Positions 1 through 37,416 of a DNA stretch of 37,416 nucleotides are shown here, one piece after another. Every line of letters starts with the position of its first letter. Positions within the stretch are counted from its first letter, which is position 1. The DNA is taken from positions 1-37,416 of IMG/VR virus record IMGVR_UViG_3300036845_000599; one strand, given 5' to 3'. The stretch comes from a virus. A model generated the notes under the pieces. That model was not told the origin of the DNA. It saw only the letters and a list, made by a program, of their open reading frames with translations, and searched no databases. The position numbers and the translations under genes are program-made.

Positions 1-839
1 AGCAGGGCAAGAAGAAGGGCGATACCTTCACCTGGGACGTGTTCTCGGATGTCGCCAACGCCGGCGGAATCCTCACCGAAACCAACACGATGCCGGAGAC
101 CAACTTCACCATCGTGCAGGGCACCCTCACGGTGACCGAGGGCGGTAATTCGATCCCTTATTCTGCGAAGCTCGACAACCTGTCGAAGTTCCCGGTCGAG
201 GACATCATCAAGAAGGTCCTCAAAAACGACGCGGTGAAGTTCTTCGATCGCCTGGCCTGGGGCCAGTTCAACCAGACGCTGCTGCGCGCGATCCCGGTGA
301 ACGGCAACAGCCCGAACGCGATCGTGCTCTACACCAACGGCACGGTGACGGGCAACAACAACGTGGCCTACTCGAACGCCCACGCCAAGGCGATCACCGA
401 TGCGATGAAGGAGCGCAACATCCCGGCGTATGTCGCGGACGACTACTACGCCTTGGGCTGGCCGACGACCTTGCGCACCTTGAAGAACGCGCTGGAGACC
501 ATCCACCAGTACTCGGACACCGGCTTCGGCCTCATCATGAACGCCGAGATCGGGCGTTACGAGAACACCCGGTACATCGAGCAGACCAACGTCGCCAAGG
601 GCTCGGGGTCAGACGGGGTGACCACCGTGCCCTGGGTGAACGGGCAGTCGGATTGGCTGTTCTTCTTCGGCAACGACACCGTGGCCGAGGCCGTGGTGGT
701 GCCCGAGGAGATGCGCGGCAAGATTCCGACCGACTACGGGCGCAGCAAGGGCATCGCCTGGTACTACCTGGGCGGCTTCGGGATCGTGCACACGCTCGCG
801 ACGAACGTGCGCATCGTCAAGTGGGACTCGGCCGCCTAA
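1..839 (+). CDS. Major capsid protein, N4-gp56-like (5' partial)
   Basis: The frame is open to the left edge (first full codon at base 3), so the N-terminus is missing; 278 residues are visible. The fragment has the look of N4-gp56/P22-type HK97-fold capsid proteins: a Lys/Gly-rich GKKKGDTFTW stretch, a later Leu-rich helix region, and a C-terminus in which a GIAWYYLGGFGIVH segment leads to a final RIVKWDSAA strand. A strong hairpin follows the stop codon and small virion genes follow that, as usual for a capsid gene. It would form the head shell. The family call rests on pattern and position, not on an alignment. The GTG at 39 is internal and is not the real start. Confidence 0.75.
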   Translation, partial: QGKKKGDTFTWDVFSDVANAGGILTETNTMPETNFTIVQGTLTVTEGGNSIPYSAKLDNLSKFPVEDIIKKVLKNDAVKFFDRLAWGQFNQTLLRAIPVNGNSPNAIVLYTNGTVTGNNNVAYSNAHAKAITDAMKERNIPAYVADDYYALGWPTTLRTLKNALETIHQYSDTGFGLIMNAEIGRYENTRYIEQTNVAKGSGSDGVTTVPWVNGQSDWLFFFGNDTVAEAVVVPEEMRGKIPTDYGRSKGIAWYYLGGFGIVHTLATNVRIVKWDSAA

Positions 840-859
840 CGCGGCTCCAACACTGGGTG

Positions 860-883
860 ACCCGGGGGCCTTCTCCCCCGGGT
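860..883 (+). terminator. Hairpin after the capsid gene
   Basis: A perfect 9-bp GC stem (860-868 with 875-883, loop CCTTCT) lies 20 bases after the capsid stop codon. There is no T-run, so it may act as an mRNA-stabilising or partial terminator hairpin that sets capsid level relative to the genes downstream. Confidence 0.5.
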
Positions 884-932
884 GCTTCCAAGCCCTAACA
901 ACGTCGGAGAGGCCGATACTAAGGAGACGACG

Positions 933-1478
933 ATGGCTCAGACTCAACAGGCCTCCACGCTGAAAAGCATGGGGTACGACCACCCGGCCTACACCGCCCG
1001 CCAGGCCTTCGCCTTCGTGCGTGCGGCCGGCGCCAACGGCGTCACCGCGAAGTACTGCGCGCACGCCACTCTTCTGGCCTACTCGGCCTCCCTGCAGGTC
1101 ACCGCGGTCGGCAACGCGACGAGCTCCTACACCTTCACCGGGGTGAACGGCTCGGCGACGGTGGCGGCGCTCTCGGACCAACTCTCCCTCTACGTCGTCA
1201 CCAACGCCGGCGGCACCGCCTCGGTGGTGTTGACGACCGCGACGTATGGCCCGTGGGTGGTCACCGGCGCATTCTTGAACACGGGCACCTACACCAACCA
1301 GATCGGCCAGACCCAGCAGATTCAGCTGCAGGGCTCCGCGTCCGGCACGGCGGGTTTGGGCGGCATCGTGATCCCGGCGGGCGCGTTGTTCTACTTCCAG
1401 GGCGGCACGGACACCGGCGCCTCGGCCTCCATCACGATGGACTACAACATCCAGCCGCTCGCGGCGGTCACGGCCTAA
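933..1478 (+). CDS. Small virion protein, probably head decoration
   Basis: A 181-residue protein rich in Ala, Thr, Gly and Ser, with short alternating strands and no catalytic motif. The ATG at 933 is chosen because AAGGAG lies at 921-926; an in-frame GTG at 882 sits inside the preceding hairpin and is unlikely. Its place directly behind the capsid gene, between two hairpins, and its beta-rich low-charge composition fit a head decoration protein or minor capsid protein. I do not recognise a named family. Confidence 0.6.
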   Translation: MAQTQQASTLKSMGYDHPAYTARQAFAFVRAAGANGVTAKYCAHATLLAYSASLQVTAVGNATSSYTFTGVNGSATVAALSDQLSLYVVTNAGGTASVVLTTATYGPWVVTGAFLNTGTYTNQIGQTQQIQLQGSASGTAGLGGIVIPAGALFYFQGGTDTGASASITMDYNIQPLAAVTA

Positions 1479-1491
1479 CGGTTCCTCGGTT

Positions 1492-1515
1492 GGGGCGGAC
1501 ACCCCGCCCCTTTTT
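1492..1515 (+). terminator. Intrinsic terminator
   Basis: A 7-bp GGGGCGG/CCGCCCC stem with a 5-base loop is followed at once by TTTTT (1511-1515). It lies between the decoration-like gene and the next gene, so capsid plus decoration form a bounded transcription unit with read-through into the rest. Confidence 0.75.
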
Positions 1516-1542
1516 CACTCAAGCTCTCGAAGGAGCGACGCG

Positions 1543-1779
1543 ATGAAGAAAGCAGCAGACGTCGGCAACCTCCCCAACTCCAAGCACATGGCGAACGGGG
1601 AGACGGTCGGCATCCAGGCGGCCGGGTATCTGGACAAGAAGGGCACCACGGGCGAGGGCGTGCAACGCCTGCCGCTGCCCCCCGGCATGGACATCGAGAA
1701 TCAGCCGACCAAGGACATCAACGCGATGCCCTTCAAGACGGTGACGTCGATGGGGTACCCGGGCGACGGCTGGACCTGA
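1543..1779 (+). CDS. Small virion-module protein of unknown function
   Basis: A 78-residue hydrophilic protein, started at the ATG behind a GAAGGAG Shine-Dalgarno sequence. It carries the motif LPLPPGMDIENQ near its middle, which recurs almost unchanged in the next protein (TPLPPGMDINAQ). This suggests the two are related or bind the same partner. No family recognised; a head-assembly or minor capsid role is inferred only from position. Confidence 0.6.
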   Translation: MKKAADVGNLPNSKHMANGETVGIQAAGYLDKKGTTGEGVQRLPLPPGMDIENQPTKDINAMPFKTVTSMGYPGDGWT

Positions 1780-1783
1780 CGCC

Positions 1784-2170
1784 ATGGCCGGCATCCTGCA
1801 GGAGAAGTTCCAGGTCGACTACCCGGAGCAGCGCAACGACGACGCGCACTCGGGCTGGATGTCCGACCGCTCGGCGCGCACCAAGAAGGGCCTCAACGCC
1901 CCGTCGGGCACCACGCCGCTGCCGCCGGGCATGGACATCAACGCCCAGACGCGCACCGACCAGCGGCCGATGGCCTCGACCATGGGCGGGGAGTCGGATG
2001 TGTCCCAGGACTGGAACAGCGGCGCCATTGCCAAGGGCTTCACCCGCCGCACCATGCGCGGCACCGACGATGAGTACTCGAACGCGCACGTCGATGCCTT
2101 CTACGATGAGATGACGGTCGACGGCGAGACGGGCTTCACCGAGCGCAACAACGTGCTGGACCGGATGTAA
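1784..2170 (+). CDS. Virion-module protein with shared LPPGMDI motif
   Basis: 128 residues, acidic and polar, beginning 5 bases after the previous stop. It shares the LPPGMDI motif (about residues 46-52) and a following Gln/Thr/Asp-rich segment with its neighbour, so it may be an expanded paralogue. No catalytic motif, membrane segment or signal peptide. Function unknown; probably structural or assembly. Confidence 0.6.
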   Translation: MAGILQEKFQVDYPEQRNDDAHSGWMSDRSARTKKGLNAPSGTTPLPPGMDINAQTRTDQRPMASTMGGESDVSQDWNSGAIAKGFTRRTMRGTDDEYSNAHVDAFYDEMTVDGETGFTERNNVLDRM

Positions 2171-2173
2171 GCG

Positions 2174-2524
2174 ATGCCGCTCCCCCAAGTCGTCAACGCC
2201 CAGTACACCGCGCTCTCGACCGCGGGCACCACCACCTTGAACCAAGGCCAGGCCGGCGGCGGCCCGCCGAGCTCTTCGGGCGTGCTGTACGGGGCGAGCG
2301 TAGTGTCGGCCGGCACCGGCTTCGCGGTCACGATCGTGGACATCATCAACCCCACGGGGGCGGGGACCAACACCGCGACCCTCACCAACACGCTGATGAA
2401 CGGCACCGGGTCTTCCGGGCAAATGCTGCCCGCCGGGATCTACAGTGTCGGTGTACGCTACCGCGGCGCGCTCGTCGCTGTGACGGCTGGCACGCCCGGA
2501 CAGATCAACGTGTTGTGGGATTGA
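2174..2524 (+). CDS. Small beta-rich virion protein
   Basis: 116 residues, Gly/Thr/Ala-rich with predicted short beta strands and almost no charge, typical of a head fibre, decoration or other virion surface protein. The start ATG lies 3 bases after the preceding stop codon. No named family recognised. Confidence 0.55.
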   Translation: MPLPQVVNAQYTALSTAGTTTLNQGQAGGGPPSSSGVLYGASVVSAGTGFAVTIVDIINPTGAGTNTATLTNTLMNGTGSSGQMLPAGIYSVGVRYRGALVAVTAGTPGQINVLWD

Positions 2525-2540
2525 CCTGAAGGAGACTGAC

Positions 2541-2978
2541 ATGGCCCAGGCCCAGAAGAAGCCGAAGATCGAGCGCGACCGCTTTGCCGAGGACGGCGTG
2601 CGGCTGTTCAATGCCAGCAAGGAGCACGGCGTCGTCTATTGCGACGGCTACATGGAGGTGAAGTACATCCAGGAGTACGAGGGGCGCGAGACCCATTACC
2701 GCGGCGATGGCTTCCCGGTGGGCTACAAGGCGGGCGAGCCCTTGCCGAAGCACGCGGACGAGCTCCTGGACGAGAACCGGCTGCTGCACGATCGCATCGC
2801 CGAGCTCGAGGCCTCGCAGAAGAGAACCAACGAGCTCCTAGCGCGGCTCTCCGCGCAGTTGGACGCCAAACCCGCCGCGAGCACCCCGCCCGCGGCCGAG
2901 GCGCCCACCACGGGGCAGCTCGACACCCCCAAAGCCACTCCGGAGGCCGCAGGCCGTGGAGCGGCAAAACCCAAATAA
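2541..2978 (+). CDS. Unknown protein with coiled coil and Ala/Pro-rich tail
   Basis: 145 residues. The first 75 are mixed and charged. Residues about 75-112 form a heptad-like Leu/Glu-rich helix (DELLDENRLLHDRIAELEAS) suited to oligomerisation, and the C-terminal 35 residues are a Pro/Ala/Thr linker ending in Lys. A Shine-Dalgarno GAAGGAG precedes the ATG. Its place among head genes suggests an assembly or scaffold-like accessory role, but nothing proves it. A strong hairpin follows. Confidence 0.6.
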   Translation: MAQAQKKPKIERDRFAEDGVRLFNASKEHGVVYCDGYMEVKYIQEYEGRETHYRGDGFPVGYKAGEPLPKHADELLDENRLLHDRIAELEASQKRTNELLARLSAQLDAKPAASTPPAAEAPTTGQLDTPKATPEAAGRGAAKPK

Positions 2979-3002
2979 GGCGCGCCGCACGCGTCACTCA
3001 AA

Positions 3003-3029
3003 CGGCACCGGGCTTAAGTCCCGGTGTCG
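3003..3029 (+). terminator. Hairpin before the methyltransferase-GT9 gene
   Basis: A 10-bp stem (3003-3012 with 3020-3029, one G-T pair) around a 7-base loop, followed by a weak CGTTT. It separates the small head genes from the enzyme gene at 3055 and may attenuate transcription into it. Confidence 0.55.
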
Positions 3030-3054
3030 TCGTTTCTACCCCGAGGAGAATTGA

Positions 3055-4830
3055 ATGACCTGGAAAATCACCGACCCGCAAGGGCATGAGGCGGCGAAAG
3101 TCCGCTGGGAGCTGGTGCGCTGGACCCGCGGCCGCGGGCTCGACATCGGCGCCGGCATGACCCGCACCTTTCAGCACTTCATCACCGTCGATAACAACAT
3201 CGACGCGCAGCTCTTCGGCCACCCGATGCCCCGCCCGGACCTGTACGTCACCGACGGCGGGGACCTGTCGATCCTCGCCGACGCCTCCATGGACTTCATC
3301 TTCTCGTCCCACATGCTCGAGCACGTGGAGGAGGAGCGCCTGGTGAAGGTCTTACGCGAGTGGCTGCGCGTGCTCAAGATGGGCGGGCGCCTGATCCTGT
3401 ATCTCCCGGACGCGGACGAGTACCCGAAGGTGGGCGAGGAGGGCGCGAACAAGGATCACAAGTGGAACGTGACCTACAACCGGGTGCTGGAGCTCATGGG
3501 CCACACCGGGGTGGGCTTTGATCTCATGGACTACCAGAAGCGCAACGCCGGATTTGAGTACTCGTTGTTCTTTGTGTTCAAAAAGGCCCACGAGACCCCG
3601 CGCGCCTTCCACCACGATCGGCCGCGACCCACCGCCAAAACCTGCGCGGTGATCCGCTACGGGGCGATCGGCGACATGATGCAGGCGGCCTCGGTGCTGC
3701 GCGCCTTGAAGGAGGAGGGCTACCACACGACCCTCTACGCCGCCGAGGAGCCCAATGGCTGGGAGGTCCTGCAGCACGACCCGCATGTGGATGAGTTCTA
3801 CATCCAGGGGCGAGGCCAGGTCCCCGACCAGCACCTCCCGGAGTTCTGGGCCAACGAGCGCCCGAAGTACGACAAGTGGGCGAACCTCTGCGAGAGCGTG
3901 GAGGGCGGGCTCCTCGCGATGTCGAATCGCCCCGTCGACACCTACTCGCCCGTGGCGCGGCACCAGATGCTCGACTTCAACTACGTCGAGCGCCAGCACT
4001 TGATCGCCGGCGTCATGCAATATCCACCGCGCGTGCATTTTTATGCAAACGCCGCCGAGGTGAAGTGGGCGCACGCCGAGAAGAAGGCCTTCGGCCAGTT
4101 CCTGGTGCTCTGGTCGCTGTCCGGCTCCTCCGTGCATAAAGTGTGGCCGTGGGTCGATAACATCGTCTCAGGGCTGCTCTTGGACTTCCCCGAGGTCACG
4201 GTGGTGTTCGTCGGCGGCGCCGATGGCGTCATCCTCGAGCAGGGCTGGGAGCAGGCCACCGGGCGCGTACACCGCCGCGCCGGCAAGTACACCATCCGCG
4301 AGACCTTGAGCCTCGCGCAGATCGCCGACGTGGTGATCGGGCCCGAAACCGGCGTGCTCAATTCGGTGAGCCACGAGGAGATGCCCAAAGTCATCTTCCT
4401 GTCGCACTCCACGGTGGAGAACCTGACCCGCGACTGGTGCAACACCCACAGCCTGGTGTCGGTCGGCACCGTGTGCCAGGGCCGCGGCAACGATGAGGCG
4501 CCGGCGTGCCACCGCCTGCACCACGGCTGGGCCCGTTGCACGGAAGCCCCGCCGCTCCCCGGCACCGAGGATCAGCACGAGCGCAAGGGCTCCGGGATCG
4601 CCCAGTGCCAGATGGACATCGGCGCCGAGGACGCCTACCGGGTCATCTGGCACGTGGTGCAGTGGCGCCTCGAGGAGTACGCGAAGCGCGACGGTAAGCC
4701 GCCGCCCGGGGTGGTGAAGCTCACGGATGAGGAGGTGGCGCGCACCCGCGCGATGCTGCCGAAGTACATGGAGAACCCCGCCCAGGTGATCCAGGAGAAG
4801 CCGCCCGAGAAGAGCGTGCTCGAGGTGTAG
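3055..4830 (+). CDS. Methyltransferase-GT9 glycosyltransferase fusion
   Basis: A 591-residue two-domain enzyme. Residues about 25-180 are a class I SAM-dependent methyltransferase: motif I LDIGAGMTR at 29-37, an acidic loop after TVDNN, and SSHMLEHVEE at 84-93 of the Methyltransf_11 type. Residues about 195-590 resemble GT9 heptosyltransferases (WaaC/WaaF type): KTCAVIRYGAIGDMMQA opens a Rossmann fold, and the second half contains VVIGPETGVLNSVSH, the position of the nucleotide-sugar site. GT9 enzymes normally move heptose from ADP-heptose to LPS core. The start ATG has GAGGAG before it. It lies inside the virion module although it is an enzyme, and genes for ADP-heptose synthesis lie at 27382-30454. 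The acceptor could be LPS, a virion protein or another glycan. Domain calls are strong, substrate unknown. Confidence 0.8.
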   Translation: MTWKITDPQGHEAAKVRWELVRWTRGRGLDIGAGMTRTFQHFITVDNNIDAQLFGHPMPRPDLYVTDGGDLSILADASMDFIFSSHMLEHVEEERLVKVLREWLRVLKMGGRLILYLPDADEYPKVGEEGANKDHKWNVTYNRVLELMGHTGVGFDLMDYQKRNAGFEYSLFFVFKKAHETPRAFHHDRPRPTAKTCAVIRYGAIGDMMQAASVLRALKEEGYHTTLYAAEEPNGWEVLQHDPHVDEFYIQGRGQVPDQHLPEFWANERPKYDKWANLCESVEGGLLAMSNRPVDTYSPVARHQMLDFNYVERQHLIAGVMQYPPRVHFYANAAEVKWAHAEKKAFGQFLVLWSLSGSSVHKVWPWVDNIVSGLLLDFPEVTVVFVGGADGVILEQGWEQATGRVHRRAGKYTIRETLSLAQIADVVIGPETGVLNSVSHEEMPKVIFLSHSTVENLTRDWCNTHSLVSVGTVCQGRGNDEAPACHRLHHGWARCTEAPPLPGTEDQHERKGSGIAQCQMDIGAEDAYRVIWHVVQWRLEEYAKRDGKPPPGVVKLTDEEVARTRAMLPKYMENPAQVIQEKPPEKSVLEV

Positions 4831-4834
4831 CGCG

Positions 4835-5875
4835 ATGACGGACTTGAACTTAGGTGGCGTGCAAAACCCGCAGCAGCCGGCGACCTCGGGGGTCTACACC
4901 TTTGCGCTGGTCCGGGACGACATCATCCGCGATGCCATGCAGAACTTGGCGCTCCTCGAGGAGAGCGAGATCCCGACCGCGCGCGAGATCACCGACTGCG
5001 CCCGCAAGTTGAACCTGTGCGTGAAGCAGCTGGCCGGCACCATGGACAAGGCGCCGGGGTGGAAGATGTGGACCCGCGAGCGCGGCGACTTGTTTCTGAC
5101 GAGCTCGCAGAACGCCTACGACTTAGGCGTCCTGGGCGATCACTGGGCGGGCGGGGTGACCGGGCGGGCGGAACCCCAGACCTACAACGCCACCACCTTG
5201 AGCGCAACGCTGGCGCCCGGCGCGACCGTGCTGCCCGTCCCCTCGACGGTGGCGATGAACATCAACGACTTCATCGGGATCTTGATCGGTGCAGACCTGT
5301 ACTGGACCACCATCGCGGCGGTGAACGCCGGGGTCTCGGTGGTGATCCCGGCGCCGGGTCTCTCGGGGGCCGCGGCCGCCGGCGCGCAGATTTTCAACTA
5401 CACCAAACAAGCCCAGCGCCCGGTGCAGATCGAGACCGGCGTGCTGCACTACCCGCAAGGCAACGATGACCCCTTGACCGCGATGACGCTCCCCGTCTAC
5501 GAGGCGCTGCCCACCAAGAACATGCCCGGCAACGTGCAGGACCCGACCGCGTTTTACTACGAGCCGCGCTTGAAGAATCTCGCCGGGCGCCTCTTCATCG
5601 ATTGCTGGGGCGCGCAGGATGTCACGCGGGTGCTGCACTTCGTGTTCCTGCGCCAGATCCAGGACTTCGTGAACCCGGGCGACCTGCCCGACTTCCCGCA
5701 GGAGTGGTACAACCTGCTTTGCTGGGATTTGACCTTCGCCATCCACTCCGTGTTCGACGTCGATTGGACCGCCGGCATGCAGGCGCAGTACGCCCGGGCG
5801 ATCACCCCGGCGCGCGAGTCGAACCCCTCGCGGGACGCGGCCTTCTTCCAGCCCGACGATGAGGACGGCAATTGA
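4835..5875 (+). CDS. Head-completion / head-tail connector protein, gp4-like
   Basis: 346 residues. The N-terminal 90 residues (RDDIIRDAMQNLALL, then a helix with KLNLCVKQL and a GWKMWTRERGDL turn) follow the pattern of phage head-to-tail adaptor proteins of the P22 gp4 type. The middle is beta-rich, and the C-terminus has a LPDFPQEW segment typical of this longer podovirus version. P22 gp4 itself is much shorter (about 166 residues). It sits directly before the gp10-like gene, as gp4 does in P22 order. Probable role: closing the portal vertex and joining the short tail. Confidence 0.6.
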   Translation: MTDLNLGGVQNPQQPATSGVYTFALVRDDIIRDAMQNLALLEESEIPTAREITDCARKLNLCVKQLAGTMDKAPGWKMWTRERGDLFLTSSQNAYDLGVLGDHWAGGVTGRAEPQTYNATTLSATLAPGATVLPVPSTVAMNINDFIGILIGADLYWTTIAAVNAGVSVVIPAPGLSGAAAAGAQIFNYTKQAQRPVQIETGVLHYPQGNDDPLTAMTLPVYEALPTKNMPGNVQDPTAFYYEPRLKNLAGRLFIDCWGAQDVTRVLHFVFLRQIQDFVNPGDLPDFPQEWYNLLCWDLTFAIHSVFDVDWTAGMQAQYARAITPARESNPSRDAAFFQPDDEDGN

Positions 5876-7359
5876 ACCCGGTGCCCCTCTTCGGGTCCGG
5901 CGTCTACGGCAAGAGCGCGGTGGTGACCCGCCAGCGGCGCGTGAACTGCTACTACGAGATGCGCGCCGATGGCGATAAGGCGAAGGTGGTGGTCTACGGG
6001 ACGCCCGGCCTGGTGCTGCTCTTCAACGTCTCCCAGCCCGGGAACCTGCCCTTGCGGGCGATGCTGTGCGCGAACGAGACGGCGCTCTACGCGGTGCAGG
6101 GCAACCAGTTCTTGAGCTTGAACAGTGCGGGCGCGGCGCTCTTCGCCGGCGGCATCAACACCATCGGCGGGCTGTGCTCGCTCGCCCCTAGCCCCAACGG
6201 CGCGCAGATCGTGCTGGTGGACGGGGTGGGCGGCTGGGTGTACCAGCCGGGCGCCGGGACCTTCCTCGCGGTGCCGAACGGCCTCTGGTTCGTGCCGGGC
6301 GCCATGACCGTGACCCAGGTCGGGGGCTACTTCGTCACCGAGATTCCGGGCACCAACCAGTTCGGCGTCTCGAACTTAAACGACGCCACCACCGGGTCCG
6401 CCCTCTCCTTCGGGGCGATCGCCGCCTTCCCCGACATCTGCGTGGCGGTCGATAACGTGGCCGGGAACTTAGTCGCCTTCGGCAACACGCACCTGGAGTT
6501 CTGGCAGCCGCAGGGCTTCCCGCCGCCGGCGAACCCCTTCGCGCCCATTCAGTCGGCCACCGTGCAGGTGGGCCTGGCGGCGGTCTTCTCGCGCGCGCAC
6601 GTCGCCTCGCAGCTGCTCTTCTTAGGAAAAGAGACCACCGGCACCAAGCGGGTGTACGCGGTCAACAACTACGCGGTGACGCCGATCTCGGACGAGATCG
6701 ACTGGATAGTGAACCAGCCGGGGTTCGTGGTCACCGACGCGGTGGGCCTCTCCTACCAGCGCGACAAGCACCCCTTCTACCAGCTCACCTTCCCGACCGC
6801 GAACCGCTCGTTCCTGTACGACTTATCCACAGGTATCTGGAACGAGACGCAGACGGGCCTGACCACCGGCGGGCCGGTGCGCCACCAGGGGAACCTCTCG
6901 AGCTACTACGGCGCGGTGAACAACGGCGACACCCTGGTGACCGACTGGAAGAACGGCAACGTGTACCGCTTCGATGATGCGACCTACACCGACAACGGCG
7001 TGCCGATCCTGCGCGAGATCGTGACCAAGTTTCAGATCAAGGGATACAACCGCTTCCGGATCCCGCAGATCTACTTGGACATGGAGACGGGCGTCGGGCT
7101 CCCGGGCGTGCTCTCGGGCACACCGGCGCAGGGGGTGAACCCACAGCTCTCCGCGGAAGTGTCGAAAGACAACGGCCGCACCTTCCTCGCGCCGCGGCTG
7201 ATACCACTGGGTGTGCAAGGCTCATACGTCACCAAAGTCAAGGCCCGCCGCTTCGGCCAGGCGCGCGTCTTCGGCTTCCGTTTCCGCTTCACGGACCCCT
7301 GCAAGTTCGTGATCACCGACGGCGCCATCCAGGTAAAAATGAGCAAGGGGGGCAAATGA
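5872..7359 (+). CDS. Packaged-DNA stabilisation protein, P22 gp10-like
   Basis: 495 residues, close to the length of P22 gp10 (472). The N-terminus (GSGVYGKSAVVTRQRRVNCY) matches the family pattern in which a short loop is followed by a statement of protein identity and a PG turn (GTPGLVLLF). Repeated beta blades follow, and the C-terminus RRFGQARVFGFRFRF matches the closing strand of Phage_stabilise (PF11134). It would form the tail hub that plugs the portal and keeps DNA inside. It starts at TTG 5872, overlapping the preceding TGA (TTGA), which implies coupled translation. Within it, at 6823-6831, is a chance TTATCCACA. Confidence 0.8.
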   Translation: MNPVPLFGSGVYGKSAVVTRQRRVNCYYEMRADGDKAKVVVYGTPGLVLLFNVSQPGNLPLRAMLCANETALYAVQGNQFLSLNSAGAALFAGGINTIGGLCSLAPSPNGAQIVLVDGVGGWVYQPGAGTFLAVPNGLWFVPGAMTVTQVGGYFVTEIPGTNQFGVSNLNDATTGSALSFGAIAAFPDICVAVDNVAGNLVAFGNTHLEFWQPQGFPPPANPFAPIQSATVQVGLAAVFSRAHVASQLLFLGKETTGTKRVYAVNNYAVTPISDEIDWIVNQPGFVVTDAVGLSYQRDKHPFYQLTFPTANRSFLYDLSTGIWNETQTGLTTGGPVRHQGNLSSYYGAVNNGDTLVTDWKNGNVYRFDDATYTDNGVPILREIVTKFQIKGYNRFRIPQIYLDMETGVGLPGVLSGTPAQGVNPQLSAEVSKDNGRTFLAPRLIPLGVQGSYVTKVKARRFGQARVFGFRFRFTDPCKFVITDGAIQVKMSKGGK

Positions 7360-7625
7360 GCGGCGTGTTAGGCCCTGCTCCCTTGAATGCGCCCGTGATG
7401 CAGGGCCAGTCGACGCACCCGGCGTGGCGTGCCTGGCTCTCCCAGCTCGCCGTCGTCGCGCAAGCGATCGGCAATCAAGGCACGACCGCGCAGCGCCCGG
7501 TCGGCACCCCGACGGTGCCCCTCTTCCTCGCCCAGCCCTACTTTGACCAGACCCTAGGAAAGCCGATATGGATCAAAACGCTGAACCCGACCGTGTGGGT
7601 GGACGCCACGGGGACCCCGGTATGA
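7356..7625 (+). CDS. Small unknown protein after the gp10-like gene
   Basis: 89 residues beginning on an ATGA overlap. A short helix (HPAWRAWLSQLAVVAQAIG) is followed by a Pro/Thr-rich tail with KPIWIKTLNPTVWVDATG, a short sequence often seen at the end of small podovirus tail-associated proteins. No enzyme motif. Likely a virion or assembly factor. Confidence 0.6.
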   Translation: MSGVLGPAPLNAPVMQGQSTHPAWRAWLSQLAVVAQAIGNQGTTAQRPVGTPTVPLFLAQPYFDQTLGKPIWIKTLNPTVWVDATGTPV

Positions 7626-8431
7626 GCCAGGACGTGATGGTGTCCGAGCCCGAGAAGGTCACGCGCTTAGAAAGGGACATGCTGCGCATGCCGCAGGCCG
7701 CCTGCACCGTGCGCCACCACTTCTCGCCGGGCCTGTACATCCGCGAGCTGCGCATGCCCGCCGGCACCATCGCCTTGGGCCACTACCAGCGCCACGCGCA
7801 CATGAACATCCTCATGCAGGGGTGCTGCCGGGTCTTGAATCCCGAGGGCCACCCGATCGAGATGCGCGCGCCCCTGACCTTCGTCGGCGCCCCCGGGCGG
7901 AAAGTCGGCCTCGTGATGGAAGACATCGTGTGGCTGAACCTCTACCCGAACCCGGACGACTGCCAGGACATCGATGCGCTCGAGGCGCGGCACTTGCTCA
8001 AGTCCCCGACCTACCGCACCCACCAGAACGAGCAGGACTACCGGGAAATGCTCACCGAGGCGGGCGTGTCGGCCGAGCTCGTGTGGGAGCAGTCGAGTCG
8101 CGACGATGACTGCATCCCCTGGCCCCCCGGCACCTACAAGGTGAAGGTGGGCGACTCGACCATCGCGGGCAAGGGCCTCATCTGCACCGCCGACTTCGAG
8201 GCGGGCGAGGTGGTGGCGCCGGCCATCTGGCAGGGCAAGCGCACGCCGGCCGGGCGCTACACCAACCACTCCTCGAACCCCAACGTCGAGCCCCTGCAGC
8301 GCCTGGACGGCAACACCTACTGGGTGGCCTTGAGGCCCATCGCCGGCTGCCGCGGCGGTCAAGACGGCGAGGAGATCACCATCGATTACCGCCAGACCGT
8401 GGCCTTAGCCCTTCGGAGGATGGACCCATGA
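7622..8431 (+). CDS. Cupin-SET domain fusion protein
   Basis: 269 residues; start at ATG 7622 in an ATGA overlap. Residues about 30-115 look like a cupin barrel with a His-rich strand (GHYQRHAHMNILMQG, 53-67). Residues about 172-260 are a compact SET domain: DSTIAGKGLICTADFEAGE, then NHSSNPN at 215-221 and GEEITIDYR at 249-257, the SAM-binding and pseudoknot motifs of SET protein-lysine methyltransferases. No pre-SET or post-SET zinc sites are visible. The gene is embedded between the gp10-like and ejection-protein genes, so it may methylate a virion or host protein. The cupin may be a structural or sensing module. The SET call is strong, the cupin call moderate, the target unknown. Confidence 0.75.
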   Translation: MSQDVMVSEPEKVTRLERDMLRMPQAACTVRHHFSPGLYIRELRMPAGTIALGHYQRHAHMNILMQGCCRVLNPEGHPIEMRAPLTFVGAPGRKVGLVMEDIVWLNLYPNPDDCQDIDALEARHLLKSPTYRTHQNEQDYREMLTEAGVSAELVWEQSSRDDDCIPWPPGTYKVKVGDSTIAGKGLICTADFEAGEVVAPAIWQGKRTPAGRYTNHSSNPNVEPLQRLDGNTYWVALRPIAGCRGGQDGEEITIDYRQTVALALRRMDP

Positions 8432-9168
8432 GCGGCATCGCGACGGCAGTCATTGGTGCGGCCGTGATCGGCGGCGTCGCCACCACCATCGCGTCCAATA
8501 AGGCGGCGTCCGCCACCAAGAGCGCGAGCGATGCGGCGATCGCCGGCGAGAAGGGGGCCCTAGCGCAACAGGCGGCCCTCTCCCAGCCCTACCGGGATTT
8601 GGGCACCAGCAACATCCCCACCTACCAGTCGCTGCTCTCGGGCAACAAGCAAAAGGCGGAGAGCACGCTGCAGTCGATGCCCGGGTATCAGTTCGCGCTG
8701 GACACCGGCACCGAGGCGGCGAAGCGCTCGAGCGCGGCGTCGGGCCTGAACCTCTCCGGCAACCAGGTGGGCGCGGTCGAATCCTTCGGCGTCGGGCTCG
8801 CGGACTCCACCTACCAGACCGAGCTCGCAAACCTGTTGCAACCGATCCAGTTGGGCCAGGCGGCCGCGGCCGGCCAGGCGGCGAACATTGGTGCCACCGC
8901 CAATACGGTGGGCTCGCAGATCATCGGCCAGGGCAACACCCAAGCGGGCATCGATGCCAACCAGGCCGCGTCCTACACGAAGCTCGCGGGCGGCGCGGCC
9001 AATTCCTTGCTGACCTACAACACCTTGCAGGGCTTGAACAATCCCGCCGGCGGCGGCAACCCGCAGAACTTGGGCGGCTCGACCCCGGTGGCACCGGACG
9101 GCTCGACGTTGACCTATGACGCGAGCGGCAACATCACGGGCTCCGCCCCCGTGGCCGCTGTCCCGTAA
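8428..9168 (+). CDS. DNA ejection / transfer protein, P22 gp7-like
   Basis: 246 residues. A hydrophobic N-terminal helix (ATAVIGAAVIGGVATTIAS) is followed by Ala/Ser/Gln-rich helices and QPYRDLGTSNIPTYQSLL, then MPGYQFALDTGTEAAKRS, both hallmarks of a widespread podovirus internal virion protein (DNA transfer protein) family. The C-terminus is a Gly/Asn-rich tail. These proteins leave the head with the DNA and help form a conduit through the cell envelope. The next two genes look like its partners, as gp7/gp20/gp16 in P22. ATGA overlap with the SET gene. Confidence 0.75.
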   Translation: MSGIATAVIGAAVIGGVATTIASNKAASATKSASDAAIAGEKGALAQQAALSQPYRDLGTSNIPTYQSLLSGNKQKAESTLQSMPGYQFALDTGTEAAKRSSAASGLNLSGNQVGAVESFGVGLADSTYQTELANLLQPIQLGQAAAAGQAANIGATANTVGSQIIGQGNTQAGIDANQAASYTKLAGGAANSLLTYNTLQGLNNPAGGGNPQNLGGSTPVAPDGSTLTYDASGNITGSAPVAAVP

Positions 9169-9177
9169 GGAGCACCG

Positions 9178-10782
9178 ATGGCACAGTTTGACCCCTCTAC
9201 CATTCAGGACATCGGCGCGGGCGCCGCCTCCTTCGACCCGGCGGCCGACACCCAAAAGGCGCTGACCCTGGCGGACCTCTACGACCAGAACAAGCTGAAC
9301 AAGATCAAGGTCGCCGACGCCACCCAAAACCAGCAGGACATGACCTACGCCAAGCAAATCCTGCAGGGCAAGGACCTCTCGAAGCTCGACGATCAGAACG
9401 CCGCGGTGGCGAAGATCACGCAGCGCAACCCGCAGTTGGGCATGGAGCTCATGCGCTCTTTTTCCGGCCAGCGCCAGGACCAAAACGCCGAGAAGGAGCA
9501 GCAGCTCAAGCTCTACGATCACAAGAACGACATCATCGGCGGGGCGATGTACCAGTTGAAGGCGAAGCACGACCAGCTTCTCCAACAGGGCATGAACGAG
9601 CAGCAGATCCACGACGCCATGAAGGGCGACGTGATGACCACCATCAAGGGCTTAGTCGACGCCAAGACCCCGGACGGCAAGCCGCTCTTGGATCAGAACG
9701 ACGCCAAGATCATGCAGCAGGGCTTCGGGAACGGCTACAACACCGGCTTCGTGGACCAGGCGGTGTCGCGCAGCGCCCAGGCGAAGGCGGCGATCGCGCA
9801 GAAGTTCAAGGAGCTCGACGAGCAGCGCAAAACCAAGGACGAGGACCGCAAGGAGCGCGCGACCAACGCGGCGATCGCGGCCGGCACCCGTCGCGGCGAT
9901 CAGGCGGATCGGCGCCTGACCGACCAGGAGCAGGCGGCCAAGGCGAAGCGGGCGGTGGCGGAGGGCGGCAAGCTCGAGCCCGACGATGCCACCGCGCTCG
10001 CCGAGCAGTACCTGGCCGGGGATAAGTCCGTGATGACGGGCTTAGGGAGAGGCGCGCAAGGCGCGGAGAACATCATCCTGGTGCGCCACGCGATCGCGCG
10101 CGAGGCGAAGGCGCAGGGCATGAAGCCGGCCGACATCGCCGCGCGCCTGGCCGAGTACCAAGGCTACACCGCCGAGCAGCGCTCCTTGGGCACGCAGCAG
10201 GCGAACGTCGAGATGGCCTCCTCCGAAGCGCAGCAGATGATCCAAAACGCCCGCGGCGCCTCGGACGACACGGCGGTCGCGCGTGCGCACGCCTTGGGCT
10301 GGAACAAGATCGACCAATGGACCGACAAGCAGCTGCAGGGGCCGGAGAACGCGAAGCTCGCCTCGTTGAAGGCGGCCACCACCGCGGTCATCAACACCTG
10401 GTCCCGGGCGATCAACCCGAAGGGCGTCGCCACGGTGTCGGACAAGGAGCACGGCTACGAGCTCCTGAACGCCGCCCAGGACAAGGCCACCTACGACGCC
10501 GTGCTCGATCGCTTCCAGCAGGAGACCGAGGCCTCCCTCGCGGCGCCAGCGTCCGCCAAGCAGCGCCTGCACGACGCCTTCATTTCCGGGCAAACGCCGA
10601 CGCCGGCCGCGGCGCCCACGGCGGCGTCCTTGCAGCCGACCCCGGGCCGCGACGCCCCGCCCGGCGGCGGTCCGGCCGCGATCCCGAAGCCTGCCGCCGC
10701 CGCTCAAGGGCCGACCGCGACGGGTCCGGACGGCAAGAAGGTGCAGTGGAACGGCACCGCTTGGGTGCCTGTCGGTGGCTGA
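9178..10782 (+). CDS. Internal virion / ejection protein with long helices
   Basis: 534 residues dominated by Ala, Gln, Lys and Asp in long helical stretches, including a strongly charged coiled-coil segment around residues 200-265 (QKFKELDEQRKTKDEDRKER). The C-terminal 70 residues are a Pro/Ala-rich linker ending with KVQWNGTAWVPVG. There is no peptidase or lytic motif I can see. Composition, size and its position between the gp7-like gene and another large helical protein support an ejection-complex role. The start ATG follows GTAAGGAG. Confidence 0.65.
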   Translation: MAQFDPSTIQDIGAGAASFDPAADTQKALTLADLYDQNKLNKIKVADATQNQQDMTYAKQILQGKDLSKLDDQNAAVAKITQRNPQLGMELMRSFSGQRQDQNAEKEQQLKLYDHKNDIIGGAMYQLKAKHDQLLQQGMNEQQIHDAMKGDVMTTIKGLVDAKTPDGKPLLDQNDAKIMQQGFGNGYNTGFVDQAVSRSAQAKAAIAQKFKELDEQRKTKDEDRKERATNAAIAAGTRRGDQADRRLTDQEQAAKAKRAVAEGGKLEPDDATALAEQYLAGDKSVMTGLGRGAQGAENIILVRHAIAREAKAQGMKPADIAARLAEYQGYTAEQRSLGTQQANVEMASSEAQQMIQNARGASDDTAVARAHALGWNKIDQWTDKQLQGPENAKLASLKAATTAVINTWSRAINPKGVATVSDKEHGYELLNAAQDKATYDAVLDRFQQETEASLAAPASAKQRLHDAFISGQTPTPAAAPTAASLQPTPGRDAPPGGGPAAIPKPAAAAQGPTATGPDGKKVQWNGTAWVPVGG

Positions 10783-13144
10783 TATCCCGCCCCCGCCGCC
10801 GGGGTTCACCTTGGACGCCGCTCCGGGCGGGGGAGGCGTGCCACCGCCGCCGCCCGGTTTCACCCCGGACACGCCCACTGCGGCAAAACCGCAGCCATAC
10901 AGATCGTCGAACCTCTTGGAACATGCCGACATCGCGGCGTCTTTGGGTTCCGAGGCGATCGCTGGGATCGGCGGGGGTCTCGTCAAGGCGGGCGGGTACT
11001 TGAACAACGCCTTGGGTCTCTCGGACGGCGATCCTCGTCCCGCGGCCGCCAAGCTCGAGGAGTTCCTGACCTACCACCCGAAGACCGACCGCGGCAAGGC
11101 GGTGATCGGAGATATCCACAAGGGCCTGCAGGCCTTCGAGGACTGGACCGAACGCCAGGGCCAGGAGCAGACCGACCTCATGCTGCGCGCCGGCACGGGG
11201 GCGGCGGACGTCGCGAAGCGCTTGGGCGCCCCCCCGGCGGTGGTGGACTTCATCCGCGATCACAAGGACGCCGTGGCCGCCGCCTACGGGGCGACCACCA
11301 AGACCCTGCTGAACGCCGTCCCCGCCGTCCTCTCCAAGGAGGTGGGCCTGCCGAAAGGCGCCCGGGTGGCCGGGGATGAGGGCGCCGCGATCCCGCGTCC
11401 CGCCCCTGCCCCGATTTCCCCCGCCGCGCCGCCGCCGGTGGCGCCCGCCGCGCCCGAACTGTCTTTGGCACCGTCTGCACCCCGCCAGGCCCCGACCGCT
11501 CCTGGGGCTCCTGCGGCGGTCCCAGGCGCCCCCCTGACCACGGCGCCGGCTGCTCCACGTGGAACGCCGTCCACCCTGGGGGAGGGGGCTTTGCCGGCTC
11601 CCGCCCCCCCTGTTACTCCGAAAGCGAGGGCCGAGGCCTATGTACGCGATCGCCTTGGTCTTGAGTGGAATGCTGTTGGGGCGGCGACGCAGGCCAAACT
11701 CACCCGAATCGCCGCCGATGCTCGAGCGCTGGATAAGCTCAATCCGGACGCGGTCCGCCGCCAGGCGCACCTCGAGCGCGAGGGCTTCGGCCGTAAGCCC
11801 ATCCAGACCACCGCGGGCAAACTCAACCGAGACAACGCGGAGCTACTGCGTGAGCAGGGAGCTGCAGCTACCCCATCCGGACGATCCATCGTGGAGACTG
11901 ACGTTCAAGCAAACCGAGACCTTCGTGGAAACATCGAAACACTCGTGGACCGACTCCGGGGAATAGGCACCACCCGCAGCAAGGCGACCAGCCGCGAGCA
12001 GGTGGGCGCCGCGGTGTCCGGCGACGAGGGCGCGCTCACCTTGAAGCAGAAGAAGGCCCAGGCGCACACCGATGCGCTGTATGTGAAGGCGCGCAAGGCC
12101 GAGCCCGAGGCCACGACCGCAGCGGCACCCATCCAGGAGCTCGCGCAGCAAAACCCGGCCATTCAGCATCTCGCCTGGGTGCCGGCCTGGTTCAAGAAGG
12201 CCGCGGCGGCCGAGAAGGTCGACAACCTCGAGCAGGTGAAACTGAAAGACCTCTCGGACCTGCGCCAGCAAGCGGTCGGCATCGCCAAAGCCGGCGGTAC
12301 CGAAGGGCACTACGCCGGCCAGGTCATCGAGGCGATCGACAAGGCGATGGAGGGCGCACCGGAAGTGGCGAAAGCTTGGAAGGAGGCGATCAACGCCCAC
12401 AAGACAGAACGCGCGGAGTTTGCAAATCAGGGAGCGATCGCGCGCCTGGTCGACACCAAGGGCGGAGCTTATGGGACGGACCCGAAGACCGCGCTCGAGG
12501 ATGTGTGGAAGACGGCCTTCAAGAACGCGAAGCTCGAGGAGGTGCGCCAGCTCAAGCGCTCGCTCCTCTCGGGCGATGCCGAATCGCGGCTGGCCGGCAA
12601 GAAGGCGCTGCGCACCTTGCGCGCCGAGACGGGGCAGGACCTCTTGCGCGAGATCACGAAGGGCGTGTCGACCAACGTCAAGGGCGAGACCAACATCACC
12701 GCGGAATCGATCAACCGCTGGGTGAAGGGCATGGGCGGCGGCACGCTCGAGGGCGGGGTGGAGAAGCTCAACGTGCTCATCGGCAAGCGCGCCACCAACG
12801 AGCTGATGAAGATCCGCGAAGACGCGCAGATCACCAAGACCGAGCCCACGGTGCGCAATGTGGGCAGCAACACCTTCCAGAAGATCCTGAACTGGATGGA
12901 CGAGTCGGGCCTCGGCAAGTTGGTGAAGAACGTGGGCGGCGGCCCCCTCGCGCACTTGGGCGATGTGGCCTTGAAGAGCTTCCAAAATTCGAGCGCGGTG
13001 CGCGCCGCCGGCGAGACCGCGACCAGCGCCGCGGAGCGCTCCACCGCAGCGGCGGCCACGAAGCGCGCCACGCAGATACAGCGCGAGCAGACGGCGCGCC
13101 GCCCGATCCGCCCGCCGCCGCCCACCTACGGGGACCAGAATTGA
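10775..13144 (+). CDS. Large ejection-type protein with Pro-rich N-terminal repeat
   Basis: 789 residues, GTG start at 10775 overlapping the preceding stop by 8 bases. It opens with two copies of a PPPPPGFTxDxx unit (residues about 4-32). A region that may associate with membranes (about 45-70), an Ala/Pro-rich linker (about 210-280) and a long helical Lys/Glu/Ala domain follow. The C-terminus is basic and Pro-rich. By order and composition it is the third injected virion protein (P22 gp16/gp20-like in role, not demonstrably in sequence). No lytic transglycosylase motif was seen. Confidence 0.6.
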   Translation: MADIPPPPPGFTLDAAPGGGGVPPPPPGFTPDTPTAAKPQPYRSSNLLEHADIAASLGSEAIAGIGGGLVKAGGYLNNALGLSDGDPRPAAAKLEEFLTYHPKTDRGKAVIGDIHKGLQAFEDWTERQGQEQTDLMLRAGTGAADVAKRLGAPPAVVDFIRDHKDAVAAAYGATTKTLLNAVPAVLSKEVGLPKGARVAGDEGAAIPRPAPAPISPAAPPPVAPAAPELSLAPSAPRQAPTAPGAPAAVPGAPLTTAPAAPRGTPSTLGEGALPAPAPPVTPKARAEAYVRDRLGLEWNAVGAATQAKLTRIAADARALDKLNPDAVRRQAHLEREGFGRKPIQTTAGKLNRDNAELLREQGAAATPSGRSIVETDVQANRDLRGNIETLVDRLRGIGTTRSKATSREQVGAAVSGDEGALTLKQKKAQAHTDALYVKARKAEPEATTAAAPIQELAQQNPAIQHLAWVPAWFKKAAAAEKVDNLEQVKLKDLSDLRQQAVGIAKAGGTEGHYAGQVIEAIDKAMEGAPEVAKAWKEAINAHKTERAEFANQGAIARLVDTKGGAYGTDPKTALEDVWKTAFKNAKLEEVRQLKRSLLSGDAESRLAGKKALRTLRAETGQDLLREITKGVSTNVKGETNITAESINRWVKGMGGGTLEGGVEKLNVLIGKRATNELMKIREDAQITKTEPTVRNVGSNTFQKILNWMDESGLGKLVKNVGGGPLAHLGDVALKSFQNSSAVRAAGETATSAAERSTAAAATKRATQIQREQTARRPIRPPPPTYGDQN

Positions 13145-14466
13145 ACGTACTCCTGATCGAGATGGAGTCGGCCGGCTGCGGGCTCGCCTTTGCGCTGCTA
13201 TGCCTCAAGGCCGGTCACAAGGTGCGCTACTACCTGCGGCCCGAGAACAATACGACCATCGGCGAGGGCTTCCGGGGCCTGCAGCGCGTGAAGACTTGGG
13301 TACCGCACGCCGCGAACTGGGCCGACCTCGTACTCATGACCGGCAACGACCAGTTCCTTCCGAAACTCGACGCGATCCGCAAAAAAGGCGTGTGCGTATT
13401 TGCCCCGACGGTCGCCTCGGCTGCACTCGAGATCGAACGCGAAAAGGGCATGAAGTTCTTCGAGGCCGCGGGCATCGAGGTGCCCCCCTACCAGACATTC
13501 AAGTCGCTCGATGAGGCCGAGGCCCACGTCCGGGCCCACCCCGACCGGTACGTCTTCAAGACCCTGGGCTCGGAGGAGGACAAGAGCTTGTCCTATGTAG
13601 GCAAGACGCCAGCCGACATGATCGCGCGCCTGCAGCGCTGGCGCCGCCTGGGACTCAACCCGAAGGGGAAGGTGATGCTGCAGACGTTTGTTGCGGGGCT
13701 CGAGATCGGCGTCTCGCGCTGGATGGGCACGGACGGCTTTATCGGCGAGTACAACGAGAACTTCGAACACAAGAAGCTCCTCTCCGGGAATTGCGGCCCC
13801 AACTGCGGCGAGGCCGGCACGGTGATGAAGTACGTGAAGGCCTCCAAGCTCGGGGACATGGTACTCGGCCCCTTGGAGGCGGCGCTCGTCAAGCTCGGGC
13901 ACTTGGGCGACATCGACGTGAACGTCATCATCGACAAAGCCGGCAAGCCATGGCCGTTGGAGTTCACCTGCCGCTGGGGCTGGCCCGCGGCCAACATCAT
14001 GTGGGCGACGCAGAACGGGGATCCGGTCGAATGGATGCGCGATGCCTGCGAGGGCGAGGACACCACGGACTTCAAGACCGTGACCGCCGCCGGCGTCGTG
14101 CTCGCCCAGCCGGACTACCCGTACAGCGCCGCCTCCAAAGCCGACACGATGGACATCCCGATCACCGGCCCCTCGCCGGGCAACCGCCCGTTCGTCTTTC
14201 CGCAGTCGGTGAAGATGGCGACCCTGCCCGCCATGAAGGGCGAGGAGGTCATCGACAAACGCATGTGGGCCACCTGCGGGGACTACGTGGCGGTGGTGAC
14301 CGGCACCGGCAAGACCGTGAAACAAGCGTGCGAGCGCGCCTACAAGGTGGTCAAGGAAATCGAGATCCCGGACATGATTTACCGCGATGACATCGGCGAG
14401 AAGCTCGAGGAGGAGCTGCCCGAGCTGCACGCGCACGGCTTTGCAATGGAGTTTCAGTATGGCTAA
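13141..14466 (+). CDS. ATP-grasp ligase, PurD (GARS)-like
   Basis: 441 residues. The N-terminus MNVLLIEMESAG starts a pre-ATP-grasp Rossmann-like domain. The core has YVFKTLGSEEDKS (nucleotide-binding Lys region), VMLQTFVAGLEIGVSRW, a DIDVNVII strand and KPWPLEFTCRWGWPAA (269-284), which carries the metal-binding Glu and Arg of the phosphoribosylamine-glycine ligase subgroup. It starts at TTG 13141 within TTGA. It lies between an ejection gene and a tail-fibre gene, far from any purine pathway, so de novo purine synthesis is doubtful. An amino-acid or peptide ligase acting on a virion or surface component is an alternative. ATP-grasp fold likely, substrate unknown. Confidence 0.7.
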   Translation: MNVLLIEMESAGCGLAFALLCLKAGHKVRYYLRPENNTTIGEGFRGLQRVKTWVPHAANWADLVLMTGNDQFLPKLDAIRKKGVCVFAPTVASAALEIEREKGMKFFEAAGIEVPPYQTFKSLDEAEAHVRAHPDRYVFKTLGSEEDKSLSYVGKTPADMIARLQRWRRLGLNPKGKVMLQTFVAGLEIGVSRWMGTDGFIGEYNENFEHKKLLSGNCGPNCGEAGTVMKYVKASKLGDMVLGPLEAALVKLGHLGDIDVNVIIDKAGKPWPLEFTCRWGWPAANIMWATQNGDPVEWMRDACEGEDTTDFKTVTAAGVVLAQPDYPYSAASKADTMDIPITGPSPGNRPFVFPQSVKMATLPAMKGEEVIDKRMWATCGDYVAVVTGTGKTVKQACERAYKVVKEIEIPDMIYRDDIGEKLEEELPELHAHGFAMEFQYG

Positions 14467-15463
14467 CCCGACGGTCTTCTACCTCTCCCCGGCCGGAGTG
14501 CTGCTCCAGCAGCTCTCGAACTTAGGCGTGCCGCTCGCCGGGGGCCTGGTCTACATCCTGGTGGCGGGCTCCGTGAACACGCTCGCCACCACCTACACGG
14601 ACTCGACCGGCACCACCGCTAATGCGAACCCGATGGTGCTCAATTCCGCGGGGCGCCTGGCCGCCGCCAATGCGCCCGCCTCGATATGGGTCCCGGGCAA
14701 CACGCCGCACAAGATGCTGCTGACCGACGCCGCCGGCAACCTGCTCGCGGGCGGGGTGTGCATGGACAACCTCTACGGCATCAACGACCCGATCGGGATC
14801 TTAAATTCCCTCGCGAACCCGGCCACGGGGTTCGGCGCTGACTTGGTCGCGAACGCGGTGCGCTCCTACGATGTGGTGGCCGCGGTGCGCGCGGCGAATG
14901 TGCCGACCCTCACAGGCGCCGAAACTCTGGTGATCGACGTCGAAGGCGGCGTGCTGGTGAACGATGGCCTGGGCGGTATTTTCTATTGGTCGCCGACCTC
15001 GACCGCGGTGGACGATGGCACCTCGGTCATCAAGCCGAACGCCATCATTGCGGCGAACCCGGGGCGGTATCTTCGCCAGACGAACCTCTTCGGCATCTCG
15101 GGCAACTTCAATGTGGTGATCACCGGCGCCGTCACCACGCCCAATATGAACGTGACGTGGGTGAAGAACGGCCCCTTGGTCACGGTGAACTTCGCCGGTA
15201 CCGCGCCGCTCACCTCCAATTCGGTCGCCTTCGGCGCCACCGGCTTCCTGCCGGCGCTGCAAGGGCCGACCGCCCAGGCGCTCTCCCCGCTCATCCCGGC
15301 GAGCGATAACAGCACGCCCGGTGTCGCTGCGTACTGTGTCGTGCCGAACGCGGGGGCCGGCACCGCGCTCAATTTCGTGATCAACAACGCCTCCGGCAAC
15401 TGGACGGTGGGCGCTGTCACCAAATCCTTGGCGTCGTTCGCCTTCACCTACGTCGCGCACTAG
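14459..15463 (+). CDS. Tail fibre/spike protein with head-binding-type N-terminus
   Basis: 334 residues; ATG at 14459, overlapping the ATP-grasp stop. Residues about 1-110 follow the pattern of phage fibre N-terminal domains: GVPLAGGLVYILVAGSVN, TTYTDSTGTTANANPMVL and PHKMLLTDAAGNLL. These attach fibres to the tail hub. The rest is beta-rich with a C-terminal receptor-like or trimerising region ending SFAFTYVAH. It may be a short adaptor fibre carrying the larger spike encoded next. Confidence 0.65.
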   Translation: MANPTVFYLSPAGVLLQQLSNLGVPLAGGLVYILVAGSVNTLATTYTDSTGTTANANPMVLNSAGRLAAANAPASIWVPGNTPHKMLLTDAAGNLLAGGVCMDNLYGINDPIGILNSLANPATGFGADLVANAVRSYDVVAAVRAANVPTLTGAETLVIDVEGGVLVNDGLGGIFYWSPTSTAVDDGTSVIKPNAIIAANPGRYLRQTNLFGISGNFNVVITGAVTTPNMNVTWVKNGPLVTVNFAGTAPLTSNSVAFGATGFLPALQGPTAQALSPLIPASDNSTPGVAAYCVVPNAGAGTALNFVINNASGNWTVGAVTKSLASFAFTYVAH

Positions 15464-15477
15464 GGAGACCTCAAGAC

Positions 15478-18120
15478 ATGCGCCAGTACATCGATCTGCT
15501 CTCGGACCTGCAAGGCAACGCGCTCTTCGGCGCCACCTGCAAGGTCACCAACTACGTCGGCGGCGGGAACGCGGCCCTCTTCTCGGACAATGGCTTGACG
15601 CCGATCGCGCTCTCCACGGTCTCCACCGACATCACCGGGCAGTACTCGTTCTTCGTGGCCGATGGCGACTACACGCTCACGATCTCGGTGCAGGGGTCGG
15701 TCTACAAAATCTTAAGCCCCGTGTCGATCTTTGACGGCGCCGCGCAGGTGACACAAGCCGACACCGGCGGGGCGGCCAATGTGTACGCCACGAGCTCGTC
15801 GGTGCTCGAGAAAGTGCTGCGCACGGGCTTGCGCTCCTGGATCAAGATCGCCAACACCAACAATGGGCTGGCGGCGCCGACCTACGCCTACAACGGCTTG
15901 GCGGCGAAGCCCATCATCGGCTTCGACGGCACGGTGCCCTCCTCCGGGGTGCTGGTGGCGAATGGCATCTACTCGCTCGAGTACAACGGCGCCGCCTGGC
16001 AGTTGGCGGCCTCCTTCCTCTCGCCCTCTTCCATCGGCACGCAGCTCTACCCGCCGAGCGCGGCGGAGATATCGACCGGTGTCACCGTGGTCAATGCGCA
16101 GTACCCCTACAACAACCTGCTGCGCTACGGGATCGTGCCGAACCTGTTGGCCTCGGCCGCGGCCAACACCGCGATCTTGAAGACCCTCACCAACTATTTG
16201 GTGACGGGACCGGTCGGGCGCATCTGGTCGCCCAACATCACCGGCGCGGATACGTACTACTTCAGCGACATCATCCCCTTGCGCGACGGCACGCACCTTG
16301 ACGGGGAGAACACCACGTGGAGCTTCACCAAGGTGGGCGGCCCGGGGCAGTCCGACTCCGATTGCGGCTTCCTCTATGGGATCCGCGACATCACGATCGA
16401 GAACATGACGATTGTGGCGAACTACTCGCAGTCGGGGAGCGCCTGGGTGAACGCCGGGGACTGTATCGCCTTAGGGACCCGCGGCGATTCGCCGTTCTTC
16501 CAGCCGGGCTTTGACGCGCTGATGGCATCCCGCCAGGGCAACTGCACCATTCGTAAGGTGCACCTGGTGTGCAACCACGCGATCGGCAACCCGATATACA
16601 TGCTGGGCGGGCTGCAGAACTGCACCTTCGAGGACATCTCCATGGACGGCGGCGGCGTCGCAGTCTTGGGGCTCTACTACGAATTCGGCTGGGCGACCAA
16701 TGAGGCCGACCGCTCGGCGCGCCAGACGAGCCACGCCAACAACATGCGGCTGCGGAACATCTCGGGCAAGAATTTCAGCACCACCGCGGTCCTCGTCACC
16801 TTCAACGGGGCCTATGGGATCACCGTCGATGGGCTGTACGCCGCCAACATGGCGAGCGCCTTCGGCTCAGGGTCGGGCGAGTCGCTCTTCTACCGGCCCT
16901 GGACCGGCGTGGACGATGCGGGCGCGAAACGCAACATCGTCCTGCGCAACATCACGGGCGAAGGCCTGCTCGCGACCGGCATCTCGGTGGGTGGCAAGAA
17001 TGCGCCCACGGGCGGGTACTTGGGCGGCGCGTGGGTCGCGCTCACCAACTACATTTTAGGCGCGACGCGCATCAACGGTGGCAACTGGTACGTGGTCACG
17101 ACCCCGGGGCTCTCCGGCAATACCGGGGGCCCCACCGGCACCGGCACCGGGATTGCGGACGGCACGGTGGTGTGGGACTTCATCCCGCTCGCGAACGAGG
17201 TGGACCTGGCCGAGTTCACCCTGGACGGCTTCGCCCTGGTCGCCCCGACGGGCGCTGTGTCGACCGGCGCCGGCGTGCGCACGAGTGCCGGGCATGCCTC
17301 GATCCGGAACGGCACCTGCATCAACCATTCGGTGGGCGTCGTCACCGACACCGAGTGCACGCGCTACACCATCGAGGGGGTGCGGTGTTTGAATTCCCTC
17401 GCCCAGGGCATGGAGCTTGGCCTGATTGCGAACATCTACTCGCCCGGGCGACTCGCGGTCGGCATCGTGCGCGATTGCTTCATCGCGGGCTCCGGCGTCT
17501 CCGGCGGCCAGCCGGGCATCCTGGTGAACGCGCAGCACATCTCCAGCCTGATCGAGAACAACCGCATCGGCTACGAGACCGCGCACGACGGCATCGCCGA
17601 GACCACGCAGACCTTCGCGGTGCGCGTGCTCAACTCCACCAACGCCGGCGTCATCTGCCGCGGCAACTATGTGGGCGGCGTCTCCGGCGGCGCGACCGCG
17701 TACCGCAACGACATGGCGACCCCGCTCGGGATGAAGATCGAGAAGGCGCAAGGGCTCGCGACAGTGACGGGCCTGTGGCTTTCGGACTCCCCCACCGGGA
17801 TCTTCGCCCAGACCCCGGGCTCCGGCATCGCCTTCGCGCCCGACTGCCAGTACGGCAACTGGCAGATCTGCACCCAAGCGAACGCCGCGGCCTTCAACGT
17901 CAACGCCCCCTTGAATCCCCCGGTGATCGGCGGTTTTCAGTTGACCGTGACCATCAAGAACACGAGCGGTGGCGCCCTCGGGGTGGCGACTTTCAACGCG
18001 ATCTACAAGATGGCCGCCTGGGTGCAGCCGGCCAACACCTTTTCCGCCTCGATCGACTTTGAGTGGAACGGCACCAACTGGGTCGAAGTCGGCCGCGGCG
18101 GTGTCACGGTCCCCAACTAG
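15478..18120 (+). CDS. Tailspike with beta-helix and inserted carbohydrate-binding module
   Basis: 880 residues. Residues about 1-95 form an immunoglobulin/prealbumin-like attachment domain (GATCKVTNYVGGGNAALFSD, then DGDYTLTISVQG). The central part (about 260-760) has repeated short strands with Asn/Gly turns such as NCTIRKVHLV and CTFEDISMDGGG, typical of a right-handed parallel beta-helix (pectate-lyase-like). Residues about 516-575 contain W, Y and GLSGNTGGPTG followed by ADGTVVWDFI, a small carbohydrate-binding-type module set inside the helix. The C-terminal 80 residues look like a trimerisation or receptor domain. Probable role: recognition and perhaps cleavage of host surface polysaccharide. 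Confidence 0.75.
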   Translation: MRQYIDLLSDLQGNALFGATCKVTNYVGGGNAALFSDNGLTPIALSTVSTDITGQYSFFVADGDYTLTISVQGSVYKILSPVSIFDGAAQVTQADTGGAANVYATSSSVLEKVLRTGLRSWIKIANTNNGLAAPTYAYNGLAAKPIIGFDGTVPSSGVLVANGIYSLEYNGAAWQLAASFLSPSSIGTQLYPPSAAEISTGVTVVNAQYPYNNLLRYGIVPNLLASAAANTAILKTLTNYLVTGPVGRIWSPNITGADTYYFSDIIPLRDGTHLDGENTTWSFTKVGGPGQSDSDCGFLYGIRDITIENMTIVANYSQSGSAWVNAGDCIALGTRGDSPFFQPGFDALMASRQGNCTIRKVHLVCNHAIGNPIYMLGGLQNCTFEDISMDGGGVAVLGLYYEFGWATNEADRSARQTSHANNMRLRNISGKNFSTTAVLVTFNGAYGITVDGLYAANMASAFGSGSGESLFYRPWTGVDDAGAKRNIVLRNITGEGLLATGISVGGKNAPTGGYLGGAWVALTNYILGATRINGGNWYVVTTPGLSGNTGGPTGTGTGIADGTVVWDFIPLANEVDLAEFTLDGFALVAPTGAVSTGAGVRTSAGHASIRNGTCINHSVGVVTDTECTRYTIEGVRCLNSLAQGMELGLIANIYSPGRLAVGIVRDCFIAGSGVSGGQPGILVNAQHISSLIENNRIGYETAHDGIAETTQTFAVRVLNSTNAGVICRGNYVGGVSGGATAYRNDMATPLGMKIEKAQGLATVTGLWLSDSPTGIFAQTPGSGIAFAPDCQYGNWQICTQANAAAFNVNAPLNPPVIGGFQLTVTIKNTSGGALGVATFNAIYKMAAWVQPANTFSASIDFEWNGTNWVEVGRGGVTVPN

Positions 18121-18130
18121 GAGCTCCCCC

Positions 18131-18247
18131 ATGCATATGCTTATCGCCATTGGCCTCTCACTCGCCGCAGGGCTTGCCGGCGGCTGGTACTTGAAGGGCC
18201 GCTTCGGCGTGAAGGTCGGCAAGATCGAGACCGACGTCAAGGCATGA
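18131..18247 (+). CDS. Tiny membrane protein before the lysozyme gene
   Basis: 38 residues: MHMLIAIGLSLAAGLAGGWY forms one transmembrane helix, followed by a basic then mixed cytoplasmic-type tail. It starts 10 bases after the tailspike stop, behind GGAGCT, and overlaps the lysozyme start by 4 bases. It may be a holin, a pinholin-like protein or a spanin-like accessory. Single-helix proteins here vary too much to name. Confidence 0.6.
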   Translation: MHMLIAIGLSLAAGLAGGWYLKGRFGVKVGKIETDVKA

Positions 18248-18675
18248 GCCAGGCGCTCGAGCTCTTCCAGGGGCGGGTGATCGCCGAGGAGGGCGAGCGC
18301 CTGCAGCCCTACGACGATGCGACGGGCGAGCCCGTGAAGGCCCCGCAGGGGTACCTCTCCTGGGGCTGGGGCTTTAATTTGACACAATGCGGCTCGCACG
18401 CGCTCTTTGCGACGATGTTCCGGTTCCTCGCGGGTGCCATTGAGACCCAGTTACAGGCGCTCACCTGGTACCCCGGTCTACCCTCCGGCGTGCAATCGGT
18501 GTGCCTCGACATCGCCTACAACGGCGGGGTGCACGACCTTCTCAACTACCCGCACATGATCGCCGCGCTGGCGGCGCGGGACTACGCAGGAGCGGCCGCC
18601 CAGTGCACGACGAAGAACCCCCCGCTGCAGAGCCGGTACCAGAAGCTCGCCGCGATTATCGCGGCCGGTTCGTAG
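18244..18675 (+). CDS. Endolysin, GH24 lysozyme (muramidase)
   Basis: 143 residues, no signal peptide, so export depends on a holin. The T4-lysozyme pattern is clear: EEGERLQPYDDATG at 15-28 places the catalytic Glu at 16 and Asp at 25, the same 9-residue spacing as T4 E11/D20. The third motif is LSWGWGFNL at 38-46. Thus Ser39 replaces the usual Thr (T26 in T4), and the His of TIGxGH is Phe44. An 8-residue insertion precedes it. The C-terminal helices (LQSRYQKLAAII) fit the family. It would cleave the glycan strands of peptidoglycan. ATGA-coupled to the small membrane protein. Confidence 0.8.
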   Translation: MSQALELFQGRVIAEEGERLQPYDDATGEPVKAPQGYLSWGWGFNLTQCGSHALFATMFRFLAGAIETQLQALTWYPGLPSGVQSVCLDIAYNGGVHDLLNYPHMIAALAARDYAGAAAQCTTKNPPLQSRYQKLAAIIAAGS

Positions 18676-18710
18676 CCGCGTGGGCCCGCTGTCGAGCTGC
18701 GGGGCGGTGG

Positions 18711-18887
18711 GTGTGGGGTCACCGCACCAAGGCCGTGGGGATCGCCACGGGGCTCGCGGGCGGGATCCAGCAGCTCCTCGCCCAGTACGGGCACGTGCTC
18801 CCGGTGAGCTGGCACGGCGCGCTTCTCGCAGCGGCCGGCATGCTCACCTTCCTCGTCGGCCTCTACAATAGCTTCGCGACGCCGTGA
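18711..18887 (+). CDS. Candidate holin (two membrane segments)
   Basis: 58 residues from GTG 18711. Two hydrophobic stretches are separated by a short polar turn: VGIATGLAGGIQQLLAQYG and GALLAAAGMLTFLVGLYNSF. A basic N-terminus (WGHRTK) precedes them. Size, topology and position just after the lysozyme gene are those of small class II holins. The reading frame is open further upstream into the lysozyme gene, so the exact start is uncertain; GTG 18711 lies 36 bases past the lysozyme stop. Confidence 0.55.
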   Translation: MWGHRTKAVGIATGLAGGIQQLLAQYGHVLPVSWHGALLAAAGMLTFLVGLYNSFATP

Positions 18888-18890
18888 CAT

Positions 18891-19262
18891 GTGGACCCTA
18901 AATACGATGATACCGAGTTCAAACTCTCCACCGATGCGACGATGGATCGTCTCCAGCAAATCGCGCAGGAGCCGGGTGAGCTTCGATGGCGTCAGGATCT
19001 CTTGCGGGCGATGGAGCGCGATCGCATCACGCGAGACATCCAGGCCCGCTCCACCGTGCAGCAGCTGGGCGAGATTCGTAAACTGCTCAAAGAACTCACC
19101 TTACAGAAGCTCGAGGTGCGCATCGACAAACGCATCGAGGCGAAGCGCAAGGAATTGGACGGTACCAAATGGCGCACTACCGTGAAGTGGATCATGACCC
19201 ACGTGGGCACCGCGCTGGTGTCGTTGCTTGCCGCCTACCTCCTCTATAGGCTCAAGCGATGA
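18891..19262 (+). CDS. C-terminally anchored membrane protein in the lysis module
   Basis: 123 residues, GTG start at 18891. A long charged helix with coiled-coil character (about 18-95, LGEIRKLLKELTLQKLEVRI) is followed by one transmembrane helix at about 101-119 (IMTHVGTALVSLLAAYLLY) and a short basic end. This tail-anchored layout suggests a regulator or partner of the holin or a structural lysis accessory. No family recognised. Confidence 0.6.
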   Translation: MDPKYDDTEFKLSTDATMDRLQQIAQEPGELRWRQDLLRAMERDRITRDIQARSTVQQLGEIRKLLKELTLQKLEVRIDKRIEAKRKELDGTKWRTTVKWIMTHVGTALVSLLAAYLLYRLKR

Positions 19263-19477
19263 GCGACGAGGCGCCGCGACCGATGGGCAAGGACACCGAA
19301 ACTCGGATCATCGAAGCGATGAAAGACGAGCAGGAAAAAACGCGCTCGCATATCTCCTTCACCGTCGGCACCATCGCGCACAACACCGAGATCACCAAAA
19401 CGCGCATGGAGCACGTCAAGGCCATGGTGCGCCGGCTGCTGACCAAATTCGGCATCGGTACGGACGACATTCTGTGA
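19259..19477 (+). CDS. Small helical protein in the lysis module
   Basis: 72 residues, charged and soluble, starting on ATGA with the previous gene. It is mostly helical with no cysteine, membrane segment or known motif. Its next-door membrane-anchored neighbour also carries a long helix, so the two may pair. Function unknown. Confidence 0.5.
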   Translation: MSDEAPRPMGKDTETRIIEAMKDEQEKTRSHISFTVGTIAHNTEITKTRMEHVKAMVRRLLTKFGIGTDDIL

Positions 19478-19788
19478 AGCTCACCGACTTGAAGGCCGAG
19501 CTCCGGCATCCGATCCGCGTCGACGGGGCGGGCCCCATCACGGTGGCCGAGGCCTGGGGCGTGCACTTCACCTGCCCCTGCGGCCAGCACGAGATCTGGG
19601 CCCCCTTCCAGCACGCGACCGCGAGCTCGCCGGCGTGGGCGGCCTCGGGGACCGGCCTGCACGACCTGACCTTCTCCGACTCGCCCCGGGGCAGCCGGTC
19701 GATCCGCTGCTTTGGGCCGTGCAAGGCCCACTTCAACATCACGAACGGGGCGCTCGACTTCTACGGCGACTCAGGCGTCCAGGGATGA
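19474..19788 (+). CDS. Small putative zinc-binding protein (DUF6527-like)
   Basis: 104 residues, GTG start in a GTGA overlap. Contains HFTCPCGQHE (about 31-40) and a later CFGPCKAHFNITNG (about 82-95), so Cys and His pairs that could bind zinc. The layout, CPCG near the start and a C..HF element with NG near the end, resembles the small phage family DUF6527. The family match is from memory and tentative. Role unknown. Confidence 0.55.
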   Translation: MKLTDLKAELRHPIRVDGAGPITVAEAWGVHFTCPCGQHEIWAPFQHATASSPAWAASGTGLHDLTFSDSPRGSRSIRCFGPCKAHFNITNGALDFYGDSGVQG

Positions 19789-20246
19789 GCTACAAGGTCG
19801 TCGGCTGGCTGCTCCTCCTCGCCGCGTGGTCGGGCTTTTGCTACTGGCAGGGAGGCCAGGGCACGCGCCTCGAGGTGGCGACCCAACAAGAGACGATCGA
19901 CGCCAAACTCGAGACGAAGCGGGCGAACGATGAAACGATAGTGCAAAAAGAAGGAACGACCTATGCCAAGGCCACCGCGGCTCCCATCCCTGACGCTGTC
20001 GCTCCTGTTGTCAGCGTGTGCTACTACCGCACAGCCCCCGCCGTGCCAAGCGCCCGCCCCGCCGGATCCGGCGCTCATGAGCCCGCCGCCGTACCAAACG
20101 CGGGTGGAGGGGATCCTTATCTGCCTGCTCCCACCCTCATCCGATGGAACACCAAACCCCTTGTGCGAATCGGGCGCGACGCCGACGCCCAAGTAGCGGG
20201 CCTGCAGGACTACATCAACCGGGTGTGCTTGGCGAAGGCGCCCTAG
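19785..20246 (+). CDS. Rz: Rz, inner-membrane spanin subunit
   Basis: 153 residues. One N-terminal signal-anchor helix (VVGWLLLLAAWSGFCYWQGG) is followed by a charged, mostly helical periplasmic domain, the layout of the i-spanin that joins the inner membrane to the outer-membrane lipoprotein Rz1. The Rz1 gene lies wholly inside it in another frame, as in lambda, which is the strongest evidence. Start ATG 19785 overlaps the previous stop. The gene ends at a CTAG shared with the stop of the convergent methyltransferase gene. A spanin pair implies a host with an outer membrane. Confidence 0.8.
   Translation: MSYKVVGWLLLLAAWSGFCYWQGGQGTRLEVATQQETIDAKLETKRANDETIVQKEGTTYAKATAAPIPDAVAPVVSVCYYRTAPAVPSARPAGSGAHEPAAVPNAGGGDPYLPAPTLIRWNTKPLVRIGRDADAQVAGLQDYINRVCLAKAP
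19963..20196 (+). CDS. Rz1: Rz1, outer-membrane spanin lipoprotein (nested in Rz)
   Basis: 77 residues in a different frame from Rz and entirely inside it. A basic start and hydrophobic stretch lead to the lipobox LLSAC with Cys19 (SLTLSLLLSACATT), followed by a Pro-rich mature region (QPPPCQAPAPPDP) as in other Rz1 proteins. A Shine-Dalgarno-like AAGAAGGAA lies just upstream of the ATG. It would be lipidated, sorted to the outer membrane and bind Rz to fuse the membranes at lysis. Confidence 0.8.
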   Translation: MPRPPRLPSLTLSLLLSACATTAQPPPCQAPAPPDPALMSPPPYQTRVEGILICLLPPSSDGTPNPLCESGATPTPK

Positions 20247-20992
20247 AGCTCGAACGCTCCTTGCGGGCCGGTGGCCTCGAGGACGGCGCGGGCCAGAACC
20301 TTGCACATCGGAAAGGGCACCGCGTTGCCCAGCATGGTGCCCTGGCCCTTCTTGGTGAAGGGGGAATGGTCGAAGAAGTTGCGCGGCAACCCCTGCAGCT
20401 CGCACGCCCGGGCGATTGAACGGCCGTGCCGCATGGAGAGCGCCCCCGGGCGGTTCGCCTTCAACTTCCCGCCGCTTGCAAGTTTGATCGGGGCGCCCCG
20501 CTTGTAGTCCGACGCACACACCCGGAAATCCCAGTCAGCATTCTCGAGTGCCGCGGTGTCGAAATGCAGGCGCCGACCATCGCGGGTGCCAAAGGAGAAA
20601 CGGTGCCGGCGCGACTGAACGCCGCCAATCCACCGATTATCGAGAAGCGCCGGGTCGACCTGGTAGCCCGCCACCACGGGGAGCGGAGCGCCCTGGACGT
20701 TTTCCATCACGAACCACGCCGGCTGCGCCTCGAGGCACACCCGCTCAAATTCGGGGATCAGGTTCTCCCCTTCCTTGTAGCCGTTGTGGCGAATGATGTG
20801 GATCAGGCGCGAGAAAGCCTGGCACGGGCTTCCCCCGATCACCCCGTCAAAGCGCCCCGCCGGCGCGTGAAAGCGCTTGATATCGCCGCCCCACAGCAAG
20901 TCCGGGCCGCGAACCACGCAGAAGCCCTCCTCCTCGAACGCCTTGTCCAGAATCCCGATGCCCGGGAAGAGGCTCAACACCACCCCGCTCAC
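20243..20992 (-). CDS. C5-cytosine DNA methyltransferase
   Basis: 249 residues, GTG start in GTGA. Family motifs in order: I, LSLFPGIGILDKAF (6-19); IV, GGSPCQAFS (53-61) with catalytic Cys57; VI, MENVQ (96-100); VIII, QSRRHRFSFG (126-135); X, GQGTMLGNAVP near the C-terminus. It is shorter than stand-alone bacterial enzymes, with a reduced target-recognition region, so specificity cannot be read. No restriction partner is visible, so it is an orphan, plausibly protecting phage DNA from host restriction or altering gene expression. Last gene of the leftward operon; its stop overlaps that of Rz on the other strand. Confidence 0.85.
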   Translation of the reverse strand: MSGVVLSLFPGIGILDKAFEEEGFCVVRGPDLLWGGDIKRFHAPAGRFDGVIGGSPCQAFSRLIHIIRHNGYKEGENLIPEFERVCLEAQPAWFVMENVQGAPLPVVAGYQVDPALLDNRWIGGVQSRRHRFSFGTRDGRRLHFDTAALENADWDFRVCASDYKRGAPIKLASGGKLKANRPGALSMRHGRSIARACELQGLPRNFFDHSPFTKKGQGTMLGNAVPFPMCKVLARAVLEATGPQGAFEL

Positions 20993-21126
20993 CGGTATTC
21001 CAGGGAGTGCTGGGGGTGGGCCCGGGCGTACTGGGTCAGGGGGGTGCGCAGTTGCCAGAAGTCCACGCCGTAGCGGTCACGATAGGCGTGGTTCTTCGCC
21101 GGGGAACAATCCAGCAGAACCTTCAA
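20989..21126 (-). CDS. 45-residue protein between csrA and the methyltransferase
   Basis: Encodes 45 residues from a TTG at 21126 that overlaps the csrA stop codon (TTGA) and ends on a GTGA junction with the methyltransferase start, so it fits the spacing exactly. The stretch [18 protein letters not shown] is well formed and not shadow-like. It may be a complete micro-protein or the surviving N-terminus of a longer protein whose remainder was lost. No family identified. Confidence 0.55.
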
Positions 21127-21302
21127 CCGCCGGCGGCCTTCTCGGCCTGAATCCGCTCGAAGACCTCTTCCCGGTGCACGGACGTGTTCGCCGGCGCCGA
21201 GATACCGACGCGCACCTGGTTGCCTTTGACCTGGGTGATGGTCACCCGGATGTCCTCGCCGATCACGATGGTCTCACCCACTCGCCTTGTTAGAAGCAGC
21301 AT
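21123..21302 (-). CDS. csrA: CsrA, carbon storage regulator (RNA-binding)
   Basis: 59 residues, near the usual 61. The N-terminal strand [11 protein letters not shown] matches the canonical MLILTRR.GET start, and [20 protein letters not shown] gives the RNA-contact region with Arg44, the same position as in E. coli CsrA. CsrA is a dimer that binds GGA in stem-loops near ribosome-binding sites and alters translation and mRNA stability. The start is set by an AGGAGG Shine-Dalgarno (21310-21315 on the plus strand). It overlaps the upstream gene by 29 bases. Phage copies are known but uncommon. Likely role: reprogramming host carbon metabolism and surface traits, or control of phage messages. Confidence 0.9.
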
Positions 21303-21510
21303 CGCCCAACCTCCTGTTCAGTTCATCCAGCGCCTCGCGGCGCCGGTCCCAGTATTGCTCCGGCCGCTCGATCCGCATGTTCCACGCGCCCTGTATGGTG
21401 GCCGACAGCCGCCAGCCCAAGAGCGCCCGGTGCTGGCTGCAGCACCACTGCGAACACTCCACCCACTTCGGGCACTCGGGCACCCCGCACCGATGGCGCT
21501 TGACCCTCAA
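21274..21510 (-). CDS. Cys-rich small protein upstream of csrA
   Basis: 78 residues from TTG 21510 (TTGA overlap with the SSB-like gene). The N-terminal third holds [20 protein letters not shown], with five Cys and a His in a zinc-finger-like spacing. The C-terminal helix is charged. A small nucleic-acid-binding role is plausible. It shares 29 bases with csrA, which suggests translational coupling. Confidence 0.6.
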
Positions 21511-22226
21511 AACGGGATGTCATCGTCGAAGTCCGCCGGCGGCGGCGGGCGGCGCTCATCGAAGACCTCGCCGGTGTCCCGGTCAAAGGGTGGCGCGGCT
21601 TGCGTCGCGGGCGCCTGCGCGCTCCAGGACGCATCCTCGGCCGGCGGGTGATGCGCCGCCACGCGCTGGCCGATCGTCAAGGGCGGCACGTGCTTCTGCG
21701 GCGGCAACTCCCACTGGCCCGTGGCGGCGTTGTACACCGGCTGGGGCGGCGGTGGCGGCGCGGCGGCCGGAGCGGGCGCCGTCTGCGGCAGGACCCACTG
21801 GGTGCCGTCCCAGACCGGCTGCGGAGGCGCTGACGGGCTGCCGAGCCCACCTGCGGCAGGACCGCCCCACGCGCCATTGGCCGGCGTGGCGCCGTTCCAA
21901 ACGACCCCGGCGGGCGTTTGCACCACCACCCCGCCCACCCGCTCGCCGCCGAACATGATGGAGGGGTCGAACTTCAAGCGGATCCGCTGCCCGCGCCAGC
22001 CTTCGGAGTCGGGCCCGTAGGCCGCCTCCAGCACCGAGACGGACGAGGAGTTCAAGCGCAGGCCCTTCAAGGTCTCGTTGAACCAGAGCACCGCCTTCAC
22101 GTCCTGGCGGGTGCCGCGCCCCATGAGCTCTTCGGTGACCTCGGCGATGGTGAGGACCTGGGCGGGCATGCCCTTCAAGTCCTTGCCGCGCCAGAACTTG
22201 GACTTGACCATATCGGCTGTTCGCAT
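21507..22226 (-). CDS. SSB-like DNA-binding protein with acidic C-terminal tip
   Basis: 239 residues; ATG 22226 chosen over an upstream GTG that would overlap the next gene. The first 110 residues (KFWRGKDLKGMPAQVLTIAE, AVLWFNETLKGLRLNSSS, then a YGPDSEGWRGQ segment) match a common phage domain found near recombination and replication genes. A long Pro/Gln/Ala/Gly linker (about 112-215) follows, with repeats of a PxQPVWDGTQW / PxQPVYNAATGQW type. The C-terminus is DFDDDIPF, the tip by which bacterial SSB recruits partner proteins. I infer a single-strand DNA or replication-associated protein that docks host SSB partners. It is not a classical OB-fold SSB by sequence. Confidence 0.65.
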   Translation of the reverse strand: MRTADMVKSKFWRGKDLKGMPAQVLTIAEVTEELMGRGTRQDVKAVLWFNETLKGLRLNSSSVSVLEAAYGPDSEGWRGQRIRLKFDPSIMFGGERVGGVVVQTPAGVVWNGATPANGAWGGPAAGGLGSPSAPPQPVWDGTQWVLPQTAPAPAAAPPPPPQPVYNAATGQWELPPQKHVPPLTIGQRVAAHHPPAEDASWSAQAPATQAAPPFDRDTGEVFDERRPPPPADFDDDIPF

Positions 22227-22228
22227 TG

Positions 22229-22423
22229 CTACTCCGCTTGACGTTTGAGGAAGGCGGGCACGTGGTCCGGGTGGACCTCGCGACGCGCGTGCATGAGAGG
22301 GGTGAGGAAACCGTCCCGATCGGTCGTCCAGTCGATCGTGACGAACATCCCGTGCTCGCGGCACCACGCGGCGATCTGCAGGGCCGTCATCCCCGGGTGC
22401 AACGTGACATTAGCGGGCGGCAT
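22229..22423 (-). CDS. Small unknown protein in the leftward operon
   Basis: 64 residues, with an N-terminal LHPGMTALQIAAWCREHGMF helix-like part and VTIDWTTDRDGFLTPLMHAR. It overlaps the preceding membrane-protein gene by 14 bases and stops 2 bases before the SSB-like start. No motif of known function; soluble. Confidence 0.55.
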   Translation of the reverse strand: MPPANVTLHPGMTALQIAAWCREHGMFVTIDWTTDRDGFLTPLMHARREVHPDHVPAFLKRQAE

Positions 22424-22526
22424 GTGCGATCACCCCCAGGAATGCCCACAAGCCGAGCGCCGTGATCCAGTGACCGGTGGCGAAGGAAGCGATGACGCCG
22501 ACGACGAGGGCCAGGAGGACGATCAC
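22410..22526 (-). CDS. Micro membrane protein in the leftward operon
   Basis: 38 residues from GTG 22526, overlapping the stop of the upstream tiny gene (GTGA). Nearly all of it is one or two hydrophobic segments: VLLALVVGVIASFATG and TALGLWAFLGVIAHAA. Possible superinfection-exclusion or membrane factor, but nothing beyond hydrophobicity supports that. Confidence 0.5.
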   Translation of the reverse strand: MIVLLALVVGVIASFATGHWITALGLWAFLGVIAHAAR

Positions 22527-22621
22527 GGGGAGCGCTTCAACGAGCGGCGCAAATTGCGCGACACCTTGCGCTCGAGGCGGCGGGCGCGATACTGCGCGGA
22601 GCGGACGCGGCGGCGGCTCAT
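22523..22621 (-). CDS. Arg-rich micro-protein
   Basis: 32 residues, 13 of them Arg or Lys (start MSRRRVRSAQYRARR), with its ATG on the stop of the upstream gene (ATGA) and its stop on the next start (GTGA). Exact fit in the operon chain argues it is translated. The charge suggests nucleic-acid binding. No family. Confidence 0.5.
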   Translation of the reverse strand: MSRRRVRSAQYRARRLERKVSRNLRRSLKRSP

Positions 22622-23097
22622 GACGGTTGATCGTCCACGCCGGTCGCATCGCCCTGGGCCTGGCGCACGCGGGCGTCAGGATGCGGGTGCTGCATCTCGA
22701 AGCCCATGTCGTCTTCCTCGTACATTTTGACGCTGACAGCATGCGCCTTCACTCTGGCGCTGACGTTGAGCATCTTCGCGACGTGGTAGGCGTCCGAGGA
22801 TTTGTCGAACAGATGCGCGTGGGGGTATTCCGTGGCGAACCTGCGGGCCTTGGCGTCGGCGGCGAAGCGGCCGTCCTCGAGGACCACCAGGTAGTTCATA
22901 CCGCCGCGGCGACCCGAAGTTGCACTCACCGGGTGCAGATTGCGCAAGAGATCCATGCCCGGGTAGTGGGCGATGTTGCTGATGATGAGCTCCGCCTTGG
23001 CGGGGTTATCGACGGCCGAGCGGATCGCGCCGGCGATGTTGACCGTGAGCAGCGCGATCGCGGCGTCAAAGTCGGCTTGGGTGGAAGGTTTGGGCAT
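22618..23097 (-). CDS. First gene of the leftward operon, unknown function
   Basis: 159 residues from ATG 23097; a longer start further upstream would cross the operators, so the shorter form is preferred. Two halves: helical N-terminus (ADFDAAIALLTVNIAGAIRS) and a mixed region with GGMNYLVVLEDGRFAADAKA and a C-terminal acidic stretch (MYEEDDMGFEM). No enzyme motif or HTH. As the promoter-proximal gene next to the operator region it is probably expressed early. Confidence 0.6.
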   Translation of the reverse strand: MPKPSTQADFDAAIALLTVNIAGAIRSAVDNPAKAELIISNIAHYPGMDLLRNLHPVSATSGRRGGMNYLVVLEDGRFAADAKARRFATEYPHAHLFDKSSDAYHVAKMLNVSARVKAHAVSVKMYEEDDMGFEMQHPHPDARVRQAQGDATGVDDQPS

Positions 23098-23140
23098 CTC
23101 GAGCACTCCGTGTTGTTTCGTGACGCCCAAAGGATGGCAT

Positions 23141-23150
23141 CTTGTACAAG
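23141..23150. promoter_or_regulatory. Operator palindrome, copy 1
   Basis: Perfect palindrome CTTGTACAAG in the divergent intergenic region, 25 bp from an identical copy. It lies closer to the leftward operon and probably binds the Cro-like protein encoded next to it or a CI-like protein outside the window. Confidence 0.7.
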
Positions 23151-23165
23151 CGCGATCAAGTGGAA

Positions 23166-23175
23166 CTTGTACAAG
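23166..23175. promoter_or_regulatory. Operator palindrome, copy 2
   Basis: Second perfect CTTGTACAAG, 29 bases before the Cro-like start codon. It covers a possible -35 (TTGTAC) with TAGCAT at 23190-23195 as a weak -10 for the rightward promoter, so binding would repress that promoter. The promoter assignment is tentative. Confidence 0.7.
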
Positions 23176-23203
23176 TAACGAGAAGCCGGTAGCATTTCCG
23201 GCG

Positions 23204-23428
23204 ATGACATACGACACCGCAATCGGGCACTACATCACCGGGACCGCCATAGCAGAGGCCCTGGGGATCAAGTCCCAGGCGGTGTACCAGTGGAAACGGC
23301 TCGGGGTGGTGCCTGTGAGGAGCGCGATGCGCCTGCAGGCCCACAGCAGGGGCAAGGTGAAGGTGGATCCCAGTGTTTACCGTCGTCAGGGGAGAAAGCC
23401 GCGTGATCGAGCTGCACTACCAGGGTGA
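23204..23428 (+). CDS. cro: Cro-like HTH repressor
   Basis: 74 residues from ATG 23204. A compact helix-turn-helix of the P22 Cro/YdaS type: ITGTAIAEALGIKSQAVYQW (helices 2-3), then KRLGVVPVRSAMRLQ, the VP-containing turn found in such Cro proteins. The basic C-terminus (RRQGRKPRDR) extends past the fold. Two identical palindromes precede it and the leftward operon diverges from it, which is a typical immunity or early-switch arrangement. No CI-like repressor is visible in the window, so lysogeny is not demonstrated. Confidence 0.8.
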   Translation: MTYDTAIGHYITGTAIAEALGIKSQAVYQWKRLGVVPVRSAMRLQAHSRGKVKVDPSVYRRQGRKPRDRAALPG

Positions 23429-23564
23429 GGTGATCGGCTGGGCCTACGTCTCGCCGGCCGGGTGCGTCCTTGAGCCCGCGAACCTCGAGATCGACGGGCC
23501 GTTGCTCGAGCGGGAAGGGGCGACGATCACCCGATTTGTGCAAGATTTGAGCTTCGCCGCCTGA
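23403..23564 (+). CDS. Small unknown protein after the Cro-like gene
   Basis: 53 residues from GTG 23403, with AGGGGAGAA just upstream; a longer form from GTG 23373 is possible. Short beta strands (VIELHYQGEVIGWAYVSPAG) and no known motif. It overlaps the Cro-like gene by 26 bases, so it is co-transcribed with it. Confidence 0.55.
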   Translation: MIELHYQGEVIGWAYVSPAGCVLEPANLEIDGPLLEREGATITRFVQDLSFAA

Positions 23565-23573
23565 ATTAACAGT

Positions 23574-23582
23574 TTATCCACA
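23574..23582 (+). promoter_or_regulatory. Perfect DnaA box
   Basis: TTATCCACA, identical to the high-affinity bacterial DnaA box, in non-coding DNA ahead of the early rightward genes. One box alone does not prove an origin; the same 9-mer also occurs by chance in the gp10-like gene. Confidence 0.5.
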
Positions 23583-23628
23583 GGATGTGCCCTTGCACAT
23601 GGCTTTTGACATAGCGCATAAAGCGAAA

Positions 23629-23646
23629 CGCCCGAGCGATCGGGCG
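23629..23646 (-). terminator. Hairpin, T-rich on the minus strand
   Basis: A 7-bp stem CGCCCGA/TCGGGCG with a 4-base loop. On the plus strand it is preceded by AAAGCGAAA, so read on the minus strand it is followed by TTTCGCTTT. It would therefore stop a leftward transcript rather than the rightward one. Confidence 0.55.
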
Positions 23647-23899
23647 TCTGGCTGCGAGGTGCGACCCTCGGCTCCCAGGTGTTGGACTACCCCGACCCGG
23701 TGCGGCAATTCTACGCTCCACCCGCTCCTGATGTCCTCTCACCTGACCGTCGGCGCCAACCTACGCGGCTCTTCGCTGGGGGTAATGCCGTGCGCGAGGT
23801 GAAACTAAAGCACGGCGGCTGTGACCGACCGACCGACGTGCCATGTCACGGGGGGTGGGGGGGCTTTCCCTCCCTCTCTCCGAACCATGGGGGACTCTG

Positions 23900-24217
23900 A
23901 TGCCGACTATCGAGCAGATCCGGGCAAAGATTCGACGCAATTTCCCAGACCAGACGCAGTCTGACGCGCAGCGGCAGAAGCCTCTGGCGTGGAACCGAGA
24001 GACCATGACGACGATCGTGTCGGAGTGCCGCACCTACCGGATCTCGAAGATGGAAGACCCGCAGAACAAAGGCGTGTACGGCTACACGCTGACCCTGGTG
24101 GCCACGCCCACCTCCCCGAACCGTCATCTTTGCGGACCGCTGCTGTTGCCGAAGGACTGCCGCGAGGCCGCGCAGCGCCACAAGGACGGCCTGCCCCTGC
24201 AGGCGGACCTCGCATGA
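23900..24217 (+). CDS. Unknown early protein
   Basis: 105 residues from ATG 23900, behind GGGGGA. Basic N-terminus (EQIRAKIRRNFP) and a central YRISKMEDPQNKGVYGYTLT segment. No Cys pairs, membrane segment or enzyme motif. First gene of the long rightward accessory operon; ATGA-coupled to the next. Confidence 0.55.
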   Translation: MPTIEQIRAKIRRNFPDQTQSDAQRQKPLAWNRETMTTIVSECRTYRISKMEDPQNKGVYGYTLTLVATPTSPNRHLCGPLLLPKDCREAAQRHKDGLPLQADLA

Positions 24218-24414
24218 GCGACAAGCTGGTCAACAGCCGGATCCAGAACATGACGCGCGAGGAGCTGATCCGCGAGCTGCAGAACGCCCACAGCGAGGAG
24301 TTCGTGGTCATGGGCCTGGGCTACATCACCGCCAAGGTGCCGGAGCTGCACGCCGTCGAGTGCCCGAAGATCCTCGAGGCGTGGCAGGCCTACAAGCAGG
24401 AAATGGGCAAGTGA
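24214..24414 (+). CDS. Small helical unknown protein
   Basis: 66 residues, ATG in ATGA overlap. Charged helices (MTREELIRELQNAHSEEFVV) and a Cys near the C-terminus; no motif recognised. Confidence 0.5.
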   Translation: MSDKLVNSRIQNMTREELIRELQNAHSEEFVVMGLGYITAKVPELHAVECPKILEAWQAYKQEMGK

Positions 24415-24418
24415 ACGC

Positions 24419-24700
24419 GTGACCAAGTTCCAGGAGTACATGGACCGCTTCCACCCGCACGACGAGCGATGGGTCGCCCGATGGATCTGCCCGGTGTGCG
24501 GCGCATTGGCCGAGTGGCACCTGTACTCGACCATGACCGGCCGGCCGGCGGTCCCGACGCACTGGCACGGCGACGCGGTCTACCAGTTCGTGCCCGACGA
24601 GGCGGGCCAGCGGGTACTAGACGCCGAGGCGCGCTGGGCCACCGAACGACACGCATCGCAGGAAAGGGCCCAAGAAGCCCTGAAGGACTGGCCGCTATGA
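24419..24700 (+). CDS. Zinc-ribbon-containing small protein
   Basis: 93 residues from GTG 24419. One CPVCG knuckle (residues 24-28) and nearby His residues in HWHGDAVYQF could bind zinc. The C-terminal helix is charged. DNA or protein binding is possible; no family recognised. Confidence 0.5.
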   Translation: MTKFQEYMDRFHPHDERWVARWICPVCGALAEWHLYSTMTGRPAVPTHWHGDAVYQFVPDEAGQRVLDAEARWATERHASQERAQEALKDWPL

Positions 24701-24924
24701 GCTTCGAGGAACCCGACACCACCGAGGAGCACGAGAAGCGCATCACCCGCTGCAGCTCGTGCCGGGCGATGATTATCTGGCTGCCGCACGTTCGCACCCG
24801 CAAGAACCACCCGGTCGACGCCGACACGGTGCGCCCGGAGCACTGGGACTTCGATCCGGACCTTGGCCACATCTCCCACTTTGCCACCTGCCCGAACGCG
24901 GCCCACCACCGGAAGAAACGATGA
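24697..24924 (+). CDS. Small zinc-binding-type protein
   Basis: 75 residues, ATGA overlap. CSSCRAMIIW, then a later HISHFATCPNAAHH, giving a Cys2-His/Cys pattern typical of small phage zinc-knuckle proteins. Function unknown. Start and stop both overlap neighbours by 4 bases. Confidence 0.55.
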   Translation: MSFEEPDTTEEHEKRITRCSSCRAMIIWLPHVRTRKNHPVDADTVRPEHWDFDPDLGHISHFATCPNAAHHRKKR

Positions 24925-25526
24925 CCGCTCAAGCCTACCCCCTCTCCTGGCCCGCCGGCTGGGGCCGCGTCAAGTCTCGATCGACCGGCCAGTTCACCGC
25001 CGGCGGTTCCGGGGCCGCCGGGCGCCAGCGCATCGAACTGCACCACGGCGTGGCGCGCGTGTTCGATGAGCTCGAGCGCCTGAAAGTGAAGGAGGACACG
25101 GTGATCATCTCCACCAACGTGCGCCCCTCCTTGGGTGCCCGTCAGCCCGCCACCGCGCCAACCGATCCCGGGGTCGCGGTGTACTGGACCGACAAGGCGG
25201 GCCTGTCGCGGTGTATGGCGACCGACCGCTACACCCGGGTGGCGGATAACTTGGCCGCGATCGCCGCCACCTTGGAGGCCCTGCGGGCGATCGAGCGCCA
25301 CGGCGGGGCGGAGATTCTGGACCGCGCCTTCATGGGCTTCGCCGCGCTCCCCGCTCCGGAGCAGGCGTGGGCCGTGCTCGGCGTCACGCGCACGGCCACC
25401 AAGACCGAGATCGAACGGGCGTACCGGCGCCTGGCGATGGACGCGCACCCCGACCGCGGCGGGGATCAGGAGACGATGGCCCGCTTGAACGCGGCGCGGG
25501 ACGCAGCCCTTGCCGGCGCCCCGTGA
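24921..25526 (+). CDS. J-domain (DnaJ-like) phage protein
   Basis: 201 residues; ATG in ATGA. The N-terminal 140 residues (YPLSWPAGWGRVKSR start, STNVRPSLGARQP, DPGVAVYW, DNLAAIAATLEALRAIER) match a common phage protein of unknown role. The C-terminal 55 residues are a J domain: WAVLGVTRTATKTEIERAYR, then the invariant HPD in MDAHPDRGG, then the final helix. J domains stimulate host DnaK (Hsp70), so this protein may recruit host chaperone to phage replication or assembly. It lacks the Gly/Phe and zinc regions of DnaJ. Confidence 0.8.
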   Translation: MTAQAYPLSWPAGWGRVKSRSTGQFTAGGSGAAGRQRIELHHGVARVFDELERLKVKEDTVIISTNVRPSLGARQPATAPTDPGVAVYWTDKAGLSRCMATDRYTRVADNLAAIAATLEALRAIERHGGAEILDRAFMGFAALPAPEQAWAVLGVTRTATKTEIERAYRRLAMDAHPDRGGDQETMARLNAARDAALAGAP

Positions 25527-25765
25527 CTTTTGACGACTTGGTGAACTGGATCCGCCGCCGGCGGGTGCGCAGGCATCGGGCAGCACTACAACAACTCTGG
25601 AGAGATATGCATGCTGAAGCTTACCTTGACCAAGCGGCCCGCGAAGATCGGCAAATCGATCAACACGCGCACCGAGATGCACGGGACCGACGAGGTGCCG
25701 GGCCTGGACATCCCGATCACGGGAATCCTGATCAACGAGGAGGAACTGGCGCTCCTCTGCGATGA
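25523..25765 (+). CDS. Possible overlapping basic protein
   Basis: 80 residues from GTG 25523 in a GTGA overlap with the J-domain gene. The first 35 residues (DDLVNWIRRRRVRRHRAALQ) look like a real basic helix, but the last 50 lie in another frame of the next gene and read as a GC-rich shadow. Either a short basic protein with a long overlap or an artefact. Confidence 0.3.
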   Translation: MTFDDLVNWIRRRRVRRHRAALQQLWRDMHAEAYLDQAAREDRQIDQHAHRDARDRRGAGPGHPDHGNPDQRGGTGAPLR

Positions 25766-26237
25766 ACCGACGGCGCACGCGGGCCTGTACAAGAAGGACG
25801 GCTCCTTGGGCGTGGTGCCGCGCATCGCCGCCTTCACGGAGCTTGCCATCGATCACAAGTTCGAGAACGCCACGGTACGCATGACCGGGAGCAGCATCGA
25901 GGCGGCCACCTTCTCGGGCGCGAAGATCAAGTCGATCAAACTCGGCCTGCAACCGGGCGGCCTGACCCTGGTGCACTTCACCCTGCAGGTGAACCCCGAG
26001 AACGGCATCGATGTGCCGAAGCTCTTGAACGCCAAGATCTCGATCGGCATCAAGTCGGCTGAGCTCGAGGAGGACGGCGCCGGCGATGAGCCCGAACTGC
26101 CGCTCGAGCATTCGACGCCGGAGATCCTGGACGCCATGCGCGAGGAGGAAGAGGCCACCGCCTCCGCGATGGGCCGCAAGATCGGCAACGCCGACAAGAA
26201 GGCGGCGAAGAAGAAACCGCGGCGGGACGTCAATTGA
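25611..26237 (+). CDS. Conserved phage protein, unknown function
   Basis: 208 residues from ATG 25611, preceded by GGAGAG. The N-terminal part, with a KHG/HGTDEV-type turn (INTRTEMHGTDEVPGLDIPI), resembles a protein family common near phage recombination and replication genes. The middle is beta-rich and the C-terminus is acidic then basic, ending KKAAKKKPRRDVN. Fold suggests a sheet-based binding protein. The family has no settled function as far as I know. Confidence 0.6.
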   Translation: MLKLTLTKRPAKIGKSINTRTEMHGTDEVPGLDIPITGILINEEELALLCDEPTAHAGLYKKDGSLGVVPRIAAFTELAIDHKFENATVRMTGSSIEAATFSGAKIKSIKLGLQPGGLTLVHFTLQVNPENGIDVPKLLNAKISIGIKSAELEEDGAGDEPELPLEHSTPEILDAMREEEEATASAMGRKIGNADKKAAKKKPRRDVN

Positions 26238-26497
26238 GCGCCGTCTGGAAGTACCCGCTCGCCATGACCGGCGTGCAGGACGTGGAGCTGCCCGAGGGCT
26301 CCGGAATCCTGGCCGTGCAACCGCAGGGCACCGGGGTGTGCCTGTGGGCCTTCGTGCATCCGGAGCGCCCGAAGGTCAAGCGTGAGATCCTGATCTTCGG
26401 CACCGGCCATGAGATACCGGAGCACCTGGTGCTCACCCACCTGGAAACCTTCCAGATGGGGCCGCTCGTGTTCCACGCCTTCGAGCGTGGCCGATGA
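26234..26497 (+). CDS. Small conserved phage protein (DUF7352-like)
   Basis: 87 residues from TTG 26234 (TTGA overlap). WKYPLAMTGVQDVELPEGSG, then a VQPQGTGVCLWAFVHP strand, IFGTGHEIP and VFHAFERG near the end, the layout of a small beta-rich protein seen widely in phage early regions (DUF7352 by memory). Function unknown. Confidence 0.6.
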   Translation: MSAVWKYPLAMTGVQDVELPEGSGILAVQPQGTGVCLWAFVHPERPKVKREILIFGTGHEIPEHLVLTHLETFQMGPLVFHAFERGR

Positions 26498-26814
26498 GCC
26501 CGCAGAACGAGGACGGCTCGGAGTACATCGACCAGGAGACCGCGCAAGCACTCGCGGCCCGGGTCGATGACCTCAACAACGACTTGAACCAGGCGCGCCA
26601 GCTCGCCGGGCGCATCTACAACCGCCTGCAGGCCTCGGACGTGCCGCGCGGGCCCTGGCACGGGGAGATCTCCTCCTGGATGGCCCCCGTGACCAAGGCG
26701 GCGCAGAAGTACGGCCGCAGGCTCCTGCCGTGTGTGGTGGAGGGGTGCGGCCGGGAGCGGGTCAACCAGCACTTCTGCCAGCACCACATCGACCTGTGGA
26801 ACCTGCCCGGATGA
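26494..26814 (+). CDS. Small protein with C-terminal zinc finger
   Basis: 106 residues, ATGA overlap. N-terminal acidic helix with a DDLNNDLNQARQLAGRI heptad-like part. C-terminal CVVEGCGRERVNQHFCQHH gives Cys2-Cys-His ligands for a zinc finger. Possibly nucleic-acid binding. No family named. Confidence 0.55.
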   Translation: MSPQNEDGSEYIDQETAQALAARVDDLNNDLNQARQLAGRIYNRLQASDVPRGPWHGEISSWMAPVTKAAQKYGRRLLPCVVEGCGRERVNQHFCQHHIDLWNLPG

Positions 26815-27179
26815 CCGAGCGGATGAACTTGGAGCAGTTCCGCGCCGCGGTGGGCCTGCGCGGCCGCTCGGCGAAGTACGACAACCAGAAGGCCGTGGTG
26901 GGGGATCGCAAGTTCGACAGCAAGTTGGAGGCCCTGCGCTTCATCTACTGGGAGAACCTGTGGCGGGCGAAAGCCATCCACTACTTCCTGACCCAGGTGC
27001 CTTTCCGGCTGCCCGGGGGTATTGTCTACCGCCTCGATTTTCTCATCGTGCATCTGGACGGCCCGCCCACCTACGAGGACACCAAGGGGGTGCTCACGCG
27101 GGTGTCCACCAACAAGATCAAACAGGTCGAGGAGATCTACCGCATCAAGATCGACCTCGTGAAGAAGGGGAAAACATGA
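26811..27179 (+). CDS. DUF1064 / PD-(D/E)XK nuclease-like protein
   Basis: 122 residues; ATG 26811. KYDNQKAVVGDRKFDSKLEA opens the fold, QVPFRLPGGIVYRLDFLIVH supplies the conserved D, and YEDTKGVLTR gives the E/D-x-K element, the order of the PD-(D/E)XK fold. DUF1064 proteins are predicted Holliday-junction resolvases or single-strand-specific nucleases in phages. It would act on phage DNA during recombination or packaging. Confidence 0.7.
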   Translation: MTERMNLEQFRAAVGLRGRSAKYDNQKAVVGDRKFDSKLEALRFIYWENLWRAKAIHYFLTQVPFRLPGGIVYRLDFLIVHLDGPPTYEDTKGVLTRVSTNKIKQVEEIYRIKIDLVKKGKT

Positions 27180-27385
27180 ACGTCAATGCGAACGGCGAGG
27201 ACACCGAGTTCGAGGACTGGTCCCACCCGACCTCCCCCCGCGCGGTGTACCTGCCGCACGGCCGCTTCACCTTCAAGAGCGTCGCCGTCGGGCTCTTAGT
27301 CACGGCCTTCACCGTCGGCGCGATCGCCATGTGCTGGCAGATCGGCGCCATCGTGCACGCGGCCTGGCGGGCGCGCTTCGGATGA
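27176..27385 (+). CDS. Small single-pass membrane protein
   Basis: 69 residues, ATGA overlap. Acidic N-terminus, then one transmembrane helix (SVAVGLLVTAFTVGAIAMCW) and a short C-terminal tail. It directly precedes the heptose-isomerase gene and may sit in the inner membrane. Role unknown. Confidence 0.55.
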   Translation: MNVNANGEDTEFEDWSHPTSPRAVYLPHGRFTFKSVAVGLLVTAFTVGAIAMCWQIGAIVHAAWRARFG

Positions 27386-27939
27386 GCCGCGACTGGATCG
27401 ACGCGGTGGCGGAGCACTCCGACCTGGTGGCGGCGTTGTCCGCGGTGCTGGCCTCGCAGCTCGACCCGGCCATCTCCATGCTCGCCTACGCTCTGGTCGA
27501 GGGGCACAAGATCCTCACCTGCGGCAACGGCGGGAGCGCCGGCGATGCCTCGCACCTGGCCACCGAGCTCTGCGTGCGCTACGTCAAGGACCGCAAGGCC
27601 CACCCGGCCTTGTCCTTGGCGGCCGACGCCGGGATCCTGACCGCGGCGGCGAACGACTACGGCTACCAGGCGGTGTTCGCCCGCCAGGTCGAGGCCTACG
27701 GACGCCCCGGGGACGTGCTGGTCGCCTTCTCGACCTCCGGGCGCTCCAAGAACGTGCTCGAGGCGATCGGCCGGGCGAAGCTCGCGGGCTTAGGCACCTT
27801 GGGCATCTGCGGCGCCCACCCGCTCTCCTGCGATGTCGATATCTGCATCCCCTCGACCTCGACGGCGCGCATCCAGGAATGCACGCTGCTGGTCCTCCAC
27901 CTGATCGTTGAAGCCCTCGAGGAGCGCCTACCGCCATGA
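27382..27939 (+). CDS. gmhA: GmhA-like sedoheptulose-7-phosphate isomerase
   Basis: 185 residues (bacterial GmhA is about 190), ATG 27382 in ATGA. SIS-domain isomerase motifs: CGNGGSAGDASHLATELC (48-64), NDYGYQAVFARQVEAYG (91-107), STSGRSKNVL (117-126) and ARIQE (162-166). The zinc ligands of GmhA keep their spacing: His58, Glu62, Gln165 and His173. GmhA converts sedoheptulose 7-phosphate to D-glycero-D-manno-heptose 7-phosphate, the first step to ADP-heptose. It heads a group of heptose genes (kinase 28628, adenylyltransferase 30011), each coupled to unrelated small genes. Confidence 0.9.
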   Translation: MSRDWIDAVAEHSDLVAALSAVLASQLDPAISMLAYALVEGHKILTCGNGGSAGDASHLATELCVRYVKDRKAHPALSLAADAGILTAAANDYGYQAVFARQVEAYGRPGDVLVAFSTSGRSKNVLEAIGRAKLAGLGTLGICGAHPLSCDVDICIPSTSTARIQECTLLVLHLIVEALEERLPP

Positions 27940-28631
27940 TCATCGTTTGCGACACCTGCCACGAGGAGTTCGAGCAGGAGGCCTTCAAGGGCCACCCGTG
28001 CGCCCCGCCCAGCGACGAGCCGCCGGCCGAAGCCCCCCACAACATCCCCGGGGCGGGTGCGCTCGGCCAGTCTGCGGAGAGCTTCGAGGCCCACCGGATC
28101 AGCGCCTTGGCCGCCTCCGGGCCGCTCCCGGCCGTGGTGGTCAAACCCCCACACGAGCTCGCGCTCAAGGACGAGGCGAAACGCATGGCGATTCTGGCGA
28201 AGCCGTTCTTGGATGAGATTCGCCGGGGCTTGACGACCGAGGTGGATACGCTCCGCCAGGACATCGCCGACTCGAACCGCCTCTTGAAGCACCTGGACGT
28301 GCCCCTCGAGCAGGTGGCCGACTCCCACGAGCGCGCCGCGTCCTCCTTCGAGAACCTGCGCGCGGAGATCCGCAGCGTCTCGGATCGCCTGGGCGCCGTG
28401 GAGGGGGTGATCGATACCGCCGGCCTCACCGCCGCGATGTCTGCGGCCGAGGAGCGCATGGCCTCGCTCGCGGCCGCCATCCGGATCCAGTTCACCGAGA
28501 CCTCGAAGAACATGGCCGAGGTCTTGAAGCTCCTGCAGAACTTGCAAGAGCGCGACATCGACCGTACCCGGGTGCGCATCAAGCGGGCGAGCCGCCGCGC
28601 GGTGAATAAGCACCGGGCCGTGCCCGCGTGA
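27936..28631 (+). CDS. Coiled-coil protein with N-terminal zinc ribbon
   Basis: 231 residues; ATG 27936 in ATGA. CDTCHEEFEQEAFKGHPC (5-22) supplies Cys/His ligands. A Pro-rich link follows, and about 90-215 is one long helical region with Leu/Ile heptads (ADSNRLLKHLDVPLEQVA). The basic C-terminus ends RRAVNKHRAVPA. Lies between the isomerase and kinase genes but shows no sugar-enzyme motif. May be a DNA- or complex-binding protein. Confidence 0.55.
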   Translation: MIIVCDTCHEEFEQEAFKGHPCAPPSDEPPAEAPHNIPGAGALGQSAESFEAHRISALAASGPLPAVVVKPPHELALKDEAKRMAILAKPFLDEIRRGLTTEVDTLRQDIADSNRLLKHLDVPLEQVADSHERAASSFENLRAEIRSVSDRLGAVEGVIDTAGLTAAMSAAEERMASLAAAIRIQFTETSKNMAEVLKLLQNLQERDIDRTRVRIKRASRRAVNKHRAVPA

Positions 28632-29467
28632 TGAGCGCCGTGCGCTTGAAGAACGCCGTGCTGGTGGAGATCGTCAAGGCGATGCACGGGGTGTGTGTCG
28701 CGGTCTTAGGCGACCCCATGCTCGACTACTACCACTTCGGCCGGGTCGAGCGCTTGTCCCCGGAGGCGCCGTGCCCGATCTTCGTCGAGGAGAAGCTGGA
28801 CCTGCGCGACGGCGGCGCCCACAACGTGGCGGCGAATCTTGCCGGCCTCGGGTGTCACGTCATCCAAATCTTCCCGCCGCCGCCCTGGACCATGAAGCAC
28901 CGATATCTCGTCGGCGCCCACCAGCTCTTCCGGATCGACCGCGACAAGGACCACAGCCAGCAGACGCACGACGGTGCGCCGAAGGAGGGGGACTGGCGCG
29001 CGCTCGTCATCTCCGATTACGCCAAGGGCTGGTGCACCACCGATCGGTGCCAGGAGTGGATCGCCCAGGCGAAGGCCAAGGGCGTGCCGGTGATTGTGGA
29101 CCCGAAGGGCACGGCCTGGGGGAAGTACCACGGTGCCACCTTCATCTGCCCGAACGAGGCGGAGTACCAGGCGGTCGACAAGACCCAATACGTGGAGGGG
29201 CGGAACATCCTCCACAAGCGCGGTGCCGCGGGCATCGAGCTGCACCTGAAGGACAGCAACGAGGTCGCGCAGCTCGAGCACCAGGCGAAGCACGTGTACG
29301 ACGTGACCGGCGCCGGCGACACCGTGGTCGCGGTGTTCGCGGCCGCCCAGGCGGTCGGCTGCTCGGCCTGGCACGCGGCGAGCCTCGCCAACATCGCCGC
29401 CGGCGTGGTGGTCGGCCAGGTGGGCACCTTCCCAATCAGCGCTGCAGCGCTCCTTGCGGAGCTCTAG
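28628..29467 (+). CDS. hldA: HldA-like heptose-7-phosphate kinase (RfaE domain I)
   Basis: 279 residues; GTG 28628 in GTGA, or ATG 28631. PfkB/ribokinase fold with RfaE-type signatures: GDPMLDYYHFGRVERLSPEA (28-47), GGAHNVAANLAGLG (62-75), VDPKGTAWGKYHGATFICPN (157-176) and VTGAGDTVVA (226-235) with catalytic Asp231. It would phosphorylate heptose 7-phosphate at C1. Compared with about 315 residues in bacterial domain I, roughly 35 are missing between residues 75 and 95, where the family has its GVVGDD-type segment and part of the lid. This is the separate-kinase (HldA) layout rather than fused HldE. Confidence 0.85.
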   Translation: MMSAVRLKNAVLVEIVKAMHGVCVAVLGDPMLDYYHFGRVERLSPEAPCPIFVEEKLDLRDGGAHNVAANLAGLGCHVIQIFPPPPWTMKHRYLVGAHQLFRIDRDKDHSQQTHDGAPKEGDWRALVISDYAKGWCTTDRCQEWIAQAKAKGVPVIVDPKGTAWGKYHGATFICPNEAEYQAVDKTQYVEGRNILHKRGAAGIELHLKDSNEVAQLEHQAKHVYDVTGAGDTVVAVFAAAQAVGCSAWHAASLANIAAGVVVGQVGTFPISAAALLAEL

Positions 29468-29469
29468 AG

Positions 29470-29697
29470 ATGGCGATGAAGGCGGTGATGAGCCCAGATA
29501 TCGAGCGACGGCGCTCGCTCCTGGCCGCGCTCGAGGCGAAGCCCGCCGCCAAACCCGAAGAGCGAATCGCGGTGAACGGCCCGTGCCGGCTCACCAAGAA
29601 GGAACGGCGGGCCGGGGAGACCAAGGCGTTTCGCAACCGGCGCGAGAAGAGCCGCAAAAAAGCAAAACTGGCGAAGGCCTCGAGGAAGCGCAAATGA
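29470..29697 (+). CDS. Small highly basic protein
   Basis: 75 residues from ATG 29470. The C-terminus is very Lys/Arg-rich (TKKERRAGETKAF, then KSRKKAKLAKASRKRK). Likely binds nucleic acid; no family recognised. Lies between the kinase and adenylyltransferase genes without any sugar-related motif. Confidence 0.5.
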   Translation: MAMKAVMSPDIERRRSLLAALEAKPAAKPEERIAVNGPCRLTKKERRAGETKAFRNRREKSRKKAKLAKASRKRK

Positions 29698-30014
29698 GTG
29701 ACCTGATCGGACTCGATCGAGTGTTGGACGACATCAAGCGAAAGCGCCAGCGCCAGGTGGTGGTGCACCGCTGGACCCGGGCGCATGACGACACGCACAC
29801 CGAGGGCGAGCTCGGCCGCGGCGCGATCACCTTCATCCAAGCGGCGTACATGACGGAGCTCGGCCTCAATCGGGAGGAGCTGCCGGTGTTCTGGCCCTTC
29901 GACTGGGTGGAGGGTGAGGGCAAACCGAACATCGACCAGCCGCGGCGCGAATTGCTGGTCAACGCCGCGGCGCTGCTCGTGGCCGAGCTCGAGCGTCTGG
30001 ACCGAATCCCATGA
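29694..30014 (+). CDS. Small acidic/mixed protein, unknown
   Basis: 106 residues, ATGA overlap. Basic first third, then acidic with a DWVEGEGKPNIDQPRRELLV segment and a C-terminal helix of Leu/Ala/Glu (LLVNAAALLVAELERL), of a type seen in phage proteins of unknown role that help nucleotide or DNA metabolism. No catalytic motif recognised. Confidence 0.5.
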   Translation: MSDLIGLDRVLDDIKRKRQRQVVVHRWTRAHDDTHTEGELGRGAITFIQAAYMTELGLNREELPVFWPFDWVEGEGKPNIDQPRRELLVNAAALLVAELERLDRIP

Positions 30015-30454
30015 AGGTGGGGCTGTGCACCGGCTGCTTCGATCTCCTGCACGAGGGGCACCTGTATTTCCTCGAGCAGGCGACGGACGCGTGCGACTAT
30101 CTGGTGGTGGCGGTCAACTCCGACCGCTCGGTGGCGCGCTTGAAGGGACCGGGGCGCCCTGTGCATAACTTGCAGGACCGGCTCTACAACCTCATGGCGC
30201 GCGCCCCCGGGGCGGGCGCCTTCGTCCCCTTCGACGGCGATCATGAGCGGCTGATCATGTGCGTGCGCCCCGATGTGGTCATCAAGGGATACGATCACGG
30301 CACGGTGAACGAGGAGGTCTACGCCGCCCGCCGGCCGGGCTGGAAGGACCAGGCACACGGCATGGATATAATCCCAGTGGTGCGTGCGAAACATCTCAAA
30401 GGCTACTCGACTACCTTGCAAATCGCGCAAGCGATGGGTAAAACGAACGCGTGA
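30011..30454 (+). CDS. hldC: HldC-like adenylyltransferase (RfaE domain II)
   Basis: 147 residues, near the usual 150-160. A cytidylyltransferase-superfamily enzyme: GCFDLLHEGH (8-17) with the HxGH motif, VNSDRSVARLKGPGRP (35-50), VIKGYDHGT and the family-specific GYSTT (131-135). It would join heptose-1-phosphate to AMP from ATP, giving ADP-heptose. The usual KGGDY is KGYDH. Encoded separately from the kinase, as in the HldA/HldC arrangement. ATG 30011 overlaps the previous stop by 4 bases. GmhB phosphatase and HldD epimerase are absent from the window, so host enzymes may fill those steps. Confidence 0.9.
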   Translation: MKVGLCTGCFDLLHEGHLYFLEQATDACDYLVVAVNSDRSVARLKGPGRPVHNLQDRLYNLMARAPGAGAFVPFDGDHERLIMCVRPDVVIKGYDHGTVNEEVYAARRPGWKDQAHGMDIIPVVRAKHLKGYSTTLQIAQAMGKTNA

Positions 30455-30687
30455 AACCGAACGCCATGCACCGCCTCGCCCACCGCGGCACCCACGCCGG
30501 GTGCTGTGCCAAGGGCTGGGAGACGGTGCCGAAGGTGACCGGCGACCCCGACTTCGACGCGACCATCATGCACCGGAAGAACCGCGACATGCCGGCGCGC
30601 CTGGCGCAGCACCTCGCCATCCCGGCCGTGACCTATGGGCCGCGCACGAGCTACCACAGCTATTCGGCGAATCACGGCGATGACTGA
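30451..30687 (+). CDS. Small His-rich unknown protein
   Basis: 78 residues from GTG 30451 (GTGA). Contains THAGCCAKGWE and a C-terminal SYHSYSANHGDD; no motif I can name. Could be an assembly or metal-binding factor. Confidence 0.45.
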   Translation: MKPNAMHRLAHRGTHAGCCAKGWETVPKVTGDPDFDATIMHRKNRDMPARLAQHLAIPAVTYGPRTSYHSYSANHGDD

Positions 30688-30862
30688 CAGCGACATCGAG
30701 AACGTCTACAAGTCGAATCTCGGGGTCTCGCACTATGCGGGCCTGCGGGCCGTCTACGATGCCGGCTACGCCGATGCCTTGGGCAGCTTGACCCCGCCGA
30801 GCACGGATGTGTCGCAGGCCGCGAGTGCCCCGCAGACCGACGCCACGATTGTCACCCCATGA
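30680..30862 (+). CDS. Small unknown protein, end of the accessory operon
   Basis: 60 residues from ATG 30680, overlapping the previous gene by 8 bases. The NVYKSNLGVSHYAGLRAVYD part is well formed; the last 25 residues are Ser/Thr/Pro/Ala-rich and disordered. Two hairpins follow. Confidence 0.45.
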   Translation: MTDSDIENVYKSNLGVSHYAGLRAVYDAGYADALGSLTPPSTDVSQAASAPQTDATIVTP

Positions 30863-30882
30863 AGCTCATACACCACCACGTT

Positions 30883-30911
30883 ATTTAACCCCGAGAGAAC
30901 CGGGGTTAAAT
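30883..30911 (+). terminator. 11-bp hairpin downstream of the accessory operon
   Basis: Perfect 11-bp stem ATTTAACCCCG/CGGGGTTAAAT around a 7-base loop, 20 bases after the stop at 30862. No T-run follows, so it may be a Rho-dependent or partial terminator or an mRNA-end protector. Confidence 0.6.
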
Positions 30912-30916
30912 CGGGA

Positions 30917-30936
30917 GGGGGAGGGCAACCTCCCCC
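30917..30936 (+). terminator. 8-bp GC hairpin with GCAA tetraloop
   Basis: Perfect stem GGGGGAGG/CCTCCCCC closed by GCAA, a stable GNRA loop, 5 bases after the first hairpin. The pair together probably separates the accessory operon from the packaging module, or forms a structured leader for the gene at 31009. Confidence 0.55.
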
Positions 30937-31008
30937 GTCCCTCAAACCCCACCTATACTGTGTTCCACACGCAGTTTTCCCCCTCGGGGCAGCAGCAGGA
31001 GAAGAACG

Positions 31009-31398
31009 ATGGCGAAGCACACCCTCAAGGACATCCTCCAAATATTCGCGACGCACGCGGGCCACACCCACGAGGCGGCCGTACAGGCTACCTACGACGC
31101 GGGTCACGCGGCCGGGGTCGCCGAGGTGAAGGAGAAGATCCTCGCGGGCGATAAGGGTTTGCACGCCGAGCTCGACGCCCGCCAGGACGCGATCGATTTC
31201 GACAAGGCCGCCAAGCGCGCCGAGATCGAAGCCAACGACAAGAAGATCGCCGAACAGGCCGCAGCCGAGAAGGCTAAAGCCAAGGCCGGCGCGAAGGCCA
31301 AGCCCCAAACCGAGGGAGACGCGAGTGACCAAAAAGAAACCGAGACCGCCGAAACGGACGAAGACCGCAAAGCCAAGCAGGACGCCGCGGGCCCCTAA
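31009..31398 (+). CDS. Ala/Lys/Glu-rich helical protein
   Basis: 129 residues from ATG 31009, with AGGAG at 30997-31001. The N-terminal 45 residues (HTLKDILQIFATHAGHTHEA, then an ATYDAGHAAG turn) give a mixed segment; the rest is a long low-complexity Ala/Lys/Glu helix with an acidic disordered end. First gene of the packaging module. May be a scaffold or DNA-associated protein; no family named. Confidence 0.55.
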   Translation: MAKHTLKDILQIFATHAGHTHEAAVQATYDAGHAAGVAEVKEKILAGDKGLHAELDARQDAIDFDKAAKRAEIEANDKKIAEQAAAEKAKAKAGAKAKPQTEGDASDQKETETAETDEDRKAKQDAAGP

Positions 31399-31417
31399 GC
31401 CCCCGGCGTTTGACTAG
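31325..31417 (+). CDS. Possible overlapping Lys/Pro-rich micro-protein
   Basis: 30 residues from GTG 31325 in a different frame from the preceding gene's tail, with GAGGGAG 7-9 bases before it. Very basic and Pro-rich (TKKKPRPPKRTKTAKPSRTP). Its stop lies 3 bases before the next start. Could be real or a by-product of low-complexity coding. Confidence 0.35.
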   Translation: MTKKKPRPPKRTKTAKPSRTPRAPKPPAFD

Positions 31418-31420
31418 GCG

Positions 31421-33007
31421 GTGCGGGAGCTCATCCCCCGCCCCGTCGCCGAGCTCGTCCCCTACGCCAAGAACGCGGCGATCCACACCGACGAGGACGT
31501 GGCGCAGATTGCGGCGTCGATCACCGAGTTCGGCTGGACCTCGCCGGTCCTGATCGACGAGGACGGCGCGATCATCGCCGGCCACGGCCGCGTGCTCGCC
31601 GCGCAATACCTCAACATGGTCGAGGTGCCGACCATCACCTTGGAAGGCCTGACCCCCGCCCAGGTCAAAGCCTACCGCCTGGCCGACAATCGCCTGCCGC
31701 GCAACGCCGGCTGGAACGAGGAGCTGCTGGCCCTCGAGCTGCAGGACTTGAAGGCCCTGGGCTTTAACCTTGATCTCACCGGCTTCGACAAGATGGAGCA
31801 GCTGCAGTTTTTGGACTGGAAGGTGCCCGGCGAGCACGAGAGTGCCTCGGACGAGCTCCCGGCCGTGCTCCTGGCCCCCGTGTCCGAACGTGGCACGGTG
31901 TGGCAGTTGGGCCCGCACCGGGTCATGTGCGGGGACAGCACCGCGGCGGACGATGTAGCGCAGCTGCTCGAGGGCGCGGACAAGGCGGCGCTGCTGCACG
32001 CGGACCCGCCCTACGGCATGGGCAAGGAGGCGGACGGGGTGTTGGGCGACAACCAGTACGGGGCCGAGCTCGACGCCTTCCAGATGCGCTGGTGGGCCGC
32101 CTGGCTGCCGTACCTCGAGAGCAACGCCGCCGCCTATATCTGGGGCAACCCCTTGGACCTGTGGCGCCTGTGGCACGGCTCCCTCGAGCGCTCCGGGTGC
32201 ATGACGTACCGCAACGAGATCGTCTGGAACAAGGGCAGCGCCCCCGGCATGGCCTCGCACGAGCGGCGCATGTACACCACGGTGACGGAGCGGTGCTTAT
32301 TTTTCATGCTCGGGCGCCAGGCCTTCGGCAACACCAACAAGGACGACTACTGGGACGGCTTCGAGCCGCTGCGCCGCTACCTCGAGGGCGAGGCGCAGAA
32401 GATGCGCTGGTCGGCGAAGCACATCCAGACCATCACCGGGGTGGGGATGTACGGCCATTGGTTCTCCAAATCCCAGTGGGTGATGATCCCGCGCAAGCAC
32501 TACCAGGCGTTGCAGGAGGCGGCCGAGGGGGCCGCCTTCACCCGCCCCTTCCTCGAGCTGCGGGCGGAATACGACCGCCTCTTGGGCTCGGGCGGGCACC
32601 TGGCACCGAAGGCCGAGTTCTACGACTCGCGCGCCTACTTCGACAACACCCACGAGGTGATGACCGAGGTGTGGGAGTTCTCCCGGGTGGTGGGCGAGGA
32701 GCGCTTCAGCCACGCGACGCCGAAGCCGGTGAAGATGATCGAGCGGGCCATCAAGAGCGCGGCGCCCTCCGGTGCGCTGGTGCTCGAGCCCTTCGGCGGC
32801 ACGGGCTCCACGCTCCTCGCGGCGGCCGGTCTCGGGCGCACCTGCTACAGCATGGAATTGGAGCCGCGGTATGTGGACGTGATCGTGCGGCGCTGGCAGG
32901 CCTTTACCGGGGAAGAGGCGTTCAACTCGGCCGGGCAATCCTTCACCGAGGCGGAGAAAATTACCGCCTATAAAGAGCAGGAACGTGGCGCACCAGCCGA
33001 CGCTTGA
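31421..33007 (+). CDS. ParB-N / DNA methyltransferase fusion
   Basis: 528 residues from GTG 31421. Residues 1-110 are a ParB-like nuclease/DNA-binding domain: IPRPVAELVPYAKNAAIHTD, then DGAIIAGHGRVLAAQ (48-62). Residues about 155-500 are a DNA methyltransferase with DPPY at 195-198 and VLEPFGGTGSTLLAAAGLG from 454, motif IV before motif I as in beta-class N6-adenine / N4-cytosine enzymes. This fusion is common next to phage terminases. It probably methylates phage DNA to avoid restriction or to mark packaging or replication sites. Confidence 0.85.
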   Translation: MRELIPRPVAELVPYAKNAAIHTDEDVAQIAASITEFGWTSPVLIDEDGAIIAGHGRVLAAQYLNMVEVPTITLEGLTPAQVKAYRLADNRLPRNAGWNEELLALELQDLKALGFNLDLTGFDKMEQLQFLDWKVPGEHESASDELPAVLLAPVSERGTVWQLGPHRVMCGDSTAADDVAQLLEGADKAALLHADPPYGMGKEADGVLGDNQYGAELDAFQMRWWAAWLPYLESNAAAYIWGNPLDLWRLWHGSLERSGCMTYRNEIVWNKGSAPGMASHERRMYTTVTERCLFFMLGRQAFGNTNKDDYWDGFEPLRRYLEGEAQKMRWSAKHIQTITGVGMYGHWFSKSQWVMIPRKHYQALQEAAEGAAFTRPFLELRAEYDRLLGSGGHLAPKAEFYDSRAYFDNTHEVMTEVWEFSRVVGEERFSHATPKPVKMIERAIKSAAPSGALVLEPFGGTGSTLLAAAGLGRTCYSMELEPRYVDVIVRRWQAFTGEEAFNSAGQSFTEAEKITAYKEQERGAPADA

Positions 33008-33446
33008 GACCCGCAAGACCGTCGAGAACGCCTCGGGCCTGGGAATCCCGCAAGAATCGATCGCGATCCTGCTCGAGATCACGCCGAAGACCTTGCGCCG
33101 CAAGTACCGCCGCGAGCTCGACCAGGGCAAGGCGAAGATGGACGTCACCGCCGGCGGTCAGATTGCGAAGGGCATCCTGCGCGGCGACACCGGGCTCCTG
33201 ATCTTCTACGCTCGCACCCGCATGGGGTGGAAGCCGCCGCCGACCGAGATCACGACGCCGCCCGATCGGCCGCTTGAGACCAAAACCTACGTGTCGGGGT
33301 CGCCCGAGCTCCTGGCGGACTACTATGCAAAGATTGCTCAAGCAGCCGCTGCCGCTGATACCGATCCCACAGCTCCTCGCATTGTGGGACCAGGAGGACG
33401 GGGGGGGGACGAACCGGAAGAAGATCCGGAGCTTGGCCCTCGGTGA
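32985..33446 (+). CDS. terS: Terminase small subunit-like protein
   Basis: 153 residues from GTG 32985, overlapping the methyltransferase stop by 23 bases. A helix-turn-helix occupies about 15-45 (ASGLGIPQESIAILL, then ITPKTLRRKYRRELDQGK), followed by a helix with GDTGLLIFYARTRMGWK, the pattern of phage small terminase or DNA-recognition proteins. The C-terminus is acidic (GGDEPEEDPELGPR). Directly precedes the large subunit and shares 122 bases with it across a G9 run. It would recognise the packaging site and regulate the motor. Confidence 0.65.
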   Translation: MAHQPTLETRKTVENASGLGIPQESIAILLEITPKTLRRKYRRELDQGKAKMDVTAGGQIAKGILRGDTGLLIFYARTRMGWKPPPTEITTPPDRPLETKTYVSGSPELLADYYAKIAQAAAAADTDPTAPRIVGPGGRGGDEPEEDPELGPR

Positions 33447-34917
33447 TCGCTTCTACCTCCTGGTCAAGGTCCTAAAGCGCGGCGACTGCCTGCACCCGTG
33501 GATTTACGCTCGGTGCCGCGAGGTCGAGGCGGCGCCGGACAACCACTTGGACCTCTGGGCCCGCGAGCACTACAAGTCCACCATCATCACCTTCGCCGGG
33601 ATCATCCAGGAGCTCTTGAACGACGCCGAGCTCACGGTGGCGATCTTCTCGCACAGCAAGCCGATCGCGAAGGCTTTCCTGCGCCAAATCCAGCGCGAGT
33701 TCGAGAAGAACGACACCTTGAAGGAGCTTTTTCCTGAGATTCTGTGGGCGAACCCCGAGCGCGAGGCGCCGCTCTGGGCCCTGGACGACGGGATAGTCCT
33801 CAAGCGCCAGGGGAACCCGAAGGAGGCGACGATCGAGGCGCACGGCCTGGTGGACGGGCAGCCGACGTCGCGCCACTTCGCCCTTCGGGTGTATGACGAC
33901 GTGGTGACCCGCGAGAGCGTGGCGACGCCCGAGCAGATCGAGAAGACCACCGGCGCCTGGTCGCTCTCGGACAACTTGGGCAAAGTGGGCGGGCGAGTGT
34001 GGATGGTCGGCACCCGCTACAACTTCGCCGACACCTACAGCGTGGTGATCAAGCGCGGCGCCGCCATCCCCCGGGTGTACGCCGCCACGCACAACGGGCT
34101 GCGCGACGGCCGCCCGGTGCTCCTGTCCCCGAAGGCCTGGGCGGAGAAGCTGGTCAAGCAGTTGGACGCCGACATCGCGTGCCAGATGCTCTTGAACCCC
34201 GTGGCGGGCCAGCAGCGCTTCTTCGACCCGGACAACCTGCGGGCGTATGAGACTCGCCCTGCGGTGCTGGCCGCGTACCTGACCATCGACCCGGCCCGCT
34301 CGAAGAAGAAGGGCAGCGCCAACACCGCGATGGCCGTGCAGGGCATCGACATCCACGGCCAGAAGTACCTGCTGGACGGCTTCGATCACAAGATGGACCT
34401 GGCCGAGCGCTGGACCAACATGCGCGACCTTCGCAACAAGTGGCACCGCATGCCCGGGGTGATCTCCTTGAAGGTGGGCTACGAGACCTACGGCGCGCAG
34501 GCGGACATGGACTACTTCGAGGAGCGCATGCGCCTCGAGAACAACCGCTTCGAGATCGTGGAGCTCGAGTGGCCGAACGAGGGGTCGGGCGGCAAGGATG
34601 ACCGGGTGCAGCGCTTAGGGCCCGATCTCAAGGCCCACGCCTACTTCCTGCCCCACCCCACGGACTACGACGAGCTCACCCCCGCCCAGGTGCGCATGAT
34701 CGCCGCCGGCTACGAGTACCGGCTCTCGCAGAAGATCGAGCAGTTGGACGAGAACGGGCTAAAGTACGACCTCGCCGAGCGCCTGGCCATGCAGGTCGGC
34801 TTCTACCCGTTCACGGGACTTAAGGACCTCATCGATGCAGTGGCGAGAATCTACGACATGGATCCGCGTCCGCCCCAGTGGGTGGAGGAAGGGCCGATCG
34901 AGCCGGACGAGGTGTGA
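33325..34917 (+). CDS. terL: Terminase large subunit
   Basis: 530 residues from ATG 33325; a TTG at about 33433 is a possible later start that would remove the overlap. The ATPase half has an adapted Walker A, DLWAREHYKSTIIT (76-89), and Walker B LRVYDDVVT (187-195). A nuclease half follows, with TIDPARSKKKG (320-330) and a GYETYGAQADMDYFEERM segment of RNase H-like type. It cuts concatemers and pumps DNA into the head through the portal. Confidence 0.85.
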   Translation: MQRLLKQPLPLIPIPQLLALWDQEDGGGTNRKKIRSLALGDRFYLLVKVLKRGDCLHPWIYARCREVEAAPDNHLDLWAREHYKSTIITFAGIIQELLNDAELTVAIFSHSKPIAKAFLRQIQREFEKNDTLKELFPEILWANPEREAPLWALDDGIVLKRQGNPKEATIEAHGLVDGQPTSRHFALRVYDDVVTRESVATPEQIEKTTGAWSLSDNLGKVGGRVWMVGTRYNFADTYSVVIKRGAAIPRVYAATHNGLRDGRPVLLSPKAWAEKLVKQLDADIACQMLLNPVAGQQRFFDPDNLRAYETRPAVLAAYLTIDPARSKKKGSANTAMAVQGIDIHGQKYLLDGFDHKMDLAERWTNMRDLRNKWHRMPGVISLKVGYETYGAQADMDYFEERMRLENNRFEIVELEWPNEGSGGKDDRVQRLGPDLKAHAYFLPHPTDYDELTPAQVRMIAAGYEYRLSQKIEQLDENGLKYDLAERLAMQVGFYPFTGLKDLIDAVARIYDMDPRPPQWVEEGPIEPDEV

Positions 34918-34995
34918 GTGATTACCATGGGCATCATCCTCGGGGTGGGCAAGCTCGTGGCCTGGTGGAGGGGGCGTGGGAAGGCGCGACCTTAG
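34918..34995 (+). CDS. Possible micro-protein after terL
   Basis: 25 residues from GTG 34918, abutting the terL stop. A short hydrophobic segment (TMGIILGVGKLVAWW) and an Arg/Lys end suggest a membrane-anchored peptide. Overlaps the next small gene. Low support beyond position. Confidence 0.35.
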   Translation: MITMGIILGVGKLVAWWRGRGKARP

Positions 34996-35149
34996 CCACG
35001 ACGAGATCTCGCAATTGCGGGCCTACGCTCGCAAATTGCCCGACCAGGTGGTAAAAGACCGCATCGAACGCCTGTGCGGCGAAGTGCTCGAGCTGCGTGA
35101 CCGGGAAGCCTCCGTGCGACACATGAACGACCTCGAAGGAGAGTGGTGA
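34976..35149 (+). CDS. Small helical protein
   Basis: 57 residues from GTG 34976, with GGAGGGGG just upstream. A single charged helical region (ISQLRAYARKLPDQVVKDRI, then ERLCGEVLELRDREASVR). Stop and next start share TGATG. Too short to name. Confidence 0.55.
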   Translation: MGRRDLSHDEISQLRAYARKLPDQVVKDRIERLCGEVLELRDREASVRHMNDLEGEW

Positions 35150-35346
35150 TGCCCGCGCCGATCCTGCCCGCCTCCCTCGGCAAGCCCGTGACCACGCGCC
35201 AGTTCTCCTGGAAGGAGATGGTGATCCGCCAGTGGGGCAGCGAGTACGCGGCGCCCGATCACCGCATCTACAACTTCTCGAACGGCCGGTCCTTCGACTC
35301 CACGGACTTGGGCACCACGGGCATCTACCGGCGGCCGGGCTCGTGA
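35149..35346 (+). CDS. Small unknown protein
   Basis: 65 residues from ATG 35149. WKEMVIRQWGSEYAAPDHRI followed by a NFSNGRSFDSTDLGTTGIY segment; no known motif. It sits between terminase and later packaging-region genes, often the place of small head-module proteins. Confidence 0.5.
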   Translation: MPAPILPASLGKPVTTRQFSWKEMVIRQWGSEYAAPDHRIYNFSNGRSFDSTDLGTTGIYRRPGS

Positions 35347-35672
35347 AGATCGACCTCCCGGACGGGAGCATGTCGGATGTGCCGGGCGGCGCGCGGATGA
35401 TCCACGCCGAGGCCGCGAAGGTCACCGAGAACAATGCGGCGATCGCCGACCTCGCCGCCTTTCGCCAGAACAAAATCGACAACCCGAAGGAGGGCGACAA
35501 GCCGCCGGCGGGCTACGAGCAGGTGCGCCTCATCGGCTGCATCCACTGCCAGACGGCGGTGTTCCAGCTCACCCACGATCATCGCGTCGCCTGCGCCACC
35601 TGCAAGATCATCATCGACCCCCTGCGCTGGTACGACGTCAACTATCCGCCGCCACCGGACGCCGTGGCGTAA
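35343..35672 (+). CDS. Zinc-ribbon small protein
   Basis: 109 residues from GTG 35343 (GTGA). C-terminal half contains CIHCQTAVFQLTHDHRVACA followed by TCK, a Cys4 zinc ribbon. Ends in a Pro-rich stretch. DNA or RNA binding plausible. No family named. Confidence 0.6.
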   Translation: MKIDLPDGSMSDVPGGARMIHAEAAKVTENNAAIADLAAFRQNKIDNPKEGDKPPAGYEQVRLIGCIHCQTAVFQLTHDHRVACATCKIIIDPLRWYDVNYPPPPDAVA

Positions 35673-35690
35673 ATCCCAAGGAGATGACCG

Positions 35691-36005
35691 ATGAACGCAG
35701 CAGAATCCGCGATCGAGCAAGAGATCCAGGCCAAGGGCTTGACCGCCCCGCGCCTCACCCCCGATTTGATCGACGCGGCGATCGCCGGCGAGGACTACCA
35801 CGTGTTCGAGGGCACCACGCTCACCGTGTGTTGCCTCACCTTGCGCAACGGCTTTACCGTGGTCGGCGAGTCGGCCGCGGCGTCGCCGGCCAACTTCAAC
35901 GCCGAGCTCGGGCGCAAGATCGCCCGCGATCACGCGCGCAACAAGATCTGGGCCCTCGAGGGCTACCGGCTGAAAGAGCAGCTCTACAACGCCACCAAGG
36001 AGTAA
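35691..36005 (+). CDS. Phage_gp49_66 family protein
   Basis: 104 residues; ATG follows AAGGAGATG. TAPRLTPDLIDAAIAGEDYH, then VCCLTLRNGFTVVGESAAAS, NFNAELGRKIARDHARNKIW and a final EGYRLKEQL, matching the Pfam family Phage_gp49_66 (PF13876), common in phages and of unknown function. The family call is confident from motif order. Confidence 0.8.
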   Translation: MNAAESAIEQEIQAKGLTAPRLTPDLIDAAIAGEDYHVFEGTTLTVCCLTLRNGFTVVGESAAASPANFNAELGRKIARDHARNKIWALEGYRLKEQLYNATKE

Positions 36006-36011
36006 CCGACG

Positions 36012-36146
36012 ATGGACGAACCCAAGATTCCTGATCCGATCGCGAGCGAGGCGCCGCCGCTGGAACCGCCCGCCTGTCTTCCCTGGGTGAACGGCATGAC
36101 GTGGAACGGCGTGGAGCCGAAGTCCCCGAGCTGGGCCGAAGGATGA
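36012..36146 (+). CDS. Pro-rich micro-protein
   Basis: 44 residues from ATG 36012, ending on an ATGA junction with the DUF2829 gene. Acidic, Pro-rich start and a WVNGMTWNGVEPKSPSW segment. Translational coupling to the next gene suggests it is real. Function unknown. Confidence 0.5.
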   Translation: MDEPKIPDPIASEAPPLEPPACLPWVNGMTWNGVEPKSPSWAEG

Positions 36147-36373
36147 TCGCGCCCAACACGATCGGCTGGGCCATCAAGCAAATGCAGAACGGGAGCAAGG
36201 TCACCCGCGCTGGATGGAACGGCCCGAACCAGTACCTCGAGCTGCAGGTCCCGGACGCCAACAGCAAGATGACGAAGCCCTACGTCTTCATCACGACTGC
36301 CGCCGGCGATCGGATCCCGTGGTTCGCGTCGCAGACCGATCTGCTCGGCACCGACTGGGCGGTGGTAGCGTGA
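36143..36373 (+). CDS. tad2: DUF2829 protein, Tad2-like candidate anti-Thoeris factor
   Basis: 76 residues, ATGA start. The motifs match the DUF2829 fold: IGWAIKQMQNGSKVTRAGWN (7-26), YLELQVPDANSK (31-42), KPYVFITT (45-52) and PWFASQTDLLGTDW (59-72). Known Tad2 proteins of this family bind the signalling molecule made by Thoeris TIR-domain enzymes and so disarm that defence. Members may differ in ligand, so sequestration is inferred from family. Likely cytoplasmic, acting early after infection. Neighbours are unrelated small genes in the packaging module. Confidence 0.75.
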   Translation: MIAPNTIGWAIKQMQNGSKVTRAGWNGPNQYLELQVPDANSKMTKPYVFITTAAGDRIPWFASQTDLLGTDWAVVA

Positions 36374-36666
36374 TCCCGCCCACCATTGGCCGCGTAGTCC
36401 TGGTCCAGAAGCGCCCGGGATCACTCGACATTACCCAGCCGGAGGCGGCCTTCATCACCAAGGTGTGGAGCGATCGGCTGATCAACGTCGGGGGCTTCAA
36501 CGCCAACGGCACACCCTTCGGAGAGACATCGGTCCCGTTGCTGCAGGACGATGACCCGGCGACGCTCGGGCCCTACGCCGAGTGGATGCCCTACCAGAAG
36601 GGCCAGGCGGCGAAGACCGAGGCCCTGGAGGCCAAGCTCAAGGGCGATGCGCCGCCACCAGCTTGA
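36370..36666 (+). CDS. Small conserved phage protein
   Basis: 98 residues from GTG 36370 (GTGA). PTIGRVVLVQKRPGSL, AAFITKVWSDRLINVGGF and a terminal YAEWMPYQKGQAAKTEAL segment follow a widespread small phage protein of unknown function. Often found beside DUF2829 or gp49-like genes. Tail overlaps the next start. Confidence 0.65.
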   Translation: MIPPTIGRVVLVQKRPGSLDITQPEAAFITKVWSDRLINVGGFNANGTPFGETSVPLLQDDDPATLGPYAEWMPYQKGQAAKTEALEAKLKGDAPPPA

Positions 36667-37066
36667 ATCCGGCCTCCAGGTCGTCACCGAGGAGGGTGAC
36701 CCGGAGGAACAGGGCGACATGGCCCTGGCGAAGGACCTGGGCGTCACCTTGAACCGCCACTACGAGCACCACCCGTGGGTGATCGACGTGCAAGGCGGCG
36801 CCCTGATCCTGCGCCACCGGGTCATCACCCGCGTGGCGGACGAGTTCTTGAAGCGCTCGGGGTTCGGCTATCTCATGCCCCCCCACAAGCGCGGCACCTA
36901 CCACGAGACCATGCGCTCGGCGGTGAACGCCGGCGGCGCCATGCTCGAGCTCTTCGGCCTGCCGCGAGGGCGCAACCCCTTCCCCGACGAGGAGGAACTG
37001 TACCGCTCGGGGCTCATCCAGATTCCGCGCGACTGGGTGAAGGGCAAGACGAGGGCCTTCGGGTGA
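36647..37066 (+). CDS. Unknown soluble protein
   Basis: 139 residues from ATG 36647, overlapping the previous gene by 20 bases. Acidic N-terminus, then DLGVTLNRHYEHHPWVIDVQ, FLKRSGFGYLMPPHKRGTYH and FGLPRGRNPFPDEEELYRSG. No catalytic signature recognised. Well-formed protein, role unknown. Confidence 0.55.
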   Translation: MRRHQLESGLQVVTEEGDPEEQGDMALAKDLGVTLNRHYEHHPWVIDVQGGALILRHRVITRVADEFLKRSGFGYLMPPHKRGTYHETMRSAVNAGGAMLELFGLPRGRNPFPDEEELYRSGLIQIPRDWVKGKTRAFG

Positions 37067-37230
37067 GCACCGTGCACGTCATGGTTAGAACCCAGGCGGA
37101 CGACCCCTGCCAGCGCGAGTGGACGACCGTGCAGGCGACATCGCTCGAGGACGCGCATGTGGTGGCGCTGCAGCGGCCCGACGTGCTGCAGGTCTACGAG
37201 GTCGCTTGGGACCCGGGCTACATCACGTGA
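37063..37230 (+). CDS. Small unknown protein
   Basis: 55 residues, GTG start in GTGA, ends GTGA with the next gene. Short beta-rich sequence (VHVMVRTQADDPCQREWTTV, then VVALQRPDVLQVYEVAW). No motif. Confidence 0.5.
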   Translation: MSTVHVMVRTQADDPCQREWTTVQATSLEDAHVVALQRPDVLQVYEVAWDPGYIT

Positions 37231-37416
37231 CCACCCTCGAGGAGAAGCTGTACCTCGCGCTCCTGGGCGCCCGCACGATCGTGGCGGCCACCGCGAATGT
37301 GAACCCCGCCGCGGGCAAGTTCCTGCGGCTGGTGGACGATGGATTGAAGGCGTACCGCGACGCCAAGCGCAAGGAGCCGGCGGAGCCGGTGAGGGAGATC
37401 GAACATGCCGATGGAG
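37227..37416 (+). CDS. Unknown protein (3' partial)
   Basis: Starts at GTG 37227 and stays open to the right edge, giving at least 63 residues: a Leu/Ala helix (EEKLYLALLGARTIVAATAN), KFLRLVDDGLKAYRDAKRKE and a Glu/Pro stretch. Might be a small portal-proximal protein; the end lies outside the window. Confidence 0.45.
   Translation, partial: MTTLEEKLYLALLGARTIVAATANVNPAAGKFLRLVDDGLKAYRDAKRKEPAEPVREIEHADG

Follow-up and report, generated by a model that had tools for sequence, protein, structure and literature searches.

Genes for ADP-heptose synthesis in a phage and a candidate transferase encoded beside its capsid genes

The 37.4-kb phage record IMGVR_UViG_3300036845_000599, analysed over its whole length of 37,416 nt (the window), carries genes for a GmhA-like isomerase, an HldA-like kinase and an HldC-like nucleotidyltransferase at positions 27382–30454 on the plus strand. 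It also encodes a SAM methyltransferase fused to a divergent heptosyltransferase-fold (GT9) domain (MT-GT). According to our preferred reading, to which we give a probability of roughly 40%, the phage supplies ADP-D,D-heptose to a transferase of its own, most likely for glycosylation of a virion component. With no gene for HldD found in the window or in any of the 20 records searched, the sugar would stay in the D,D form. MT-GT would then transfer the heptose, possibly methylated, to an acceptor that is most likely part of the virion.

A methyltransferase–GT9 protein beside the capsid genes

The MT-GT gene (3055–4830, plus strand) adjoins the capsid genes, and the gene for the major head protein (3–839, plus strand, cut by the window start; phrog_1357, E 3.5e-11) puts it in the capsid block. 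The GT9 domain comprises residues ~193–540. Foldseek with the structural model retrieved 1psw (E 1.7e-10), and the GT9 part aligned to 3tov with Z 22.5 (278 residues, 3.6 Å) and to 1psw with Z 21.2 (283 residues, 4.4 Å). In hhalign the domain matched E. coli heptosyltransferases with E 1.7e-8, compared to 0.57 for a GT8 control. D13, K195, D269 and H274 of WaaF (the latter two within D269-S-G-L-M-H274) are taken here to be active-site positions. The equivalents of the first two are kept as D207 and K362, which are invariant in the alignment of relatives (A1), and those of the last two are changed to E431 and N436, so that two of the four aligned positions are retained. Four C-terminal Cys residues are also invariant. 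The fold, the profile match with its unrelated control, the retained D207 and K362 and the place in the capsid block argue for our preferred reading. It is weakened by the changes to E431 and N436, by the mean pLDDT of 68 for the whole model and by the lack of any hit to Pfam GT9 (PF01075) in the window up to E 10, for which reason the domain is named divergent GT9-fold. Pfam and PDB sequence searches with the GT9 domain gave nothing useful, and tblastn of MT-GT in phages returned no match.

WaaF, WaaC, TibC and 3tov share the fold of the GT9 part over 263–283 aligned residues. The solved structures that match it include enzymes named as ADP-heptose users, and MT-GT is our candidate user of ADP-heptose. 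Unlike these proteins, MT-GT carries the methyltransferase fusion and the changes at D269 and H274, and its Cys spacing differs from that of the TibC iron finger. The fusion is present in most relatives aligned, and its methyltransferase part may modify the sugar. TibC transfers D,D-heptose to protein, and by analogy MT-GT could do so as well. A glycan on a virion protein was among the purposes proposed in the initial annotation of this DNA, and the predicted GT9-fold protein next to the capsid genes lends it indirect support. MT-GT was absent from that annotation, which had no candidate consumer of the sugar.

WaaC and WaaF act on LPS, and the enzymes together with the GT9 protein might modify LPS or another envelope glycan of the host, serving a block of superinfection or envelope upkeep during infection. 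Phage LPS genes, including rfaE and heptose genes, are usually interpreted in this way in accessible passages of the literature, and a GT4 glycosyltransferase is encoded near the cassette locus in G014, G015 and G060. This role, the chief alternative to our reading, seems somewhat unlikely to us, as MT-GT lies in the capsid block, carries the methyltransferase fusion in most aligned relatives and is far commoner than the heptose genes. Furthermore, LPS core heptose is usually of the L,D form, which fits poorly with 20 records in which HldD was not found.

Distribution of MT-GT and the heptose genes

Relatives (55% GC) were scanned by tblastn and open-frame scans. MT-GT is widespread in the phage lineage. 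In 17 of 20 records it has the capsid gene on one side and the head-closure gene on the other; G040 and G050 would show the same order across contig ends, and G049 has a different one. The heptose genes are accessory. Eight of 13 suitably covered long records contain the kinase gene, and among the ten kinase-bearing records of the 20 compared, gmhA is present in six, hldC in eight and all three genes in four. The trio for which the initial annotation proposed a search in other phages was recovered at 16 of 30 kinase loci; the set is often incomplete (gmhA without hldC at eight).

Several of these patterns support a supply of heptose to a phage transferase. Fourteen of the 33 records with a kinase reach 19 kb or more, and MT-GT is found in 13 of these. 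In the divergent G049, a stretch of ~5.4 kb holds genes for a methyltransferase, a sugar C-methyltransferase and a GT9 protein (Pfam GT9 E 0.00098; 18.9 bits, under the cut-off of 22 bits) together with hldA and hldC. A GmhB-like gene (NF006506) occurs in two of 50 records, G009, which holds the genes of all four steps, and G035, in which gmhA was not found. G050 lacks the kinase and has H58 of GmhA changed to Q, a joint loss as expected if kinase and GmhA share one pathway. No kinase was detected in 29 of the 43 records with MT-GT, 20 of these 29 being shorter than 30 kb, which weakens the reading, as do the incomplete sets. In a wider and more doubtful version, the lineage would run its own protein heptosylation: the MT-GT of the capsid block would put (methylated) D,D-heptose on virions, and the sugar genes would be gained or lost depending on host supply, with the full four-step set in G009.

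Four records with MT-GT (G014, G052, G060, G062) cover 4 kb or more upstream of TerL and show no heptose gene. In records of this kind the GT9 domain would use host ADP-heptose or another donor. Together with the incomplete sets they also suit a cassette that only boosts host ADP-heptose as an auxiliary metabolic module, with a GT9-like protein using another donor and a co-occurrence due to lineage history. The active-site substitutions of the GT9 domain and the five gains or losses of the kinase on the TerL tree (at least two of them forced) point the same way. A capsid-anchored control gave MT-GT in 15 of 18 records and the kinase in one, G034, which has no MT-GT in its 18.4 kb; the 18 belong to 80 loci listed, the best 80 of 388 in the scan, and comprise 17 in previously uncompared records of at least 18 kb plus G034. 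These counts mark the cassette as accessory and weaken a tight coupling of MT-GT with the heptose genes. As the link between kinase and MT-GT is confined to one phage lineage, it is partly one of shared descent. Nevertheless, GT9, hldA and hldC are adjacent in G049 and named ADP-heptose users are among the solved matches, and we regard a purely auxiliary role as unlikely.

The only cellular match of the lineage is one 6.3-kb Acidobacteriaceae MAG contig (isolate BOG_194), and the capsid profile matched the BOG_194 genome alone among 201 genomes of Acidobacteriaceae. This hints weakly at an Acidobacteriaceae host; mis-binning of the MAG contig is possible.

Enzymes and layout of the cassette

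The GmhA with four zinc ligands and the separate HldA-like and HldC-like genes described in the initial annotation were confirmed at their places. Its enzyme identities hold at the subfamily level, as judged from the best NCBIfam families, PDB profiles and the kinase fold, while no equivalog cut-off was reached. The best NCBIfam family of each protein was its own heptose family.

The putative sedoheptulose 7-phosphate isomerase (27382–27939, plus strand, 185 aa) matched phosphoheptose isomerase NF010546 best (E 1.8e-49), followed by TIGR00441 (5.7e-47), with DiaA behind at 1.2e-30. With 168.2 of 276 bits and 159.6 of 209.45 bits, respectively, it stays under both equivalog cut-offs and is therefore named GmhA-like. 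Its profile retrieved the phosphoheptose isomerase 1tk9 from the PDB (E 1.5e-58). H58, E62, Q165 and H173, presumably the zinc-ligand positions, are invariant across eight aligned sequences including that of the window, a ninth being the altered GmhA of G050.

The predicted heptose 7-phosphate kinase starts at 28628 or 28631 and ends at 29467 (plus strand, 279 or 278 aa). Its best NCBIfam family is TIGR02198 (rfaE_dom_I, E 5.4e-62), the next unrelated family following at 1.3e-6, and its profile retrieved HldA 4e84 (E 7.1e-55). The GAGD motif is invariant in 8/8 aligned kinases. The score under the equivalog cut-off (209.7 of 345 bits) and a deletion of ~28 residues relative to E. coli HldE led us to the name HldA-like. 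Like the Burkholderia HldA 4e84 it is a standalone kinase, though shorter, and its predicted structure (pLDDT 83) aligned to 4e84 with Z 29.6 and 36% identity.

The putative heptose 1-phosphate nucleotidyltransferase (30011–30454, plus strand, 147 aa) matched TIGR02199 (rfaE_dom_II, E 8.9e-27) with 93.7 bits, under the equivalog cut-off of 181.5 bits, and is thus named HldC-like. H14, G16 and H17 of its HxGH motif are invariant in six of six nucleotidyltransferases; its C-terminal STT reads STS in three relatives, and the hldC match of G004 is interrupted by a stop.

The three missed cut-offs, the shortened kinase and a best PDB match of the nucleotidyltransferase profile to phosphoethanolamine cytidylyltransferase (E 9.6e-22) would suit proteins of other SIS isomerase, PfkB kinase and cytidylyltransferase-like subfamilies acting on other sugars. 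This is improbable for three coupled members of one pathway that each match their own heptose family best, the more so as the next non-HldA structure aligns to the kinase model with Z 24.3 and 16% identity only.

The trio sits in one translationally coupled run and is interleaved with small genes, as had been noted before. Stop/start overlaps join gmhA to the 27936 ORF, this ORF to the kinase, the 29470 ORF to the 29694 ORF, the latter to hldC, and hldC to the 30451 ORF; a gap of 2 nt lies between the kinase and the 29470 gene. This layout supports the co-expression of the three genes proposed in the initial annotation. The 231-aa ORF at 27936–28631 (plus strand) has an N-terminal Cys motif, a coiled coil and weak SMC-like matches. 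It occupies this place between gmhA and hldA in nearer relatives only and is missing there in many loci (e.g. L052–L060, L064–L073). The basic 75-aa ORF at 29470–29697 (plus strand) matched no family, and the 106-aa ORF at 29694–30014 (plus strand) matches several PHROG families of unassigned function (phrog_6628, phrog_9763) in their C-terminal part. GmhB (NF006506, 50 records scanned) and HldD were not found in the window, in agreement with the initial annotation. dN/dS against the nearest relative was 0.12 for gmhA, 0.33 for the kinase and 0.10 for hldC, which suggests purifying selection on the heptose genes. Chance ORFs are ruled out by these low ratios and the strong profile matches.

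A conserved 78-aa ORF (30451–30687, plus strand; homologue in 16 of 20 records) closes the accessory locus ahead of TerL (33274–34917, plus strand, likely start 33325; phrog_38, E 3.8e-35). A near-identity DNA search of phages with positions 26000–34900 returned nothing useful. Between the 78-aa ORF and TerL lies a gene for a ParB-like domain and a DNA methyltransferase (31421–33007, plus strand; phrog_498, E 1e-104; PF01555), which could speak for heptose on the phage DNA. This is very improbable, since heptosyltransferases acting on protein and on LPS are among the GT9 matches and no DNA-glycosylation gene was recognised among the proteins scanned.

Comparison with known systems

Working viral enzymes for ADP-heptose are known from Tang et al. 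(2024 Science), as far as the accessible text of two commentaries conveys (PMC11461863, PMC11573728); viruses are reported there to lack the phosphatase. Heptose enzymes without a phosphatase are common to those viruses and the window phage, to which the latter adds MT-GT as candidate consumer and G009, a single phage record, a GmhB-like gene for the step reported absent. The same text calls the role of the heptose enzymes in viruses unsolved, and one commentary suggests, for bacteria, a look at the adjacent genes. Here the lineage offers a candidate answer, a phage-encoded heptosyltransferase-fold protein.

The commentaries also give ADP-heptose as an agonist of ALPK1 and the STTR5 arginine, in the motif (F/L)XXGRSTT, as the mark of makers of CDP- and UDP-heptose. 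The window reads HLKGYSTT, with Tyr at position 5 and His at position 1. The ALPK1 purpose raised in the initial annotation gained nothing: viruses carry such enzymes, and a 5.5-kb human-fecal scaffold, a candidate only, holds distant relatives of kinase and nucleotidyltransferase (31% and 42% identity), but a signal to animal cells is hardly credible for a phage with no STTR5 arginine, no obvious gain from it and an Acidobacteriaceae contig as only cellular match.

The rarity that the initial annotation implied does not stand. Genes for the kinase and the nucleotidyltransferase occur in cyanophages, in some of them together with an annotated isomerase, and viral enzymes without the phosphatase are in print, which rules out novelty of heptose gene sets in phages; worth testing is the possible link to a sugar-attaching enzyme of the phage. 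P-SSM2 has separate nucleotidyltransferase and kinase genes, the latter with the same ~28-residue deletion, and an annotated phosphoheptose isomerase of 114 aa; its neighbours encode a carbamoyltransferase and a nucleotide-sugar epimerase, with no GT9 annotated there. Heptose genes are also reported for cyanophage SynMITS9220M01 in the text available (PMC7378029). No cyanophage record matched in tblastn of the window GmhA, and the openly accessible PMC text yielded no phage with all four enzymes. The annotated heptose kinase of Caulobacter phage Cr30 aligns poorly (18% identity) and by eye resembles the GHMP type, so it probably belongs to a different heptose pathway. For the mycobacteriophages Che8 and Rita, glycans on major capsid proteins and phage glycosyltransferase genes are reported in the accessible part of PMC11256854. 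The window phage likewise carries a putative glycosyltransferase gene, and the donor supplied would in its case be heptose.

Heptose genes of the window and their surroundings

The virus record comprises 37,416 bases, begins inside the major head protein gene and ends just 5′ of the portal gene, which comes next in L002, a locus of a relative. For positions 26000-34900 no near match was found among 50,697 phage records, a set from which records very near the window are possibly absent. Three heptose ORFs listed in the initial annotation, gmhA (27382-27939), the kinase gene hldA (28628-29467) and the nucleotidyltransferase gene hldC (30011-30454), were recovered at exactly these positions. The stop/start overlaps said to couple them do link the run, except for a 2-nt gap 3′ of the kinase. 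The order gmhA, coiled-coil ORF (27936-28631), hldA, hldC, a conserved 78-aa ORF (30451-30687) and TerL, with small ORFs interspersed, is kept in the relatives' loci L002-L006 and L011. Locus L009 contains gmhA plus the coiled-coil ORF, with neither hldA nor hldC there, and a stop lies inside the hldC match of L005 (record G004).

The top NCBIfam match of each of the three proteins is its own heptose family, and none reached the curated cut-off. In profile searches against solved structures the isomerase matched 1tk9 (E 1.5e-58) and the kinase Burkholderia HldA (4e84, E 7.1e-55; runner-up 4.2e-7). The predicted kinase model (pLDDT 83) aligned best with HldA (Z 29.6, 36% identity; runner-up Z 24.3, 16%). 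The aligned kinases of the window lineage and of P-SSM2 both lack about 28 residues that E. coli HldE has. The nucleotidyltransferase profile was less specific, matching phosphoethanolamine cytidylyltransferase (E 9.6e-22), the putative cytidylyltransferase 5x9q (1.3e-19) and 3glv (‘LPS core biosynthesis’, 1.5e-12). The enzyme identities, previously rated as strong, are borne out by structure profiles for isomerase and kinase but less specifically for the nucleotidyltransferase, with all three below cut-off. Against the nearest relatives dN/dS was 0.12 for gmhA, 0.33 for the kinase, 0.10 for hldC, 0.07 for the ORF at 3055-4830 and 0.03 for TerL. The families phrog_14703 and phrog_8133, labelled as of unknown function in PHROG, match the GmhA-like and HldA-like proteins.

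A candidate consumer of ADP-heptose beside the capsid genes

Judged from its sequence and predicted model, the ORF at 3055-4830 (MT-GT), located beside the capsid genes, is a likely consumer of ADP-heptose. Its N-terminus is a methyltransferase; the C-terminal part had no Pfam match, and tblastn of the full-length protein against the phage collection found nothing. The model (mean pLDDT 68) had E. coli WaaF as top Foldseek match (E 1.7e-10). In model comparison residues ~191-545 aligned with the GT9 structure 3tov at Z 22.5 and with WaaF at 21.2; the same residues scored at most 19.0 with WaaC and 17.0-17.2 with TibC, and three plant NDH-PSI complex entries appeared in the same list at Z 18.2-19.5. 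A profile built on the GT domains of nine phage proteins matched four E. coli heptosyltransferases (E 1.7e-8, probability 95.4%, 239 columns), compared to E 0.57 and 0.1% for two control E. coli enzymes, which we take to be GT8 members; the match to WaaF alone was weaker (E 0.00031, 39.5%). In the alignment WaaF D13 and K195 correspond to the invariant D207 and K362, while D269 and H274 are replaced by E431 and N436. The heptosyltransferase II model gave weak matches in two of eight relatives scanned (E 0.022 and 0.024). Four invariant Cys residues (474, 485, 495, 518) lie C-terminal of the GT9 catalytic motif and possibly form a metal finger; their spacing is unlike that in TibC.

The most economical account has the phage feeding ADP-D,D-heptose to a putative GT9-fold transferase of its own: the cassette enzymes would provide this sugar nucleotide and MT-GT would take it. 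A search with E. coli HldD found a counterpart in 0/20 records, the sole control being the match of this query to its own gene. Because of this and the position of MT-GT in the capsid block (17/20 records), we tentatively favour a protein over the LPS core as acceptor. TibC is described as using ADP-D,D-heptose with a protein target (PMC4358343), and glycans are described on the capsid of mycobacteriophages (PMC11256854).

Distribution among relatives

Both genes were searched in 67 distinct virus records (the window and 25 others, plus 24 identified in the kinase scan and 17 added by the capsid scan). MT-GT was present in 43/67, the kinase in 33/67 and both in 14. Fourteen of the 33 kinase records have at least 19 kb, and 13 of these carry MT-GT; the exception is G048, with a kinase only 27% identical. 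Among the 19 shorter kinase records MT-GT was detected in G017 and in none of the other 18. No kinase was detected in 29 of the 43 MT-GT records, and 20 of these 29 are below 30 kb. The association in the direction from MT-GT to the kinase is loose.

Twenty records, selected by length or content, were pieced together, and 13 have both MT-GT and 4 kb or more of sequence 5′ of TerL. Eight of the 13 carry the kinase (G000, G002, G009, G015, G026, G028, G035, G040), G050 only gmhA and hldC, and G014, G052, G060 and G062 had no heptose genes. In the GmhA of G050 (frame G050:25969-26715), a record without kinase, the zinc ligand H58 is changed to Gln, with further changes nearby. G014 (L029:9531-11404) and G060 (4873-6704) have a methyltransferase and GT4 pair just upstream of the gene corresponding to 30451-30687, and G015 has a similar GT4. 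This pair sits where other relatives have heptose genes.

Among the ten kinase-bearing pieced-together records gmhA was present in six, hldC in eight and all three genes in four (G000, G002, G009, G028). The same trio, for which a search of other phage genomes had been proposed, was complete in 16 of 30 kinase loci scanned (L048-L077), but many sets are incomplete. In 8/30 (L052, L053, L055-L060) gmhA was present and hldC not found; in this group the kinase is directly 3′ of gmhA. If the pathway runs in phages with incomplete sets, the missing steps must come from the host. In a TerL phylogeny with 36 rows, many of them selected for kinase presence, the kinase required five changes, at least two forced by well-supported branches, and was clustered (9/500 shuffles as low). 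Together with the patchy kinase and the incomplete sets, this identifies the cassette as an accessory locus in a lineage where MT-GT is widespread.

GmhB was found in 2/50 records, G009 and G035. In G009, which has all four genes, a 165-aa protein directly 3′ of hldC had GmhB as top NCBIfam match (7.4e-38, 129.9/178 bits); gmhA was not detected in G035. In the divergent G049, with a capsid but no TerL match, one row of genes encodes a methyltransferase and a sugar C-methyltransferase (PF08484, E 2.2e-41), the GT9 protein, an endonuclease VII-like product, HldA, a cupin-like product and HldC.

According to two commentaries on Tang et al. (2024), viral heptose enzymes are functional, and one states that viruses lack the phosphatase (PMC11461863, PMC11573728). 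Other papers describe kinase, isomerase and epimerase genes in a cyanophage (PMC7378029), rfaE in pelagimyophages (PMC7029224), viral WaaE/F/L (PMC9529941) and a heptose kinase/adenosyltransferase gene on a cave phage contig (PMC11671562).

Further genes and a possible host

Further genes of the window include a PurD-like ATP-grasp protein within the structural-gene block (13141-14466; TIGR00877 E 1.5e-24, sub-cut-off; PF02843), present in 18/20 records, and a protein with a short-tail-fiber-like match at its N-terminus and a SET domain match at its C-terminus (7622-8431; PF00856 E 1.8e-5 for the latter). A partial DNA (cytosine-5) methyltransferase match lies on the minus strand at 20243-20983 (TIGR00675 E 2e-12, sub-cut-off), and a fusion of a ParB-like domain with a DNA methyltransferase is encoded at 31421-33007, just 5′ of TerL. 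The lineage's sole match in the genome collection is L047, a 6.3 kb contig of the Acidobacteriaceae MAG BOG_194 with MT-GT and capsid genes, which weakly hints at Acidobacteriaceae as host.

Follow-up and report, generated by a model that had tools for sequence, protein, structure and literature searches.

The gene at positions 36143-36373 of the window (the whole 37,416-nucleotide stretch of DNA analysed here, a complete linear IMG/VR virus record) encodes a compact member of the Tad2 family. This protein is probably a sponge for an ADP-ribose signal made by TIR proteins, carried as exchangeable cargo downstream of the terminase large subunit (TerL) gene, beside a predicted sponge of the Acb4 family and a protein of the phrog_2293 family. 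When an annotated phage collection was searched, neither near-identical DNA nor a close relative of the window was found. The genes concerned are the following, the handles L254 to L259 designating loci of related viruses.

33274-34917, plus strand: TerL (phrog_38, E 3.8e-35), upstream anchor of the syntenic block; its true start may lie further in.
35343-35672, plus strand: zinc-ribbon-like CxxC protein of 109 aa that bounds the variable slot on its left side; present in L254, L255, L256, L257 and L259.
35691-36005, plus strand: Acb4 family protein (PF13876, Phage_gp49_66) of 104 aa, predicted anti-CBASS sponge, assigned with Pfam and phmmer.
36012-36146, plus strand: 44-aa ORF, read from the sequence, whose stop overlaps the Tad2-like start (ATGA); 52% identical in the sibling L254.
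36143-36373, plus strand: Tad2-like protein (PF11195, DUF2829) of 76 aa, compact form, assigned with Pfam, AlphaFold2 (AF2) and a fold match.
36370-36666, plus strand: phrog_2293 family protein of 98 aa, candidate third counter-defence component (PHROG E 3.4e-13; AF2).
36647-37066, plus strand: 139-aa protein that forms the conserved border of the slot on its right side; found downstream of the slot in L254, L255, L256 and L259.

The Tad2-like ORF is intact, with an ATG start and a TGA stop. An alternative GTG at position 36101 offers a possible N-terminal extension of the frame. Two points favoured the ATG at 36143, namely its overlap with the stop of the 44-aa ORF and the length of close relatives, which mostly measure about 71-80 aa. 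Downstream, the TGA stop overlaps the GTG start (36370) of the phrog_2293 gene; since both ends of the Tad2-like gene overlap their neighbours, the genes were read as a single tightly packed run. The 44-aa ORF gave no match in Pfam or PHROG, and NCBIfam and PADLOC gave none for the Acb4-like, Tad2-like and phrog_2293 proteins.

Residues 6-75 of the 76-aa protein span positions 2-73 of the 73-position PF11195 profile (E 1.2e-21, 77.5 bits for a cut-off of 25). The protein also matches phrog_1048, phrog_872 and each of the seven distinct Tad2/AcrIIA7 sequences in the PDB. The initial annotation had assigned it to DUF2829, which is PF11195, on the basis of two motifs, and both were found, RAGWNG at residues 22-27 and PWFASQTDLL..DW at residues 59-72. 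Given the Pfam match and the concordant fold, this Tad2-like identity is correct, and the anti-Thoeris function predicted from it is plausible.

In order to examine the fold, a monomer was modelled with AF2 on an alignment of 46 compact Tad2-like sequences (pLDDT 89.2) and compared with known structures by Foldseek and VIA-align. The model matched all solved Tad2 entries with Z values of 10.7-12.3, the best unrelated chain reaching 5.6. Among these entries were SPO1 Tad2 in its apo form (Z 12.3) and with 1''-3' gcADPR (Z 11.9), ModTad2 with His-ADPR (Z 11.4) and HgmTad2 with 1',2'-cADPR (Z 11.3). The Tad2 pocket has been described as formed between two protomers, one contributing the beta1-beta2 loop, the beta3-beta4 loop and beta4, the other the beta1-beta2 loop, the beta4-alpha3 loop and alpha3 (review, PMC12043709). 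Three regions of the window protein were delimited, the first and the last from conservation and from this published geometry.

36206-36232, plus strand: residues 22-30 (RAGWNGPNQ), forming the beta1-beta2 loop, which in Tad2 contributes to the pocket.
36245-36283, plus strand: short beta2-beta3 connection, residues 35-47 (QVPDANSKMTKPY), replacing a longer segment of SPO1 Tad2.
36317-36358, plus strand: residues 59-72 (PWFASQTDLLGTDW), forming the beta4-alpha3 region, which in Tad2 likewise contributes to the pocket.

Across the 46 compact sequences, R22, W25 and N26 of the first region are invariant, as are P59, W60, Q64, D66, D71 and W72 of the last. The short connection contains seven further invariant residues (Q35, P37, S41, K42, M43, P46 and Y47). 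Many SPO1 Tad2 chains resolve just 74-77 residues and others 84-96, which suggests that the middle segment of SPO1 Tad2 is partly mobile and that the loss of such a segment would be compatible with the fold. By our reading, the 13 residues missing relative to SPO1 Tad2 belong to the region of helix alpha2, reported in the dimer interface of SPO1 Tad2 (PMC12043709), and a tetramer of the SPO1 type is not assured. We infer that the compact protein would assemble as an oligomer, in which one subunit would contribute its RxGWNG loop to each pocket and a second subunit its PWxxSQTD segment. Such pockets would hold the TIR-made ADP-ribose signal, either a gcADPR isomer or His-ADPR, and, with the signal thus held, the host Thoeris effector would stay inactive.

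The position of the protein within the family was also considered. In a 72-column tree, all 103 sequences bearing the PDxxSKMTxPY motif and 28 sequences lacking the strict motif were placed opposite SPO1 Tad2 and ModTad2 with a support of 0.66, a split that is suggestive only. On sequence grounds, the 76-aa protein may tentatively be placed in a compact Tad2 branch, apart from SPO1 Tad2 and ModTad2; no experimentally tested member of this branch was found. Ligands are known to differ within PF11195, SPO1 Tad2 binding gcADPR and ModTad2 His-ADPR. Some Tad2 proteins also bind cyclic dinucleotides, a property ascribed to an insertion between beta2 and beta5 (PMC12043709). This long insertion is missing in the window protein, which falls 13 residues short even of SPO1 Tad2, and binding of cyclic dinucleotides in the SptTad2 mode is thus unlikely.

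A related reading is that the protein is a sponge whose specificity has shifted to another nucleotide, a cyclic dinucleotide or an undescribed TIR product, through the shortened beta2-beta3 connection with its PDxxSKMTxPY motif. The diversity of ligands already seen in PF11195 speaks for it, as does the motif itself, which is near-invariant in the 46 compact sequences and missing from SPO1 Tad2 and ModTad2. However, the insertion that serves cyclic dinucleotides in other Tad2 proteins is lacking, and the protein retains RxGWNG and SQTD, the elements close to the gcADPR pocket, so that we regard this shift in specificity as unlikely.

The surroundings of the gene were then compared with those of related viruses. 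In relatives whose TerL is 71-75% identical, the gene order is TerL, a 57-aa, a 65-aa, the 109-aa and the 139-aa protein and, later, a 63-aa protein. Between the 109-aa gene, whose product contains two CxxC pairs as read from the sequence, and the 139-aa gene lies a variable slot. In L259 and L256 this slot is empty and the two border genes abut, and in L255 it is occupied by a different small ORF. In the sibling L254, whose TerL is 99% identical, the slot contains Acb4 (96% identical) and diverged counterparts of the 44-aa ORF and of the phrog_2293 protein (the latter 56% identical), without a Tad2-like gene. This pattern of presence and absence across relatives indicates that the Tad2-like gene is optional cargo at a defined site. 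In the same region, the 65-aa ORF at 35149-35346, which belongs to no known family, is better conserved than TerL in relatives (98% versus 74% identity in L255, 94% versus 76% in L257 and 84% versus 75% in L259).

A housekeeping role in the phage, for instance in packaging or structure, in which the Tad2 fold would serve no counter-defence, agrees with the location of the gene downstream of TerL and with that of several relatives near terminase or portal genes. It was rejected as very improbable, given that the gene is missing in the sibling with a 99% identical TerL, that the whole slot is empty in other viruses, and that relatives also adjoin genes for ribonucleotide reductase, clamp loader, lysis proteins and NAMPT. 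Inhibition of another system, after the example of the type II CRISPR-Cas inhibitor AcrIIA7, is likewise very improbable: the HgmTad2/AcrIIA7 chains, labelled 'Inhibitor of Type II CRISPR-Cas system', do match the model (Z 10.7-11.4), but they were solved with 1',2'-cADPR and cGG, and signal binding is better supported.

A sponge for a TIR-made ADP-ribose signal is the preferred reading. Early expression of the protein, which the initial annotation had deduced from its location beside packaging genes, found no such backing. The genes lie downstream of TerL in the same orientation, where expression is usually late, and a promoter scan gave no support, no sigma-70-like promoter being found in 32900-37416.

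The strongest contextual support for a counter-defence role is the Acb4 homolog located two genes upstream of the Tad2-like gene, which had not been pointed out in the initial annotation. Its product covers the whole PF13876 profile (positions 1-82 of 82; E 8.7e-31, 106.7 bits for a cut-off of 27) and aligns over the core with the SPO1 Acb4 crystal chain 9e4w (phmmer E 4.5e-4). PF13876 is the Acb4 family, of which the SPO1 member sequesters 3'3'-cGAMP (Chang et al., PMC11722364), and all eight homologs tested (8/8) bound this molecule (PMC11722364). When the published cGAMP pocket residues were mapped on the window protein, F48, F62 and N63 were found to be kept and I66 to be replaced by L; K36, E49, V56, Y57 and T70 are altered, the E49 to T change being common to this protein and gp48 of coliphage N4. 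The latter is both required and sufficient to trigger Panoptes in the manner of an Acb4, and it acts as an Acb4 in cells (PMC12657230). By its family, the window neighbour would be a sponge for the cyclic dinucleotides of CBASS.

Two other phages provided observations on these families. In N4, gp49 (L171:2755-3237) and phrog_9467 match each other in their N-terminal parts, and phrog_9467 in turn matches Acb4-family proteins through its C-terminal part, which points to a possible fourth shared module; no phrog_2293 gene was found in the N4 stretch examined. In Salmonella phage epsilon15 (L415, 2465-2830), an Acb4-family gene adjoins the terminase genes, runs opposite to them and lies by an annotated terminator; it resembles an independent cargo gene.

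In order to follow the association of the three families, loci were gathered around relatives of each protein by tight peptide patterns, and their ORFs were searched with iterated profiles. Whenever two of the families occurred in one locus, they shared a strand and lay unusually near each other. Acb4 and Tad2 were at most 500 nt apart in 14 of the 19 loci containing both, where random placement would give 2.2; the corresponding numbers were 15 of 21 for Acb4 and phrog_2293 (2.7 expected) and 9 of 13 for Tad2 and phrog_2293 (1.4 expected). None of 5000 random placements reached the observed counts of close gaps. Part of this signal could arise because small accessory genes are packed together at short range. 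Furthermore, fusions were seen for all three pairs: Acb4 with Tad2 in a single ORF (L022), phrog_2293 with Acb4 (L031, L232, L241, L332 and L357) and phrog_2293 with Tad2 (L092 and L328). The PF13876 and PF11195 parts of these fusions were confirmed by Pfam, and the phrog_2293 part by PHROGs for L031, L092, L232, L328, L332 and L357.

The same association was examined in 78 whole genomes chosen solely for holding a Tad2-like gene. PF13876 was present in ten of them, always as a single copy, and eight of these copies lay at the Tad2 locus, the remaining two being located about 7 and about 14 kb from it on the same contig. Four of the 78 genomes contained phrog_2293, at the Tad2 locus in three cases. 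Compared with 33 dereplicated control loci, Acb4 was enriched in phrog_2293 loci (13/60 versus 0/33, p 0.002); the other enrichments were not significant against these controls (p 0.05-0.8), so that the argument for linkage rests on the spacing and on the single copies in whole genomes. Most of the 64 dereplicated Acb4 loci have neither partner nearby, Tad2 being found in two and phrog_2293 in three. The linkage of Acb4 with Tad2 may have been reported earlier, and no priority is claimed for it.

The phrog_2293 gene lies directly downstream of the Tad2-like gene. A WMPYQ motif is invariant in 38 sequences of the family, and the AF2 model (pLDDT 92.5) consists of a small SH3/Tudor-like barrel followed by a long C-terminal helix. 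The fold search returned middling SH3/Tudor-like matches (best Z 6.6), with no known sponge among them, and gave no evidence for a new fold. The protein is only 56% identical between the window and L254 (8824-9066), though TerL is 99% and Acb4 96% identical, which suggests, from the sequences compared, that this gene has recombined or is changing quickly. A counter-defence role is a reasonable guess, because the family is repeatedly fused to two sponge families. We tentatively raise the possibility that phrog_2293 represents a third counter-defence family, so far undescribed, whose small protein would probably bind a signal or block an effector and together with Acb4 and compact Tad2 would form a modular multi-sponge cassette assembled through fusion and swapping, the compact Tad2 perhaps having a ligand of its own.

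Sponge proteins have so far mostly been discovered singly. If confirmed, a recurring cassette with anti-CBASS, anti-Thoeris-type and third-partner components would lead to new counter-defence families by association, just as defence islands revealed defence systems. Coliphage N4, in which gp48, a demonstrated Acb4, lies beside the Tad2-like gp49, would be a practical laboratory model for this cassette. Since Acb proteins trigger the host Panoptes system, the make-up of the cassette may affect evasion and detection alike.

Some further observations concern other parts of the record and a related gene pair. A DNA methyltransferase fused to a ParB-like domain (31421-33007) is a possible anti-restriction gene, and a small cytidylyltransferase-like protein (30011-30454; PF01467, E 1.6e-11) is 91% identical in the sibling. 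The record begins within the major head protein (1-839) and ends soon past the cassette (36373-37416), and no portal gene was identified in it; the missing piece thus probably lies between the two ends. In Aeromonas phage Ahp1_CNU-2021 (L012), a compact Tad2-like gene (3968-4204) lies beside a nicotinamide phosphoribosyltransferase gene (4319-5896), a pairing that would fit a phage facing an NAD-depleting defence.

Among known systems, SPO1 Tad2 (gp34.65; PDB 8sme, 8smf, 8smg and 8wje) is also a small stand-alone phage protein; it resembles the window protein with Z values of 11.7-12.3, 36-37% identity over aligned residues and the RxGWNG and SQTD..DW elements, whereas the window protein is 13 residues shorter from beta2 to beta3 and has PDxxSKMTxPY there. 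ModTad2, from a Myroides odoratus prophage (PDB 9eib, with His-ADPR), shares the fold (Z 11.4) and the GWNG element; in contrast, it has TPSVSD at the place of FASQTD, a longer middle segment and His-ADPR as its ligand. HgmTad2/AcrIIA7 and SptTad2 (8kbi-8kbm, 8wjd; Z 10.7-11.4) are similar in their RxGWNGKGMF and WLASQTD elements and differ in the longer insertion that they carry. The Acb4-family neighbour corresponds to SPO1 Acb4 (PDB 9e4w) in its core alignment and in PF13876, but keeps the cGAMP pocket just partly. Finally, the gp48-gp49 pair of coliphage N4 resembles the arrangement described here in that a PF13876 gene is followed, there directly, by a PF11195 gene, gp49 being distinguished from the window Tad2-like protein by about 80 additional N-terminal residues.
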